NCBI RefSeq assembly: GCF_029910215.1
Contig: NZ_CP110395.1
Location: 3,658,001 to 3,722,000 of the forward strand
Direction of reading: 5' to 3'
Length of the DNA: 64,000 nucleotides
Origin: Paraburkholderia sp. D15
GTDB taxonomy: Bacteria > Pseudomonadota > Gammaproteobacteria > Burkholderiales > Burkholderiaceae
Below are positions 1 through 64,000 of the stretch, piece after piece. Position 1 is the stretch's first letter. Every line of letters begins with the position of its first letter. The notes below the pieces were generated by a model. It worked only from the letters and a program-made list of their open reading frames with translations, did no database searches and was not told the DNA's origin. The translations under genes were made by a program, and so were the position numbers.

Positions 1-264
1 CCGTTCAATCAGCTGGTCGATCACGATCCGGCGACCCGCGCGTCGCTCGCCGAACTGGCCGCGCGCTACGCGCTGGCCGGCCAGCCGGTGGTGATCGCGA
101 TCAACAACAAGGCGGAAGGGTCGGCGCCGTTAAGCTGCATGGAGCTGGCGCGGGAAATCATCGAGGCGTATGCGCGTCAGGCTCATGAACACGAGCATGA
201 ACCTGATCACGACGGCCGCCGCGACCCGGAGGCCGCACCGCCCTCGCCGCTCACCCCGCCTTGA
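1..264 (+). CDS. DUF72 family protein, C-terminal fragment
   Basis: The frame is open from the first base of the window to a TGA at 262-264, so only about 87 C-terminal residues are seen. The segment VVIAINNKAEGSAPLS followed by an ELAREI helix resembles the end of DUF72 (YecE-like) proteins, where a conserved Asn-Asn pair and a GxAP turn close the TIM-barrel-like fold. A short Glu-His-rich tail follows. The family has no firmly established function. The last 14 bases overlap the end of the convergent msrA gene. The start and most of the protein lie outside the window, so the assignment is by the tail only. Confidence 0.6.
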   Translation, partial: PFNQLVDHDPATRASLAELAARYALAGQPVVIAINNKAEGSAPLSCMELAREIIEAYARQAHEHEHEPDHDGRRDPEAAPPSPLTPP

Positions 265-799
265 TCCGATGCGCGAACTTCTGCCGGAATTTCGCGACCT
301 TCGGCGCCACGACGAACGAGCAGTACCCCTGATTCGGATGCTGCGCGAAATAGTTCTGATGATAGGCTTCGGCGGCCCAGTAATTGCCGTCTAGCGGCAG
401 CACCTGCGTGACGATCTGGCCATCGTGAATACGCTGTTCGCCGAGTTCGCGAATCGCCTGCAACGCCGTTTCGCGCTGAGCTTCGCCATGCGTGAAGATC
501 ACGGACCGATACTGCGTCCCGACGTCGTTGCCTTGCCGGTTCAACTGCGTCGGATCGTGGATCGCGAAAAAAATATCGAGAATCTCGCGGTAGCTGATCT
601 TCGCCGGATCGAAGTCGACGTTGACGACTTCCGCGTGACCGGTCACGCCGTCGCACACCTGCTCGTAAGTCGGATGCTGGGTCTGGCCGCCCGCATAACC
701 CGACTCCACCGCGTTCACACCGTCGACGCCCAGATACACCGCTTCGAGACACCAGAAACATCCGCCACCCAGGGTAGCGACTTCGCCTGTCTGACTCAT
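251..799 (-). CDS. msrA: Peptide-methionine (S)-S-oxide reductase MsrA
   Basis: This 182-residue protein reduces methionine-S-sulfoxide in oxidised proteins, normally with thioredoxin as electron donor, in the cytoplasm. The family signature GGGCFWCLEA is at residues 11-20, with Cys14 as the catalytic cysteine. The typical GYAGG and the HAEVVNVDFDP stretch around residue 75 are also present, and the length matches bacterial MsrA. The gene is a single unit, convergent with the DUF72 gene, and overlaps its end by 14 bases, leaving no room for a terminator. No MsrB is nearby. The assignment is secure from the motifs. Confidence 0.95.
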   Translation of the reverse strand: MSQTGEVATLGGGCFWCLEAVYLGVDGVNAVESGYAGGQTQHPTYEQVCDGVTGHAEVVNVDFDPAKISYREILDIFFAIHDPTQLNRQGNDVGTQYRSVIFTHGEAQRETALQAIRELGEQRIHDGQIVTQVLPLDGNYWAAEAYHQNYFAQHPNQGYCSFVVAPKVAKFRQKFAHRIKAG

Positions 800-1067
800 G
801 TTGCACGCTCCTTGATACGCACAAACGGCCGATGCCGGTTCCGCTTTCCCGCAACGCGCATGCCAACGCCATCACATTCCAGCTTAGCGGCTTTTCCACG
901 GGACAGCGGGACTCGCGGCCGATCCGCCGCGATTGCAGTTAAAATTGGGATAAATCGACGATTTTCACTATGACTTTCGAATCATTTGTTTCCGGCCATG
1001 CAAGCGGCGCTCGCAACGGCGTCCCTCCGCGGCATGTCGCGTCATGCGCGTTTCAGGCGACCCGCCG

Positions 1068-1577
1068 ATGAAGCGCGCCAGTCCGCCCAACTTCGATCAG
1101 CGCGCGTTCAAGCAGGCGCTCGGCCAGTTCGCCACCGGCGTCACCGTCATTACAACGCGTGCGGCGTCCGGCCAGTTGATCGGCATCACGGCCAGTTCAT
1201 TCAACTCGGTGTCGCTCGATCCGCCGCTGGTGCTGTGGAGTCTCGCCACGCGCTCGGCGTCGATGCCGGTGTTCCGCGCCAATAGCCATTACGTGGTCAA
1301 CGTGCTGGCCGCATCGCAACTCGATTTGTGCAAGCGCTTCGCGACCGTGAAGGGCGACCGCTTCGAAGGCGTGTCGCATGCGGAAGGCGACACCGGCATG
1401 CCGGTGCTCGATGGGGCCCTGGCCTGGTTCGAATGCCATAACCGCAGCCGGTATGAAGAGGGCGACCACGTGATTTTCGTCGGCGAAGTGGAGCGCTGCG
1501 GCATCCACGACCAGGCCGCGGATATCTCGCCGCTGGTGTTTCATGGCGGCCAGTTTCACGGACTCAAGTCGATCTGA
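1068..1577 (+). CDS. Flavin reductase family protein (NAD(P)H:FMN oxidoreductase type)
   Basis: The 169-residue protein begins at the ATG at 1068; a second in-frame ATG at 1044 would add eight residues, and neither has a strong ribosome-binding site. The sequence shows the flavin reductase-like (HpaC/RutF type) split-barrel: RQALGQFATGVTVIT-like N-terminus (here FKQALGQFATGVTVIT), ITASSFNSVSLDPPLVLWSL and a C-terminal PLVFHGGQFHGL. Such proteins supply reduced FMN or FAD to two-component monooxygenases. No monooxygenase is adjacent, so its partner cannot be named. It is a single gene followed by a strong terminator at 1631-1667. Confidence 0.85.
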   Translation: MKRASPPNFDQRAFKQALGQFATGVTVITTRAASGQLIGITASSFNSVSLDPPLVLWSLATRSASMPVFRANSHYVVNVLAASQLDLCKRFATVKGDRFEGVSHAEGDTGMPVLDGALAWFECHNRSRYEEGDHVIFVGEVERCGIHDQAADISPLVFHGGQFHGLKSI

Positions 1578-1630
1578 ACGTAGCGTTTATCGCTGGACGG
1601 ATTTGCCGGCTCACCGCGCCGTGTTCCAGA

Positions 1631-1667
1631 AAAATCGCCGCCTGCTAGTGCTAGAGGCGGCGATTTT
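1631..1667. terminator. Bidirectional intrinsic terminator
   Basis: A perfect 13-bp inverted repeat (AAAATCGCCGCCT with AGGCGGCGATTTT) has an 11-base loop and is followed by a T-run on the plus strand and by A-rich sequence that is a T-run on the minus strand. It sits between the convergent flavin reductase gene and kynR and can serve both. Confidence 0.9.
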
Positions 1668-1670
1668 TTT

Positions 1671-1690
1671 CAGCGGTCGTCAGCGGTCGT
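1671..1690. repeat. 10-bp tandem duplication at the end of kynR
   Basis: CAGCGGTCGT occurs twice in tandem. On the minus strand the duplication falls across the stop codon of kynR, giving a second copy of the last Asp-Arg-stop codons just beyond the end. Confidence 0.8.
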
Positions 1691-2195
1691 TATGCGCCGC
1701 GCCGTGTCCGCTGGTTTTCGTCACCAGTGCGACCGGGACGCCGGAGTCTTCCTTCAGCGTCTGCAGCACGATATTCGAACGGATGTCCATCACGCCGGGC
1801 GCCTTGTAGAGACGCTGCAGCACGAAGTCCGAATAGTGTTTGAGGTTGTGCGCGAGGACGCGCAGCAGGTAGTGGGTTTCGCCTGTCACGACGAAGGCGC
1901 CCACCACTTCCGGCCAGTCCCGCACCGCTTCGGCGAAGCGTTCGTGCCAGTTCTCCTGGTCGTTGCGCATGGACACCTGCACGAACGCTTCCAGCTCGAA
2001 CCCCAGCACTTCGCGGTTCAGACAGGCACGGTAATGTTCGATGACACCCTGCTCCTCCAGCAGGCGCAGGCGGCGCAGACAGGCCGATGGCGAGAGCGAG
2101 ATGCGCTCCGCGAGGTCGAGATTGCTGATCCGTCCTTCTTGCTGAAGCACCGTCAAGATACGGCAATCGGTGGCGTCGAGCGAGATCGCGTTCAT
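1680..2195 (-). CDS. kynR: Lrp/AsnC family regulator of the kynurenine operon (KynR-like)
   Basis: This 171-residue protein has an N-terminal winged helix-turn-helix (about residues 5-60, DCRILTVLQQEGRIS, LSPSACLRRLRLLE) and a C-terminal RAM/AsnC ligand domain (FELEAFVQVSM to about residue 150). It is divergent from kynB with 130 bases between the starts. In Burkholderia and Pseudomonas an Lrp-type KynR activates kynBUA in response to kynurenine; the same role is inferred here from family and position. The protein ends soon before a strong terminator at 1631-1667. Confidence 0.85.
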   Translation of the reverse strand: MNAISLDATDCRILTVLQQEGRISNLDLAERISLSPSACLRRLRLLEEQGVIEHYRACLNREVLGFELEAFVQVSMRNDQENWHERFAEAVRDWPEVVGAFVVTGETHYLLRVLAHNLKHYSDFVLQRLYKAPGVMDIRSNIVLQTLKEDSGVPVALVTKTSGHGAAHNDR

Positions 2196-2325
2196 ATTCG
2201 GTCTCCCTTTCCCATTTATATCAAATTATGTTCCAAGACCGGGCCTGGAAGGAGATTTTTTCGCAATCACATTTCGTCGCAAGCCTTCTATCATTTTGAA
2301 ATAGACACAATCCGATGATGGAGAC
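2196..2325. promoter_or_regulatory. kynR/kynB divergent regulatory region
   Basis: This 130-base region is AT-richer than its surroundings and must hold both divergent promoters and any KynR site. I could not point to a convincing palindrome. A good ribosome-binding site (TGGAGA) precedes the kynB ATG at 2326. Confidence 0.5.
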
Positions 2326-2970
2326 ATGCAAACACTCTGGGACATCTCGCCCGCCGTCGATACGGCGACGCCCGTCTGGCCGGGCGATACGCCGGTCGGC
2401 ATCGAACGCGTATGGCGCATGGAGGCGGGCTCGCCGGTCAACGTCGCGCGTCTGACGCTGTCGCCGCACACTGGCGCGCACACCGACGCCCCGCTCCATT
2501 ACGACGCCCAGGGCGCCGCGATCGGCGAGGTACCGCTCGACGCGTACCTCGGCCGATGCCGCGTCATTCATTGCATCGGCGCCGCGCCTGTTGTGACGCC
2601 ACAACACCTCGACGGCGCACTCGACGACCTGCCGCCGCGAGTCTTACTGCGCACTTACAAAACCGCGCCGGCAACGGCGTGGGACAGCGCGTTCTGCGCG
2701 GTCGCTCCGCAGACGATCGACCTGCTTGCCGCGCGCGGCGTGAAGCTGATCGGCATCGATACGCCGTCGCTCGATCCGCAGGAATCGAAGACGATGGACG
2801 CCCACCACCGCATCCGCGCGCATCGCATGGCGATTCTGGAAGGCATCGTGCTGGATGCCGTCGCGCCGGGCGACTACGAGTTGATCGCACTACCGCTCAA
2901 GCTGACCACGCTCGATGCGAGCCCGGTGCGCGCCGTGTTGCGAGCGTTGCCCGAGCCGGATGCACGCTGA
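2326..2970 (+). CDS. kynB: Kynurenine formamidase KynB
   Basis: The 214-residue enzyme hydrolyses N-formyl-L-kynurenine to L-kynurenine and formate, the second step of tryptophan breakdown by the anthranilate route. It is a cyclase-family metal hydrolase: the ligand motif [12 protein letters not shown] lies at residues 48-59, with His48, His52, Asp54 and His58 as expected metal or catalytic residues. The N-terminal WDISP and VWPGD segments are typical of KynB, and the length is right. It is the first gene of the operon kynB-kynU-kynA, 78 bases upstream of kynU, and is divergent from the KynR-type regulator. Confidence 0.95.
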
Positions 2971-3048
2971 ATGCATGGCATCGCAGCGCAGCACCGGCGA
3001 AAAAACCCACCCGATTTGATTTGATCTGATTTGACCGACGGAACCACC

Positions 3049-4299
3049 ATGAACCACCGTGAAGACGCCCTCGCGCTCGACAGCGCCGATCCGCTCGCGC
3101 CGCTGCGCGACCAGTTCGCGCTGTCGCCGACCACCATCTACCTCGACGGCAACTCGCTCGGCGTGCCGCCGGCCGCCGCCGCGCAACGCGCGCAAACCGT
3201 GATCGCCGCCGAGTGGGGCGAAGGCCTGATCCGCAGCTGGAACACCGCCGGCTGGTTCGCGCTGCCGCGCCGCCTCGGCAACAAGCTCGCGCCGCTGATC
3301 GGCGCGGCGGACAACGAAGTCGTCGTCACCGATACGATTTCGATCAACCTGTTCAAGCTGCTCTCCGCTGCGTTGCGCGTGGCGAATGCACGCGATCCGA
3401 AGCGTCGCGTGATCGTGTCGGAGCGTTCGAATTTCCCGACGGATCTGTACATCGCGCAAGGGCTGATCGAACAACTGGATCGCGGCTATGAACTGCGCCT
3501 CGTCGACGATCCGGCCGAGTTGCCCGCCGCCATCGGCGACGACACCGCGGTCGCGATGATCACGCACGTGAACTACCGCACCGGCTACATGCACGACATG
3601 GCTGCGCTGACGAAGCTGATCCACGACAAGGGCGCGCTCGCGCTGTGGGATCTCGCGCATTCGGCGGGCGCGGTGCCGGTGGATCTGAACGGCGTCGATG
3701 CCGACTATGCGGTGGGCTGCACGTACAAGTATCTGAACGGCGGCCCGGGTTCGCCGGCGTTCGCGTGGGTGCCCAGGCGCCATCAGAATGATTTTGCGCA
3801 ACCGCTGTCCGGATGGTGGGGACATCGCGCGCCGTTCAGGATGGACCCGGCTTACGAGCCGGACGACGGCATCGGCCGCTTTCTGTGCGGCACGCAGCCG
3901 ATGGTGTCGATGTCGCTCGTCGAATGCGGGCTCGACGTCTTCCTGCAGACCGACATGCAGGCGATCCGCCGCAAGTCGCTGGCGCTGACGGATCTGTTTA
4001 TCGAACTGGTCGAAGCGCGCTGCGGCGAGTTTCCGCTGACGCTCGTGACGCCGCGCGAGCATGCGCGGCGCGGCTCGCATGCGAGCTTCGAGCATCCGCA
4101 TGGTTTCGAGGTGATGCAGGCATTGATCGCGCGCGGCGTGATCGGCGACTATCGCGAGCCGCGCGTCTTGCGCTTTGGTTTTACGCCGTTGTACACGCGC
4201 TTCGTGGATGTGTGGGATGCCGTCGAGACGCTGCGCGACGTGCTCGCCAGCGAGACCTGGCGGGCCCCCGAATTCGCCGCGCGCGGCGCGGTGACCTGA
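3049..4299 (+). CDS. kynU: Kynureninase KynU
   Basis: This PLP enzyme (416 residues) cleaves L-kynurenine to anthranilate and L-alanine. I start it at the ATG at 3049 rather than the upstream in-frame TTG at 3031: this places the PLP-binding lysine of [11 protein letters not shown] at residue 227, the position known for the Pseudomonas enzyme. Other family features are YLDGNSLG near residue 30, the [16 protein letters not shown] block and the GWWGH segment around residue 260. The upstream spacer has a short run of GATTT-type repeats at 3012-3034. KynA follows ten bases after the stop, so the genes are translationally close. Confidence 0.95.
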
Positions 4300-4309
4300 G
4301 GAGCGGGCG

Positions 4310-5248
4310 ATGAACGATCACATGCAAACGCCCGGATTGCCGGACGAGAAACCGTCGCAGGGATGTCCGTTCGGGCATGGGGCGGCGGAGTCTGCCGGGG
4401 AGAGCGCGGGTGCCGCGTCATCTTCCGGCGATGGCTGGCACGATGCTCAGCTCGATTTTTCCGAGTCGATGAGTTACGGCGATTATCTGTCGCTTGGGAC
4501 GGTGCTTGCCGCGCAGCACCCGTTGTCGCCGGATCACAACGAGATGCTGTTCATCATTCAGCATCAGACGAGCGAGTTATGGATGAAGCTGGCGCTGTAC
4601 GAGTTGCGTGCGGCGCTGCAGGCGGTGCATCGGGATGAGTTGCCGCCGGCGTTCAAGATGCTGGCACGGGTATCGCGGATCATGGAGCAGTTGGTGCAGG
4701 CGTGGAGTGTACTGGCGACGATGACGCCGTCGGAGTACACCGCGATGCGGCCTTACCTGGGGAGTTCTTCGGGGTTTCAGTCGTATCAGTATCGGCAGAT
4801 CGAGTTTTTGCTGGGCAACAAGAACGCGACGATGTTGAAGCCGCATGCGCATCGGGGTGAGATTTTAGCTGAAGTTAAGGCGTCGCTTGAAGCGCCGTCG
4901 TTCTATGACGAAGTTGTGAGGTTGCTGGCGAGGCGAGGATTTCAGATTTCAGCCTCGCGGCTGGAGAGGGATTGGAGTCAGCCTACGGTGCATGATGCTT
5001 CGGTTGAGGCAGCGTGGCTGGAGGTGTATCGGAATCCTTCGCAGCACTGGGAGTTGTATGAGATGGCCGAGGAACTCGTCGATCTTGAGGATGCCTTTCG
5101 GCAGTGGCGGTTCCGGCATGTGACTACGGTTGAACGGATTATTGGGTTCAAGCAGGGGACTGGGGGGACTAGTGGGGCGGTGTACCTTCGGAAGATGCTG
5201 GATGTTGTGTTGTTTCCTGAGCTTTGGCATGTGAGGACGATGTTGTAG
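4310..5248 (+). CDS. kynA: Tryptophan 2,3-dioxygenase KynA
   Basis: The 312-residue haem enzyme opens the indole ring of L-tryptophan to give N-formylkynurenine, the first step of the pathway whose next two enzymes are encoded just upstream. The family block [16 protein letters not shown] and the QFRE-like region are present, and the haem-binding histidine is in [10 protein letters not shown] at about residue 270. The N-terminus carries a roughly 40-residue low-complexity extension rich in Gly, Ala and Ser before [13 protein letters not shown] good ribosome-binding site (GAGGAGCGGG) precedes the ATG. The 3' half has unusually G/T-rich, low-GC3 codon use compared with kynB and kynU, increasing towards the repeat region that follows. 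Confidence 0.95.
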
Positions 5249-5295
5249 TCTGGGTTTGGTTCTTTTTTTGTTCTTTGTTTTGGTTTTTTGTTTTT

Positions 5296-5481
5296 GCCTT
5301 TCCTTGTATTGTTAGTGGTCCATTAGTGTTGCCCCTGTGCGGGGCGGCACCTACTTCTCTTTGCCGCGGCAAAGAGAAGTAGGCAAGAGAAAGCCGCTTT
5401 GAACCGCCAGCTCATAAGCGGGACTCTCGCACAGTATTGTTAGTGGTCCATCTGGAATCCGTGTTCTCGCGCATTTTGCCG
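5296..5481 (+). repeat. Composite interspersed repeat, first arm
   Basis: About 186 bases downstream of kynA. In order it contains TATTGTTAGTGGTCCA (5307-5322), a GC hairpin (GCCCCTGTGCGGGGC), a long near-perfect palindrome CTACTTCTCTTTGCC-GCGG-CAAAGAGAAGTAG (about 5351-5382), AAGCCGCTT, and a second TATTGTTAGTGGTCCA (5435-5450) followed by CTGGAATC. The whole unit recurs inverted at 5616-7084. Bases 5249-5295 before it are almost pure G/T. The spacer 5482-5615 between the arms shows no gene that I can support. I take this to be a noncoding repeat of the genome. Confidence 0.8.
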
Positions 5482-5731
5482 TGATGGTACAGCAGTCATG
5501 CTTCCGGCGGCGCTACGCGCGCCCCGGGTAAATCCAACGCCGCCCTTCGGTTCGGGGTGGACCGTGCCGGCGAGCGCGCGGCGCGAGACGGAATGAATGA
5601 GTCCTTTGTCACAAACGCGGAATGTGCGAGGGCACTGATTCCAGATGGACCACTAACAATACTGCGCGAGGGGCCCGCTTAAGAGTTAGCGGTGTGAGCG
5701 GCTTTCTCTTGCCTACTTCTCTTTGCCGCGG

Positions 5732-7010
5732 TGTTTAGACCGGAGACATAGGTAACAGACGTGCGGAGACATGGGTAACACATGATCCGCTCATTCCTGC
5801 TGGTTCAGGTTGATGGTTCCGAAGCGATGATGCGCAAAAAACAGGTCGTAGCAGTTCTCTTCACCGACGCGCGCGCGGATGGCCACGGGCAGGTTCTGCA
5901 ATGCATTTGATACCTTGAATCGCCGGTTCCTGAAGCGTAGTTCGCCGTTCCACTTCACGCACTGCACGTGATCGTTTTCGCCGTACTCGATTGGCGGCAG
6001 GATCTCCGGATAGGCGCGCGGACTCGGTCGATAACGCGTAACCGGGGTCGCCATGTCCAGCGCTTGATGTGGGCGCTGATGGTTGTAGACCGTGCGCCAC
6101 TCATCGAACGCCTGCTGCGCGCTGGACAGATTCCTGAAGTGGCGTCCGGCGATCACCTCGGCCTTCAGCGTGCGGTGAAACCGCTCCTCCTTGCCGTTGG
6201 TCTGCGGATGCGCCACGCGACTGTGTGACAGGCGCACACCCAGCCGGATGAGCCAGATGGCCAGTTCGGTCAACTGGCCCGGCTGGCTGGGGCTGCCCCA
6301 CGGCGAACCGTTGTCCGCGTTGATGCGCCGCGGCAGCCCGTAGCGGCGGAAGGTGCGCTGCAGATGATGCTGCACGATCCGGGTGTCGGTGCGAATGCAG
6401 GCATCGAGCGTCACGTTGTAGCGCGAATGATCGTCCAGCAGGGTCAGGGGCGAACAGTGGCGGCCGTCCTGCAGGTCGAACCAGCCCTTGAAATCCATCT
6501 GCCAGAGATCGTTGGGCTGTGCATGCTCGAAGCGCTGCCAGGCCGTGGCGGCCTCGGAGGCGGCCGGGTCGATGAGCCCGTGACGATGCAGGATGTCCGT
6601 CACGGTACTCGGGGCCGGCACGTCCCTGTGGCCCAGATCGCACAGACGCCGGCTGATCTTGCGTCCACCCCAGGCGGGGTGTGCCCGCCGCAGTTCGACT
6701 ACCTGCTGCTCGACTGACGGTGGCGTGCGCGCCGGATTCTGCAGGGGGCGGCGCGAGTGATCTGTCAGCGCGGCAACGCCGCCCTGCGCGTGGCGCTCAA
6801 GCCACTTGTAGCCGGTCTTCGGACTGATGCCAAAGCGCCGGCACAGGTCGCGACGGTTGGCGCCTTCCTGCAAGGCCAGATGGACGAATTCCAGACGCAG
6901 ATTCATGGTGTCTCTCGGATTCCAGGGCATGACCGGCTCCAGGCGATTCGCTCGCCAAGAGTGTTACCCATGTCTCCGTACACCCGTTACCTATGTCTCC
7001 GGTCCATACA
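5732..7010 (-). mobile_element. IS481-family insertion sequence, complete, 1279 bp
   Basis: The element is bounded by 50-bp imperfect inverted repeats (5732-5781 and 6961-7010), about 44 of 50 positions matching and both starting TGT. Each end contains two direct copies of a GGAGACATRGGTAAC motif, a likely double transposase-binding site. The flanks are CCGCGG (5726-5731) and CCGCCG (7011-7016), a 6-bp target duplication with one mismatch. One intact transposase gene on the minus strand fills most of the element. The target is the centre of a palindromic genome repeat. Confidence 0.92.
5791..6930 (-). CDS. IS481-family transposase
   Basis: This 379-residue protein has an N-terminal helix-turn-helix (ANRRDLCRRFGISPKTGYKWL, about residues 19-39), a second HTH-like region (VVELRRAHPAWGGRKIS), then an rve integrase core. 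The DDE residues are seen in LWQMDFKGWF (about residue 145), INADNGSPWG (about 206) and NGKEERFHRTLK (about 245). The C-terminal HQRPHQALDMATP is typical of the family. No frameshift or internal stop is visible, so it may be active. An alternative start is the Met at residue 9. It sits inside the 1279-bp element and transcribes away from the polyol cluster, towards kynA. Confidence 0.95.
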   Translation of the reverse strand: MPWNPRDTMNLRLEFVHLALQEGANRRDLCRRFGISPKTGYKWLERHAQGGVAALTDHSRRPLQNPARTPPSVEQQVVELRRAHPAWGGRKISRRLCDLGHRDVPAPSTVTDILHRHGLIDPAASEAATAWQRFEHAQPNDLWQMDFKGWFDLQDGRHCSPLTLLDDHSRYNVTLDACIRTDTRIVQHHLQRTFRRYGLPRRINADNGSPWGSPSQPGQLTELAIWLIRLGVRLSHSRVAHPQTNGKEERFHRTLKAEVIAGRHFRNLSSAQQAFDEWRTVYNHQRPHQALDMATPVTRYRPSPRAYPEILPPIEYGENDHVQCVKWNGELRFRNRRFKVSNALQNLPVAIRARVGEENCYDLFFAHHRFGTINLNQQE

Positions 7011-7123
7011 CCGCCGCAAAGAGAAGTAGGTGCCGCCCCGCACAGGGGCAACGCAAATAGACCACTAACAATACAAGGAAAGGCCAAAAAAACCAGAAAC
7101 AAACCAGAAACAAACCCCACCCC

Positions 7124-7861
7124 CTACCGAACGGTATACCCCCCATCAACCGCCAAACAAACCCCACTAACCATAGAAGCCGCCCCACTCAAAAGAAACA
7201 ACACCACACTAGCAATTTCAGAAGGCTCAGCAAACCTCCCCAGCGGAATGGCCTTCAACGCCGGATCACGCTTCGCAGGATCACTCCATGCCTGCACCGC
7301 CATAGGTGTCAACGTAACAGTAGGATTAACGCTATTAACGCGAATCCCCAAACCCCCAAGCTCGACACACAAAGCACGCGTCACCGCATCAAGCGCAGCT
7401 TTGGAAGCCGAATAACTCAAATGCTCATCAAGCGCGACCAGCGCCGCCTGACTGGACACATTGACGATACTGCCAGCACGCCGACCTTCGATCATCCCGC
7501 GCGCCACATGCTTGGCCACCAGAACCGCGCCGCGCGCATTCACCGCCATCACGCGATCGAAACTCGCCCCGGTGGTATCCACCGCCTTCTCCAGCAATGC
7601 AATCCCCGCGCAATTCACCAGCCCGTCAAACACCCCCAGCGTCGCGAATACATCGTCAATCGCCGCTTCATCGCTCACGTCCAGCGCCAACGGCTCGCAG
7701 CCCGTCTCCTCCGCAAGCCGCGCCAGCTCGCTCACGTTGCGCGCCGCCGCCACCACCTCGGCGCCGCTGGCACACAGAGCCTCGACCGTCGCCCGCCCAA
7801 TGCCGCTCGACGCCCCCGTCACCAGGATCGATCGTCCGGAAAAATCAAAAGTAGCATTCAT
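7124..7861 (-). CDS. SDR oxidoreductase resembling L-xylulose/carbonyl reductase (DCXR type)
   Basis: The 245-residue short-chain dehydrogenase has the cofactor motif TGASSGIGRA at residues 15-24, an arginine after strand 2 (AAARNVSE) favouring NADPH, the NCAG variant of NNAG, catalytic Ser in NVSSQAA and YSASK. The stretch RVNSVNPTVTLTPM and the WSDPAKRD segment closely recall dicarbonyl/L-xylulose reductases, which interconvert L-xylulose and xylitol. It is the last gene of the minus-strand polyol operon and overlaps the FGGY kinase stop by four bases (ATGA), so the two are translationally coupled. Substrate is inferred only from resemblance. The 3' third has an A/C-rich plus strand and lower GC3 than the rest. 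Confidence 0.8.
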   Translation of the reverse strand: MNATFDFSGRSILVTGASSGIGRATVEALCASGAEVVAAARNVSELARLAEETGCEPLALDVSDEAAIDDVFATLGVFDGLVNCAGIALLEKAVDTTGASFDRVMAVNARGAVLVAKHVARGMIEGRRAGSIVNVSSQAALVALDEHLSYSASKAALDAVTRALCVELGGLGIRVNSVNPTVTLTPMAVQAWSDPAKRDPALKAIPLGRFAEPSEIASVVLFLLSGAASMVSGVCLAVDGGYTVR

Positions 7862-9402
7862 GATGTCTGCAACCGATGCATGACCGGCTTCAACGCCGGA
7901 TACAAATCCGTATAAACGCCGAAGCGCTGCTCGTATAGCGCCATCCGCGCGGCGTCAGGCTGCGCGCGCTCGATCAGCGTCACCCACCCGCCTTGCGCCT
8001 GCTCGCGCGATACCAGCCCCACGCCGACCCCCGCCAGTAACGCCGCGCCCATCGCCGCCTCGACATCCTGCTCGATCGTGTACACCGGATAACCCGTGAC
8101 GTCCGCGATAATCTGCATCCACAGATCCGAATGCGCGGCGCCCCCCACCACGATCAACTTGTCGTCGAGCGATAACGCGCCTTTGCGTCCCGCCTCGATG
8201 TTGTGCTTCAACGCGAACGACACACCCTCCAGCACCGCGCGATACAGATGCGCACGCGTGTGGAACAGACTCAGTCCCACGAACGCGCCGCTCGCCTTCG
8301 CGTCCCACACCGGACTGCGCTCGCCCATCAGATACGGCAGGAACATCACGCCGTCCGAACCGGCCGGCACCCTGCCCGCCGACTCCTCCAGCAATCGATG
8401 CGGGTCGCCATGCGGCGTCGCGCGCGCGGCCTCGATTTCGGCATGACAGAACTGCTCGCGGTACCACGTCACCGACGCGCCTGCCGTGATCGCACCGCCG
8501 AATACATAGATGTCGCGCTGCCCGTTGAACACGTGGGGCATGCTGATCAAACCGTGCCGCGCATCGACGCTCTGGTTGATGTAGCCCCAGCACATGCTCG
8601 TGCCGATCATCGCGACGTGTTGTCCCGCGCGCGTGACGCCCGCCGCGAACGTCGCCATCGCCGCATCCACGCCGCCCGCGACGATCGCCGTGCCCGCTTC
8701 CAGCCCCAGTTGGGCCGTCCACTGCGACAGCAATCCGCCCACCACGTCCGACGATTCGACCAGGCGCTCCGGCATCATCGTGGCGGGAATGCCGAGCATG
8801 TCGAGCGCTTCGTCGGACCAGTCGCGCCGCGCAATGTCGTAGATGCCGCCGATGTTGCCCGCCGAACTGTGATCGACCGCGACCTCGCCCGTCAGCATGT
8901 AGATCACGTACGCATTCGGCGGCAGGAAGTAGCGCGTGCGTGCCCACACTTCCGGCTCGTTATCGCGCAGCCACAGCATCTTCGTGTAACCGTAATAGCT
9001 GTCCACGCCGTTGCCGGTGATCGTATAAAGCCGTTCGAGATCGACATTGCCGCGCGCCCACTCGACTTGCGCGGTGGCGCGCCGGTCCATCCAGATCAGG
9101 CACGGATACAGCGGCTGCATATCGCTGTCCACCGGAATGCCCGAGCCGCCGTACAGGCTGCTCACGCACACCGCCTTGATCGATTGCGCGGCGACGCCGG
9201 CTTCCCGCGCCTTCGCGACGCATCCGGCGATGCACGCCACCACCGCCTTGAACCACACCGCCGGCCATTGCTCGGCCCACAACGGCCTGGGCGTGTCCGG
9301 CTGATAGCTCGACGCATGTTGCGCGACGATCGCGCCGTGCTGATCGACGAGCAGCGCCTTGGTGCTCTGCGTGCCGATATCGACGCCGATGACGTAATCC
9401 AT
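7858..9402 (-). CDS. FGGY-family carbohydrate kinase, substrate unassigned
   Basis: The 514-residue protein begins with the ATPase-fold phosphate-1 loop IGVDIGTQSTKALL (residues 5-18) and has GTSMCWGY near residue 270 and a C-terminal VVGGAAHSDLWMQIIADVTGYPV block, all typical of FGGY sugar kinases. A second catalytic region with VSSLYGGSGIPVD differs from the SGQMHG signature of true xylulokinases encoded elsewhere in this window. It is flanked by two dehydrogenases and a ribose-type importer, so the likely job is phosphorylating the ketose made by a polyol dehydrogenase. It overlaps the SDR start by four bases. The substrate could be a tetrulose, a pentulose or a polyol itself. Confidence 0.8.
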   Translation of the reverse strand: MDYVIGVDIGTQSTKALLVDQHGAIVAQHASSYQPDTPRPLWAEQWPAVWFKAVVACIAGCVAKAREAGVAAQSIKAVCVSSLYGGSGIPVDSDMQPLYPCLIWMDRRATAQVEWARGNVDLERLYTITGNGVDSYYGYTKMLWLRDNEPEVWARTRYFLPPNAYVIYMLTGEVAVDHSSAGNIGGIYDIARRDWSDEALDMLGIPATMMPERLVESSDVVGGLLSQWTAQLGLEAGTAIVAGGVDAAMATFAAGVTRAGQHVAMIGTSMCWGYINQSVDARHGLISMPHVFNGQRDIYVFGGAITAGASVTWYREQFCHAEIEAARATPHGDPHRLLEESAGRVPAGSDGVMFLPYLMGERSPVWDAKASGAFVGLSLFHTRAHLYRAVLEGVSFALKHNIEAGRKGALSLDDKLIVVGGAAHSDLWMQIIADVTGYPVYTIEQDVEAAMGAALLAGVGVGLVSREQAQGGWVTLIERAQPDAARMALYEQRFGVYTDLYPALKPVMHRLQTS

Positions 9403-9552
9403 ACTGTCTCCGTTTTATATGCCGCTGCTGCGCGGCAGCGTTAGCGACCGCGACCGCTGCCGCCCGAAGCACGCGCGCGAGCCGCCGATCGACTCGACGA
9501 CTCGCGGCACACAAAGCGCGGCTCGCGACTCATGCATGCCGCCCAGACACGC

Positions 9553-10641
9553 TCATCCGCGCGGCTTCAACAGCACCTTGATCGAATCGAGCGAATTGGC
9601 GATCTTGATCGCCTCGTCCCATTCTTCCAGCGAAAAACCGTGCGTGACGATGCCCTTCGACGTCACGAGTCCGCGCGCCAGCAGATCGATCGCGATCGGG
9701 TAGCAATACGGCCCGAGATGCGCGCCGCGCACGTCGAGTTCCTTGCGGTCGCCGATCACCGACCAGTCGAGCGTGGTGTCCGCGCCGAACACCGAAAATT
9801 CGACGAAGCGCCCAAGCTTGCGAATCAGATCCATGCCCTGGTTGACGCCGATCGGCGCGCCGGTGGTTTCAATATACACATCGCAACCGTAGCCGTCAGT
9901 GAGCGAATGGATGATCTCCAGCGCGTTGTCCTGCTTCGGATTGATCGTCACGTCGGCGCCGTATTCGCGGGCAAGCGCAAGGCGTTCTTCCACCAGATCG
10001 ATCACCACCAGTTTCTTCGGCGTCTTCAGATGCGCAATCTGCGTCATCATCAGACCGAGCGGCCCCGCGCCCGCGATCACCACCACGTCGTCGAGCTGCA
10101 GGTCGCCACGGTTGACGGTGTGGATCGCGCAGGCCAGCGGTTCGATGATCGCGGCATCTTCCAGCGAAATGCCGTCCGGAATCTTGTGCACGATCGCGGT
10201 GGGCGGAATGCGCATGTACTCGGCCATGCCGCCGTCCGCGACTTCGCGCTGAAAGCCGAAGATGTTGTGCACTTCGCACATCCAGTACTGCCCGGATCTG
10301 CAATAGCGGCATTTGCCGCACGGCACGATCTGTTCGGCGATCACGCGATCGCCGACCTGCACGCCAAAGTGTTCCGCGCCGCCCTCGCCGATTTCCTCGA
10401 CGAAGCCGAAGAACTCGTGGCCGGGAATCACCGGTGCCTTCACCCATGGGCTCGGTCCGCCCCAGAACATTTTCGCGCCGGAATGGCACTTGCAATCGCT
10501 GGCGCAGATCCCGCACGCGGCGATACGGATCACCAGCTCATGCGCGCGCGCCGTGGGTTTCGACACCTGTTCGACGCGATAGTCTTTCGGTGCATGACAG
10601 ACGATGGCTGTCATGTTCTGCTTGTCGGTTTGAGTCGTCAT
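9553..10641 (-). CDS. Zinc-dependent polyol dehydrogenase (MDR; erythritol/L-threitol dehydrogenase-like)
   Basis: The 362-residue medium-chain dehydrogenase has catalytic zinc ligands Cys46 (CGICASD), His75 and Glu76 (GHEFFGF), and a complete structural zinc site at Cys108, Cys111, Cys114 and Cys122. The Rossmann motif is IAGAGPLGLMM (about residues 188-198). It resembles enzymes annotated as erythritol/L-threitol dehydrogenase and, more distantly, sorbitol dehydrogenases. It oxidises a polyol to a ketose with NAD. It stands between the ABC permease and the FGGY kinase in the same direction. A second Met at residue 10 could be the real start. The 150 bases separating it from the kinase hold no clear signal. 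Confidence 0.8.
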   Translation of the reverse strand: MTTQTDKQNMTAIVCHAPKDYRVEQVSKPTARAHELVIRIAACGICASDCKCHSGAKMFWGGPSPWVKAPVIPGHEFFGFVEEIGEGGAEHFGVQVGDRVIAEQIVPCGKCRYCRSGQYWMCEVHNIFGFQREVADGGMAEYMRIPPTAIVHKIPDGISLEDAAIIEPLACAIHTVNRGDLQLDDVVVIAGAGPLGLMMTQIAHLKTPKKLVVIDLVEERLALAREYGADVTINPKQDNALEIIHSLTDGYGCDVYIETTGAPIGVNQGMDLIRKLGRFVEFSVFGADTTLDWSVIGDRKELDVRGAHLGPYCYPIAIDLLARGLVTSKGIVTHGFSLEEWDEAIKIANSLDSIKVLLKPRG

Positions 10642-10681
10642 CGCAATGGTCCTGCTGAGGGAAAGGGAAGTCGGGAGAGCG

Positions 10682-11689
10682 TTACTTTCTACGGTCGCGG
10701 CTGATGTAGATCGCCAGCAGAATGATTCCGCCCTTGATCACGTTCTGCACGTACGGATTGACGCCGACCATGTTCAGGCCGTTGTTCAGCACACCGAGCA
10801 GCAACGCGCCGATCAGGGTGCCGACGATCGAACCGCGGCCGCCCGAGATCGACGTGCCGCCCATCACCACGGCGGCAATCGCATCGAGTTCGAAGCCGAC
10901 GCCCGCGTTCGGCTGGCCGCTCATCAGACGCGCGGTCAACACGATCGCGGCGAACGACGAGGTCAGGCCGGCGATCGTGTAGACGATCAGCTTCACGCGC
11001 GCCACCCGCACGCCGGACAGTCGCGTCGCCTGTTCGTTGCCGCCGATCGCGTACACGTAACGGCCGAACGGCATGCGCTCCAGCAGCAGCCACGCGATCG
11101 CGTAGATCACCACCATGATCACGACCGGCGCCTGCACGCCGAGAATCTTGCCGCTGCCGAAGAACGCGACCCAGTCGGGCAAGCCGTCGATCGGATAACC
11201 GCCGGTGTAGATCAGCGCGAGGCCGCGCGCGATACCCATGGTGGCGAGCGTCACGATGATCGGCGGCATGCCGGCGAAGGCGACGAAGAAACCGTTCGCC
11301 GCGCCGAAGCCGAGGCCGACCGCGACGCCGACGGCGAGCGCCGCGACCGCGTTCATGCCGGCCACCATCAGGCCGGCGGCAAGCGTGCCCGCGAGCGCCA
11401 TCACGGAGCCGACCGACAGATCGATGCCGCCGGTCAGAATCACGCAGGTCATCCCCACAGCGATGATCGCGTTGATCGACACCTGCCGCAGCACGTTCTC
11501 GATGTTGGCGGCGGAGAGGAAGCTATCGCTCGCGAACACCATCACGATGCAGACCACCACGAGGCCGATGAACGGATAGAACAGCGTCGAGCGCTTCAGC
11601 GCGGCCCACGTGAAGCGAACCGGCGCACCGGGCGTATCGCTGCTGACCGTCGAGGTCTTCGGCGAAGAAGAAGGATTAGGCGTGTTCAT
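10682..11689 (-). CDS. Ribose-type sugar ABC transporter permease (RbsC family)
   Basis: I start this gene at the ATG at 11689, which has a GGGAGC ribosome-binding site, giving 335 residues; the longest frame adds ten residues upstream. The protein is a BPD_transp_2 permease with about ten hydrophobic helices and the family sequences [10 protein letters not shown] (about residue 90) and [22 protein letters not shown] near the C-terminus. It is inner-membrane and pairs with the ATPase encoded immediately upstream, whose stop lies inside its first codons (14-base overlap). With the binding protein it forms a high-affinity importer, presumably for the polyol metabolised by the operon. Confidence 0.92.
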
Positions 11690-13196
11690 GTTTCGCTCCC
11701 AGCGAACCGGCGGTTGCATAAGTCATCACGGCGTTCGAGTCGATCTGTCCGCCTTCGAGCATCGCTTCGATGCGGCCCTGGCGGAACACCGCGACGCGGT
11801 CGCACATGCCGACGATCTCCGGCAGTTCGGACGAGATCATGATGATCGAGTAGCCGCGCGCGGTGAGTTCGCGCATCAGCAGATAGATTTCGGCTTTGGC
11901 GCCGACGTCGATGCCGCGGGTCGGTTCGTCGAAGATCAGGATGTTGGTGTGATGGTTCAGCCAGCGCGCGATCACCACTTTCTGCTGATTGCCGCCGGAC
12001 AGCGTCGCGACTTCGGTGTGCATGGTCGGCGCCTTCACGCCGACGCGCTTCATGATGTCGGCGGTGGCGCGCGCCTCGCTGCGCTGATCGATAAAGAACC
12101 GCAGCGACGGATACTTGCCGAGGTTGTTGATCGAAATGTTCTGCTTGATCGAGAAGTCGGTGATGAGCCCTTCGGTCTTGCGGCTCTCCGGCAGAATGCC
12201 GACGCCGGCGCGCAATGCATCGGCGGGATCGGACAATTTCGCGGCGGCGCCGTTGATGTGAATCTCCTTCACGTAGGCCGGGTCCGCGCCGATCACCGCA
12301 AGCGCGGTCTCCGTGCGCCCCGAACCGACCAGTCCCGCGAAGCCGAGAATCTCGCCCTCGCGCAGCGAAAAACTCAGCACGGGGCTGTCCTTCGTCAACT
12401 GCAGCCTGCGCACGTCGAGCACGGTCTTCGCGTCGGCGCGCAGCGGCGGCTTCGGCGGAAAACTGCTTTCGATGCGGCGCCCCACCATCATCTCGACGAG
12501 ATGACCCACGTTGGAGTCCGACACTGCCGTCATGCCAACGTATTGCCCATCGCGCAGCACGGTGATGCGGTCGCACACCTCGAAGATCTCTTCGAGGTGA
12601 TGCGAGATGAAGATCATCGCCACGCCCTGCCCTTTCAGATCGCGCATGATCGCGAACAGGTGTTCCGCCTCGGCGGGCGTGAGCGTCGCGGTCGGCTCGT
12701 CGAGAATCAGAATGCGCGCTTCGAGCGACAACGCCTTGCCGATTTCGACGAACTGCTGCTGCGCGACCGACAGCTCGCGAATCGGCACCGACAGATCGAT
12801 CGCCACGCCGAGCCGCTGAAAGATCGCGGCCGCCGCGCGGCGCATCTTGCCGCGTTCGAGCAGACCCAGGCCGTTCTTCATCTCGCGGCCGAGAAACATG
12901 TTCTCCACCGCATTCAGATACGGAATCAGGCTGAACTCCTGGAACACGATGCCGACGCCCGCCGCCACCGCGTCGTGGTAATTGCCGAAGTTGCGCGCCT
13001 CGCCGTCGATCGTGATCGTGCCTTCATCGGGCTGATAGATGCCGCACAGGATTTTCATCAGCGTCGATTTACCGGCGCCGTTCTCGCCGAGCAGCGCGTG
13101 AATCTCGCCGCGCGCGATGTCGAGATGAATGCCTTGCAGCGCCTTCACGCCGGGAAAGCTCTTGGTGATGTTCTCGAGTTTCAGAATGGTGTCCAT
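11676..13196 (-). CDS. Ribose-type sugar ABC transporter ATPase with two nucleotide-binding domains (RbsA family)
   Basis: The 506-residue protein carries two fused ABC domains. The first has Walker [12 protein letters not shown] (about residues 38-48), signature [11 protein letters not shown] and Walker [13 protein letters not shown]. The second has the degenerate Walker [11 protein letters not shown] and the signature [15 protein letters not shown] with [13 protein letters not shown], as is normal for RbsA/MglA proteins. It energises import by the RbsC-type permease encoded just downstream. The ATG follows a GGAGCAG site. The genes run binding protein, ATPase, permease in the usual order. 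Confidence 0.93.
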
Positions 13197-13259
13197 CGGC
13201 TGCTCCTCTGCCGCGCCGCCATCGTCTTCATTGCAACGGATGGCGGCGCGCCTGTCGTC

Positions 13260-14249
13260 TTACCAGCTGAAACCCTTCGCATTGCTCTTGTCGATCATCT
13301 TCACGTCGACCGGAATCGCCTTCGGCACATTGGCGCCCCACTTCTTCGCGAGCGCGATGCCGAGCGCGATGCGCACCTGATCGGCTGGGAATTGCGCGGA
13401 GGTTTCGATGAACTTCGAGTTCGGCTTCTGGATCGCGGCGATCGCTTCCGGCGCACCGTCGACGCTGGTCAGCTTGATGTCCTTGCCCGACGATTCGATC
13501 GCCGACAGCGCGCCCATCGAGCCGCCGTCGTTCACGCTGAACACGCCCTTCAGATTCGGATGCGCCTGAATCATGTTCTCCGTGACGGACAACGCGGTCG
13601 CGCGTTCCTGCTTGCCGTTCTGCGTGTCGACGAGCTTGATGCCCGGCACCTTCGCGAGCGCCGCCTTGCAGCCGCGCACGCGTTCGAGAATCGGCACGAC
13701 CGGAATGCCGTCGAGAATCGCGACCTCGCCGCTGCCGCCGATCGATTTCGCCAGATACTCGCAGGCCATTTCGCCGGCGTCGTAGTTCTTCGAGCCGACG
13801 AACGAATCGACCGGGCCATTCGCGTTCGCATCGACGGCGACCACCACCACGCCCGCCTTTTTCGCCGACGTCACCGCCGACTGAATGCCGGTCGAGTCGG
13901 TCGGATTCACCAGCAGGATGTCGATCTTCTTCTGCAGCATGTCCTCGACGTCGCTGACCTGTTTGCTGACGTCGTGGTGCGCGTCGGTCACGACCACGGT
14001 CGCGCCGATCGATGCGGCCGCGTCGTTGAGCGCCTTTTGCATCGTCACGAAATACGGGTTGTTCAACTCCTGGAACGTCATGCCGATCTTCAGCGGCGCG
14101 GCCTGCGCGGCCTGCGCGGCCTGCGCGGCCGGCGCGGCCGGCGCGGCGATCAGCGTCAGCCCGAAAGCGAGCGCCGCGAAGGCCGCCGCGCCGCGGGAAA
14201 ACGATTGGATCGTCGTGCGCGGGGCGGGGGTGGAAGCGAATTGCGTCAT
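13260..14249 (-). CDS. Ribose-type periplasmic sugar-binding protein (RbsB family)
   Basis: The start at 14249 (GGAGACAACC before the ATG) gives 329 residues; the longer open frame upstream is not supported. An N-terminal signal peptide ends near residue 40 and is followed by an Ala/Gln/Pro-rich linker encoded by a 9-bp tandem repeat. The mature part starts LKIGMTFQELNNPYFVTM, typical of Peripla_BP_4 proteins, and contains LLVNPTDSTGIQSAV and VDANANGPVDSFVGS. It binds the imported sugar or polyol in the periplasm and delivers it to the adjacent permease. Ligand unknown; the operon suggests a polyol. Confidence 0.92.
   Translation of the reverse strand: MTQFASTPAPRTTIQSFSRGAAAFAALAFGLTLIAAPAAPAAQAAQAAQAAPLKIGMTFQELNNPYFVTMQKALNDAAASIGATVVVTDAHHDVSKQVSDVEDMLQKKIDILLVNPTDSTGIQSAVTSAKKAGVVVVAVDANANGPVDSFVGSKNYDAGEMACEYLAKSIGGSGEVAILDGIPVVPILERVRGCKAALAKVPGIKLVDTQNGKQERATALSVTENMIQAHPNLKGVFSVNDGGSMGALSAIESSGKDIKLTSVDGAPEAIAAIQKPNSKFIETSAQFPADQVRIALGIALAKKWGANVPKAIPVDVKMIDKSNAKGFSW
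14101..14145. repeat. 9-bp tandem repeat in the binding-protein signal/linker
   Basis: Five 9-base units, three GCCTGCGCG and two GCCGGCGCG, lie in frame and encode repeated Ala-Gln-Ala or Ala-Pro-Ala triplets at the end of the signal peptide of the ribose-type binding protein. Changes in copy number would alter the linker by three residues without frameshift. Confidence 0.85.
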
Positions 14250-14370
14250 GGTTGTCTCCGTTTTTAAAGTGAGCACGTCCGTCACGCCGTCGTGAGACGG
14301 CGCGAGACGAGTTGAAACGCGGGTGAAGTGAAACGCTTCGGCTAACGCGTCAGCGGGAAACGGCGGAAAG

Positions 14371-15354
14371 CTAGGTAGGTGGATAAGCGGCGGCGGCGAC
14401 GCTGCGCGGCAGTCCGGGCGCCAGCACGATGGCCGGCGCATCGACGATGCCCACGCCGCGCGCGGCGGCCTCCTCGGAGGCGTCGCGGCTCGCGTCGTTC
14501 AGTTGCTGATAGCGGCGGAACTTCGAAGGCGCCATGCCCTTCACCGCGAGAAATTGCCGGTTGAAATTCGACAGGTTGTTGAAGCCCGCCTTGAAACAGA
14601 TATCGGTCACGCTCAGCTCGCCGTCCGTCAGCAACTGGCACGCGAGATTGATGCGCATGCGGTTCACGTACTGCACGAACGGCAGCCCGGTATGACGGCG
14701 GAAGTAGCGCGAGAACGCGCTGACGCTCTGCCCCGCGAGTTGCGCGAGATCCGCTTCGCGCAATTCGTTCGCGAGGTTCTTGCCGATGTACGACAGCACG
14801 TGATTGATGCGGGTCGACGCGAAGCTGTTCGGATCGGCCTGATACGCAGGGCTCGCCAGCGTCTCGCGGTCGGTGGCGGTCATCAGGATGTCGAGCATCG
14901 ACATGAACAGCACCAGCCGGCGCAGCCCGCGCGCATGCAGCAGTTCGAGAAACAGCGGCTTGATCGCCTCGCTGGTTTGCGTGCCGAACGACACGCCGCG
15001 GCACGAGTCGGCAAGCAGCGACTCGACCTGGCGCCACTCCGGAAAACTGTCGACGCAACCCGCCACGAACTCCTGACCGAACTGCACGACCAGATTGCGC
15101 TGCGCGATGGTCTCGCCCTCGGGCACGTCGCTCACCCAGTTGTGCGGCAGGTTCGGTCCCATCAGCACCAGATTGCCCGGCGTGTAATTGCTGATGTGGT
15201 CGCCGACGAACATCTTGCCGGTCGTCGCGACGATCAGGTGAATCTCGTACTCCGGGTGGAAATGCCAGCGCACCGTGCGATACGGATAGCCATGCGACCA
15301 CACTTTGAACGATTCGTCGCGGCGCACGGCCACGAGTTCGAGATCGGGTTGCAC
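14371..15354 (-). CDS. AraC-family transcriptional regulator of the ribose-type polyol operon
   Basis: The 327-residue protein has an N-terminal cupin-like sensor region (WHFHPEYEIHLI at about residues 30-41) and a C-terminal AraC DNA-binding domain with two helix-turn-helices, ADLAQLAGQSVSAFSRYFRRHTG and VTDICFKAGFNNLSNFNRQF (about residues 205-275). Such regulators usually activate transport and catabolic genes when a sugar or polyol binds the N-domain. It lies directly upstream of the binding-protein gene in the same direction (121 bases apart) and is probably the local activator. A GXP-rich tail after residue 290 is unremarkable. Confidence 0.9.
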   Translation of the reverse strand: MQPDLELVAVRRDESFKVWSHGYPYRTVRWHFHPEYEIHLIVATTGKMFVGDHISNYTPGNLVLMGPNLPHNWVSDVPEGETIAQRNLVVQFGQEFVAGCVDSFPEWRQVESLLADSCRGVSFGTQTSEAIKPLFLELLHARGLRRLVLFMSMLDILMTATDRETLASPAYQADPNSFASTRINHVLSYIGKNLANELREADLAQLAGQSVSAFSRYFRRHTGLPFVQYVNRMRINLACQLLTDGELSVTDICFKAGFNNLSNFNRQFLAVKGMAPSKFRRYQQLNDASRDASEEAAARGVGIVDAPAIVLAPGLPRSVAAAAYPPT

Positions 15355-15741
15355 TGTCTGCCTCCATGAAGCGGCTCGCCGGGGGCGCCGCTAACCTTCG
15401 TCTTGTATAGCGAAAAGTAGCCTTCAAATGCGCGCGCCACCACTAAAAATGAAACCGCGGACCGATACTTTTTTGCATTCGGGTTAGTCCTGACGCCGAA
15501 CAGGTCAAATTTGATGCAATGCAATACGCACGAAACGGCACGACAACGCACGTCCAATGTACGGCCGCGCAGCGCGAAACGCCGCCGGACGCCTTGCCAC
15601 GCCGCGCTGCGCCACGAAAACGTACGGACCTCGCCTTGACATTCGTATCGCCGGGTACGATCATTCGCTCACAGACAGAGCAAATGCTCCATAAACGCCC
15701 CGCTGCGAGCCGGGCGAGCCAAGGACATTCAGGAGACGTAC
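15355..15741. promoter_or_regulatory. Divergent regulatory region between the AraC operon and dalD
   Basis: This 387-base gap contains the start region of the minus-strand AraC operon and the plus-strand dalD promoter. For dalD I see TTGACA (15636-15641), a 17-base spacer, GATCAT (15659-15664), then a palindrome GAGCA-AA-TGCTC (15678-15689) at about the transcription start. The part nearest the AraC gene (15400-15520) is AT-rich but shows no promoter that I would defend. No small gene is supported here. Confidence 0.7.
15636..15692 (+). promoter_or_regulatory. dalD promoter and operator
   Basis: TTGACA, 17 bases, GATCAT, followed by TTCGCTCA and ACAGAGCAAATGCTCC. The arrangement and most bases match the smoS promoter at 26226-26280. 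The palindrome lies where a repressor would block initiation or early elongation. The likely ligand-sensing protein is the SorC-type regulator encoded two genes downstream. Confidence 0.7.
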
Positions 15742-17154
15742 ATGAACAGCGGGCAAGGCAGCGGCGCGGCCGCACACGTGATCCTGCACATCGGCGCGGG
15801 ATCGTTTCATCGCGCGCATCAGGCGTGGTATCTGCATCGGCTGAACGAGGCCCAGGTGCCCGGCGAGCCGCACTGGTCGCTGACGGTGGGCAACATCCGC
15901 GGCGACATGAATGCGGTGCTCGACGCGCTCGCCGCGCAGCACGGCGTCTACACGCTGGAGACCGTCACGCCGCAGGGCGAGCGCGCCTACGAAACGATCC
16001 GTTCGATCGAGCGCGTGGTGCCGTGGACCGACAGCCTCGACGGGCTGATCGAAGCCGGCGCCGATCCGGCCTGCAAGATCATCGCGTTCACCGTCACCGA
16101 GGGCGGCTATTACCTCGACGAAGACGACGAACTCGACACCGCGAATGCCGATCTCGCCGCCGACCTGAACGGCGGCCACACCACCATCTACGGCGCGCTC
16201 GCGGCCATTCTCGACGCACGCATGAAGCGCGGCGCGGGCCCGGTCACGCTGCAGACCTGCGACAACCTGCGCAGCAACGGCGAGCGCTTCCACGCGGGCA
16301 TGAGCGAGTTTCTCGAGCGGCGCGGCGCGAACGAACTCGCGCAATGGTTCGACGACAACACCGCATGCCCGAGTTCGATGGTCGATCGCATCACGCCGCG
16401 CCCCACGCCGGACGTGCGCGAACGCGTGAAGGCCGCGACCGGCGTCGACGATGCGTGCCCGGTGATGGGCGAAGCGTTCATCCAGTGGGTGATCGAGGAC
16501 AACTTCATCGCCGGCCGGCCCGCATGGGAAAAGGTCGGCGCGGAACTGGTGGACTCGGTGCTGCCGTACGAGGAAGCGAAGATCCGCATCCTGAACGCGC
16601 CGCATAGCTGCATCGCGTGGGCGGGCACGCTGGTCGGCCTGAACTTCATCCACGAAGGCACGCTCGACGCGGACATCAACAAGTTCGCGTTCGACTACGT
16701 GACCGAAGACGTGATTCCGTGTCTCACGCCGAGTCCGCTCGATCTCGAACGGTATCGCGACGTGGTGCTCGAACGCTTCAGCAATCCGTTCATCCAGGAC
16801 ACCAACCAGCGCGTCGCGGCGGACGGCTTCTCGAAGCTGCCCGGCTTCATCGCGCCGACGCTCGCCGAGTGTTTCGAGCGCGGCGTCACGCCGGCCGCCA
16901 CCGCGATGCTGCCGGCGCTGTTCTTCCGCTTCCTGCAACGCTGGCAGGCCGGCGAATTGCCGTACGCGTATCAGGACGGCGTGATGGACGAAAACGTCGC
17001 GCGCGGTTTCTTCGCCGCGCCCGATCCGCTGAAGGCGTTCGCCGCCGATCGTCTGCTGTGGGGCAGCATGGCGCAAACGCCGGAGCTGGAATCGGCGCTC
17101 GAAGGCGCGCTCGCGCGTGTCGACGTGTGGCTGGCCAAACGCGGCGCGGCATAA
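15742..17154 (+). CDS. dalD: D-arabinitol 4-dehydrogenase
   Basis: The 470-residue polyol-specific long-chain dehydrogenase oxidises D-arabitol to D-xylulose with NAD. It starts with the family motif HIGAGSFHRAHQAWYLHRL and contains VTEGGYYLDE, TLQTCDNLRSNGERFH, ITPRPTPDVRERVKAATGVDD, EEAKIRILNAPHSCIAWAG and FIQDTNQRVAADGFSKLPGFIAPTL, which closely follow the Klebsiella DalD sequence as I remember it, more closely than mannitol dehydrogenases. The catalytic lysine is in the VLPYEEAKIRILN block. AGGAGACGTAC precedes the ATG. Xylulokinase follows 225 bases later, completing the conversion of D-arabitol to D-xylulose 5-phosphate. Its promoter shares an operator with the smo operon. Confidence 0.92.
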   Translation: MNSGQGSGAAAHVILHIGAGSFHRAHQAWYLHRLNEAQVPGEPHWSLTVGNIRGDMNAVLDALAAQHGVYTLETVTPQGERAYETIRSIERVVPWTDSLDGLIEAGADPACKIIAFTVTEGGYYLDEDDELDTANADLAADLNGGHTTIYGALAAILDARMKRGAGPVTLQTCDNLRSNGERFHAGMSEFLERRGANELAQWFDDNTACPSSMVDRITPRPTPDVRERVKAATGVDDACPVMGEAFIQWVIEDNFIAGRPAWEKVGAELVDSVLPYEEAKIRILNAPHSCIAWAGTLVGLNFIHEGTLDADINKFAFDYVTEDVIPCLTPSPLDLERYRDVVLERFSNPFIQDTNQRVAADGFSKLPGFIAPTLAECFERGVTPAATAMLPALFFRFLQRWQAGELPYAYQDGVMDENVARGFFAAPDPLKAFAADRLLWGSMAQTPELESALEGALARVDVWLAKRGAA

Positions 17155-17379
17155 CGCGTCGATCGTGGGGCGCCTGACCGTACCGGGATTCACGATTCAC
17201 CGTACCAGCAGGCGGCCCGCGAAAACGCAACCCGCCCGACTCATCGCGCCGCACCTCGCACGGCTCACGCCACGCGAGGCGCGAGCACAAAATGCACAGC
17301 CGCCAGGCTTAATGCGCATGGCATCGCTCGCCATGTGCGGCTAAAGTAGCGCATCTCCAACGACGAAGGTTCCGCGCCC

Positions 17380-18861
17380 ATGTATCTCGGCATCGACCTC
17401 GGCACGTCCGAAGTGAAAGTCCTGCTGCTCGCCTCCGATGGTCGCGTGATCGGCACGGCAGGCTCTCCATTTACCGTTTCGCGCCCGCATCAACGCTGGG
17501 CCGAGCAGAATCCCGAAGACTGGTGGACCGGCACACGCAGCGCGCTCACCGCGCTGCGCGCGAAATATCCGGACGAGTTCGCGCAGATCCGCGGCATCGG
17601 CCTGTCGGGTCAGATGCACGGCGCGGTGCTGCTGGACGCGCAGGACCGCGTGTTGCGCCCGGCGATCCTGTGGAACGACATGCGCAGCGACAAGGAGTGC
17701 GCGGAGCTGACTGAGCGCGCGCCCGACCTGCACAGCGTGGCCGGCAATCTGGCCATGCCGGGTTTCACCGCGCCGAAGTTGCTGTGGGTCGCGCGCCATG
17801 AACCCGATATCTTCGCGCAGACCGCCTGCGTGCTGCTGCCGAAGGACTATCTGCGTCTGCAACTGACGGGTGGCAAGGTGTCCGATCCATCGGATGCGGC
17901 GGGCACGCTGTGGCTCGACGTCGCCAAACGCGACTGGTCCGACTCCCTGCTCGCGGCCTGCGACATGACGCGCGCGCAGATGCCGGACCTCGCCGAGGGC
18001 AGTGCGCCGTCCGGCACGCTGCTGCCCGCGGTGGCGCGTGAATTCGGTCTGCAGGACGGCGTGATCGTCGCGGCGGGCGGCGGCGACAACGCCACCAGCG
18101 CGATCGGCATCGGCGCCACGCAACCGGGCGACGGCTTCGTGTCGCTCGGCACCTCGGGCGTGCTGTGCGTGGTCGGCGACAGCTTCCGGCCGAACCCGGC
18201 TTCGGCGGTGCATGCGTTCTGCCACGCGATTCCGGATCGCTGGCATCAGATGAGCGTGGTGTTGTCGGCGGCGAGCTGTCTGCGCTGGGTCTGCAAGCTC
18301 ACCTCCACCGACGAGCCCACGCTGCTCGCCGAGATCGAAGCGCTGCCGGCCGATGCGCTCACCACCGCGCCGCTGTTCCTGCCATACCTGTCCGGCGAGC
18401 GCACGCCGCACAACGACCCGTACGCGCAAGGCGTGTTCTTCGGCATGAATCACGCGACGGACCGCGCGCTGCTCGGCTACGCGGTGCTCGAAGGCGTGAC
18501 GCTCGCGCTGACCGACGGCCTCGACGCCCTGCGCGCGGCCGGCACCGAAGCGAAGGCGCTGTCGCTGCTGGGCGGCGGTGCGCGCAGCGACTACTGGGCA
18601 CAACTGCTCGCCGACGCGCTCGACACCGCCACCCGTAAGCACGGCGGCGGCGAAACCGGCGCGGCGCTCGGCGCGGCCCGTCTCGGCTGGCTCGCGGCGG
18701 GCGGCGACCCGGCCACCGTGCTGAGCAAACCGCCGATCGAAAAGGAATTCACGCCGAATCCGCGCCGCCACGCCGAACTGCGCGTGCGGCTCGACGCGTA
18801 TCGCGCGTTGTATCGCCACGTGCGGCCGCTGTTCGATCCGGCGCGCGCGCCGCTCGCCTGA
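17380..18861 (+). CDS. xylB: Xylulokinase XylB
   Basis: The 493-residue FGGY kinase phosphorylates D-xylulose to D-xylulose 5-phosphate for the pentose phosphate pathway. The phosphate loop IDLGTSEVKVLLL is at residues 5-17, and GLSGQMHGAVLLD (about residues 75-87), FLPYLSGERTPHNDPYA and LLGGGARSDYWAQLLAD are typical of XylB. It stands between dalD and the SorC-type regulator on the same strand, the expected partner for the ketose made by DalD. A weak GAAGG ribosome-binding site precedes the ATG. The 225-base gap after dalD shows no terminator, so it is probably co-transcribed. Confidence 0.95.
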   Translation: MYLGIDLGTSEVKVLLLASDGRVIGTAGSPFTVSRPHQRWAEQNPEDWWTGTRSALTALRAKYPDEFAQIRGIGLSGQMHGAVLLDAQDRVLRPAILWNDMRSDKECAELTERAPDLHSVAGNLAMPGFTAPKLLWVARHEPDIFAQTACVLLPKDYLRLQLTGGKVSDPSDAAGTLWLDVAKRDWSDSLLAACDMTRAQMPDLAEGSAPSGTLLPAVAREFGLQDGVIVAAGGGDNATSAIGIGATQPGDGFVSLGTSGVLCVVGDSFRPNPASAVHAFCHAIPDRWHQMSVVLSAASCLRWVCKLTSTDEPTLLAEIEALPADALTTAPLFLPYLSGERTPHNDPYAQGVFFGMNHATDRALLGYAVLEGVTLALTDGLDALRAAGTEAKALSLLGGGARSDYWAQLLADALDTATRKHGGGETGAALGAARLGWLAAGGDPATVLSKPPIEKEFTPNPRRHAELRVRLDAYRALYRHVRPLFDPARAPLA

Positions 18862-18947
18862 GCTGAGCGACGGCAAGCCGCGGCCGGTCCCCGTGGAGAC
18901 GACGGGACCGGCTGCTATCATCCGCGCACAACAAGCGAGCCGTTATC

Positions 18948-19895
18948 GTGTCCAAGTCCACAGAAAAACTAGATCTTGCAACTCGCGCCGCCTGGCTTTA
19001 CTACGTCGCCGGCAATACCCAGAACGAGATCGCCGAAAAGCTCCAGGTGTCGCGCCCGGTCGCGCAACGGCTGGTCGCCTTCGCCGTCGAGAAGAACCTG
19101 ATCCGCGTGCGCGTCGATCACCGGCTGGCCGACTGCCTGTCGCTCGCCGATCAACTGTCGAAGCGCTACGGCCTCAGCATGTGCGAGGTCGTGCCGGTGG
19201 ACAGCGACACGCCCGAGGAAGTCGACCGCAAGCTGGCGGTGGCCGGCGCGCAGGTGATGGAGCGTCATCTGAACGAAGACAGGCCGATGGTCGTGGCGGT
19301 CGGCAGCGGCCGGACGCTGAAGGCGTCGGTCGATCAGATCGCGCAGCTGGAGCGTCCGCAGCACCGGTTGGTATCGTTGGTCGGGGCGATCGCCCAGGAC
19401 GGCTCCTCGAACCGTTACGACGTCGCGCTGCACATTTCCGAGAAGACCGGCGGCAAGCATTTTCTGCTGCCCGCGCCGTTGCTCGCCGATAGCGAGGCGG
19501 AGCGCGCGCAGTGGTGCAATCACCGGCTGTACCGGATCGTCGAAACGCTCGCGGCCGAGGCCGATGTGGCGTTCGTCGGGGTCGGCAATATCGGGCCGAA
19601 GTGTCCGCTGTACGAAGACGGCTTCATCACGTCGGGCGAAGTGGACGAGATGATGGACGGCGGCGCCGTCGCCGAAATGCTCGGCCTGCCGATCGATGCG
19701 ACCGGCGCCCATGTCGAATCGCCGACCGGCCGCCGCGTGACCAGCCTGCCGCTCGATTCGCCGCCGCGCCGGCCGACCATCGGCTTTGCCGGCGGCGAGC
19801 GCAAGCGCGAGGCATTGATCGCGGTGCTCAAGGGCGGATGGCTGTCGGGGCTCGTGACCGACGAGCTATGCGCGCGGGCTGCGCTGGCGGCCTAG
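18948..19895 (+). CDS. SorC/DeoR-type sugar-binding transcriptional regulator of the dal-smo polyol genes
   Basis: The protein (315 residues, GTG start at 18948) has an N-terminal helix-turn-helix (NTQNEIAEKLQVSRPVAQRLV, about residues 23-44) and a long C-terminal sugar-binding domain of the SorC type (VAVGSGRTLKASVDQI, FVGVGNIGPKCPLYEDGFIT, ending RKREALIAVLKGGWLSGLVTD). Such regulators sense a phosphorylated or free sugar and repress catabolic genes. It is the last gene of the dalD-xylB unit and converges on smoK. The shared operator upstream of dalD and smoS is its most likely target, by inference. Confidence 0.88.
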   Translation: MSKSTEKLDLATRAAWLYYVAGNTQNEIAEKLQVSRPVAQRLVAFAVEKNLIRVRVDHRLADCLSLADQLSKRYGLSMCEVVPVDSDTPEEVDRKLAVAGAQVMERHLNEDRPMVVAVGSGRTLKASVDQIAQLERPQHRLVSLVGAIAQDGSSNRYDVALHISEKTGGKHFLLPAPLLADSEAERAQWCNHRLYRIVETLAAEADVAFVGVGNIGPKCPLYEDGFITSGEVDEMMDGGAVAEMLGLPIDATGAHVESPTGRRVTSLPLDSPPRRPTIGFAGGERKREALIAVLKGGWLSGLVTDELCARAALAA

Positions 19896-19932
19896 GACGC
19901 GGCGAGCCTGACGGCCCCGGCGGATAGAAAGA

Positions 19933-19961
19933 AGCGGCGCATTGAAGTGAAATGCGCCGCT
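19933..19961. terminator. Intrinsic terminator between the regulator gene and smoK
   Basis: AGCGGCGCATT pairs with AATGCGCCGCT around a seven-base loop, followed by a T-run on the plus strand. On the minus strand the A-rich left flank gives TTTC, so it may also stop smo transcription. Confidence 0.88.
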
Positions 19962-19986
19962 TTTTTCATGTCCAGGGTCACGCTCA

Positions 19987-21096
<1,110 letters not shown>

Positions 21097-21175
21097 GATG
21101 TGTCTCCGTGTAATGCTGTTGTTGCCCTGTCTATGACGTTCTGCCGCCGGGTACCGTGTGTCGTCGCCGCGCGGC

Positions 21176-21901
21176 TCATGTGGCGGGTTGCGGCGCGGCT
21201 GCCGTCGCGCTCAGCGTCCATTGCGCAACCAGTTCCGGCAGCTGCTGCATGTCGTCGAATACGTGACGCGCGCCCGCCGCATGCAACTTGTCGATCTGCG
21301 CGTCGCTCGCATGACCGCCGCCGATGAAGCCCAGCACCGTCATGCCCGCCGCGTTCGCCGCCGTCACGCCGGTGACGCTGTCCTCCACCACGAGGCAGGC
21401 CGACGGCGCGAGCCCGAGTCCCTTCGCCGCCGCCAGATAGACGTCCGGCGCGGGCTTCGGATTCGGCACGGTATCGGCGCAAAACAGCCGCTCGCCGAAG
21501 AAACGCACCAGCCCGGTACGCGCCAGCACGCTTTCCACATACGGGCTGAAGCTGTTGCTCGCGCAACCTTTGACGAGCGGCACCTGGGCGAGCGCCGCCT
21601 CGATCCCTTCCACCGCCGGCGCCTGCATCGCCGCCGCTTCCACCGCGCGACGGATCGCGTCGATGTCGGCCACCTCGAGGCTCTTGCCGAGCCGCGTCGC
21701 CGCGCCCTGCAATACCGCTTCGATACGCAGGCCGAGCAGCGGCAGCACCACCGGCTCGACGTCGGTGCCGGGCCAGCGCGCTTCGAGCTCGTGCACCAGC
21801 ATGCGCGCCGCCACGGCTTCGCTGTCGATCAGCACGCCGTCGCAATCGCAGATCAGCGCGAACTGATGGCCGACCGGCATCTCAACCGGACCTGCTGTCA
21901 T
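21176..21901 (-). CDS. HAD-superfamily hydrolase within the polyol operon
   Basis: The 241-residue protein starts at 21901, overlapping the smoG stop by four bases. It has HAD motif I CDCDGVLIDSE (about residues 17-27; nucleophile the first Asp of DCDGV), motif II KGCASNSFSPY and motif III/IV NPKPAPDVYLAAAKGLG followed by VVEDSVTGVTAANAAGM, the layout of sugar-phosphate phosphatases and beta-phosphoglucomutase-like enzymes. The longer open frame upstream is inside smoG and is not used. Being translationally coupled to the permease it is a true member of the operon; it could dephosphorylate a misphosphorylated sugar or polyol. The substrate is unknown. Confidence 0.85.
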   Translation of the reverse strand: MTAGPVEMPVGHQFALICDCDGVLIDSEAVAARMLVHELEARWPGTDVEPVVLPLLGLRIEAVLQGAATRLGKSLEVADIDAIRRAVEAAAMQAPAVEGIEAALAQVPLVKGCASNSFSPYVESVLARTGLVRFFGERLFCADTVPNPKPAPDVYLAAAKGLGLAPSACLVVEDSVTGVTAANAAGMTVLGFIGGGHASDAQIDKLHAAGARHVFDDMQQLPELVAQWTLSATAAAPQPAT

Positions 21902-22773
21902 TTGACCGCCCCGAACGTAAGGCCGCGCACCAGTTGCTTCTGCGACAGCCAGCCGACGATCAGGATCGGCGCGACCGCCAGCAGCGAAGCCGCCGACAGC
22001 TTGGCCCAGAACAAGCCTTCCGGACTCGAATACGACGCGATGAACACCGTCAGCGGCGCCGCGTTCGAACTCGACAGGTTGATGCTCCAGAACGCTTCGT
22101 TCCACGACAGGATCACGAGCAGCAGCGCGGTGGACGCGAGCCCCGGCAGCGACATCGGCATCAGCAGATAGACGATTTCCTGCCACGTCGCCGCGCCGTC
22201 GATGCGTCCGGCTTCGAGAATGTCGCGCGGAATTTCGGCGAAGTACGTGAACGACATCCACACCGCGATCGGCAGATTGATCAGCGTGTAGACGATCACC
22301 AGACCCGACACCGAATCGAGCAGCCCGCTGTTTTTCCACAGCAGATAGATCGGCACCAGCACGCCGACCGACGGCATCATCTTGGTGGACAGCATCCACA
22401 GCAGCACCTTCTGCGTGCGGCGCGTCGGGAAGAACGCCATCGCGTACGCGGCCGGCACGGCGAGCAGCAGACACAGCACCGTCACGCCGACCGAGATCAG
22501 CACCGAGTTCCACGCGAACGCAAAGTAATTGCTGCGCGCGAACACCTCGCGGAAGCTATCGAGCGTCGGCACGAAGAACAGCGACGACGAATAGGCCTGC
22601 TGTTCCGTCTTGAATGCGGTGATCGTCATCCAGAAGATCGGGAAGAACAGCAGCAACGCGACCAGCCATGCAATGACGCCGGGAATGCCGCGGCGGATCG
22701 CGGCGAACGGCGACTTGGCCGGCACGGTCATCGGCGTCGCGCTGGACACCGGAGTAGAGGCAACCTGGCTCAT
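21898..22773 (-). CDS. smoG: Polyol ABC transporter permease, MalG type (SmoG)
   Basis: The 291-residue inner-membrane protein starts at 22773, inside the stop of smoF (ATGA). It has about six transmembrane helices and the EAA motif EAGRIDGAATWQEIVYLLMPMSLPG at about residues 195-220 that contacts the ATPase. A proline/serine-rich cytoplasmic N-terminus precedes the first helix (IAWLVALLLFFPIFWMTITAF). It pairs with SmoF; the order smoE-smoF-smoG matches sorbitol/mannitol transporters of Rhodobacter. Confidence 0.9.
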   Translation of the reverse strand: MSQVASTPVSSATPMTVPAKSPFAAIRRGIPGVIAWLVALLLFFPIFWMTITAFKTEQQAYSSSLFFVPTLDSFREVFARSNYFAFAWNSVLISVGVTVLCLLLAVPAAYAMAFFPTRRTQKVLLWMLSTKMMPSVGVLVPIYLLWKNSGLLDSVSGLVIVYTLINLPIAVWMSFTYFAEIPRDILEAGRIDGAATWQEIVYLLMPMSLPGLASTALLLVILSWNEAFWSINLSSSNAAPLTVFIASYSSPEGLFWAKLSAASLLAVAPILIVGWLSQKQLVRGLTFGAVK

Positions 22774-23705
22774 TTTTCGTACTCCCCTTTCAGGTTCTTC
22801 GCGAGCATGCGCACGAGGAAGAACGACACGATGTTGGCCAGCACGACCGCGAGAATGCCGCCCGCCGAAGCGAGGCCGACGTCGAACTGCTGCAGGCCGA
22901 GCGAGTAGATCAGGTACGACAGATTGGTGGTCGCGGTGCCCGGACCGCCGCCCGTGGTCGTATAGATTTCGGCGAAGATCGACAGCAGGAAAATCGTCTC
23001 CATCATCACCACCACCGCGATCGCCCGTTTCAGGTGCGGCAGCGTGATGTAGAAGAACATCGAGAACGGTCCCGCACCGTCTATCTTTGCCGCTTCCTTC
23101 TGCTCCTGGTCGAGCGACTGGATCGCGGTGAACAGGATCAGGAACGCGAACGGCAGCCACTGCCACGCGACGATCATGATCACCGCCGTCAGCGGATATT
23201 CGGCGAACCAGTCGATCGGCTGCATGCCGAGCGCGCGCATGCCCTGCGCGATCAGGCCATACACCGGATGCAGGATCATGTTCTTCCAGATCAGCGCGCT
23301 GACCGTCGGCATCACGAAGAACGGGGCAATGGCGAGCAGACGCGCGACGCCCTGACCGTAGAACTTGCGGTCGAACAGAATCGCCATCAGCACGCCGCCG
23401 ACCACGGTGATCACCAGCACCGCCACGATCAGTTCGAGCGTGTGGGCAATCGACGGGCCGAACGACGGGTCGGTGGCGAGAAACTTGTAGTTGTCGAAAC
23501 CGGCGAAACCCTTGAGGTCCGGGTTCAGCAGGTTGTAGCGCGAGAACGAAAACCAGATCGTCATCGCGAGCGGAATCGCCATCCACAACACCAGCACCGC
23601 GACCGAGGGCGTCACCAGCCAGCGGGCGGAATTGGCTTTGCGGGTTTCGCGTTCTTTTTCTGTCTGGGGATGGGCATGCATGAGAGGTAGGCGCAGAGGA
23701 CGCAT
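22770..23705 (-). CDS. smoF: Polyol ABC transporter permease, MalF type (SmoF)
   Basis: The 311-residue permease starts at the ATG at 23705, which has a good AGGTGG site; a second Met at residue 9 is less supported. Six transmembrane helices and an EAA loop (KEAAKIDGAGPFSMFFYITLPHLK, about residues 205-228) place it in the MalF/UgpA class. It is coupled to smoG by a four-base overlap and separated from the binding-protein gene by 242 bases containing strong hairpins. It forms the channel half for the sugar alcohol bound by SmoE. Confidence 0.9.
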   Translation of the reverse strand: MRPLRLPLMHAHPQTEKERETRKANSARWLVTPSVAVLVLWMAIPLAMTIWFSFSRYNLLNPDLKGFAGFDNYKFLATDPSFGPSIAHTLELIVAVLVITVVGGVLMAILFDRKFYGQGVARLLAIAPFFVMPTVSALIWKNMILHPVYGLIAQGMRALGMQPIDWFAEYPLTAVIMIVAWQWLPFAFLILFTAIQSLDQEQKEAAKIDGAGPFSMFFYITLPHLKRAIAVVVMMETIFLLSIFAEIYTTTGGGPGTATTNLSYLIYSLGLQQFDVGLASAGGILAVVLANIVSFFLVRMLAKNLKGEYEK

Positions 23706-23833
23706 GATTGACCACCTGTTCGGTAATGCGCGGACTGTCCGCTGAAGACCGCTGAACCCGATTCCGCGCGAACGGCCGCGACCCTCTTCGCAAGGATCGT
23801 CCGCGCGCGGGGCCGGGGACAGCCCGCTGTGCT

Positions 23834-23900
23834 GCCGGCTGACGGGCGTCAGCCGGCGCGTGCCCGCCGCGTGGCATCGACGCGCAACTCGTGCGCGTCG
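23834..23900 (-). promoter_or_regulatory. Two hairpins between smoE and smoF
   Basis: GCCGGCTGAC (23834-23843) pairs perfectly with GTCAGCCGGC (23848-23857), and CGACGCGCA (23878-23886) with TGCGCGTCG (23892-23900). No T-run follows on the minus strand. Their place just after the binding-protein gene suggests an mRNA-stabilising or partially attenuating element that raises SmoE over the permeases. Confidence 0.6.
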
Positions 23901-23947
23901 GCGCCGCGGCCGGCTACCCGGGTTCTGCTCCGGGCCACTTCTCCAGG

Positions 23948-25270
23948 TTACTTCTGATACCCGGCCTGCTGCACCGCGCGGTTCGCGGTCGCATTGCCGG
24001 CGGCCAGCGCCTGATCGACCGTCATCTGACCGGCAATCGCGCCGGAGATGCTCTGACCGACCACGGTACCGAACGACTGGAACTCGGGAATGCCGACGAA
24101 CTGCACACCGGTGTACGGCACCGGCTTGAGCGTCGGATGATCCGGGTCCGCCGTTTCGATCGCCTTCAGCACGAAGTCGCCGAACGGTGCGGCCTGCTTG
24201 TACTCGGGGCGCGCATAGGTGGACTGACGCGTGCCCGGCGGCACCGAGGCCCAGCCTTCATCCTTCGCGACCAGTTCGATGTACTGCTTCGACGTGGCCC
24301 ACGCGATGAACTTCTTGGCCGAGTCCGCCTGCTTCGACGACTTCGGAATCGCCAGCGCCCATGCCCACAGCCAATGCGAACCCTTCGGCGTGACCGCGAT
24401 CGGCGCCGCGGCGAAGCCGACCTTGTCGGCGATCTGCGACTGCTGCTTGTTGTACAGCATGCCTGCCGCGACCGTCGCGTCGATCCACATCGCGCACTTG
24501 CCCGAGGACATCAGCGTCAGGTTTTCGTTGAAGCCGTTCGAGCTCGCTCCCGGAGGGCCGTCCTTCTTCAGCAGATCGACGTAGAAGGTGATCGCCTTCT
24601 TCCATTCCGGCGAGGTCAGCTGCGCATTCCACTTCTCGTCGAACCAGCGGCCGCCGAAGGTGTTCACCACCGTCGTGCCGTAGGCCATGTTCTCGCCCCA
24701 GCCCGCCTTGCCGCGCAGACAGATGCCGTACACACCGTTGGCCTTGTCCGTCAGCTTGTCGGCGAATTGCGCGATCTGGTCGTAGGTCGGCTGATCGGGC
24801 ATCTTCAGGCCCTTCGCCGCGAACAGGTCCTTGCGGTAATACGTCATCGAGCTTTCGACGTAGAACGGCAGCGCGTACAGCTGGCCGCCGCTCGACAGGC
24901 CGTCGCGGGCCGTCTTCACGACGTCGTTCAGATCGTAATCGGCGGGCAGGCCGGTGAGCGGCGTGAGCCAGCCGCGCTTGCCCCATTGCGGCGTTTCGTA
25001 CGCGCCGATCGTCATCACGTCGAACTGGCCGCTGCCGGTCGTGATGTCGGTGGTGGCACGCTGACGCAGCACGTTTTCCTCGAGAATCACCCAGTTCAGC
25101 TTGATGTCCGGATTCGCCTTTTCGAATTCGGGCGAGAGCTTCTTCAGCTCGATCATGTCCGGATTGTTCAGCGTGGCGATGGTCACCGTCCCCGCCGACG
25201 CGTTCAATGCAAAGCACGCGACGGCGCCGGCACTGGCCGCCTTCAGCGCGAATTTGAGAGCTGGCTTCAT
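23948..25270 (-). CDS. smoE: Polyol-binding periplasmic protein SmoE
   Basis: The 440-residue protein starts at 25270 with a GGAGACAACAC site; the far longer open frame upstream belongs to smoS in another frame. A signal peptide (ALKAASAGAVACFALNASA) ends near residue 26, and the mature protein begins GTVTIATLNNPDM. It has the SBP_bac_1 (maltose-binding type) fold with ITTGSGQFDVMTIGAYETPQWG and YYRKDLFAAKG. It captures sorbitol, mannitol or arabitol for SmoFGK; the exact ligand is inferred from dalD and smoS nearby. It is 116 bases downstream of smoS. Confidence 0.92.
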   Translation of the reverse strand: MKPALKFALKAASAGAVACFALNASAGTVTIATLNNPDMIELKKLSPEFEKANPDIKLNWVILEENVLRQRATTDITTGSGQFDVMTIGAYETPQWGKRGWLTPLTGLPADYDLNDVVKTARDGLSSGGQLYALPFYVESSMTYYRKDLFAAKGLKMPDQPTYDQIAQFADKLTDKANGVYGICLRGKAGWGENMAYGTTVVNTFGGRWFDEKWNAQLTSPEWKKAITFYVDLLKKDGPPGASSNGFNENLTLMSSGKCAMWIDATVAAGMLYNKQQSQIADKVGFAAAPIAVTPKGSHWLWAWALAIPKSSKQADSAKKFIAWATSKQYIELVAKDEGWASVPPGTRQSTYARPEYKQAAPFGDFVLKAIETADPDHPTLKPVPYTGVQFVGIPEFQSFGTVVGQSISGAIAGQMTVDQALAAGNATANRAVQQAGYQK

Positions 25271-25386
25271 GTGTTGTCTCCTTTCTCGTACGTTATGTGA
25301 TGCTGCGTTTGTTCTACGAAAATGACGGTGGATGATCCGGGCGCCCGCACGATGCGGCGCTCGCGCGCCGCGTGCGCGAGTACGCG

Positions 25387-26169
25387 TCAACTCATCCAGT
25401 TGCCGCCGTCGACGTTCAAGGTTTGCGCGGTGATGTAGTCGGCATCCGCCGACGCGAGAAACAGGGCGGCGCCGGTCAGATCGTCCGGCACACCCATGCG
25501 GCCGAGCGGCACCGCTTCGCCGACCAGGCGCTTCTTCTCGCCGAGCGGACGGTTTTCGTAACGGGCGAAGAGCGCGTCGACTTCCTTCCACATCGGCGTA
25601 TCGACGACACCCGGCGCGATGCCGTTCACGTTGATCTTGTGCGGCGCGAGCGCCAGTGCCGCGGACTGGGTATAGCTGAGCACGGCGGCCTTGGTCGCGC
25701 AGTAATGCGACACCAGCGCCTCGCCGCGCCGGCCCGCCTGCGACGACATATTGACGATCTTGCCGCCGCGGCCCTGCTCGACCATTTTCTGCGCGACAGC
25801 CTGCATCAGGAAGAACATGCCCTTCACGTTGACCGCGAACAGGCGGTCGAACACGTCCCAGGATTCGTCGAGGATCGGGCGCATGTCGAACAGCGCCGCG
25901 TTGTTGAACAGAATGTCGATCTGGCCGAAGCGTTCGAGCGTGCTCGCCACGATCCGCTCGATGTCTTCGCGGCGCGTGACGTCCGCGGTGACGCCCAGCA
26001 CGCGCTCGCCGTACTCGGCGCGCAATGCGGCGCCGATGCTGTCCGCCGGCTTCACGTCCACCAGCACGCAGCGCGCGCCTTCGTCCAGATAGCGCCGCGC
26101 CACTGCCTCGCCGATGCCGCTCGCCGCGCCCGTCAGAATCGCCACCTTGTCTTGCAATCGTGCCGCCAC
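25387..26169 (-). CDS. smoS: Sorbitol dehydrogenase SmoS (SDR family)
   Basis: I start the gene at the GTG at 26169, which has GGAGACAG five bases upstream, giving 260 residues that line up with other SmoS proteins; the ATG at 26187 would add six residues. It has the SDR motifs TGAASGIGEA, NNAALFDM, the catalytic Ser in NMSSQAGRRGEAL and YCATK, and ends NVDGGNWMS, the characteristic SmoS ending. The enzyme oxidises D-glucitol to D-fructose (and galactitol to tagatose in the Rhodobacter enzyme). It is first in the operon with the transporter genes, behind a strong promoter and two palindromic operators. Confidence 0.92.
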   Translation of the reverse strand: MAARLQDKVAILTGAASGIGEAVARRYLDEGARCVLVDVKPADSIGAALRAEYGERVLGVTADVTRREDIERIVASTLERFGQIDILFNNAALFDMRPILDESWDVFDRLFAVNVKGMFFLMQAVAQKMVEQGRGGKIVNMSSQAGRRGEALVSHYCATKAAVLSYTQSAALALAPHKINVNGIAPGVVDTPMWKEVDALFARYENRPLGEKKRLVGEAVPLGRMGVPDDLTGAALFLASADADYITAQTLNVDGGNWMS

Positions 26170-26206
26170 TGCCTGTCTCCGGTTCATTGCGTTTTTTGCC
26201 TTGCGG

Positions 26207-26280
26207 TGAGCGAACGCTCATCGGTAGAGCAATTGCTCTGTTGTTGATCGAATGATCGGATACGGACCGGGTCATGTCAA
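26207..26280 (-). promoter_or_regulatory. smo operon promoter with two palindromic operators
   Basis: On the minus strand: TTGACA (26280-26275), 17-base spacer, GATCAT (26257-26252), then the perfect 14-bp palindrome AGAGCAATTGCTCT (26226-26239) and a second inverted repeat TGAGCG-AA-CGCTCA (26207-26220). The same -35, spacer length, -10 and first palindrome occur upstream of dalD. The second palindrome has a half-site counterpart (TTCGCTCA) at dalD. Confidence 0.78.
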
Positions 26281-26409
26281 GGCACCCGCGCAGATTTCGA
26301 TGGTGCAGCGCGGCAGCGCGTGGGCGGGCATCGCTCGATCGGTCTTCCGGCTCTGAACAACACTAATACGAGAAAACGAGGAAGGCCAAGACGCTTTCTG
26401 CTCAAGCCG

Positions 26410-26440
26410 CTGACAATTATTTGAGATACGTTATATCATT
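26410..26440 (+). promoter_or_regulatory. Putative zur promoter with overlapping Zur box
   Basis: CTGACA (26410-26415) and TATATC (26432-26437) could be the -35 and -10 elements. The AT-rich imperfect palindrome GATACGTTATATCAT (26424-26438) resembles proteobacterial Zur sites (ATGTTATAACAT type) and covers the -10, which would give autorepression by zinc-loaded Zur. Confidence 0.55.
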
Positions 26441-26550
26441 GCGACCGCGCTGCGCGGCGTGACGCCGGGTTCGGCTTCAGTGGTTTCAGCGGCTCAAGCG
26501 TCGCAACGCCCCCAGCCCCCGCTTTTCCCATTTCGTCAGGACGGAGATCG

Positions 26551-27030
26551 ATGCCGATGGCCCTCTCGCAAGCGGAACACCACGCCATCCGGCTCGCCCA
26601 TGCGGAGGCGCACGCTGCCTTGCACGGCCTCGCGCTGACGCCGCTGCGCCGCCAGGTGTACGCGGCGATCGTCGAGAGCGAGCGGCCGGTCGGCGCGTAC
26701 GAATTGCTCGATGCGCTCGAACCGCAACGCGGCCGCGTGCCGCCCACCACCGTGTATCGCGCGCTCGACTTTCTGCTCGCGCACGGCTTCGTGCACCGGA
26801 TCGAGTCGAAGAACGCGTATGTGGCCTGCTGCGAGATCGGCGTACCGCATCGCAGCCAGTTCCTGATGTGCGACGGCTGCGGCGCGACCGTCGAGATTCC
26901 CGGCGACGAACTCGCCGGCCCGTTGTCGCACAGCGCGCCGGCGCAAGGCTTCGAGGTGCATCGGCAGGTCATCGAATTGAGCGGCCTGTGTGCGTTGTGC
27001 GCGCGCGCCGCCCGCGGCATCCAACCCTGA
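26551..27030 (+). CDS. zur: Fur-family metalloregulator, Zur-like
   Basis: The 159-residue protein has a Fur-type winged helix (LTPLRRQVYAAI, AYELLDAL, VPPTTVYRALDFL at about residues 28-72) and a dimerisation domain with two CxxC pairs, CDGCG (about 112-116) and CALCA (about 148-152), that hold structural zinc. HRIES, CCEIGVPHRSQF and the CxxC pairs fit Zur better than Fur. It is the first gene before znuA, 54 bases away, so probably an autoregulated repressor of the metal importer. A CGGAGA site precedes the ATG; a second ATG at 26557 is possible. If the transporter carried manganese instead, the regulator might be Mur-like. Confidence 0.85.
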   Translation: MPMALSQAEHHAIRLAHAEAHAALHGLALTPLRRQVYAAIVESERPVGAYELLDALEPQRGRVPPTTVYRALDFLLAHGFVHRIESKNAYVACCEIGVPHRSQFLMCDGCGATVEIPGDELAGPLSHSAPAQGFEVHRQVIELSGLCALCARAARGIQP

Positions 27031-27084
27031 GGTTGGCGACTCACTCAACGGATTCACTCAACTCTCACGCAGCAGGAAACAACG

Positions 27085-28071
27085 ATGAAGAAACTCGGCT
27101 CGATGTTGAATGGCGCCCAGCGCGCGTTGAAGCTGTCGAAGTACGTCGCGGCGGCCGCTGCCGCGTGCGCGATCGGCTCGATGAGTCAAGGCGCGTTCGC
27201 CGCCGACGCGAAAATCCCGGTGGTCGCGGCGGAGAATTTCTACGGCGACGTGGTCCAGCAACTCGGCGGCAATCGCGTCGACGTGACCAGCATTCTCAGC
27301 AATCCCGACCAGGACCCGCATCTGTTCGAAGCGAGTCCGAAGACGGCGCGCGCGCTCCAGCATGCGAGCCTTGTGGTCTACAACGGCGCCGACTACGATC
27401 CGTGGATGGCAAAATTGCTGGCCGCGTCGAAGGGTACGCAGCGCGTGACGATCGTCGCCGCCGACCTGACCGGCAGGAAGAGCGGCGATAATCCGCACCT
27501 CTGGTACGACCCGGCGACCATGCCGAAGGTGGCGCGCGCGGTGAGCGCGGCGCTCGTCGCGGCTGACCCGGCGCACAAGTCGGCGTACGATGCGAACCTC
27601 GCGAAGTTTCTCGATTCGCTGAAGCCGATCGACGCCAAGGTCGCCGAGCTGCACGGCCGCTTCGCGGGCGTGCCGGTCACGGCGACCGAGCCGGTGTTCG
27701 GCTACATGTCGGACGCGGTGGGCCTGAGCATGCGCAACCTGCGCTTCCAGCTCGCCACGATGAACGACACCGAAGCCAGCGCGGCCGATATCGCCGCGTT
27801 CGAACGCGACCTGCGCGAAAAGCAGGTGCGCGTCCTGATCTATAACAGCCAGGCAACCGAGGCCCTGACCAAACGCATGTTGAAGCTCGCGCAGCAATCG
27901 AAGGTGCCGACCATGAGCGTCACCGAGACCGAACCGGCCGGCAAGACCTATCAGACGTGGATGCTGAGCCAGCTCGACGCGTTGGGCGCGGCGCTGGTGG
28001 TCGGCGAAGCGAACGGCGCGGGCGTGGGCGCAGCGGCATCGGCTGCCGGCAGCAAGGGAAAGACACCATGA
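27085..28071 (+). CDS. znuA: Metal-binding periplasmic protein of a Zn/Mn ABC importer (ZnuA-like)
   Basis: The 328-residue protein of the cluster A-I (ZinT/TroA/PsaA) family has a signal peptide of about 39 residues ending GAFA-AD. Expected metal ligands are His in QDPHLFEAS (about residue 75), His in NPHLWYD (about 138), Glu in TATEPVFGYM (about 204) and an acidic residue in SVTETEPAG (about 285). There is no internal His-rich loop as in classical ZnuA, and the third ligand is Glu rather than His, a set seen in Mn-type proteins. The stop overlaps the znuC start (ATGA). Zinc is proposed because of the zur-like gene upstream; manganese remains possible. Confidence 0.85.
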   Translation: MKKLGSMLNGAQRALKLSKYVAAAAAACAIGSMSQGAFAADAKIPVVAAENFYGDVVQQLGGNRVDVTSILSNPDQDPHLFEASPKTARALQHASLVVYNGADYDPWMAKLLAASKGTQRVTIVAADLTGRKSGDNPHLWYDPATMPKVARAVSAALVAADPAHKSAYDANLAKFLDSLKPIDAKVAELHGRFAGVPVTATEPVFGYMSDAVGLSMRNLRFQLATMNDTEASAADIAAFERDLREKQVRVLIYNSQATEALTKRMLKLAQQSKVPTMSVTETEPAGKTYQTWMLSQLDALGAALVVGEANGAGVGAAASAAGSKGKTP

Positions 28072-29018
28072 CTCTGACTGGCCGCGACACGCCAGCGAAT
28101 GCGCCCGTACTCGAACTCGAGCGCGTCACGCTCGAACTCGGCGGCCGCACGATTCTGCGCGACACCGGCTTCGTGGTGAATCAAGGCGAATTCATCGGCG
28201 TGCTCGGGCCGAACGGCGCGGGCAAGACCACCTTGATGCGCGCGGTGCTCGGCCTCGTGCCGGCCGCGAGCGGCGCGATCCGCGTGCTGGGACAGCCGGT
28301 GGAGCGCGGCAACGCGTCCATCGGCTATATGCCGCAGACGCGCAGCGCGCTCGCCGGACGGCGCGTGCGCGGCCGCGATTTCGTCGCGATGGCCGCCGAC
28401 GGTCATCGCTGGGGACTGCCTCACGCGGATGCAAAAACCCGCGCCGATGTCGAGCGCGTGCTCGATCTGGTCGGCGGCACCAGGCTGGCCGAGCGGCCGC
28501 TGTCGGAACTGTCGGGCGGCGAGCGTCAACGGCTGCTGCTCGCCCAATGCCTGCTCGGCAACCCGAAACTGCTGCTGCTCGACGAACCGTTGATCAGCCT
28601 CGACCCGCACCATCAGAAGAGCGTGGTCGAACTCGTGCGGCGCGTGCAGCAGGAACTCGGCATCGCCGTGCTGTTCTCCGCGCACGAACTGAATCCCCTG
28701 CTGAACTCGCTCGATCGCGTGCTGTACCTCGGCAGCGGCGTGGCGGCGCTCGGCACCGTCGACGAAGTGATTACGCGTCCGGTGCTGTCGCGCCTCTACG
28801 GCTCGCCGATCGACGTGATGCGCGTGAACGGCCGCATCTTCGTGATGTCGGGCGATGTCGAAGTCGAGAAGCACGATCACGAGCACGAACACGACGAAGA
28901 CGGCGGCCACGGTCATGCGCATTCGCACGGCGGCCATGGACATGCGCACGACCACGGCGGTGCGCACGGCCACTCACACCAGCACGACTCTCGCGACGGA
29001 CACAAGCACGATGTTTGA
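28068..29018 (+). CDS. znuC: Zn/Mn ABC transporter ATPase with histidine-rich C-terminal tail (ZnuC-like)
   Basis: The gene starts at 28068 (ATGA overlap with znuA); 316 residues. Walker A GPNGAGKTTLM is at about residues 45-55, signature LSGGERQRL at about 147, Walker B LLLLDEPLISLD, and a SAHELNPLL switch. After the ATPase domain, residues about 268-316 form a tail with 18 histidines among Asp, Glu and Gly, placed in the cytoplasm. Such a tail may bind or buffer the incoming metal. The 3' end overlaps znuB by eight bases. A metal-binding tail on the ATPase rather than the binding protein is unusual. Confidence 0.9.
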   Translation: MTLTGRDTPANAPVLELERVTLELGGRTILRDTGFVVNQGEFIGVLGPNGAGKTTLMRAVLGLVPAASGAIRVLGQPVERGNASIGYMPQTRSALAGRRVRGRDFVAMAADGHRWGLPHADAKTRADVERVLDLVGGTRLAERPLSELSGGERQRLLLAQCLLGNPKLLLLDEPLISLDPHHQKSVVELVRRVQQELGIAVLFSAHELNPLLNSLDRVLYLGSGVAALGTVDEVITRPVLSRLYGSPIDVMRVNGRIFVMSGDVEVEKHDHEHEHDEDGGHGHAHSHGGHGHAHDHGGAHGHSHQHDSRDGHKHDV

Positions 29019-29793
29019 ATACGATTTCATGGTCAACGCGTTCGCGGCGTCGGGGATCGTCGCGGTGCTGGCGGGGGTGGTGGGTTACTTTCTGGTGATG
29101 CGCGGGCAGACCTTCGCGGGCCACGCGCTATCGCACGTCGGCTTCACCGGCGCGACCGGCGCGGTGCTGATCGGCATCTCGCCGATCTGGGGGATGATCG
29201 GCTTCACGCTCGCGGCGGGCGTCGGCATGGGCGCGCTCGGCGAACGGCTGGCCGGACGCGACGTCGCGATCGGCGTGATCCTGTCGCTGTCGCTCGGTTT
29301 CGGTCTGCTGTTTCTGCACTTCTTCACCGCATACGCGACGCAGGTCACCGCATTGCTGTTCGGCAACGTGCTCGGCGTGAACACGTCGACGCTCGGCGTG
29401 CTGGCCGCGCTGGGCGTCATCAGTCTGCTGGCGCTCGCGGCGATCATGCGGCCCTTGCTGTTCGCCTCGTTGCAGCCGGAACTGGCCGAAGCGAAGGGTG
29501 TGTCGCTGCGGCGCGTGTCGGTGCTGTTTCTGGCGATCGCCGCGCTGGCGGTGGCGGCGTGCACGCAGATCGTCGGCGTGCTGCTGGTCTTCACGCTGAT
29601 GGTCGGCCCGGCCGCCGCCGCGCAGAACATGACGACGCGCCTGTCGACCGGCCTCGTGCTCGCGGCGGTATTCGCGCTGTTGCAGGCGTGGCTCGGGCTG
29701 ACGCTGGCGTTCTATACCGACTGGCCGACGAGCTTCTGGATTACCGTGCTGTCGGCGGTGGTGTATGGCGGGAGTTTGTTGAAGCGGCGCTAA
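29011..29793 (+). CDS. znuB: Zn/Mn ABC transporter permease (ZnuB-like)
   Basis: This 260-residue inner-membrane protein starts at the ATG at 29011, within the last codons of znuC; the longer open frame is only the shadow of the His-rich tail. It has about seven to eight hydrophobic helices and the ABC-3 family sequences GQTFAGHALSHVGFTGA (about residues 26-42), GNVLGVNTSTLG and TQIVGVLLVFTLMVGPAAAA. It forms the channel for the metal with ZnuA and ZnuC. A terminator at 29843-29874 follows. Confidence 0.92.
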   Translation: MFEYDFMVNAFAASGIVAVLAGVVGYFLVMRGQTFAGHALSHVGFTGATGAVLIGISPIWGMIGFTLAAGVGMGALGERLAGRDVAIGVILSLSLGFGLLFLHFFTAYATQVTALLFGNVLGVNTSTLGVLAALGVISLLALAAIMRPLLFASLQPELAEAKGVSLRRVSVLFLAIAALAVAACTQIVGVLLVFTLMVGPAAAAQNMTTRLSTGLVLAAVFALLQAWLGLTLAFYTDWPTSFWITVLSAVVYGGSLLKRR

Positions 29794-29842
29794 GTACGGT
29801 GCGCGGCGCAAATCCGCGAGCGAGCGCGTGAGTAGCTGAAAA

Positions 29843-29874
29843 AGAAACGGCAGCGTGTGAACGCTGCCGTTTCT
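29843..29874. terminator. Bidirectional intrinsic terminator
   Basis: AGAAACGGCAGCGT pairs perfectly with ACGCTGCCGTTTCT around GTGA, followed by GTTTTG on the plus strand and preceded by A-rich sequence (T-run on the minus strand). It separates the convergent znuB and fghA genes. Confidence 0.9.
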
Positions 29875-29925
29875 GTTTTGGTCGAGCGCGCAGCCGGATG
29901 CGCAACCCAACACCCTCCCAGATTT

Positions 29926-30783
29926 TCAGCCCAGCAACACCTTCGCGTGATGCGCGAGATGATCCTCGATGAACGTCGAGATGAAGTAATACCCGTGGTC
30001 GTAGCCCGCATGACGGCGCAGCGTCAACGGTTGCCCCGCTGCTTCGCACGCGGCTTCGAACACGTCCGGATGCAACTGCTCCGCGAGAAACTGATCGGAA
30101 AGCCCCTGATCGATCAGAATCCCCTGCGCGAATCGATGCGACGCGCGCGCCACCAGCTCGCTAGCGTCGTACGCCTTCCACGTTTCGCGATCCGCGCCCA
30201 GATAGCCGCTGAACGCCTTCTCGCCCCACGGGCAACGCATCGGCGCGGCAATCGGCGCGAACGCCGACACCGACCGGTAGATCTCCGGATTGCGCAACGC
30301 CAGCATCAACGCGCCGTGACCGCCCATCGAGTGGCCGAAGATGCCGAGGCGCGCGCCGTCGAGCGGCAGGTTCGCCAGCACCGTTTCGCGCAGCTCGTCG
30401 CGCACATACGAGTACATGCGGTAATGCTGCGCCCACGGTTGTTCGGTCGCATCGACGTAGAAACCCGCGCCCACGCCAAAGTCCCATGCCGCGCTTTCGC
30501 CCGGCACGCCCGCGCCGCGCGGACTCGTATCCGGCGCGATCAGCGCGATGCCGTGACGCGCCGCGAAACGCTGCGCGCCGGCCTTGATCGGAAAGGTTTC
30601 CTCGCTGCACGTCAAACCCGCGAGATAGAACAGCGCGGGTACATTCGCATTCGCCTGCAAGGCTTGCGGCGGCAGATACACCGAGAAGCGCATCGGCAGA
30701 CCGATGGTCCGCGAGTCGTGCCGGTAGATGCGCTGCTCGCCGCCATGGCAGGCGTGCGACGACAGAAGTTCAGGCATCGTCAT
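29926..30783 (-). CDS. fghA: S-formylglutathione hydrolase
   Basis: The 285-residue esterase hydrolyses S-formylglutathione to formate and glutathione, the last step of glutathione-dependent formaldehyde detoxification. It is of the esterase D family, with the oxyanion region LAGLTCSEE, nucleophile in GHSMGGHGAL (Ser about residue 151), and the catalytic His in AGYDHGYYF near residue 262. It is 39 bases downstream of frmA and clearly in the same operon. The length is typical. Confidence 0.95.
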   Translation of the reverse strand: MTMPELLSSHACHGGEQRIYRHDSRTIGLPMRFSVYLPPQALQANANVPALFYLAGLTCSEETFPIKAGAQRFAARHGIALIAPDTSPRGAGVPGESAAWDFGVGAGFYVDATEQPWAQHYRMYSYVRDELRETVLANLPLDGARLGIFGHSMGGHGALMLALRNPEIYRSVSAFAPIAAPMRCPWGEKAFSGYLGADRETWKAYDASELVARASHRFAQGILIDQGLSDQFLAEQLHPDVFEAACEAAGQPLTLRRHAGYDHGYYFISTFIEDHLAHHAKVLLG

Positions 30784-30822
30784 GCTCCTTCAATGCGCTT
30801 TGATACGTGGCTCGGCGCGGCA

Positions 30823-31929
<1,107 letters not shown>

Positions 31930-32214
31930 CGTGAATGCTCCTGAGAGGTCGGTGAGTGCAACGCGCGTCGCGTGAGGCTAGCGGCGGCGCGCCGGTGTCG
32001 GGTATCGGGTGTCAGTCGTGGATGACGCGATGCGTGCGCGTGCGAGGAAGGGAACGGGCCTTCGCTCCATGCTTCACGCCGCGCTCCACCTTAGCCCGCG
32101 AAAAGCGTAATGGTATTGCAAAGTGCGTCGCGGCATTGTCTGGAACGGACATCCGCGATGGTTGATGCGCGACCGCGAGGTTCGATGTTCAGCTTGCCGG
32201 CATCGCTCACGTCG

Positions 32215-33708
32215 TTACCTTGTGTCCGACGCGCCGAACCACGTCTCGACGCGCCCATAAAGATCGAGAAAGCGCGCATAACGTTCGGCCAGCGCCGTAT
32301 CGTTGCGCGGTCCCGCCACGCGCGTCGCGCCGGGGGCGAGCGCGGCGAGATCGTCCGCATGCCAATGCCCGCACGCGAGGCCACCGAGAATTGCCGCGCC
32401 ACGCGGCGCCGCGTTCGGACAATCGACCGCATGGAGTTCGGCCTGCAACGCGTCGGCGAGCAGTTGCCGCCAGCGCGCATCGACCGAACCGCCGCCCGCG
32501 AGCTTCAACGACGGCACACTGGCGCCGCTCGCGCGAATCGCGTCGAGCCCCGCACGCAACGAAAACGCGACGCCTTCGAACGCCGCACGCATCATCGTGC
32601 CGCGCGTGTGATCGAGGGCAAGGCCGAGCCAGCCGCCGCGCGCGGAGGGATTGAGCCACGGCGTGCGTTCGCCGGTGAGGTAAGGGAGAAAGGACAGCGT
32701 GCCGTTGCGATGGGTCGCGCTCGCGTCTGATTCGGCGAACGCCACGCCAGCGGCATCACCTGACGCATCAACCGATGCCGCGCCGAATGCATCGGAATAC
32801 GCGTCAGCCCATTCATAACCGAGCCAGCCGCGCACACGTTCCAATGCGATGCCGACGTTCTGCATCGCCGCCATCCGGTACCAGTGGTCACTCGCCGCGC
32901 GATAGCGATGCAAACCGCGCGCCGCCGCCGGCGCGTCGCTGGCGAGCACGACGATCTGGCCGCCGGTGCCGGTGGTGAGCAACGCGTCGCCATCGCGGGC
33001 GAGGCCGCTGCCGAGCGCCGCGCACGGCGTGTCGGCGGCGCCGGCCGCGAGCACGATGCCCGCGCGCAAACCCAACGCCTGCGCCGCGGCGTCGGACAAC
33101 ACGCCACCCGCCGCATACGACGGCGCGAGCGGCGCGAACCAGTCGCGCGGAATGTCGAGCCGTTCCAGTAACGCGGTGTCCCACACGCCGGCCGGATCGG
33201 CGAGCGCGGTCGCGCATGCGTCGGAAGGATCGGTCAGCACCGTGCCGCCCAACGCGACGCGCAGCCAGTCTTTCGGCTGCAGCGCCCAGCGCGTCGCATG
33301 CACCGTGCGCGGTTCGTTCAGCACGATCCAGCGCAACAACGGACCGGCCATGCCCGGCGCGACCGGATTGGCCTGCGGCTCGGGCCACGCGTCGAGCAAG
33401 GCGAGCGCGCGCGTGTCGGGCCACAGCATCGCGGGACGCACGGCCTGGCCATCGGCATCGATCAGCACGACGCCGTGCATCTGCCCGGAGAAGCCGATCG
33501 CGCGGACCTCGCGGCGCAATGCCCCGGGCAGGCGCGCGGCCGCTTCGCACAACGCGCGCCACCAGGTCTGCACGGACGTTTCCGCCCATCCCGCGTGCGG
33601 TGTTTCGATCGAATACGCGACGCTCGCAACCGCCTGCTCGCGCCCCTCATCGTCGACGATTGCGACTTTGAGGGAACCGGTGCCGAGATCGATGCCAAGA
33701 AAACTCAT
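32215..33708 (-). CDS. Second xylulokinase (FGGY family)
   Basis: The 497-residue kinase starts at 33708 (a longer open frame upstream is not supported). It has FLGIDLGTGSLKVAI at residues 3-17, GFSGQMHGVVLID (about 72-84), the GTGGQIVVLAS adenosine-binding region, FLPYLTGERTPWLNPSA and LAGGGSVDARWRQLLADAL, all close to XylB. It shares these signatures with the xylB at 17380 but only moderately, so it is not a recent duplicate. No transporter or dehydrogenase gene is adjacent; its 285-base upstream neighbour on the same strand side is frmA downstream. Its pathway partners must lie elsewhere. Confidence 0.88.
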   Translation of the reverse strand: MSFLGIDLGTGSLKVAIVDDEGREQAVASVAYSIETPHAGWAETSVQTWWRALCEAAARLPGALRREVRAIGFSGQMHGVVLIDADGQAVRPAMLWPDTRALALLDAWPEPQANPVAPGMAGPLLRWIVLNEPRTVHATRWALQPKDWLRVALGGTVLTDPSDACATALADPAGVWDTALLERLDIPRDWFAPLAPSYAAGGVLSDAAAQALGLRAGIVLAAGAADTPCAALGSGLARDGDALLTTGTGGQIVVLASDAPAAARGLHRYRAASDHWYRMAAMQNVGIALERVRGWLGYEWADAYSDAFGAASVDASGDAAGVAFAESDASATHRNGTLSFLPYLTGERTPWLNPSARGGWLGLALDHTRGTMMRAAFEGVAFSLRAGLDAIRASGASVPSLKLAGGGSVDARWRQLLADALQAELHAVDCPNAAPRGAAILGGLACGHWHADDLAALAPGATRVAGPRNDTALAERYARFLDLYGRVETWFGASDTR

Positions 33709-34156
33709 GAGCGATGACAGATGAAAAGTGGCGGGAAAAATGCGCGTGAACGAGCGCTTGCGCGACTCGCGGAAAGGCATCGAAACAGGATATTTTTCGC
33801 CGTCGTGAAGCGCCTCGAAAAACGCCGCCGGCAGCCGGTCGAATTGACCGGTTCGCGGGTTAACCCCGCCCTCTCGCGAGCCGCATGAAAACTGCACTAT
33901 GCGTCGTGAGAGATACACCTCATTGATTCTTGCACATATCCGCGCGACGATGATGCGAGCGCCGCGTCGCCCCGCACCGCCGCTAGAAGGGGCTGCCCGC
34001 CGATGGCGCGAACGCACGCCTTTAAATTGCCTTTCAAACCGGTCCAACGCATATCGTCACCGGGAATGCCGGAATAGCCTCCAGTGGTCTTGTTGCACTT
34101 TATCGTCCCCGATACCTTGGAGCCATCCCAAAACTATGATGGTGGAGACAGACGAT
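33709..34156. other. Intergenic region between the second xylulokinase and the purine permease
   Basis: 448 bases divergent between two genes. It must contain both promoters. I see no clear hairpin, riboswitch or small gene; the ribosome-binding site GGTGGAGAC lies just before the permease start at 34157. Confidence 0.5.
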
Positions 34157-35566
34157 ATGCAATCGAACACGGTTCACCCGTGCGACGAGCGACTGCCCGC
34201 GGGCCAGTTGCTGACCCTCGGCATTCAGCACGTTCTGGTGATGTATGCAGGCGCAGTCGCAGTACCGCTGATCATCGGCGCGGCGCTCAATCTGCCGAAG
34301 GATCAGATCGCTTTCCTGATTAGCGCCGATCTGTTCTCCTGCGGCATCGCAACCTTGATTCAAACGCTCGGCCTGTGGATCTTCGGCATCCGCCTGCCGG
34401 TCATCATGGGCTGCACGTTCGCGGCCGTCGGTCCGATGCTCGCGATCGGCACCAATCCTTCTCTCGGCATTCTCGACATCTTCGGCTCGACGATTGCAGC
34501 AGGCGTGATCGGCATTGTGATCGCGCCGGTCATCGGCAAATTGCTGCGCTTCTTCCCGCCGGTCGTGATCGGCGTGGTGATCTCGGTGATCGGTCTGTCG
34601 CTGATGGAAGTGGGCATCAACTGGGCGGCCGGCGGCGTGGGCAATCCCGACTATGGCAACCCGATCTACCTCGGCCTGTCGTTCGTCGTGCTGACGCTGA
34701 TTCTGCTGATCAACAAGTTCGCCAAGGGCTTTCTCGCCAACATCTCGGTGCTGCTCGGCATCATCGCGGGCTTCGTGATCGCCCTGGTGCTCGGCCGCGT
34801 CAACATGGACGGCGTCACGCACGCCTCCTGGGTCGGTTTCCCGATGCCGTTCCACTTCGGCATGCCGCACTTCGACCCGCTGTCGATCGCGACGATGGTC
34901 ACCGTGATGTTCGTCACCTTCATCGAATCGACCGGCATGTTCCTCGCGGTCGGCGACATGGTGGATCGTCCGGTCGATCAGAAGGCGCTGGTGCGCGGCC
35001 TGCGTGTCGACGGTCTGGGCACGCTGATCGGCGGTATCTTCAACTCGTTCCCGCATACGTCGTTTTCGCAGAACGTCGGCCTGATCGGCGTGACCGGCGT
35101 GAAGAGCCGCTTTGTCTGCGCGATGGGCGGCGTGATCCTGGTGCTGCTGGGTCTGTTCCCGAAGATGGCGCAGGTGGTCGCATCGGTGCCGGCCTTCGTG
35201 CTGGGCGGCGCGGGCATCGTGATGTTCGGCATGGTCGCGGCGAACGGCATGAAGGTGCTGTCGCGCGTCGACTTCGTGAAGAACCAGCACAACCTGTTCA
35301 TCGTCGCGGTGAGCGTCGGTCTGGGCCTCGTGCCGGTGGTGTCGCCGCACTTCTTCTCGAAGCTGCCGTCGGCGCTGACGCCGCTGCTGCATAGCGGGAT
35401 TCTGCTGGCGTCGGTATCGGCGGTCGTGCTGAATCTGATCTTCAACGGCGTGAAGAGCGAGAAGAAAGCGCAATGCGAGATCCGCAAGGCCGGCCACGAT
35501 TTCGACGGCCGCGGCGGCAACGAACCGCAACGCGACGAAATGCTGCGTGCAGCGGACCTGCATTAA
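34157..35566 (+). CDS. NCS2-family nucleobase:cation symporter, purine (xanthine/urate) type
   Basis: The ATG at 34157, behind GGTGGAGAC, gives 469 residues; in-frame ATGs at 34136 and 34139 are alternatives. It has 12-14 hydrophobic segments, the QH motif in LGIQHVLVMYAGAVAVPL (about residues 22-39), the TM8 block TFIESTGMFLAVGDMV and TM10 FNSFPHTSFSQNVGLIG with the NAT signature. These sequences favour the xanthine/uric acid branch (XanQ, UacT) over UraA. It imports purine bases with protons across the inner membrane. A single gene ending in a perfect terminator. Confidence 0.9.
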   Translation: MQSNTVHPCDERLPAGQLLTLGIQHVLVMYAGAVAVPLIIGAALNLPKDQIAFLISADLFSCGIATLIQTLGLWIFGIRLPVIMGCTFAAVGPMLAIGTNPSLGILDIFGSTIAAGVIGIVIAPVIGKLLRFFPPVVIGVVISVIGLSLMEVGINWAAGGVGNPDYGNPIYLGLSFVVLTLILLINKFAKGFLANISVLLGIIAGFVIALVLGRVNMDGVTHASWVGFPMPFHFGMPHFDPLSIATMVTVMFVTFIESTGMFLAVGDMVDRPVDQKALVRGLRVDGLGTLIGGIFNSFPHTSFSQNVGLIGVTGVKSRFVCAMGGVILVLLGLFPKMAQVVASVPAFVLGGAGIVMFGMVAANGMKVLSRVDFVKNQHNLFIVAVSVGLGLVPVVSPHFFSKLPSALTPLLHSGILLASVSAVVLNLIFNGVKSEKKAQCEIRKAGHDFDGRGGNEPQRDEMLRAADLH

Positions 35567-35670
35567 GCGGATGAAGCAGTGACAGGTCGGTCTGGCGGTT
35601 CGAACGATCGCCGGGCCGACAGAAGTTTCTAACGGTTTGCAGAGAGCGTTCCCGCAGTCCGCTACGGACA

Positions 35671-35706
35671 AACAACAAAGCCACGGCATGCCGTGGCTTT
35701 GTTGTT
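35671..35706. terminator. Bidirectional intrinsic terminator
   Basis: A perfect 36-base palindrome with arms AACAACAAAGCCACGGCA and its complement, no unpaired loop beyond the central bases, with A-rich and T-rich ends. It serves the purine permease and the convergent efflux operon. Confidence 0.9.
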
Positions 35707-35720
35707 TCAGCGTTGTCGCG

Positions 35721-35780
35721 GTTTTTGCTGCTGTTTTTGCTGCTGTTTTTGCTGCTGTTTTTGCTGCGGTTTTTACTGCG
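35721..35780. repeat. 12-bp tandem repeat downstream of the efflux operon
   Basis: Five tandem units of GTTTTTGCTGCT (the last two with single changes: GTTTTTGCTGCG and GTTTTTACTGCG). The tract lies between the terminator and the end of the outer-membrane factor gene and is noncoding as far as I can tell. It is much more T-rich than its surroundings. Confidence 0.9.
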
Positions 35781-35869
35781 TTCTCTGCCGGGTTTTCTGC
35801 CCGGCTGCGCGGTTCGGCTCCCGTACCACAGAGAGCCGCCCCGCGCATCGGCAGTGATGCGACTTCGGC

Positions 35870-37417
35870 TTACCCCGCCGTCGCCGCCGATGCCGCCGCC
35901 GGCGCGCTGGCCGCGCCGTAGTCCACCGGTGCATCGGCCGGACGCGGCTGATCGCCGTTGTGCTCGATCCAGCCGCCGCCGAGCGCCTGGTACAACGTCA
36001 CCAGGTTCTGCAGACGCTGCATGCGCGCGGTGATCAACGACTGCTGCGCCGTGTACAGATCGGTCTGCGCGGTCAGCACCGACAGATAGCTGTCGACACC
36101 GTTCGTATAACGCAGATTCGACAGATCCAGACGACGCTGTTCGGCGAACGTATCGCGCTCCAGCGCCGAGATCTGCTGGTCGTACGTACCACGCGCCGCC
36201 AGCGCATCCGCCACTTCGCGGAAGGCCGTCTGGATCGCTTTTTCGTACGTGGCGATCTGGACGTTCTTCTGCAGGTTGGCCACGTCGAGGTTGGCGATGT
36301 TCTGACCACCCTCGAAGATCGGCACCGTGATCGACGGACCGAAGCCCCACGCCGCCGAACCCGGCTTGAACAGGCCACCGAGCGACGGGCTCAGCGTGCC
36401 GAAGTTGCCGGTCAGCGAAACCTTCGGGAAGAACGCCGCGCGCGCCGCGCCGATGTTCGCGTTGGCCGCGAGCAGGTTCTCCTCGGCCTCCATGATGTCC
36501 GGACGACGCGTCAGCAGATCGGACGGCACGCCGGCCGGAATATCCGTGAGGAGATTCTGGTCGTCCAGCGTCAGACCTGGCGGCAGATCGGCCGGCAACG
36601 GCTCGCCCAGCAGCAGGACCAGCGCGTTCTCGCCTTGCGCCCGCAAGCGCGCCTGCGCCTGCAGGTTCGCGTTGGCCGTCTCGACCACCGTTTGCGCCTG
36701 GCGCAGATCCAGTTCCGAACCCGTGCCGTTGTCGAACTGCAGCTTGGTGATGCGATACGACTCCTGCGCGGTCTTCAGCGTGTTCTGCGTGACCTTCAGC
36801 AGATCGTCCAGTTCGAGCACCGTCAGGTACTGGTTCGCAACCTGCGACACCAGCGAGATTTCCGCTGCCTTGCGCGCCTGGGCCGTACCGAGGTACGTGG
36901 CCAAGGCCTGATCCTTCAGGCTTTGAATCCGCCCGAAGAAGTCGATTTCCCACGAAGCGTTCAGGCCGACCGAATACGAGTTCGAGATCGTCTGGTTGAA
37001 GAACGACAGATCCTTCGGCGTACGCGACTTGCTTTGCGAACCGGCGGCTTCGAGCGTCGGGAACAGACCGGCGCGAACGATCCGGTACTGCGCCTGCGAC
37101 GCCTGCATGTTCAGCACCGACACACGCAGATCGCGGTTGTTCTTCAGCGCGATCTCGATCAGCCGCTGCATGCGCGGATCGACGAAGAAATCGCGCCAGC
37201 CGATGTCGGCCGCGGCCAGGCCGTTCGCGCTGCGCGCGGCGGCGGCCGCGCCGGACTTTTGCTGGCCCGGCTGGGTCGCGCCCGGTTGCGTGTCGTACAC
37301 GCCGCCGGTCGGGAAGGTCGCCGTGACGGGCGGCGCCGGGCGCTGGTAATGCGGCGCCATCGTGCAACCCGCGGCGAACAACGCGACCGCCACTGCAATC
37401 AGAGAATGTTTTTGCAT
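35870..37417 (-). CDS. RND efflux outer-membrane factor lipoprotein (NodT/OprM family, OprB-like)
   Basis: Starting at 37417, one base after the stop of the pump gene, it has 515 residues. A lipoprotein signal MQKHSLIAVAVALFAAGC places the acylated cysteine at residue 18. Two OEP repeats follow, with NRDLRVSVLNMQASQAQYRI, GLNASWEIDFFGRIQSL, RPDIMEAEENLLAANANIGAARAAFFPKV and FGPSITVPIFEGG, typical of OprM/OprB. It forms the trimeric outer-membrane channel for the pump. The alanine-rich C-terminal tail is not part of the fold. It is the third gene of the MFP-RND-OMF operon. Confidence 0.92.
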   Translation of the reverse strand: MQKHSLIAVAVALFAAGCTMAPHYQRPAPPVTATFPTGGVYDTQPGATQPGQQKSGAAAAARSANGLAAADIGWRDFFVDPRMQRLIEIALKNNRDLRVSVLNMQASQAQYRIVRAGLFPTLEAAGSQSKSRTPKDLSFFNQTISNSYSVGLNASWEIDFFGRIQSLKDQALATYLGTAQARKAAEISLVSQVANQYLTVLELDDLLKVTQNTLKTAQESYRITKLQFDNGTGSELDLRQAQTVVETANANLQAQARLRAQGENALVLLLGEPLPADLPPGLTLDDQNLLTDIPAGVPSDLLTRRPDIMEAEENLLAANANIGAARAAFFPKVSLTGNFGTLSPSLGGLFKPGSAAWGFGPSITVPIFEGGQNIANLDVANLQKNVQIATYEKAIQTAFREVADALAARGTYDQQISALERDTFAEQRRLDLSNLRYTNGVDSYLSVLTAQTDLYTAQQSLITARMQRLQNLVTLYQALGGGWIEHNGDQPRPADAPVDYGAASAPAAASAATAG

Positions 37418-37418
37418 C

Positions 37419-40400
37419 TCAATGTCCATCCTTGCCCGAGCCATTATCAGCCGCCCCGCCATCCTGGCCGTCATGCGGATGATGCTGGTTGTAGTGTGCG
37501 AGCGCCTCGTCCGGGTCTTCCTTCTCGCCGCCGAACTTCGCGCGGATCACGACGAAGAACATCGGGATCATGAAAATCGCGAGGAAGGTCGCCGTCAACA
37601 TCCCGCCGATCACGCCGGTACCGATCGCGTGCTGGCTGGCCGAACCCGCGCCGTTGCTGATCGCGAGCGGCAACACGCCGAGAATGAACGCGAGCGAGGT
37701 CATCAGGATCGGACGCAGCCGCAGACGCGCCGCTTCCAGCGCCGCCTCGACCGGTCCCATGCCTTCGCCCTGCTGCAGCTCGCGGGCGAATTCCACGATC
37801 AGAATCGCGTTCTTCGCCGACAGCCCCACGGTGGTCAACAGACCCACCTGGAAGAACACGTCGTTTTCGAGCCCACGCAGCGTCGCCGCCAGCAGTGCGC
37901 CGATCACGCCGAGCGGCACCACCATGATCACCGAGAACGGAATCGACCAGCTTTCATACAGCGCCGCGAGACACAGGAACACGACGAGGATCGAGATGCC
38001 GTACAGAATCGGCGCCTGCGAACCCGACTGACGTTCCTGCAGCGACAGACCGGTCCATTCGTAGCCGACACCCGCCGGCAACTTCGTGACCAGCGCTTCC
38101 ATCGCCGTCATGGCCTGACCGGTCGACTTGCCCGGTGCGGCCGCGCCCTGGATTTCCACCGCCGAGATACCGTTGTAGCGTTCGAGCTTCGGCGAACCGT
38201 AGGTCCACGTGCCGCTGGCGAACGACGAGAACGGCACCATGGTGCCCGCCGAGTTACGCACGTACCACGCGTTCAGATCTTCCGGGTTCATCCGGAACGG
38301 CGCGTCGCCCTGCAGGTACACCTTCTTGATCCGGCCGTCGGTATCGAGGAAGTTGTTCACGTACTGCGAGGCCCACGCGATCGAGAACGTCTGGTCGATC
38401 GTCGCCAGCGACACGCCGAGCGCGGACGCCTTCTCGTGGTCGATATCCACCTTGAACTGCGGCGTATCGTTCAGGCCGTTCGGACGCACCTGCGCCAGCG
38501 TCGGATCTTTCGACGCCATGCCGAGCAGCATGTTGCGCGCTTCCATCAGCTTTTCATGGCCGACGCCCGCACGGTCCTCCAGTTCGAAGTCGAAGCCCGC
38601 GGCCGTGCCGAGTTCAGGAATCGACGGCGGATTCACCGGATACACCAGCGCGTTCTTGTAGCTGCCGAAATGCATGAACAGACGGCCGACCAGCGACTGC
38701 ACCTTCTGGTCCGAATGCTGACGCACCGCGTAATCCTTCATCCGCACGAACACGAGACCCGCGTTCTGGCCGCGACCGGCGAAGCTGAAGCCGTTCACCG
38801 TGAAGGTCGACTCGACGATGCTCTTCTCGTCGTTCAGCAGGTAGTCCGACACGTCCTTCAGTGCGCGTGCCGTGGTTTCCTGCGTCGAACCCGACGGCGT
38901 CTGCACCAGCACGAACATCGTGCCCTGGTCCTCATCGGGCAGGAACGACTTCGGCAGCTTCACGAACAGCAGACCGACCGCGAAGATCACCACCATATAG
39001 ATGATCAGCCAGCGGCCCGAACGCTTGATCACGTGGTGCACGCCCGAGTGATACTTGTCGCGACTCTTGTTGAAGGTACGGTTGAACCAGCCGAAGAAAC
39101 CGGTGGTTTTCTCGTGATGGCCCTTCTCGATCGGCTTGAGGATCGTCGCGCACAAGGCCGGCGTCAGAATCAACGCGACCAGCACGGACAGCACCATCGC
39201 CGCCACGATGGTCAGCGAGAACTGCCGGTAAATCGCCCCGACCGAGCCGCCCGAGAACGCCACCGGCACGAACACCGCCGACAGCACGAGCGCCACGCCG
39301 ATCAGCGCGCCGGTGATCTGGTCCATCGCCTTGCGGGTCGCTTCCCGAGGCGATAAGCCCTCCTCCTGCATCACCCGCTCGACGTTTTCCACCACCACGA
39401 TCGCATCGTCCACCAGCAAGCCGATGGCGAGCACCAGCCCGAACATGGACAGCGTGTTGATCGAGAAACCGACCAGCCCCATGATCGCGAACGTGCCCAG
39501 CAGCACCACCGGCACCGCGATCGTCGGGATCAGCGTGGCCCGCAGGTTCTGCAGGAACAGGTACATGACCAGGAACACCAGCACGATACCTTCGAGCAGC
39601 GTCTTGACCACTTCCTCGATCGACAGACGCACGAACGGCGTGGTGTCGTACGGGTACTCGACCACCAGACCGTGCGGGAAGTACTTCGACAGTTCGTCGA
39701 TCTTCGCGCGCACCGCCTTCGCGGTCGCCAGCGCGTTCGCGCCGGTCGCCAGCTGAATACCGAAGCCTGCCGTGGGCTGACCGTTGTACTTGGTGTCGAA
39801 GTTGTAGTTTTCGCCGCCCAGCTCGATGCGCGCGACGTCCTTGATGCGCACGCGCGAGCCGTCCGGATTCACCTTCAGCAGCACGTTGCCGAACTGTTCA
39901 GGCGTATTGAGCAGCGTGGCTTCCGTGATGGTCGCCTGCAGCACCTGCCCCGGCACCGCGGGCGTACCGCCGAGCGAACCGCCGGCGACCTGCACGTTCT
40001 GGTTGGTCAGCGCGGTCTGCACATCCACCGGCGTGAGGCCGAAGTTGGTCAGCTTGTTCGCGTCGAGCCAGATCCGCATCGCGTACTGCGAGCCGAACAG
40101 CGTCACCGTACCCACGCCGTCGATCCGGCTGATCGGATCTTCGACGTTCGACGCGACGTAGTTCGCCAGGTCGTACTTGTTCATGCTGCCGTCCTGGGAC
40201 ACGAACGCCAGCACCAGCAGGAAGCTGCTGCTCGATTTCGTGACCTTGGTGCCCAACTGCTGCACCGCTTGCGGCAGCAACGGCGTGGCGAGCTGCAGCT
40301 TGTTCTGCACCTGCACCTGCGCGATGTCCGGGTTGGTGCCGGCGGCGAACGTCAGCGTGATGGTTGCCGTACCCGAGTCGTCCGACGTCGACGACAGGTA

Positions 40401-40628
40401 CAGCAAGTGGTCGAGACCACTCATCTGCTGCTCGATCACCTGCGTGACGGTGTTTTCCACCGTCTTCGCCGAGGCGCCCGGGTACGTTGCGCTGATCTGC
40501 ACGGCCGGCGGCGCGATCGTCGGGTACTGCGCGATCGGCAGCGTGAAGACCGACGCGATCCCCGCGAGCATCAGAATGATGGCGATCACCCACGCAAAAA
40601 TCGGGCGATCAATAAAGAACTTTGCCAT
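37419..40628 (-). CDS. RND multidrug efflux pump, AcrB/MexB (HAE1) family, BpeB-like
   Basis: The 1069-residue inner-membrane pump starts [17 protein letters not shown], has two large periplasmic loops and twelve transmembrane helices. The proton-relay aspartates are in [18 protein letters not shown] (about residues 400-417). [26 protein letters not shown] and the C-terminal [23 protein letters not shown] are family features. It extrudes drugs and other amphiphiles driven by protons. In Burkholderia the arrangement with a divergent TetR gene and OprB matches BpeAB-OprB (RND-4 of B. cenocepacia), an inference from organisation and sequence style. Confidence 0.93.
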
Positions 40629-40646
40629 GAGGCGGGCTCCCTGTTA

Positions 40647-41879
40647 TTACGCGCCCGATGCGGCAGAGGCGGGTTGCGCCGTCTGCGCAGCACCGCTGGC
40701 GGCCGGCGCGCCCTGAGCGGCGGCGCCGGAGGCGGGTGTGGCGGGAAGTTGCGCGGCAACCGTCTTGACCTGCATGCCCGGGCGAGCCTTGTCCGTGCCC
40801 TGCACGATCACCCGATCGCCGGCCTTCAGGCCGCTCTCGACCACCCAGTTCGAACCGTACGTGCCCGAGGTGACGAGCTGACGCAGCACGACCTTGTTGT
40901 CGTCGCCGACCACCAGCGCGGTCGGTTGACCCTTCTGGTCGTGCGTGATGCCGACCTGCGGCACCACCAGCGCGTTGTCGTTGACGCCCTCTTCGATCCG
41001 CGCGCGCACGAACATGCCCGGCAGCAGCACCTTGTCGGCGTTCTTGAAGAGCGCGCGCACCGTGACCGAACCGGTGCTCTGGTCGACCGTCACGTCGGTG
41101 AACTGCAGCTTGCCCTTCTCCGAATAGGTCCGGCCGTCCTCGAGGATCAGCGAAACCTTGGCGGCGTCCGGGCCGGTCGTCTTCAGACGGCCTTCCTGCA
41201 CTTCGCGGCGCAGCTTCAGACCGTCGAGGCTCGATTGCGTCAGGTCCACATAGACCGGATCCAGTTGCTGCACGGTCGCCAGCAGCGTTGCCGCGCTCGC
41301 CTGCACGTACGCACCCGGCGTGACTTGCGACACGCCGATCTGACCCGTCACCGGCGAGGTCACGTCGGTGTAGCCGAGGTTGATCTGCGCGGTGTCGACG
41401 GCCGCCTTGCCCGCGGCGACGTCCGCCGCCGCCTGGCCTTCCGCGGCGACCGCGTTGTCGTAGTCCTGCTTGCTGACCGCGTTCGCGGCCACCAGCACCT
41501 TGTAGCGGTTCGCCTGCGCGGTGGTCGACACGAGGTTCGCCTGCGCCTTGGCGAGCGTGGCCTTGGCGTTGTTCAGCGTGGCGATGTACGGCGCCGGGTC
41601 GATCTTGTACAGACGCTGACCGGCCTTCACTTCGCCGCCTTCGGTGAATTCACGCCGCAGCACGATGCCGTCGACGCGCGCGCGCACCTGCGCGACGAGG
41701 AAGGCGCTGGTGCGGCCGGGCAATTCGGTGACGACGGGCACGGCCGTCGGCTGAACGGTGACGATGCCCACTTCGGGCGTTTGTTGCGGCGGGGCAGATT
41801 GTTTTGGTCCGCATGCTGCCAGCAATACGGCAGCCGTCGCGGCACTGATTAAGCGGAATGGAACCCGTTCGACGCGCAT
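40647..41879 (-). CDS. RND efflux membrane-fusion lipoprotein (AcrA/MexA family, BpeA-like)
   Basis: The 410-residue protein starts at 41879. A lipoprotein signal leads to Cys23 in AVLLAACGPKQ. It has the split lipoyl domain (SAFLVAQVRARVDGIVLRREFTEGG and SPVTGQIGVSQVTPGAYV), a coiled-coil hairpin between them and the beta-barrel region GMFVRARIEEGV. A low-complexity Ala/Gln/Ser-rich tail closes the protein. It bridges the pump and outer-membrane channel in the periplasm. It is the first gene of the operon, 18 bases before the pump gene, divergent from the TetR gene. Confidence 0.92.
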   Translation of the reverse strand: MRVERVPFRLISAATAAVLLAACGPKQSAPPQQTPEVGIVTVQPTAVPVVTELPGRTSAFLVAQVRARVDGIVLRREFTEGGEVKAGQRLYKIDPAPYIATLNNAKATLAKAQANLVSTTAQANRYKVLVAANAVSKQDYDNAVAAEGQAAADVAAGKAAVDTAQINLGYTDVTSPVTGQIGVSQVTPGAYVQASAATLLATVQQLDPVYVDLTQSSLDGLKLRREVQEGRLKTTGPDAAKVSLILEDGRTYSEKGKLQFTDVTVDQSTGSVTVRALFKNADKVLLPGMFVRARIEEGVNDNALVVPQVGITHDQKGQPTALVVGDDNKVVLRQLVTSGTYGSNWVVESGLKAGDRVIVQGTDKARPGMQVKTVAAQLPATPASGAAAQGAPAASGAAQTAQPASAASGA

Positions 41880-42308
41880 GGAGCGACCTCTGTCAAAGGC
41901 TGAGAATGAAAAAGTGCGCGCATCCCGACCCCGGGGACGGCCGCGCACACATGCGTCTTGCGACGCGTGATCGATAGCCCATGGATGCGATCCGATGCTG
42001 CCGGGCACCCTGAGCAAAATGCGCCATACCTGGGAAATGCCGCGCGGCGCCGCCCGTCCGGGCACGGCGCAAGAGCGTTTTGAAAGGCAACAGTCACGGA
42101 TATTAACCGGTCGTTACGGCTTGGGCTATCCGATCGTGGGATGCTATTATATATACATTCACGAATGCATGTATAAGTGCGTTTCACTTCGCCACTGCGT
42201 GGGGGGCCGTAGGAACGCTTCGCAATTCGCTTAACTGAAGTCAGATTGTCATCAAGCGTACTTAATTGCGCTTGGGACTCCCCGAGAACCAGGGCAGGTC
42301 ATACCCAT
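41880..42308. promoter_or_regulatory. Divergent regulatory region of the efflux operon and its TetR repressor
   Basis: 429 bases. The part around 42140-42180 is strikingly AT-rich and contains the palindrome described separately; a plus-strand TATTAT (42145-42150) with TTGGGC 18 bases upstream and a minus-strand TATAAT (42151-42146) overlap it. The rest shows nothing that I recognise. Confidence 0.65.
42152..42175. promoter_or_regulatory. AcrR-like operator palindrome
   Basis: A 24-base imperfect palindrome, TATACATTCACG then AATGCATGTATA, with TATACAT/ATGTATA outer arms. It resembles the E. coli AcrR operator, which has the same length and TACAT-N-ATGTA arrangement. It overlaps candidate -10 elements for both divergent genes, so the TetR protein could repress both. 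Confidence 0.7.
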
Positions 42309-42962
42309 ATGGTCAGAAGAACCAAAGAAGAAGCGCTGGAGACCCGCACCAGCATTCTCGACGCGGCCGAGCGCGTCTTCTTCGAGAAAGGCGTATCGCG
42401 CACCTCGCTGGCGGACATCGCCCATGCGGCGGGCGTCACGCGTGGCGCGATCTACTGGCACTTCGCGCACAAGAGCGATCTGTTTACCGAAATGTTCGAC
42501 CGCGTGCTGCTGCCGCTGGACGAACTCAAGGCCGCGTCGCTGGATCCGAACGAGCCCGATCCGCTCGGGCATCTGATGGAAATCTGCGTGGTCTGCCTGC
42601 GCGACACGGCGAACGATCCGCATCGCCGCCGGGTGTTCGACATTCTTTTTCTGAAATGCGAGCTGGTCGAGGAAATGGGGCCGGTCATGCTGCGCTATCA
42701 GACCAACATGCGCGAAGGGTTGATGAAGATCGAAGGCGGTCTGCGCAACGCGATCTCCAAGCGGCAATTGCCGGCGGAACTCGATACCCGGCTGGCGGCG
42801 GCGATGGTGCATGCATTCGTCAGCGGCTCGTTGCGCGACATGCTGTTCCTGCCCGACGCGACGGACTTCGGCGCTTACGCGCAACGGATGGTGGAAGGCA
42901 TGTTCGACGCGCTGCGGATGAGTCCGGCGATGTTGAAGGGCGCGGCTGACGCGGGCGGCTGA
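42309..42962 (+). CDS. TetR/AcrR-family repressor of the efflux operon (BpeR-like)
   Basis: The ATG at 42309 gives 217 residues. The N-terminal TetR domain is MVRRTKEEALETRTSILDAAERVFF, GVSRTSLADIAHAAGVTRGAIYWHFAHKSDLF (about residues 1-55), very like AcrR. The C-terminal ligand domain (AcrR-type, FDILFLKCELVEEMGPV) would bind pump substrates and release DNA. It is divergent from the membrane-fusion gene with a palindromic operator between. A weak site precedes the start. Longer upstream frame not supported. Confidence 0.9.
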   Translation: MVRRTKEEALETRTSILDAAERVFFEKGVSRTSLADIAHAAGVTRGAIYWHFAHKSDLFTEMFDRVLLPLDELKAASLDPNEPDPLGHLMEICVVCLRDTANDPHRRRVFDILFLKCELVEEMGPVMLRYQTNMREGLMKIEGGLRNAISKRQLPAELDTRLAAAMVHAFVSGSLRDMLFLPDATDFGAYAQRMVEGMFDALRMSPAMLKGAADAGG

Positions 42963-42981
42963 CGGCTTCGAATCTTGACGC

Positions 42982-43026
42982 AAGAAAGCGGATGGGTGCG
43001 TGAACCGCACCCATCCGCTTTCTTGT
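42982..43026. terminator. Bidirectional intrinsic terminator
   Basis: A 19-bp perfect stem, CAAGAAAGCGGATGGGTGC with GCACCCATCCGCTTTCTTG, and a seven-base loop, ending TTCTTGTTT. It separates the convergent TetR and isochorismatase-like genes. Confidence 0.9.
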
Positions 43027-43045
43027 TTAACGGTTGAACGATTGT

Positions 43046-43678
43046 TTACGCAGCGCCGCGGCGCGCGCGTGCCTTCTGGTTCGACGCGTAGATGTTGTCC
43101 TTCTGCAGCGCCGTACCGTTCTTCAGCGCCGCGAGCCACTCGTCGGTACTCGCCACCGCCGCGAAATTCGATTGCAGCACCACGCTGAACGCATGGTGAA
43201 TGTCCTTCGCGCTGGCGAAACCCGCGCTGTTTTCGTACGGGACCGAGCCGGTCGCATCGTGCAGAAACTCGACCGCGAGGCCCATGTGGTACGCGTGATT
43301 GGTCGTCGATGCGTCGCAGTTGTGGGTCATGTAGCCGGTCACCGTCAGCGTGTCGATGTTGCGCGCGGCCAGCCAGTCGGCGAGATCGGTACCGGCGAAC
43401 GAACTCGCCTGCGATTTTTCGACAAGGTGATCGTGCGGCCGCGACGCCACCACCGAATGCAGCTCGGCGCCCGCGCTACCGCGTGCGAACAATGGCGAGG
43501 TCGGCGTCGACAGATGCTGCACGACGACGACCGGCACATCGGCGGCGCGCGCGGCATCGATCGCGCGGCCGATGTTCGCGAGCGAGGTCTGCACATCCGG
43601 ATATTCGATCGGCAGGTCGCCGGTCACGTATTCGTTCTGCACGTCGATGACGATCAATGCACGGCGGGGGGTGGTCAT
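43046..43678 (-). CDS. Isochorismatase-family cysteine hydrolase
   Basis: The 210-residue protein has the catalytic triad of the family: Asp12 in LIVIDVQNEYV, Lys88 in HLVEKSQASSF and Cys121 in GYMTHNCDASTT, with the cis-peptide region before it. Members hydrolyse amides (nicotinamide, N-carbamoyl compounds, ureidoacrylate) or isochorismate; the sequence does not decide which. It is divergent from a GlxA-type AraC regulator with 230 bases between, a frequent arrangement in which that regulator controls the hydrolase. A Lys/Arg-rich C-terminus follows the domain. Confidence 0.88.
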   Translation of the reverse strand: MTTPRRALIVIDVQNEYVTGDLPIEYPDVQTSLANIGRAIDAARAADVPVVVVQHLSTPTSPLFARGSAGAELHSVVASRPHDHLVEKSQASSFAGTDLADWLAARNIDTLTVTGYMTHNCDASTTNHAYHMGLAVEFLHDATGSVPYENSAGFASAKDIHHAFSVVLQSNFAAVASTDEWLAALKNGTALQKDNIYASNQKARARRGAA

Positions 43679-43908
43679 GGCGAGACTCCTTCAGTCTGAA
43701 TGCTGATAGCGGGATAGCCGGATGGCGGATCGATGTTTCGTCGGGTTGAACTCGCGACTCGCTGGCCGGGGCGGCCCTGCTCGCGGGAGCAGCGCGCACC
43801 GTTCAGCGGCGATGGACGTATTGTTCGTCACCCTGCCGTTCGACGACAGTGACCCGCGTGACATGAATCGATAGAATCGGGCCATTGTCGAATTTCATGG
43901 AGTGGCGC

Positions 43909-44952
43909 ATGGCCAGGCGTGCTGGTGGACATGTTTTGACGCAGAGCGGTTTGACGCGGGGGGTAGCGTCAGCCTCGGCGCCCTCTCCCCTTGCCGCGCC
44001 CCGCCACGTCGTCGCGGTGATCGCGTTCGACCGCATCAGCCCATTCCATCTGTCGGTCCCCTGCGTCGTGTTCGGCGAAGACCGCGGCGCCGGCGGTCTG
44101 CCCGAGTTCGACTTTCGCGTCTGCGCCGCCGAGCCGGGTACGCTGACCACCACCGCCGGTTTCTCGATCGCGGTCACGCACGGCCTCGACGCGCTCGACG
44201 ACGCCGACACGATCATCGTCCCGAGTTGGCGCGATCCGGACGAAACACCGCCCGCCGCCCTGCTTGCCGCACTGCGTGCCGCGCACCAGCGCGGCGCGCA
44301 ACTCGTCGGGCTCTGCCTGGGATCGTTCGTGCTGGCCGCCGCCGGCCTGCTCGACGGACGGCCCGCGTCGACGCACTGGGCATGGGCCGACGACTTCGCG
44401 CGCCGCTACCCGCGCGTGCGTCTCGACCCCGACGTGCTCTACGTCGACGACGGCAACGTGCTGACCTCGGCGGGCACCGCCGCCGGACTGGACTGTTGTC
44501 TGCACGTCCTGCGCAAGCTGTACGGCGCGGAAACGGCGAATTACGTGGCGCGCCGGCTGGTGGTGTCGCCGCACCGGCAAGGCGGCCAGGCGCAATACGT
44601 CCAGCAGCCGATGCCGCCCAACCCGCGCGGCGACCGCCTCTCCGGCCTGCTCGACTGGGTGACGGGCCATCTCGACATCGCCCATACGCTCGACTCGCTG
44701 GCCGAGCGCGCGCTGATGAGCCGCCGCACCTTCACGCGACGTTTCCGGCTCGCGACCGGTACGACCGTCAGCGCCTGGCTGCTCGCGCAACGGCTCGCGC
44801 GGGCGCAGCAATTACTGGAAAGCAGCGATGAATCGGTGGAGGCGATTGCGACGATGGCGGGTTTCGGGTCGACCGCGTCGCTGAGGCAGCATTTCGCTCA
44901 CGCGTATCGCACGTCGCCGTCGGCCTGGCGACGGGAATTCAAGGGAGCGTGA
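43909..44952 (+). CDS. GlxA-type transcriptional regulator (DJ-1/PfpI plus AraC domain)
   Basis: I start at the ATG at 43909, with GGAG six bases upstream, giving 347 residues; ATG 43897 and TTG 43885 are in frame. The N-terminal class I glutamine amidotransferase-like (DJ-1/PfpI) domain runs from about residue 30 to 200, with GLCLGSFVLAAAGLLDGRPASTHW holding the nucleophile-elbow cysteine. The C-terminal AraC domain has two HTH motifs, LAERALMSRRTFTRRFRLATG and VEAIATMAGFGSTASLRQHF. Such regulators respond to amino compounds; the ligand is unknown. It probably regulates the divergent isochorismatase-like gene. Confidence 0.88.
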   Translation: MARRAGGHVLTQSGLTRGVASASAPSPLAAPRHVVAVIAFDRISPFHLSVPCVVFGEDRGAGGLPEFDFRVCAAEPGTLTTTAGFSIAVTHGLDALDDADTIIVPSWRDPDETPPAALLAALRAAHQRGAQLVGLCLGSFVLAAAGLLDGRPASTHWAWADDFARRYPRVRLDPDVLYVDDGNVLTSAGTAAGLDCCLHVLRKLYGAETANYVARRLVVSPHRQGGQAQYVQQPMPPNPRGDRLSGLLDWVTGHLDIAHTLDSLAERALMSRRTFTRRFRLATGTTVSAWLLAQRLARAQQLLESSDESVEAIATMAGFGSTASLRQHFAHAYRTSPSAWRREFKGA

Positions 44953-45148
44953 CGGCGTTTCGTAGCGAGGCGCCGGGATTTCGTAGTGGCGGCGGAGCGA
45001 CACAAACACGGCGAGGGCTGTGGCGGGCACAGCCATGGTGGCTGTCAGCAAAGCTCGGCGGTCTTTGGCAGTCTTTGGCGCCCTTTCAAGCGCGGCCTTT
45101 GGCGGCCTTCAGTGGGCTTTTGGCCTTTAACAGGCGCTTAGCCGCCCA

Positions 45149-45892
45149 CTACCGCTCGCTCAGCCAGCGCGCCACGTACAACAGCAACGCGACCAGAAAG
45201 ATCATCGCCGCCCACGCCCAATACGGCACCGCGCTCGAACTGGACTCCTGCCGCGATACCCCGTGCGATGCACCCGTCGCACGTCCTGCCAGCGCATCGA
45301 CATGTTCCGCGCGCGAACGCCGCGCGACGCCGCCGAGCGCGATCGGCCGCAGGAATACATGCTGACGACGCGCCGCCGACCCGCGCGCGCGGTTCGGCCC
45401 CTGCCCGTATTTGGCCCGCACCACCGCGTCGAACTCCGCGAAAAAGTCGTCGGCGAGTTGATGCAGTGCGTTTTCGAGTTGCCGCGTCGGCAGTTCGGCG
45501 AGCGGCCCGGACGACGTCGCCCAGATCGTGTAGTCGATCCGCGTGCCGCGCTCCCTGCCGCCGTGCGGGCCGTGGTGCCCATCGTCCGGACGCAGACGGA
45601 TTTCGATCTGGCCGCGCAACGCGCCGATACCTTCCGCGCGCGCCTTGAAATTGATCGTGCGGCGTTCCGCGTCGGCCGGCCCGGAGTCCTGTCCCGCCAC
45701 ATGGGCGCGCACTTCGTACGGCGCGCGCAGCGGTCCGAGCGGCACCGTCAGCGCCAGCTCGTATTCGCCGTGCGCGAGACGCGTCAACGACTCGCAGTTA
45801 TCGAGGCTGGCGCGCAACAACGCGAGATCCTGCAGCGCGTCCCAGACATCGGACGCGGCAAGCGGAATCCTCAACGCGTCGTTCAGTTCCAT
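45149..45892 (-). CDS. CoxG-like SRPBCC-family protein with C-terminal membrane anchor
   Basis: The 247-residue protein begins with a START/SRPBCC domain of the CoxG (carbon monoxide dehydrogenase subunit G) type: LRIPLAASDVWDALQDLALLRASLDNCESLTRL (residues 7-40) through to LADDFFAEFDAVV (about 160). A basic linker follows, and one hydrophobic segment, AVPYWAWAAMIFLVALLLYVA, near the C-terminus should anchor it in the membrane with the domain in the cytoplasm. No CO dehydrogenase genes are near. In other bacteria CoxG tethers molybdenum enzymes to membranes or binds quinone-like lipids. It converges on the GlxA gene. Confidence 0.8.
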   Translation of the reverse strand: MELNDALRIPLAASDVWDALQDLALLRASLDNCESLTRLAHGEYELALTVPLGPLRAPYEVRAHVAGQDSGPADAERRTINFKARAEGIGALRGQIEIRLRPDDGHHGPHGGRERGTRIDYTIWATSSGPLAELPTRQLENALHQLADDFFAEFDAVVRAKYGQGPNRARGSAARRQHVFLRPIALGGVARRSRAEHVDALAGRATGASHGVSRQESSSSAVPYWAWAAMIFLVALLLYVARWLSER

Positions 45893-45925
45893 TGCAGCCT
45901 CCCCGGAAAACGCGCGCCGCCCCGA

Positions 45926-46318
45926 TCAGGAAGTCTGATCGATGCGATCGACGCGCGATGCGTAAAACGCGAGATACCCTTTGATCTGTTGCGCCGGCCC
46001 CAGCGGCGCTTCATAACTCCAGACGGCGTTTTCCACCAGGCCGTCCTCGGTGCGCAGATGGAAGTATGACGCGTCGCCCTTGAACGGACAGTGCGAGGTA
46101 TGCGCCGAGCGTTCGAGGCGGGCCATGTTGACGTCCGCGCGCGGGAAGTAGAACACGTCCGGCAGACCGGTTTCGGACAGCGTGAGCGCCGCCTGCGTAT
46201 CGGCCATGGTCACGCCGCCGTGAATCACGCGCAGCCGGTGACGGTTGCCCGCGATCGAGATGGTGTGCCCGCCCGCGCCTGAGCCGGGGCTTGCGTGAGG
46301 TGTCGGGGCATCGCTCAT
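45926..46318 (-). CDS. DUF427 family protein
   Basis: Starting at 46318 (130 residues) the protein has the DUF427 core: RLRVIHGGVTMADTQAALTLSETGLPDVFYFPRADVNM, SAHTSHCPFKGDASYF and VENAVWSYEAPL. The family folds as a small beta-barrel of unknown role; the conserved His-Cys in HCPFKGDA is visible. It ends 33 bases before the CoxG-like gene on the same strand and may be co-transcribed with it. A glycine/proline-rich N-terminal stretch is outside the domain. No function is proposed. Confidence 0.88.
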   Translation of the reverse strand: MSDAPTPHASPGSGAGGHTISIAGNRHRLRVIHGGVTMADTQAALTLSETGLPDVFYFPRADVNMARLERSAHTSHCPFKGDASYFHLRTEDGLVENAVWSYEAPLGPAQQIKGYLAFYASRVDRIDQTS

Positions 46319-46438
46319 GTCTCGGCTCCGTGGTGACGTGAAATCCGGCGCGCAACCAGATGTGCGCTCGGCATGCGATCGGGGATTGGACGATGGGACA
46401 ACCCCTCCCCCCGCAAGAAACCGGCCGCGCATGCAACA

Positions 46439-46462
46439 AAGCCACGGGCGCGCCCGTGGCTT
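46439..46462 (-). terminator. Intrinsic terminator of the small secreted protein gene
   Basis: AAGCCACGGGC pairs with GCCCGTGGCTT in a 24-base palindrome. On the minus strand it is followed by TTTGTTGC. The stem is nearly the same as that at 35671-35706. Confidence 0.8.
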
Positions 46463-46548
46463 CATTATCGGCCAAACTTTCGCCGACTGTACGGCCGTTC
46501 CGAACGGGAACGGCGGCGTGCGTCGCTACACGAGCCGCTACGCGCGCG

Positions 46549-47046
46549 TTACTGGGTGGTCCAGTAAAAGTCCGCCTTCGCGGTGCCCTTGGCCGGAATC
46601 GTCACCGCCTTGCTCTGATCGCGATCCTTGTACTGCGCGTGCACGGTGTAGCGGCCGGGACGCAGCTTGACCAGCATGTACGGCCCGCGCGACGTGGCGC
46701 TCAGCACTTCGCCGTCGTGCGCATCGACCACCCGCACGCGGACGTCGGCGAGAAAGTCTGAGCCGGGGCCCGTGAAGCGCAGCGACAGCGGCCACTGGCT
46801 TTGCGCAAGCTGCAGCGCCTTCGATTCGTCCTGGCCCACACCGCCCGACACGAATGCGACGTCGCCGCGATGCTGGATTTGCGGCATGCCGCCGCCGTTG
46901 GTGTTGCCGGCGCTGGTGTCGTCGCTGGTGTTGCCGCCAGTGGTGCCGTTCGCCTGCTGCGCATACGCGCCGCCCGCCAGACCGAGCGTGAGCGCCGCGC
47001 AGAGTGCGGCGGCTACGATCCTTCGCTGATTGCGTTGGGTGTTCAT
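46549..47046 (-). CDS. Secreted protein with carboxypeptidase-regulatory-like (Ig-fold) domain
   Basis: The 165-residue protein has a clear signal peptide (RRIVAAALCAALTLGLAGGAYA-QQ, cleavage near residue 29), then a Gly/Asn/Thr-rich linker and a small beta-sandwich resembling a carboxypeptidase regulatory-like or PEGA domain: VRVVDAHDGEVLSATSRGPYMLVKLRPGRYTVHAQYKDRDQSKAVTI. It should be periplasmic or exported. The role is unknown; such domains mediate binding rather than catalysis. It ends with an intrinsic terminator and has its own upstream gap. Confidence 0.75.
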   Translation of the reverse strand: MNTQRNQRRIVAAALCAALTLGLAGGAYAQQANGTTGGNTSDDTSAGNTNGGGMPQIQHRGDVAFVSGGVGQDESKALQLAQSQWPLSLRFTGPGSDFLADVRVRVVDAHDGEVLSATSRGPYMLVKLRPGRYTVHAQYKDRDQSKAVTIPAKGTAKADFYWTTQ

Positions 47047-47440
47047 CGGTTCGCTCCTTGTTGAGGTCCTATCCCTGCCGGTCCCGCACTGCGCCAGGTC
47101 CGGCTCGATGCAGACGCAACCCGCGTGCCACGCGGCGGGCCGCGTCGGCCGGAAAACGCTGCCGGGTCATGCCCCGCCGCGCGGCGCGGCAAGCAGCGCG
47201 CGGTTCGCCCTGCCTTGTCCTGTCACTGGTCCTGCCACTGCCTTGCTTGCTGTCGACTAAACGATGAATAAAAAAATGCCGGTCCCAAGGCAGTAAATGC
47301 AAGAACCGGCAAGCGTTACTTCAATTTTCGCGTCGATCGGCCAGGCCGCCCGCCAGCGCCGCGATCCACCGGCGAGAAGGCTGAGGGATGAACGGCGCGC
47401 GCCAGAAACGTACGCCGCTCATCCGCCGCTCATCCGCCGA
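47047..47440. other. Intergenic region upstream of the secreted protein gene with a degP terminator
   Basis: 394 bases. TGCCGGT (47277-47283) pairs with ACCGGCA (47305-47311); on the minus strand ACCGGCA is followed by TTTTTT, a likely intrinsic terminator for the protease gene at 47441. The remaining part holds the promoter of the secreted protein. I see no gene. Confidence 0.6.
47277..47311 (-). terminator. Intrinsic terminator of the DegP-type protease gene
   Basis: Minus strand: TGCCGGTT, a long loop, then ACCGGCA and TTTTTTATT. The stem is short (7 bp) but the T-run is good. It is 130 bases after the protease stop. Confidence 0.6.
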
Positions 47441-48955
47441 TCAACCGAGATCCACCGGCACGAAGATCTGCGCGTTGTCGCGCTGGATTAGCAGCGCGAT
47501 GCTGTTGCCCGCGCCGGCGATGATCTGCTTCAACTGATCGACGCTCGTGATCGGCCGGCCGTTGACCGCGAGAATCACGTCGCCCGGCTGGATGCCGGCG
47601 CTTTCCGCCGCGCCGCCCGACTGCTGCACCAGCAGACCGTGCGACACCGACGCGCCGCTCTTCTCTTCCGGCGTCAACGGCCGCACCGCGACGCCGAGCC
47701 GCCCTTGCAGTTGCGTGGGCTGGTCCGCCTTGTCGGACGCGACCTTCGCATCCGACAACGAGCCGATCGTCACCTTCAGATCCTTGGTCGCCTTGTCGCG
47801 CCACACCTGCACGGTGGCCGAACTGCCCGGCGCCAGACCGGCGACCTGCGAAGGCAGATCCGACGAGTCGCTCACCGGCTCGCCGTTGACCGACAGGATC
47901 ACGTCGCCCGGCTGCAAGCCGCCCTTCGCCGCCGGGCCGCCCGGATCGACCGAGCTGACCAGCGCGCCTTGCGGCTTCTGCATGCCGAAAGAATCGGCGA
48001 GCGTCTGGTTCATGCCCTGCACCGCGACGCCGAGACGACCGCGGCTCACGTGACCGGTCTTGACGATGTCGTCCTTGACCTTGATCGCCTCGTTGATCGG
48101 AATCGCGAACGACAGGCCCTGGAAGCCGCCGGTCTGCGAGTAGATCATCGAGTTGATGCCGATCACTTCGCCTTGCAGATTGAACAGCGGGCCGCCCGAG
48201 TTACCCGGATTCACCGGCACGTCGGTCTGGATGAACGGCGTGTAGTTCTCGTTGGGCAGCGAACGCGACTTCGCGCTGATGATGCCCGACGTCACCGTGT
48301 TGTCGAAGCCGTACGGCGAACCGATCGCGACCACCCACTGGCCGACCTTGCTCTGCCGCGGATCGCCGATCTTCACGGTCGGCAGATTGCTCGCGTCGAT
48401 CTTCAGCACGGCGACGTCGGACTGCTTGTCGGCGCCGACCACCTTCGCCTTGAACTCGCGCTTGTCGGTGAGCTTCACGGTGACGACGTTGGCGCCGTCC
48501 ACCACATGCGCGTTGGTCAGGATATAGCCGTCGCTGCTGACGATGAAGCCCGAGCCCAGGCTCGCGCTCGGCTGATCGGGCGCATCGCCGCCGTCGCCGC
48601 CCTGCATGCCCGGCATGCCGCCGAAGAAGTGCTTGTAGAACTGGTAGAACGGATCGCTCGGATCGATCGGCAGTTGATTGCCGCTGGCGCCGCCGTTGCC
48701 GTTGCCGCGCAGCGCCGTCTGCTTGACCACGTGCTTCGCGCTGATGTTGACGACCGCCGGGCCATAGGTTTCGACGAGGCCGGAGAAGTCCGGAATGCCG
48801 GTCTTGGCGGCGGCTTCGGCGGGCATCATCGCGGCTTGCGCCGGCGTGATGACCTGCGGCGCGGGCACATCGCGATGCCCCGCCACATAGCCGGCGGAGA
48901 GGGCCACGGCGACAGCCACTGCAACTGCGCTACGGGACAAGGTTTTCGCGTTCAT
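47441..48955 (-). CDS. Periplasmic serine protease of the DegP/MucD (Do) family
   Basis: The 504-residue protein has a signal peptide, a trypsin-like domain and two PDZ domains. The catalytic triad is His150 (TNAHVVD), Asp180 (QSDVAVLK) and Ser253 (NPGNSGGPLF). The PDZ domains are at about 290-385 (GRLGVAVQGMN..) and 400-500 (GRLGVAVRPLT..). A Gly/Gln/Met-rich loop before the catalytic His corresponds to the LA loop. It degrades or refolds damaged envelope proteins. It lies 189 bases downstream of a two-component system on the same strand, so may be controlled by it. Most like MucD/DegP. Confidence 0.93.
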   Translation of the reverse strand: MNAKTLSRSAVAVAVAVALSAGYVAGHRDVPAPQVITPAQAAMMPAEAAAKTGIPDFSGLVETYGPAVVNISAKHVVKQTALRGNGNGGASGNQLPIDPSDPFYQFYKHFFGGMPGMQGGDGGDAPDQPSASLGSGFIVSSDGYILTNAHVVDGANVVTVKLTDKREFKAKVVGADKQSDVAVLKIDASNLPTVKIGDPRQSKVGQWVVAIGSPYGFDNTVTSGIISAKSRSLPNENYTPFIQTDVPVNPGNSGGPLFNLQGEVIGINSMIYSQTGGFQGLSFAIPINEAIKVKDDIVKTGHVSRGRLGVAVQGMNQTLADSFGMQKPQGALVSSVDPGGPAAKGGLQPGDVILSVNGEPVSDSSDLPSQVAGLAPGSSATVQVWRDKATKDLKVTIGSLSDAKVASDKADQPTQLQGRLGVAVRPLTPEEKSGASVSHGLLVQQSGGAAESAGIQPGDVILAVNGRPITSVDQLKQIIAGAGNSIALLIQRDNAQIFVPVDLG

Positions 48956-49144
48956 CGTGTACTCCTGACTGGGAGAAAAGGCTATTGGATGACACGAAGA
49001 CTACGGGGCGTCGCTTAAAGGAGTCTTAAGCAGCGACAGATCGTTCAGCTCGTCCGTTGCGATCAGATAGCGTGTTGCTCAGGGCTGATTTAGCGCCGAT
49101 TTAAGGCCGCTTCAAGTCACTTTACGAACAGAAAGCCTGGCGCC

Positions 49145-50446
49145 TCAGAAGCGCACGCTGACCTGCAAACCACCCGCCGGCGATTCGTCGAGCGACACCG
49201 CCGCATGATGCTGCGTGGCGATGCGGCGCACGATCGCCAGTCCCAGCCCGCTGCCCGCCACGTCGGTGCGCACGCGGTTCACGCCGGCGCCCACCCGATA
49301 GAAACGGTCGAACACGCGGTCGCGTTCGGCGGGCTCGATGCCCGGCCCGCTGTCGGCGATCCGTACGGTCGGATGACCGTCCTCGACATGCAGACTGACG
49401 TCCACCTGGCCGCCGCGCGGCGTGTATTTGGTTGCGTTGTCCACGAGATTGTTGAACATCACGCGCAGCGCGTCGGCATCGCCGATCACGGTGGCGGGTT
49501 CGCTCGCCTCGATGCCGAGATCGACGCCGCGATTCTGCGCGAGCGGCGCATAGTTCACCACGCAGTCCTGCAACAGCGCACGCAGATCGATCGCGTTGGT
49601 GACGGCGAGGCCGTCCGGTTCGGAGCGCGCGAGCGCCAGCAATTGTTCGGCAAGACGCGTGGCGCGCGTCACGCCCGTTTGCAGATCGGCGAGCGCCTCG
49701 CTGCGCGCGGCATCGTCTCGCGCGCGCGCGACGAGCTGCGCCTGAATCTGCACGGCGGCAAGCGGCGTGCGCAACTCGTGCGCGGCGTCGGCGACGAACG
49801 CCTTCTGAATGTCGAGCGCGGTGGCGAGCCGTTCGAGCAGGCCGTTCAACGCGCGCACGAGCGGCTGGACTTCGAGCGGCAGGCGTTGATCGGGCAACGC
49901 ATCGAGCGCTTCGGGATGGCGCGCGTCGAGCGCCGTCGCGACGCGCCGCAGCGGCTTCAACCCGCGTCCGACGATCACCCACACGGCGACGCCGAGCAAG
50001 GGCAGCAGCACGATCAACGGCCACAGCGTGCGCAGCGCGACGCTCGCGGCGAGCCGGTTGCGCACCGACACCGGCTGCGCGAGCTGCACGACGTTATCGC
50101 CGACGATCGCGCCGTACACGCGCCAGTCGCCGCGATCGGTGTGCTCGGTCGAAAAACCGAGTTCGGCGCGCGGCGCGAGCGGTGCGCGCGGCCGCGAGTA
50201 ATACATCAGCACGCCGTTGCGATTCCAGATCTGCAGCACGATGCCTTCGTCGCCGGTATCGCGCGAGCCTAGCACCTGCGAGAACGGCTCCGACGGCAAC
50301 GCGGCGGCAATCTGCTCCAGCTGGTAATCGAACAGTTCGTTGGCTTCGGCAAGCGCCTGACGGTAAATCAGCCACCCCGCGATGCCCACGCCGAGCAGCA
50401 CCAGCGCCAGCAGCCAGACCAGCAATTGACGGCGAATCGAACGCAT
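49145..50446 (-). CDS. Sensor histidine kinase (QseC/TctE type)
   Basis: The 433-residue protein has two transmembrane segments (about residues 8-28 and 143-163) flanking a periplasmic domain of about 115 residues with TctE-like features, a HAMP-like linker, a HisKA domain with the phosphorylated His223 in ADAAHELRTPLAA, and an HATPase domain (NNLVDNATKYTP, GPGIEPAERDRVFDRFYR, GSGLGLAIVRRI). It partners the response regulator encoded four bases upstream. The signal is unknown. The C-terminus lacks the usual GxGT variation but the ATP lid is complete. Confidence 0.93.
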   Translation of the reverse strand: MRSIRRQLLVWLLALVLLGVGIAGWLIYRQALAEANELFDYQLEQIAAALPSEPFSQVLGSRDTGDEGIVLQIWNRNGVLMYYSRPRAPLAPRAELGFSTEHTDRGDWRVYGAIVGDNVVQLAQPVSVRNRLAASVALRTLWPLIVLLPLLGVAVWVIVGRGLKPLRRVATALDARHPEALDALPDQRLPLEVQPLVRALNGLLERLATALDIQKAFVADAAHELRTPLAAVQIQAQLVARARDDAARSEALADLQTGVTRATRLAEQLLALARSEPDGLAVTNAIDLRALLQDCVVNYAPLAQNRGVDLGIEASEPATVIGDADALRVMFNNLVDNATKYTPRGGQVDVSLHVEDGHPTVRIADSGPGIEPAERDRVFDRFYRVGAGVNRVRTDVAGSGLGLAIVRRIATQHHAAVSLDESPAGGLQVSVRF

Positions 50447-50450
50447 CGGC

Positions 50451-51113
50451 TCAGGCGTCCTTCGCGATCATGTAACCGAGGCCGCGCACGTTGCGAATCA
50501 GTTCCGCGCCGAGCTTCTTGCGCAGCGCATGAATGTAGACCTCGACGGTATTGCTGCCGATCTCCTCGCCCCAGCCGTACATCTTTTCCTCGAGCTGACT
50601 TTTCGACAGCACCGCGCCGGGCCGCGCGAGCAAGGCTTCCAGCAGCGCGAATTCGCGCGCCGACAACGCCACCGGCGCGCCGTCGAGCGTGACCTGATGC
50701 GACGCGGGATCGAGCGTCAGGTTGCCGTGGCGGATCGTCGAATCGCTGCGCCCCGACTGACGGCGAATCAGCGCGCGCATGCGGGCGCCGAGTTCATCGA
50801 GATCGAAAGGTTTGACAAGGTAATCGTCGGCGCCGGCGTCGAGCCCCTTCACGCGATCGGCCACCGCGTCGCGCGCGGTGACGATCAGCACCGGCAGCGC
50901 GTGGCCGCGCGCGCGCAGCGTGCGCAACACGTCGAGACCGTCGCGCTTGGGCAGACCGAGATCGAGCAGCACCAGATCGTAAGGCTGCGAACCCGCCGCG
51001 CTGAGCGCCGCGTCGCCGTCTTCCACCCAGTCGACCGCGAAGCCTTCGCCGCGCAGTGCCTTGCGTACACCCTCGGCGATCATCCGGTCGTCTTCGACTA
51101 GCAAGATGCGCAT
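50451..51113 (-). CDS. OmpR-family response regulator (QseB type)
   Basis: The 220-residue regulator has a receiver domain with Asp8, Asp9 and the phosphorylated Asp51 (LVLLDLGLPKRDG), Thr about 79 and Lys about 101, and an OmpR winged helix (VALSAREFALLEALLARPGAVLSKSQLEEKMYGW) with VEVYIHALRKKLG. It is the first gene of the unit RR-kinase-protease and is separated from the kinase gene by four bases. The target genes are unknown; the downstream degP-like gene is the obvious candidate. Confidence 0.94.
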   Translation of the reverse strand: MRILLVEDDRMIAEGVRKALRGEGFAVDWVEDGDAALSAAGSQPYDLVLLDLGLPKRDGLDVLRTLRARGHALPVLIVTARDAVADRVKGLDAGADDYLVKPFDLDELGARMRALIRRQSGRSDSTIRHGNLTLDPASHQVTLDGAPVALSAREFALLEALLARPGAVLSKSQLEEKMYGWGEEIGSNTVEVYIHALRKKLGAELIRNVRGLGYMIAKDA

Positions 51114-51486
51114 GGTTATCCGTTCCGAAACATTGATCGATGCCGCATTCTAGCGCCCGTCATCGCACGCGACGACGCGTGGTGCTTTTTCCACCGCAGT
51201 GTCGCGGCATGTCTCTACAATGGGCGCTTTGCATAGCGGGGCGCGGGCCGTCGCGGCAGCGTCACCACGTCGTCACTGCGGAATCGACGACATCGCCGGC
51301 GTCCCACGGCGCCTATCCCACGCACCGGCATCCTGCACCGACCTCCTGTTTTCCTGCCCGTCCATGACGCACGCTTTTCTGTCTTCCTTCGTCCGCCGCC
51401 TGCATCGCCTCGCGCGGCGTTCGCGCTGTTCCGCCTTCTTCGTTTTCAAGCACGCGTCCGATGCATCGAACGGTTTGAATGCATCC
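51114..51486. other. Divergent region between the response regulator and dacB
   Basis: About 370 bases up to the chosen dacB start (250 bases if ATG 51364 is used). It contains the promoters of both units. The part from 51364 is open in the dacB frame. No other feature was recognised. Confidence 0.45.
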
Positions 51487-53076
51487 ATGCCGCATCGGCC
51501 GCAAGCTTCATCGCCGCGCTTCAAGGTCAAGGCCGTCCGGCTGCTCGCCTGCGCCGCGCTCGGCGCCACCGCCGCGCTGCCGCTCGCCACGCAGGCGCGC
51601 GTGAAGGCCACGCATCCGAGCGTGAACGTCACCACCGTGCTGCCGCAACCGGTGATGATCGGCCTGCAGCGCGCGCACGTGCCGCTGTCGTCGATCAGCG
51701 TGGTCGTCGAGAAAGTCGGCGACCGCACGCCGATCCTCGCGCTGAACGCCGCCAAGCCGATGATGCCCGCCTCGACGATGAAGCTCGTCACCACCTACTC
51801 CGGCCTGTCGATCCTCGGCCCCGACTACCGCTGGCGCACCAGCGCCTACGCGGACGGCACGCTCGACGCAAGCGGCGTACTGCACGGCAACCTGTACATC
51901 CAGGGTACCGGCGACCCGAAGCTCGTGCCGGAAGAACTGATCGACCTCGTGCAGAAGATCCACAAGGCGGGCATCAACGGCATCGACGGCGCGCTGGTGC
52001 TCGACAAGCGTTACTTCGACGCGTCGACCCGCGACCTGCCGCCGTTCGACGACGACGCCACCGCGCCGTACAACGTCGGTCCCGACCCGCTGCTGTATGC
52101 ATTCAAATCGCTGTCGTTCACGCTGACGCCGTCGTCCGACGGCAGCGTCGCGATCGACGTGCTGCCCGCGCTCGCGCAACTGCAGATCGACAACCAGATG
52201 CGCGCGACCAGCGGCCCCTGTCGCGGCGATGCGGCGAGCGTCTCGCCCACCGTCACGCCGCAGCCGAACGGCACGGTCGTCGCGTCGTTCAGCGGCGACT
52301 ATGCAGTGCGTTGCGGCCCGCGCACGATCAACGTCGCGGTGCTCGATCACTCGACCTTCTTCGCGGGCGGCTTCCTCGCGTTGTGGCAACAGACCGGCGG
52401 CACCTTCAACGGCGCGACGCGCGAGGGCGCGGTGCCGGTCGGCGCGCGCCTCGTCGCCACGCACGAAGGGCCGGTGCTATCCGACATCGTTCGCGACATC
52501 AACAAGTTCAGCAACAACACGATGGCGCGCAATCTGTTCCTGACCATCGGCGCGGTGGAAGAAAAGGCGCCCGCGACGCCGGCCAAATCGGCGCGCGCGA
52601 TCGAGGCGTTCCTGCGCCGCGACGCGCTCGACATGCAATACCTGTCGCTCGACAACGGCTCGGGCCTGTCGCGCGACGAGCATGTCACCGCGCTTTCGCT
52701 CGCCGATCTGCTGCAACGGGCCAACGCGAGTCCGGTCGCCCAGGTGTTCGTCGAATCGCTGCCGATCGCGGGGGTGGACGGCACCATGCGCAACCGCCTG
52801 ACCAACCAGGGCGCGGGCGGCAACGCGCACATCAAGACCGGCACGCTGCGCGACGTGCGGGCCATCGCGGGCTACGTCGCTTCAGCGGACGGCAACAGCT
52901 ACGTGGTCGTCAGCCTGATCAACGATCCGCATTCGGAAGCGGCGCGCGCCGCGCACGATGCGTTGCTGGAATGGGTCTATCAGGGACCGTCGCAAGGCTT
53001 CACCAGGGTGTCCGATCCAGTCGCCGAGCCACGCGCGAAGCCCAGGAAAAACCCGCATCCGCGCGCGGCTCACTGA
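51487..53076 (+). CDS. dacB: D-alanyl-D-alanine carboxypeptidase/endopeptidase (PBP4 class)
   Basis: The periplasmic enzyme removes terminal D-Ala and cleaves crosslinks in peptidoglycan. Starting at 51487 it has 529 residues and a signal peptide ending TQA-RVKA near residue 37; a start at 51364 would add 41 residues and push the signal inward. The active-site motifs are PASTMKL (Ser96, Lys99), SNNTMAR (SxN, about residue 340) and HIKTGTL (KTG, about 442). The long insert between SxxK and SxN is typical of PBP4. A basic tail follows. It is a single gene. Confidence 0.92.
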   Translation: MPHRPQASSPRFKVKAVRLLACAALGATAALPLATQARVKATHPSVNVTTVLPQPVMIGLQRAHVPLSSISVVVEKVGDRTPILALNAAKPMMPASTMKLVTTYSGLSILGPDYRWRTSAYADGTLDASGVLHGNLYIQGTGDPKLVPEELIDLVQKIHKAGINGIDGALVLDKRYFDASTRDLPPFDDDATAPYNVGPDPLLYAFKSLSFTLTPSSDGSVAIDVLPALAQLQIDNQMRATSGPCRGDAASVSPTVTPQPNGTVVASFSGDYAVRCGPRTINVAVLDHSTFFAGGFLALWQQTGGTFNGATREGAVPVGARLVATHEGPVLSDIVRDINKFSNNTMARNLFLTIGAVEEKAPATPAKSARAIEAFLRRDALDMQYLSLDNGSGLSRDEHVTALSLADLLQRANASPVAQVFVESLPIAGVDGTMRNRLTNQGAGGNAHIKTGTLRDVRAIAGYVASADGNSYVVVSLINDPHSEAARAAHDALLEWVYQGPSQGFTRVSDPVAEPRAKPRKNPHPRAAH

Positions 53077-53271
53077 GGTTTTCTTCTAGCGATGCGGCGC
53101 GCTTCGCGGCTTCCAACCGTGTACGCTGTCGGGCAGTGTTTGAGGCCCGCGTGAAACACTCCGCAAGGTACGCAAGTCTTGCAAGCGTGGTGATCGCGCG
53201 GCCCAATCAAACGATAACGACACGACCCGCCGCACTCCGCGCGGCGGCCAGGGACCACGGAGGAAGACACG

Positions 53272-54219
53272 ATGCAATTCGATGCGGAATTGCTGCTGCT
53301 CGCCATGGCGCCAGTCTTTCTCGCATGCATCGGCTGGGAGGCGTGGCACCTGCGGCGCACGCGCCCCGGCGCGCAGCTCTATAGCTGGCGCGACACGCTC
53401 TGCAACGCCGGCCTCGCGCTGCTGCAGCAAGCCGCCGACAAGCTCGCGTGGCTCGTCATCATTCCGGTCTACGCGTTCTTCTACGATCACTATCGCATCA
53501 CCACGTGGCAGGCCGGCTGGGTCTCGTTCGTCGTGCTGTTCGTCGCGCAGGATCTGCTCTATTACGTGTTTCACCGCTGTAGTCATCGCGTGCGCTGGTT
53601 GTGGGCCGCGCATGTCGTGCATCACTCGTCGGAGCGGATGAACTTCTCCACCGCGTTCCGGCAAAGCCTGATGTATCCGATCGCGGGCATGTGGGTGTTC
53701 TGGATTCCGCTCGCCGTGCTCGGCTTTCCGCCGAAGCAGATCGTCGCGATCGTGCTGATCAATCTCGGCTTCCAGTTCTTCGTGCATACCCAGGCGATCG
53801 GCAAACTCGGCTGGCTCGAATACGTGCTGAACACGCCGTCGATCCATCGCGTGCATCACGCGCGCAACGACCGATACATCGACCGCAACTATGCCGGCGT
53901 GCTGGTGATCTGGGATCGCCTGTTCGGCAGCTATGTCGACGAAGATCCGCACGACGCGCCGGTGTACGGCATCGTCGAACCGCTGCACACCTACAACCCG
54001 CTGAAGGCGACGTTCCACGAATGGGCCTCCATGGCCGCCGACTTCGCGAGCGTGCACGGCTGGCGCAACAAGTTGCGCGCGTTGTTCGCACCGCCCGCCT
54101 GGGCCGCGGATTATCATGCGCGGCGAGCCGCCGGATCGACCGGTTCGAACAGCGCGATGCGCGCGGCGGACGTAGAGGAAAACCATACGGGCGCGTTTGA
54201 AACACCGCGCAGGCCGTAG
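53272..54219 (+). CDS. Fatty acid hydroxylase/sterol desaturase superfamily membrane protein
   Basis: The 315-residue integral membrane protein has about four hydrophobic segments and the three histidine clusters that bind the di-iron centre: FHRCSHR (about residues 100-106), HVVHHSSE (about 114-121) and HRVHHARN (about 199-206). Such enzymes hydroxylate or desaturate lipids using O2. The substrate in Burkholderia is not known; hopanoid or fatty acid modification is possible. GGAGGAAGACACG precedes the ATG. It is a single gene after dacB. Confidence 0.9.
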   Translation: MQFDAELLLLAMAPVFLACIGWEAWHLRRTRPGAQLYSWRDTLCNAGLALLQQAADKLAWLVIIPVYAFFYDHYRITTWQAGWVSFVVLFVAQDLLYYVFHRCSHRVRWLWAAHVVHHSSERMNFSTAFRQSLMYPIAGMWVFWIPLAVLGFPPKQIVAIVLINLGFQFFVHTQAIGKLGWLEYVLNTPSIHRVHHARNDRYIDRNYAGVLVIWDRLFGSYVDEDPHDAPVYGIVEPLHTYNPLKATFHEWASMAADFASVHGWRNKLRALFAPPAWAADYHARRAAGSTGSNSAMRAADVEENHTGAFETPRRP

Positions 54220-54313
54220 AAGATTCTGTAAGCTGTCGTCACGCCGCCGACGCGGTGGGCGCTGCCTGCAACACATGGCGCAAGGGCCACATAAACGAGG
54301 AGATGTAGTCAAC

Positions 54314-55528
54314 ATGAAACACACAGCATCGAGGAATCAACAATGGCTGCGCGTCACGCAGATCGCCATGGCCAGCACTGCGTTCGCCCTGCTCGCCGCA
54401 TGCGGCGGCGGCAGCGATAACAACAACAATAACGCCAGCGCCACGCCGGCCGGCGGCGTGAACCTGCAGGTCGTGTCGTTCGGCGACAGCCTGTCCGATG
54501 TCGGCACGTATGCGCCGGTGATTCAGGCCAGCTTCGGCGGCGGCCGTTTCACGACGAATCCGGGTGAAGTGTGGACGCAGAAGGTCGCCGAGTATTACGG
54601 CGGCACGTTGAGCGCGGCGAACCTCGGCGGCTTCGGTCAGCCGCTGGTCGCGACCGGCGGCCTGGGTTATGCGCAAGGCGGTTCGCGCGTCGACCTGCAG
54701 CCGGGTCCGGGCTACGCGCCGAACAACATGGCCGCGACGACGGTTCCCGTCACCGCGCAGGTCACGCAGTATCTGAGCCAGCACGGCAGCTTCAACGGCA
54801 GCCAGCTGGTGCTGATGAACGGCGGCGCGAACGACGTGTTCGTCCAGGCGCAGACCGTCCAGGCGGCTGGCACGGCGGCAGCGGCGGCCGTGCTGCAAGG
54901 CGGCGGTACCGCGGCGGCGGCGCAGACGGCGGCGACAAACGCATCGCAGGCAGCGATTCCGGCAGCGCTTCAGGCCATGACGCTGGCCGCGACCAAGTTC
55001 GTCGGCGCGGTTCAGCAGGTCACCGGCGCGGGCGCGACGCACGTCGTGGTCTCGGATATTCCGGACATCAAGAACACGCCGCAGGGTGTGCAGAGCGGCG
55101 CCACCGGCCAGCAACTGTTCGACGCGCTGGTGCTGACGTTCAACGGCACGGTGCAGGCTGGTCTGGCATCGAACAAGTCGGTCATCTACGTGAGCGCGTA
55201 CAAGTGGCTCGACACGTCGCTGGCTTCGTACCAGTCGCTGGGTTTCACGGTGTCGAACACGAACACCGCGTGTAACCTGACCGCGATGGGTCAGAACGCG
55301 ACGGCTTACGCGACGGCTAATCCGTCGGTGCTGCAGCCGGGTCAGACGGCAGCGGCCTACGGCGCGCAGTTCCAGTCGTCGCTGTTCTGCTCGCCGCAGA
55401 CGCTGACGGCCGCCGGCGCGGATCAGACCTACATGTTCGCCGACCTCGTGCACCCGAGCACGCATCTGCACGCGTTGTTCGCGCAGACGGTCGAGCAGGC
55501 GATCGCCGCGACGGGTCTGGGCAAGTAA
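54314..55528 (+). CDS. SGNH/GDSL hydrolase, probable lipoprotein esterase
   Basis: The ATG at 54314 gives 404 residues. A lipoprotein signal ends ALLAACGGGS with Cys at about residue 30, followed by a short Asn/Asp-rich linker. The GDSL blocks are VVSFGDSLSDVGTY (Ser nucleophile), MNGGANDVF and the C-terminal DLVHPSTHLH holding the catalytic Asp-His. It should be attached to the outer membrane or exported and act on lipid or acyl-sugar esters. It is a single gene with no autotransporter domain. Two hairpins follow. Confidence 0.9.
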   Translation: MKHTASRNQQWLRVTQIAMASTAFALLAACGGGSDNNNNNASATPAGGVNLQVVSFGDSLSDVGTYAPVIQASFGGGRFTTNPGEVWTQKVAEYYGGTLSAANLGGFGQPLVATGGLGYAQGGSRVDLQPGPGYAPNNMAATTVPVTAQVTQYLSQHGSFNGSQLVLMNGGANDVFVQAQTVQAAGTAAAAAVLQGGGTAAAAQTAATNASQAAIPAALQAMTLAATKFVGAVQQVTGAGATHVVVSDIPDIKNTPQGVQSGATGQQLFDALVLTFNGTVQAGLASNKSVIYVSAYKWLDTSLASYQSLGFTVSNTNTACNLTAMGQNATAYATANPSVLQPGQTAAAYGAQFQSSLFCSPQTLTAAGADQTYMFADLVHPSTHLHALFAQTVEQAIAATGLGK

Positions 55529-55595
55529 GGTGGGGAATCAGGTGGCAAATTAATCGAGGCATCGCTGCGTGGCGGCGATGCCTCGATGACGACAA

Positions 55596-55629
55596 AACGC
55601 CCGGTTTGCATCGCTGCAAACCGGGCGTT
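55596..55629. terminator. Bidirectional intrinsic terminator
   Basis: AACGCCCGGTTTGCA pairs with TGCAAACCGGGCGTT around TCGC, followed by CTGTTT. Another stem (CGAGGCATCG with CGATGCCTCG, 55555-55585) lies just before it. It separates the GDSL gene and the convergent tsaC-like gene. Confidence 0.88.
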
Positions 55630-55656
55630 CTGTTTGATCAGCGATTCGCGCGCGAT

Positions 55657-56742
55657 CTACCCCTGCGCTTCGAATGCCGCGGCGGCACGCCCCAAGCGGT
55701 CGTTCACCGCGATCCACTCGATCGTATCGGGCAGCTTCTCGATCAGAATCCGCGTGACGTTCGCGCGATCCAGCGCTCTGAGCAGGCCGTACAGCTCGCG
55801 CGCATAGAGATGCGGATCTTCGGGCGCGGCGATGAAGTGCACACCTTCGGCATCCGCCCAATGACCGGCGCGTGATTTGCGTGCGACCAGCGCGACGCGT
55901 TCGCCCTGACCCTGACCTTCGCCTCCGCTACCCGTTGCGCGCGCGGCCAGCAGCGGTTCGAGCGCCTCGAACGGCAACAACGCGAGCGGCGTGCGTGGCG
56001 CGTAGTGCGCCTTCAGCGTGCCGGAAGCGCGCGGCGCCGACGCGTCCGAGCCGTCCGGCAGACGCGGCGCCTCGCCGAGCACGTCGGCGATGTCCTGCGG
56101 CGTGACGCGGCCCGGCCGCAGCAGCGCCGGAAAACCACGCGACAGATCCAGAATGGTCGATTCGATGCCGACATCCGACGCGCCACCGTCCAGCACGTGA
56201 ATCGCGCTGCCGAACTCGTCGCGCACATGCTGCGCGGTGGTCGGGCTGACATGACCGAAGCGATTCGCCGACGGCGCGGCCACGCCGCCATGGCCACCGC
56301 GCAATGCGCTGAACGCCTGCAGCAGCGCCTGCGCAACCGGATGCGACGGGCACCGCAAGCCCACCGAATCCTGCCCGCCGCTGACCGCGGCGTTGATATG
56401 CGCGGCGCGTTTCAGGATCAGCGTGAGCGGCCCCGGCCAGAACGCATCGATCAAACGCTGCGCGTCGGCCGGCAAATGCTCGACCCAGTAATGCGGATCG
56501 CCCTGCGGCGCCAGATGCACGATCACCGGATGATTCGCCGGCCGGCCCTTGGCCGCGTAAATGCGCGCGACCGCGTCCGGGCTCTCGGCATCGCCGCCCA
56601 GCCCGTAGACGGTCTCGGTGGGAAAGGCGACGAGCCCGCCCGCGTCGAGCAACGCGGCCGCGTGCTCGATCTGCGCGTCGCTCACCGGCAGCGCGCTCGC
56701 GGCGCCTTCGGCGCAGTGGTGTCGATCGTGTTGATCCGGCAT
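55657..56742 (-). CDS. tsaC: L-threonylcarbamoyladenylate synthase (Sua5/TsaC family)
   Basis: Starting at 56742 (361 residues) it has the YrdC domain with GLVAFPTETVYGLGGDAESPDAV, KGRPANHPVIVHL, GLRCPSHPVA and SANRFGHVSPTTA, then a C-terminal Sua5 domain (GTLKAHYAPRTPL, VALVARKSR..). It makes threonylcarbamoyl-AMP for the t6A modification of ANN-decoding tRNAs. It is the long Sua5 version. A start at 56766 would overlap purK by 14 bases; 56742 lies ten bases after purK. It is the last gene of the purC-side cluster. Confidence 0.9.
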   Translation of the reverse strand: MPDQHDRHHCAEGAASALPVSDAQIEHAAALLDAGGLVAFPTETVYGLGGDAESPDAVARIYAAKGRPANHPVIVHLAPQGDPHYWVEHLPADAQRLIDAFWPGPLTLILKRAAHINAAVSGGQDSVGLRCPSHPVAQALLQAFSALRGGHGGVAAPSANRFGHVSPTTAQHVRDEFGSAIHVLDGGASDVGIESTILDLSRGFPALLRPGRVTPQDIADVLGEAPRLPDGSDASAPRASGTLKAHYAPRTPLALLPFEALEPLLAARATGSGGEGQGQGERVALVARKSRAGHWADAEGVHFIAAPEDPHLYARELYGLLRALDRANVTRILIEKLPDTIEWIAVNDRLGRAAAAFEAQG

Positions 56743-56752
56743 GGTGTGCGTG

Positions 56753-58099
<1,347 letters not shown>

Positions 58100-58131
58100 T
58101 TAGTTACTACGTCAAACAGGCGATCCGGCAC

Positions 58132-58650
58132 TCACAGCGCCGGCAACACCATCGCGTGCGCGGCTTCGTTCTGGCGCACGCGGAACGCCGCCAGTTTCTC
58201 CGCATACCCGGCGTCCGTGCCGCTCAGCAGCGACACCGCGAAAAGCGCCGCATTCGCCGCGCCCGCCTCGCCGATCGCGAAGGTGGCCACCGGCACGCCC
58301 TTGGGCATCTGCACGATGGAATGCAGCGAATCCACGCCCTTCAGATACTTGCTCGCCACCGGCACGCCGAGCACCGGCACCGTGGTCTTGGCGGCCAGCA
58401 TGCCCGGCAGATGCGCCGCGCCGCCCGCACCGGCGATGATCGCGCGGATGCCGCGCTCGCGCGCGCTTTCGGCATAAGCGAACATTTCGTCGGGCATGCG
58501 GTGCGCGGACACCACTTTCGCTTCGTACGGCACGCCGAATTCCTGCAGCATCGCCACGGCGGTTTTCATCACTTCCCAGTCGGAACTGGAGCCCATCAAC
58601 ACGCCGACGACCGGCGCGCTGTGCGTATGGGCGGTTTGCGCTTCACTCAT
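58132..58650 (-). CDS. purE: N5-carboxyaminoimidazole ribonucleotide mutase PurE
   Basis: The 172-residue enzyme converts N5-CAIR to CAIR. It has the typical [40 protein letters not shown] and [29 protein letters not shown] with the catalytic His in SAHRMPD. It forms octamers with CAIR channelled from PurK. It stands 39 bases after purC in the direction of transcription and upstream of purK. Confidence 0.96.
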
Positions 58651-58689
58651 GTTACGGCTTCCTTGTATCTCGAACGCGATGAGCCGTAA

Positions 58690-59580
58690 TCAGGCGAGCT
58701 TGTGGCCGGTCAGGCGTTCGAGCGCTTCCTGATACTTCTCGCCCGTCTTCGTGACCACGTCGTCCGGCAGCTTCGGCGCCGGCGGTTCTTTCTTCCACGG
58801 CTGGGTTTCGAGCCAGTCGCGCACGAACTGCTTGTCGAACGACGGCGGGTTGGTGCCGACCTGATACTGATCCGCCGGCCAGAAGCGCGACGAATCCGCG
58901 GTCAGCGCTTCGTCCATCAGATACAGCTTGCCGTGGTTGTCGAGACCGAATTCGAACTTCGTGTCCGCGATGATGATGCCGCGGGTGGCCGCGTAATCGG
59001 CCGCTTCCTTGTACAGCTTGATCGAGATGTCGCGGATCGTGGCCGACAGTTCGGTGCCGATGCGGCGCTCCATCTCGTTGTACGTGATGTTTTCGTCGTG
59101 GTGGCCCATTTCGGCCTTGGCGGCCGGCGTGAAGATCGGCTCGGGCAGCTTCTGCGCGTTCTGCAGACCCGGCGGCAGTTCCACACCGCACACCGCACCC
59201 GTAGCCTGGTAGTCTTTCCAGCCGCTGCCGGCCAGATAGCCGCGCACCACCGCTTCGACGAGGATCGGCTCGAGGCGCTTCACCACCACCGCGCGACCCT
59301 TCACCTGCTCGACTTCGTCCGCCGCGACCACGGATTCGGGCGCCACGCCCGTCAGATGGTTCGGCACCACGTGCTTCAGCTTGTCGAACCAGAAGTTCGC
59401 CATTTCGTTGAGCACGCGCCCCTTATTCGGAATCGGCTCGCCCATGATCACGTCGAACGCCGACAGACGGTCGGTCGTGACGATCAGCAGCTGGTCGTTG
59501 CCCACCGCATAGTTGTCGCGGACTTTACCGCGGCCGAGCAGCGGCAGCGAGCGGAGCGTGGATTCGTAGAGGGTAGACAT
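58690..59580 (-). CDS. purC: Phosphoribosylaminoimidazole-succinocarboxamide synthase PurC
   Basis: The 296-residue enzyme condenses CAIR with aspartate to SAICAR. Features are [29 protein letters not shown] at the N-terminus, [21 protein letters not shown] and [30 protein letters not shown]. It is the longer, eukaryote/proteobacterial type of about 296 residues. It is preceded by a terminator after fba (59634-59663) and so probably has its own promoter in the short gap. Confidence 0.96.
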
Positions 59581-59633
59581 CGTCGTGGTTCGCTAAAAGT
59601 GGGGCAAAAAGTGTGACCGGAACAAAAGGGAAA

Positions 59634-59663
59634 CGCCGTTCCCCGGATGATGCGGGAACGGCG
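59634..59663 (-). terminator. Intrinsic terminator after fba
   Basis: On the minus strand CGCCGTTCCC pairs with GGGAACGGCG, then TTTCCCTTTTGTT. A second hairpin, CCTGGCC with GGCCAGG (59676-59693), lies before it. Together they should limit read-through from fba into purC. Confidence 0.8.
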
Positions 59664-59733
59664 GTCTAACCACAACCTGGCCGGATGGCCAGGCTTGACG
59701 CCCGGCGACCGGCCAGATATCGGCCTGGAGAAC

Positions 59734-60798
59734 TTAACGGACGACCTGCGCGAGCTCGCCCGACTTGTACTTCTCCGCGATTTTATCAAGCGAAACCGGC
59801 TTGATCTTGCCGGCCTGGCCTTCGCAGCCGAATTGCGTGTAGCGCTCGATACAGATTTTCATTGCCGCTTCGCGCGCCGGCTTCAGGTAATCGCGCGGAT
59901 CGAACTTGCCCGGGTTGGTCGCCATGTAGCGGCGGATCGCGCCGGTGATCGCCAGACGCAGGTCGGTGTCGATGTTGACCTTGCGCACGCCGTTCTTGAT
60001 GCCTTCCTGAATTTCCTCGACCGGCACGCCGTAGGTTTCCTTCATGTCGCCGCCGAATTCGCGGATTTCCGCGAGCAGTTCCTGCGGCACCGAGGACGAA
60101 CCGTGCATGACCAGATGGGTGTTCGGAATGCGCTGGTGAATTTCCTTGATGCGCTGGATCGACAGAATGTCGCCCGTGGGCTTCTTGCTGAACTTGTACG
60201 CGCCGTGCGACGTACCGATCGCGATCGCCAGCGCGTCGCACTGGGTCAGCTTGACGAAGTCGGCGGCCTGCTCCGGATCGGTCAGCAACTGCTCGCGGGT
60301 CATCGTGCCCTCGGCGCCGTGGCCGTCTTCCTTGTCGCCCTTCATGGTTTCCAGCGAACCGAGCACGCCCAGTTCCGCTTCCACCGTGATGCCGATCGAG
60401 TGCGCGGCGTCGACCACGCGACGCGACACTTCGACGTTGTACTCGTACGACGCGACCGTCTTGCCGTCGGCTTCGAGCGAACCGTCCATCATCACGCTGG
60501 TGAAGCCGCTGCGGATCGCCGCCATGCAGACTGCCGGCGACTGGCCGTGATCCTGGTGCATCACGACCGGAATATGCGGATACGACTCGACCGCCGCTTC
60601 GATCAGGTGACGCAGGAACGGCTCGCCCGCGTACTTACGCGCACCGGCGGAGGCCTGCATGATGACCGGCGCGTTGACCTTGTCGGCCGCGGCCATAATC
60701 GCCTGCACCTGCTCCAGGTTGTTCACGTTGAATGCCGGCAAGCCATAGCCGTTTTCGGCGGCATGGTCCAACAGTTGACGCATTGATACGAGAGGCAT
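59734..60798 (-). CDS. fba: Class II fructose-bisphosphate aldolase (CbbA/Fba)
   Basis: The 354-residue zinc enzyme splits fructose 1,6-bisphosphate to dihydroxyacetone phosphate and glyceraldehyde 3-phosphate. Zinc ligands and active-site pieces are seen in [39 protein letters not shown] and [16 protein letters not shown]. It is the CbbA type of beta-proteobacteria. An AAGGAGTTAAGC site precedes the ATG. It lies between pyk and purC and acts with them in central metabolism. Confidence 0.96.
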
Positions 60799-61133
60799 GC
60801 TTAACTCCTTAGATTGAAACGAATTCTTGTGCCGTCGGCATCTTTTGGGCGATTTTATCGCGAAGCAAACAGCATGCCCGTTCGCACCTACCCTAAAGCG
60901 CCGGACATTCCTTTATGCCTCTGTACGCAATTGGAGTCTGTGCGCCGCCTCTCGCGGGGCAGGCTGTCGGATTCGTTCAAACCGTGTGTGCCGATCGGTG
61001 TGCATCGGTGTGCCGCATGGGGCGACGGCCGGCGCTTCAGCGCTCTTACACCCGCCCATGCCGGATATTGCAACCAGCCGGAGCACGCGTTTCAACGCAC
61101 GCTCCGGCCGGCCTGTCCTTCATTGTCGCCGGA
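60799..61133. other. Intergenic region between pyk and fba
   Basis: 335 bases. Just after pyk there is an imperfect GC hairpin (GCCGGAGC with GCTCCGGC, 61078-61108) without a T-run, possibly a weak terminator. The rest must contain the fba promoter on the minus strand. I recognise nothing else. Confidence 0.45.
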
Positions 61134-62570
61134 TCAATACGGCTCGCCGACCCGCACGATCTTCAGCGTGTTGGTGCCGCCGGCCTGGCCCATCGGCTCG
61201 CCGACGGTCAGCACCACCATGTCGCCGCGCGACGCGTAGCCCTTGCTCACCACGGTTTCCAGCGCCTGCTGCAACGCGGTGTCGCGGTCGGTGTTGGTAT
61301 CGAGATGCAGCGAGGTCACGTTGCGGTACAAGGCCATGGCCCGTTCGCTGCCGACGCGCGGCGTGAGCGCGAAAATCGGCACGTGGGTCCAGTGACGCGA
61401 CATCCACAGCGCGGTCGAACCGGATTCGGTCAGCGCCACGATCGCCTTCGCGCCCAGGTGGTAGGCGGTGAAGAGCGCGCCCATCGCGATCGACTGGTCG
61501 ATGCGGGTGAACGTGCGGTCGAGGAAGTCCTTGTCCAGTTCCGACTGCTCGGACTTCTCGGCTTCGATACAGATCGCCGCCATGGTCTCGATGGTCTGCA
61601 CCGGATACTTGCCCGCCGCCGATTCCGCCGACAGCATCACCGCGTCCGTGCCGTCGAGCACCGCATTGGCGACGTCCGACACTTCCGCGCGGGTCGGCAC
61701 CGGGGCGTAGATCATCGACTCCATCATCTGGGTTGCGGTGATCACGAACTTGTTCGATTCGCGCGCCATGCGGATCATGCGCTTCTGCAGCGCCGGCACC
61801 GCGGCGTTGCCCACTTCCACGGCCAGGTCGCCACGCGCGACCATGATGCCGTCCGACGCGTCGAGAATGCCTTGCAGCGCCGGAATCGCTTCCGCGCGCT
61901 CGATCTTCGCGATCATCTTCGGCTTGATGCCGAACGGCGCACCGGCGATGTTGGCCAGCTGGCGGGCCATTTCCATGTCGGTCGCGTTCTTCGGGAACGA
62001 CACCGCCACATAGTCCACGCCGAGCGACATGGCCGTGCGGATGTCTTCCATGTCCTTCGCGGTCAGCGCGGGCGCCGACAGGCCGCCGCCCTGGCGGTTG
62101 ATACCCTTGTTGTTCGACAGCTCGCCACCGATCTTGACGATGGTGTGGATTTCGCTGCCGATCACGCGCGCGACGTTCAGCACGATCAGGCCGTCGTTGA
62201 GCAACAGCACGTCGCCCGGTTTCAGGTCGCGCGGCAGGTCCTTGTAGTCGAGACCGGCGCGCTGCTCGTTACCGAGTTCGCAGTCGGCGTCGAGAATGAA
62301 CGGCTCGCCGGCGACCAGCATGATCTTGCCGTTTTCGAATTTACCGACCCGGATCTTCGGGCCTTGCAGGTCGGCCATGATGGCGACTTCGCGGCCGGCC
62401 TGGCGGGCCGCCTCGCGCACGAATTCGGCGCGCTGGCGGTGGTCGTCGGCAGTGCCGTGCGAGAAATTGAGCCGCACCACGTCCAATCCTGCCTGAATCA
62501 TTTGCAGCAGGATTTCCGGCGTGCTGGAAGCCGGTCCGATGGTAGCGACAATCTTGGTGGCGCGATGCAT
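61134..62570 (-). CDS. pyk: Pyruvate kinase
   Basis: Starting at 62570 behind GAGGAGACTC the protein has 478 residues, the usual length. It has HRATKIVATIGPASS, LDVVRLNFSHGTADDH, GPKIRVGKFENG, MIAKIERAEA, GIMVARGDLAVEV and VITATQMMESMI. It converts phosphoenolpyruvate and ADP to pyruvate and ATP. The frame remains open for a further 154 codons upstream to near pgk, described separately. It follows pgk and precedes fba. Confidence 0.95.
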   Translation of the reverse strand: MHRATKIVATIGPASSTPEILLQMIQAGLDVVRLNFSHGTADDHRQRAEFVREAARQAGREVAIMADLQGPKIRVGKFENGKIMLVAGEPFILDADCELGNEQRAGLDYKDLPRDLKPGDVLLLNDGLIVLNVARVIGSEIHTIVKIGGELSNNKGINRQGGGLSAPALTAKDMEDIRTAMSLGVDYVAVSFPKNATDMEMARQLANIAGAPFGIKPKMIAKIERAEAIPALQGILDASDGIMVARGDLAVEVGNAAVPALQKRMIRMARESNKFVITATQMMESMIYAPVPTRAEVSDVANAVLDGTDAVMLSAESAAGKYPVQTIETMAAICIEAEKSEQSELDKDFLDRTFTRIDQSIAMGALFTAYHLGAKAIVALTESGSTALWMSRHWTHVPIFALTPRVGSERAMALYRNVTSLHLDTNTDRDTALQQALETVVSKGYASRGDMVVLTVGEPMGQAGGTNTLKIVRVGEPY

Positions 62571-63033
62571 GAGTCTCCTCGTCTGGATGGGATCGCTGGG
62601 AAAAGCGCTGCGAGTCGGATGCGGAGGCTGCGCACCGAAGGATGCTGCCGGGGGCTGCGCGCCGGTTGAAACCAGCGTCGCTTTATGGGGTGAAGCGGTG
62701 TTCGACACCAGTACGGGGCGTACTGGCGGTTCGGCGAGCGCGACCTCGTCGCCGGGGAGTTCTGCCTGCGATTGCGCGGCCTGTCCGATGGACGGGGCCG
62801 CGGCTTCGCCGGCAGTGGTCAACTCCACCTGCGCGAGGGACGAGCCGGATTCCTGAAGCTGCTGCGGATCCAGGGCGGCCGCAGCGTTGGCCGTGTCGGC
62901 CGGGTTCGTTGCCGCAGCGGGAGCGGCCGCGGAGCGCGTTGCGCGCTCCCCCGCTTTTGCTGCTTCCGTGGTACGCGATGCCTTGGCGCCGCGGGTTTTT
63001 GCAGTCTTGGTCATGGGGGAGCGCGCCGTCACG
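62571..63033 (-). other. Open, Ala-rich frame between pgk and pyk in frame with pyk
   Basis: The 463 bases between pgk and pyk have no stop codon in the pyk frame from 63032 on. The translated segment starts (from the ATG at 63014) with a basic histone-like TKTAKTRGAKASRTTEAAK, continues Ala/Pro/Gln-rich, and leads into the pyk ATG. No convincing ribosome-binding site precedes 63014, while pyk has an excellent one. Untranslated leader, or N-terminal extension: not decided by sequence. Confidence 0.4.
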
Positions 63034-64000
63034 TTAAGCCCGCGATTCGAGAACTGCGACGGCGGGCAGTTTCTTGCCCTCCAGGAACTCGAGGAAGGCG
63101 CCGCCGCCCGTCGAGATGTAGCTGACCTTGTCGTGAATGCCGTACTTGGCGATAGCGGCGAGCGTGTCGCCGCCGCCCGCGATCGAGAACGCCGACGACT
63201 TGGCGATGGCGTCCGCCAGCGTCTTCGTGCCGTTGCCGAACTGGTCGAATTCGAACACGCCGACCGGGCCGTTCCACACGATCGTGCCGGCCTTTTCCAG
63301 TTGCGATGCGAGGATACGCGCGGTTTCCGGACCGATGTCGAGGATCAGGTCGTCGTCCTGCACGTCCACGACAGCCTTCACTTCGGCCTTCGCGGTCGGC
63401 GAGAACTCCTTGGCGGTGACCACGTCCGTCGGGATCGGCACCGAGGCGCCGCGCGCCTTGGCCGCGTCGATGATGGCTTTGGCTTCGTTCACCAGATCGG
63501 CTTCGGCGAGCGACTTGCCGATCTTCAGGCCGGCGGCCAGCATGAACGTATTGGCGATACCGCCGCCGACGATCAGTTGATCGACCTTGTCGGCGAGCGA
63601 TTTCAGAATGGTCAGCTTGGTGGACACCTTCGAGCCGGCGACGATCGCCACCAGCGGACGCTTCGGCGCGCCGAGCGCCTTGCCGAGCGCTTCGAGTTCG
63701 GCGGCGAGCAGCGGGCCCGCGCACGCCACGCCCGCGTATTTCGCGATGCCGTGGGTGGTCGCTTCGGCGCGGTGCGCGGTGCCGAACGCGTCGTTCACGT
63801 AGATGTCGCAGAGCTTCGCCATTTTCTGCGAGAGCTCGTCGGAATCCTTCTTTTCGCCCTTGTTGACGCGGCAGTTTTCCAGCAGCACGAGCGCGCCCGG
63901 CGCGACGTTCACGCCGTTCTCGACCCAGTTGGCGACCAGCGGTACGTCGCGGCCGAGCAGTTCGGCCAGACGCTTCGCGACCGGCGCGAGCGAATCTTCC
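63034..64000 (-). CDS. pgk: Phosphoglycerate kinase, C-terminal part (gene runs off the window)
   Basis: About 321 C-terminal residues are seen; the start is beyond 64000. It makes 3-phosphoglycerate and ATP from 1,3-bisphosphoglycerate. Family sequences are [77 protein letters not shown], and the C-terminal [13 protein letters not shown] and [18 protein letters not shown]. The order pgk-pyk-fba is normal for Burkholderia. Confidence 0.95.

Follow-up and report, generated by a model that had tools for sequence, protein, structure and literature searches.

Organization of the polyol locus

The window, meaning the whole stretch of 64,000 nucleotides of Paraburkholderia sp. D15 DNA that was analysed, contains two converging sets of polyol genes. 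The dal unit, on the plus strand, holds dalD, xylB and a SorC-family regulator gene (sorC), and the smo unit, on the minus strand, holds smoS, smoE, smoF, smoG, a HAD-type phosphatase gene and smoK. The genes, and a stem-loop that lies between the two units, are as follows.

15742-17154, plus strand: dalD, D-arabinitol 4-dehydrogenase (NCBIfam NF043014, above cut-off)
17380-18861, plus strand: xylB, xylulokinase (TIGR01312, above cut-off)
18948-19895, plus strand: sorC, SmoC-like SorC-family regulator, last gene of the dal unit (Pfam Sugar-bind, 183 bits)
19932-19962, no strand assigned: stem-loop between the converging units (terminator-like on the minus strand in a scan)
19987-21096, minus strand: smoK, ABC transporter ATPase
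21176-21880, minus strand: HAD-type phosphatase gene within the smo unit (Pfam HAD)
21898-22773, minus strand: smoG, ABC permease (named from gene order as in Sinorhizobium meliloti; order conserved)
22770-23705, minus strand: smoF, ABC permease
23948-25270, minus strand: smoE, ABC substrate-binding protein (named from gene order; order conserved)
25387-26187, minus strand: smoS, sorbitol (L-iditol 2-) dehydrogenase (NF005472, above cut-off)

The dal genes and the smo genes probably each form an operon. In our reading of the sequence the stem-loop has a T-run on the plus strand too, and it may act as a shared terminator of both units. A weak promoter-like site lies ahead of sorC (18894-18921), and a separate sorC promoter is possible.

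A promoter with a predicted double operator at dalD and smoS

The same module precedes dalD and smoS. It consists of TTGACA, 17 bases, a dyad here called O1 (GATCATTCGMTC), 7 bases, and a second dyad, O2 (GAGCAAWTGCTC), and the distance from the start of O1 to the start of O2 is exactly 19 bp at both promoters. O1 resembles O2 in kind but is the weaker dyad, and it includes the -10 hexamer GATCAT; a simple promoter scan recovers TTGACA-17-GATCAT at dalD and smoS alike. The elements are these:

15636-15641, plus strand: -35 hexamer TTGACA of the dalD promoter; its first five bases, TTGAC, are invariant in 62 of 62 aligned promoters
15659-15670, plus strand: O1 at dalD, GATCATTCGCTC, with the -10 hexamer GATCAT at 15659-15664
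15678-15689, plus strand: O2 at dalD, GAGCAAATGCTC, 19 bp from O1
26208-26219, minus strand: O3 at smoS, GAGCGTTCGCTC, 19 bp from O2, with no counterpart at dalD
26227-26238, minus strand: O2 at smoS, GAGCAATTGCTC, 19 bp from O1
26246-26257, minus strand: O1 at smoS, GATCATTCGATC, with the -10 hexamer GATCAT at 26252-26257
26275-26280, minus strand: -35 hexamer TTGACA of the smoS promoter

Overall, 39 of 57 bases are identical between the two elements. An earlier note on this DNA had located the shared sequence at 15636-15692 (dalD) and 26226-26280 (smoS), counted 26 identities in 32 bases without a gap from the -10 onward, and described the spacers as unrelated. Both sequences lie at these positions, the count was reproduced, and the 17-bp spacers match at just 6 of 17 positions. 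The sequence that the note took as the -10, GATCATTCG(C/A)TC, does contain the -10 hexamer, but it is also the dyad site O1 itself, starting 19 bp before O2. With the transcription start estimated at about 7 bases past the -10 hexamer, O1 would extend across the -10 as far as the start, and O2 would follow just downstream, at about +8 to +19, which refines the earlier placement of the palindromes at the start itself.

A third dyad at smoS, O3, lies another 19 bp beyond O2. When the promoters were scored in this register with a matrix made from Paraburkholderia O1 and O2 sites, 28 of 29 smoS promoters but none of 33 dalD promoters scored above zero. The third palindrome that the earlier note had seen at smoS is present, but what it took for a half-site at dalD was probably one arm of O1, the right one (CGCTCA), and dalD is empty in the O3 register. 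The smo unit may be under tighter control, a suggestion whose sole basis is this conserved third site. Judged by sequence, the dalD and smoS elements are best described as two copies of a single promoter into which a double operator is built.

Specificity of the module within the genome

The 12-mer GAGCAAWTGCTC taken by itself was rejected as a marker of the regulon, as it is not specific and its near-matches in the window are about as frequent as chance predicts (14 places with up to two mismatches versus 11.2 expected). Across the genome, one-mismatch matches number 60 forward and 60 reverse, versus 18 and 19 for a reversed control, and frequent near-matches such as GAGCAGNTGCTC are probably coding sequence. 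Exact matches occur at three places in the genome, one of them away from the two promoters, in an open frame that by our reading of its translation resembles a methyltransferase. The genome search for operator sites that the earlier note had proposed is therefore uninformative for the 12-mer alone, but it succeeds with the two-site composite, which in its exact form is found in the 8.3-Mb genome at both promoters only. Scored with a model of the 56-base module, the two promoters reach 59.2 and 58.5 bits (E = 2e-15 and 4e-15) and the next match 16.0 bits (E = 0.06). This model was built from 62 promoters that include dalD and smoS of this genome, so the gap to the next match is what matters, not the height of the scores.

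Conservation in Paraburkholderia

The composite is present in 141 of 144 Paraburkholderia genomes, with two copies in 135, three in one (G150), one in five and none in three, while its reversed control pattern is absent from all 144. Each of the five genomes with a single exact copy has a second, one-mismatch copy 10–14 kb away on the same contig. A one-mismatch composite on an unrelated contig was seen in two of nine genomes (G074 and G115, both among these five), so such composites also arise by chance. In three genomes (G028, G079 and G095) the units are 21–32 kb apart and both copies are retained. A sample of 399 genomes from across the order contains the composite in four, the same four whose SorC relative reaches 81% identity or more.

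The SorC protein (E below 1e-100) is likewise found in 141 of the 144 genomes, and was not found in exactly those three that have no composite. None of these three has a DalD orthologue either (G070 has just a 35% relative), so presence and absence do not name the reader of the sites; as proof that the regulator is the reader this pattern was set aside, the regulator and the locus not being separable.

For the alignment and matrix, 62 promoters were used (33 dalD and 29 smoS). L079 and the smoS promoter of L050 were left out; in L050 the start was misplaced by extrapolation from a partial match, and the composite itself is present. Contig ends leave L056 without dalD and L073 without smoS, and smoS fell outside the fetched stretch in L060, L077 and L078, of which L060 and L078 were later covered (as L173 and L174, respectively) and L077 was not. 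The alignment shows little or no change in TTGAC and in most of O1 and O2, whereas the spacers vary. Within the shared 56-base block, mean identity is 81% between dalD promoters (n = 33) and 84% between smoS promoters (n = 29), and 68% between the dalD and smoS promoters of the same genome (28 genomes). The promoters are closer by gene than by genome, which indicates that their likeness is old and has been kept.

The third module of G150 lies on another contig (L172:7105-7158) and reads TTGACA, 17 bases, GATCATTTGCTC, 7 bases, GATCAAATGATC, with the 19-bp phase kept. Downstream of it are a short-chain dehydrogenase gene (30% identity to SmoS) and an xylB relative (68% identity), as expected if the module marks polyol genes anywhere, although this is one case in 141 genomes. 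The extra xylB relative is shorter than the resident xylB, and the next genes read like transposases.

The SorC-family regulator

The product of 18948-19895 has the C-terminal sugar-binding domain of about 250 residues that is a trait of the SorC family (PF04198, residues 59–313, 183 bits versus a cut-off of 27). For the N-terminal part, which in the SorC/DeoR subfamily is a homeodomain-like helix-turn-helix of 50–60 residues, Pfam gave only MarR_2, below cut-off. The protein aligns at near full length with LsrR (from residue 11) and with DeoR (from residue 5), and the nearest solved structures by sequence are LsrR, DeoR and SorC. LsrR of Escherichia coli scores best (E = 4e-31), yet the regulator does not reach the cut-off of the NCBIfam LsrR equivalog (133.7 versus 486 bits). 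LsrR regulates quorum-sensing genes. A search of its own genome with the regulator, at E up to 0.001, returned a single match, the protein itself.

The regulator is linked to smoS, smoEFGK and a mannitol/arabitol dehydrogenase, as in the regulon controlled by SmoC. In the available portions of PMC10433430, SmoC of S. meliloti, called a DeoR-type regulator, is a negative regulator of the smo operon, and MtlK of the same locus acts on mannitol and D-arabitol. SorC-family repressors, as described in the available portions of PMC11229326, are tetramers on two half-operators and have phosphosugar-binding domains. A role for the SorC-type protein as the predicted reader of the sites is well supported.

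Locus layouts outside the genus and the 19-bp phase

Seven genomes from other families of the order carry a relative of the regulator at 56–63% identity. Each of them has a single row of genes, divergent from sorC, that holds the transporter genes and ends with dalD-xylB. The first gene of the row is smoS in three genomes; in the other four smoS was not found within the fetched stretch, and one genome gave no match for the HAD gene. Between sorC and the row, 7/7 loci have TTGACA, 17 bases and an O1-like site, followed by a second site whose start is 19 bp (six loci) or 18 bp (L171) from that of the first. This gap also contains the highest-scoring 19-bp pair of the fetched locus in 7/7; in L171 that pair sits at the -35 instead, in L079 its score does not exceed the best of 100 resamples, and L169 and L170 have an extra pair at or just before the -35. 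Among the six best 19-bp pairs listed for each of the seven loci, none is a second paired operator before dalD. Two more genera of Burkholderiaceae (L164 and L165) have the split layout with both modules. The simplest reading of these arrangements is that an ancestral single operon was divided and that both resulting units carry a copy of the module, a direction that we infer from the spread of the layouts. The earlier proposal that dal and smo form one regulon gains strong support from the conservation of the composite, from its genome-wide uniqueness and from the one-row layout with one such promoter beside sorC in other families. The composite is kept at orthologous promoters and is not common elsewhere in the genome, the two computable points on which the earlier note had staked its claim.

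The 19-bp phase was examined with a matrix of 124 sites, all from Paraburkholderia, applied at 34 spacings (12 to 45) to 32 outside loci around relatives of the regulator. The best spacing is 19 bp in 21 of the 32 loci and another spacing in 11, counts that are not independent because several of the loci are close kin. In 24 loci the 19-bp score exceeds the highest of 100 first-order resamples, and in the other eight (L079, L270, L273-L275, L277, L279 and L285) it does not. Some margins over the resamples are thin (L269, L272 and L292). Five loci of family f60 (L270, L271, L273-L275) have no convincing pair, the nominal 19-bp pair of L271, inside the sorC gene, being probably due to chance. 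Thus, the 19-bp phase is widespread but not universal. Relatives at 40–53% identity from other orders and classes have a SmoE relative in the same 3.9-kb locus in 12 of 25 cases, and in two loci of another class (L289 and L291) a full module stands before smoE.

On balance we lean, by a little, towards a history in which the polyol genes once formed one operon that then split into two converging units, both carrying a full copy of a rigid module, and in which the 19-bp phase is far older than the split, recurring as it does beside relatives of the regulator in several other families, some of them of another class. The regulator would then read spacing as strictly as letters, and O3 at smoS would be a third step of the same phase.

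Control of the two units

Very probably, a SmoC-like repressor of the SorC family, acting at O1 and O2 of both promoter copies, shuts the dal and smo units together. The SorC-family protein (18948-19895) would bind O1 and O2 as a dimer of dimers, the 19 bp between them corresponding to nearly two helical turns; a repressor tetramer across the two sites is suggested by the SorC-family tetramers known on half-operators together with the negative role of SmoC, and the pairing of sites at this distance agrees with it. Once bound, the tetramer would cover the -10 and the region just past the start, so that dalD-xylB-sorC and smoS-E-F-G-HAD-K would be blocked together, and O3 would provide an additional in-phase contact at smoS. 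We infer binding and repression, and the effector too; release would probably come from a phosphorylated or keto-sugar intermediate of polyol breakdown, likely candidates being D-xylulose 5-phosphate and fructose 6-phosphate. Since sorC is the last gene of the dal unit, it is probably repressed by its own product.

A different regulator could instead recognize the sites, one candidate being the AraC-type protein whose gene (14371-15354) lies beside dalD and is divergent from it across an intergenic gap. An analogous reader in Pseudomonas is the AraC-type MtlR. The protein of 14371-15354 matches AraC-type models, all below their cut-offs among the matches listed. The sites are dyads, however, and sites of the same kind stand beside sorC relatives in other families. 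Moreover, all 33 fetched same-genus stretches hold at least one composite, whereas the AraC-type gene was not found in 15 of them (one cut at a contig end; past dalD the stretches cover only about 1.5–2 kb, and the gene may be located outside them). A reader of this kind is very unlikely. A different sign of control by the SorC-type protein, as activator or as activator and repressor, would resemble EryD of S. meliloti, which is similar to SmoC and is cited as both a positive and a negative regulator in the available portions of PMC10433430; but the same source has SmoC of S. meliloti acting as a negative regulator. The -35 is near consensus at both promoters here, and O1 over the -10 with O2 just downstream are positions typical of repression, which leaves activation improbable.

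The resemblance of the two promoters could also stem from a recent duplication or gene conversion and have no regulatory meaning. The 56-base block does retain a mean identity of 68% within a genome (28 genomes), yet the promoters group by gene (81% and 84%) and not by genome (68%), and the identical columns are mainly those of the -35 and the two sites, while the spacers diverge. We find this account hardly credible, and joint repression by the SorC-family protein through O1 and O2 is the reading that we retain.

Comparison with known systems and implications

The smo locus of S. meliloti, so far as the available portions of PMC10433430 describe it, resembles the present one in having smoS, smoEFGK, a mannitol/D-arabitol dehydrogenase, possibly a putative phosphatase, and a DeoR-type regulator, and polyol induction is reported there. 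In that species, however, an operon runs from smoE to mtlK and smoC is independently transcribed (PMC10433430), whereas here there are two converging units, each with a promoter and a double operator, and sorC closes the dal unit, which also includes xylB. Those portions of the paper do not name an operator for the S. meliloti smo genes.

DeoR and CggR of Bacillus subtilis share the sugar-binding domain, and each has two half-operators bound by a tetramer (PMC11229326, available portions). By our own count on the operator printed there, the CggR palindromes start 20 bp apart, versus 19 bp here. The CggR operator lies at +32 to +77 and that of DeoR at -60 to -21, with other sequences (PMC11229326, same portions), whereas the sites described here run from the -10 to past the start, at two promoters. 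A literature search covering titles and the beginnings of abstracts, with most subscription papers outside its scope, found nothing on this operator or on a split regulon, and polyol or SorC content relevant here was not found in PMC5343134 and PMC3840689. SmoC is already known as a negative regulator; the split layout and the 19-bp phase look new.

The analysis gives a regulator without a specific name a putative regulon of two targets with a precise operator, and it makes a prediction for the whole genus. The locus may also represent a natural case in which an operon was split and a duplicated control element preserved the common control. The 19-bp phase would make the tetramer model of SorC-family repressors directly testable through spacing.

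Sequences in and beside the dal and smo units

Further features of the window lie in or beside the two polyol units:

13260-15354: AraC-type regulator gene and RbsB-like binding-protein gene, divergent from dalD
18880-18925: inverted repeat CCGGTCCC...GGGACCGG, then CTATCAT, upstream of sorC
26410-26439: promoter-like site in the gap between smoS and a Zur-like regulator gene
26425-26438: dyad-like stretch GATACGTTATATCA in the same gap

The AraC-type and RbsB-like genes adjoin dalD in just part of the same-genus stretches fetched. Repeats resembling CCGGTCCC...GGGACCGG, and TATCAT, are present in some fetched relatives and absent from others; in the window, the repeat and its CTATCAT may constitute sorC's own promoter or an attenuator for this gene.

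At smoS, the listed ATG (26187) may be too early, with the true start lying downstream. GGAGA stands 5' of a GTG, 18 bases downstream of the listed ATG (26160-26187), and the alignment of many relatives to the smoS product begins only at residues 2-8. The Zur-like regulator gene (26551-27030) is divergent from smoS, the two using one upstream gap (26410-26550), and is followed by metal ABC transporter genes. The top NCBIfam model for its product is Zur, at a score under the model's cut-off, and the dyad-like GATACGTTATATCA is perhaps a Zur site.

Operator arrangements in other genomes

On contig C5 of the compared genome G150, the stretch 7105-9553 of locus L172 comprises a third promoter-operator module and, downstream of it, a gene for a short-chain dehydrogenase and a xylB relative of reduced length, after which come genes reading like transposases. 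Around relatives of the sorC regulator in the outside family f60 (loci L270, L273, L274 and L275), a lone dyad such as GATCAAATGATC or GATCATTTGTTC lies in the gap next to sorC. It is strong, though weaker in L270, and has no partner at 19 bp at any of the four loci. The f60 regulator may bind a different site arrangement.
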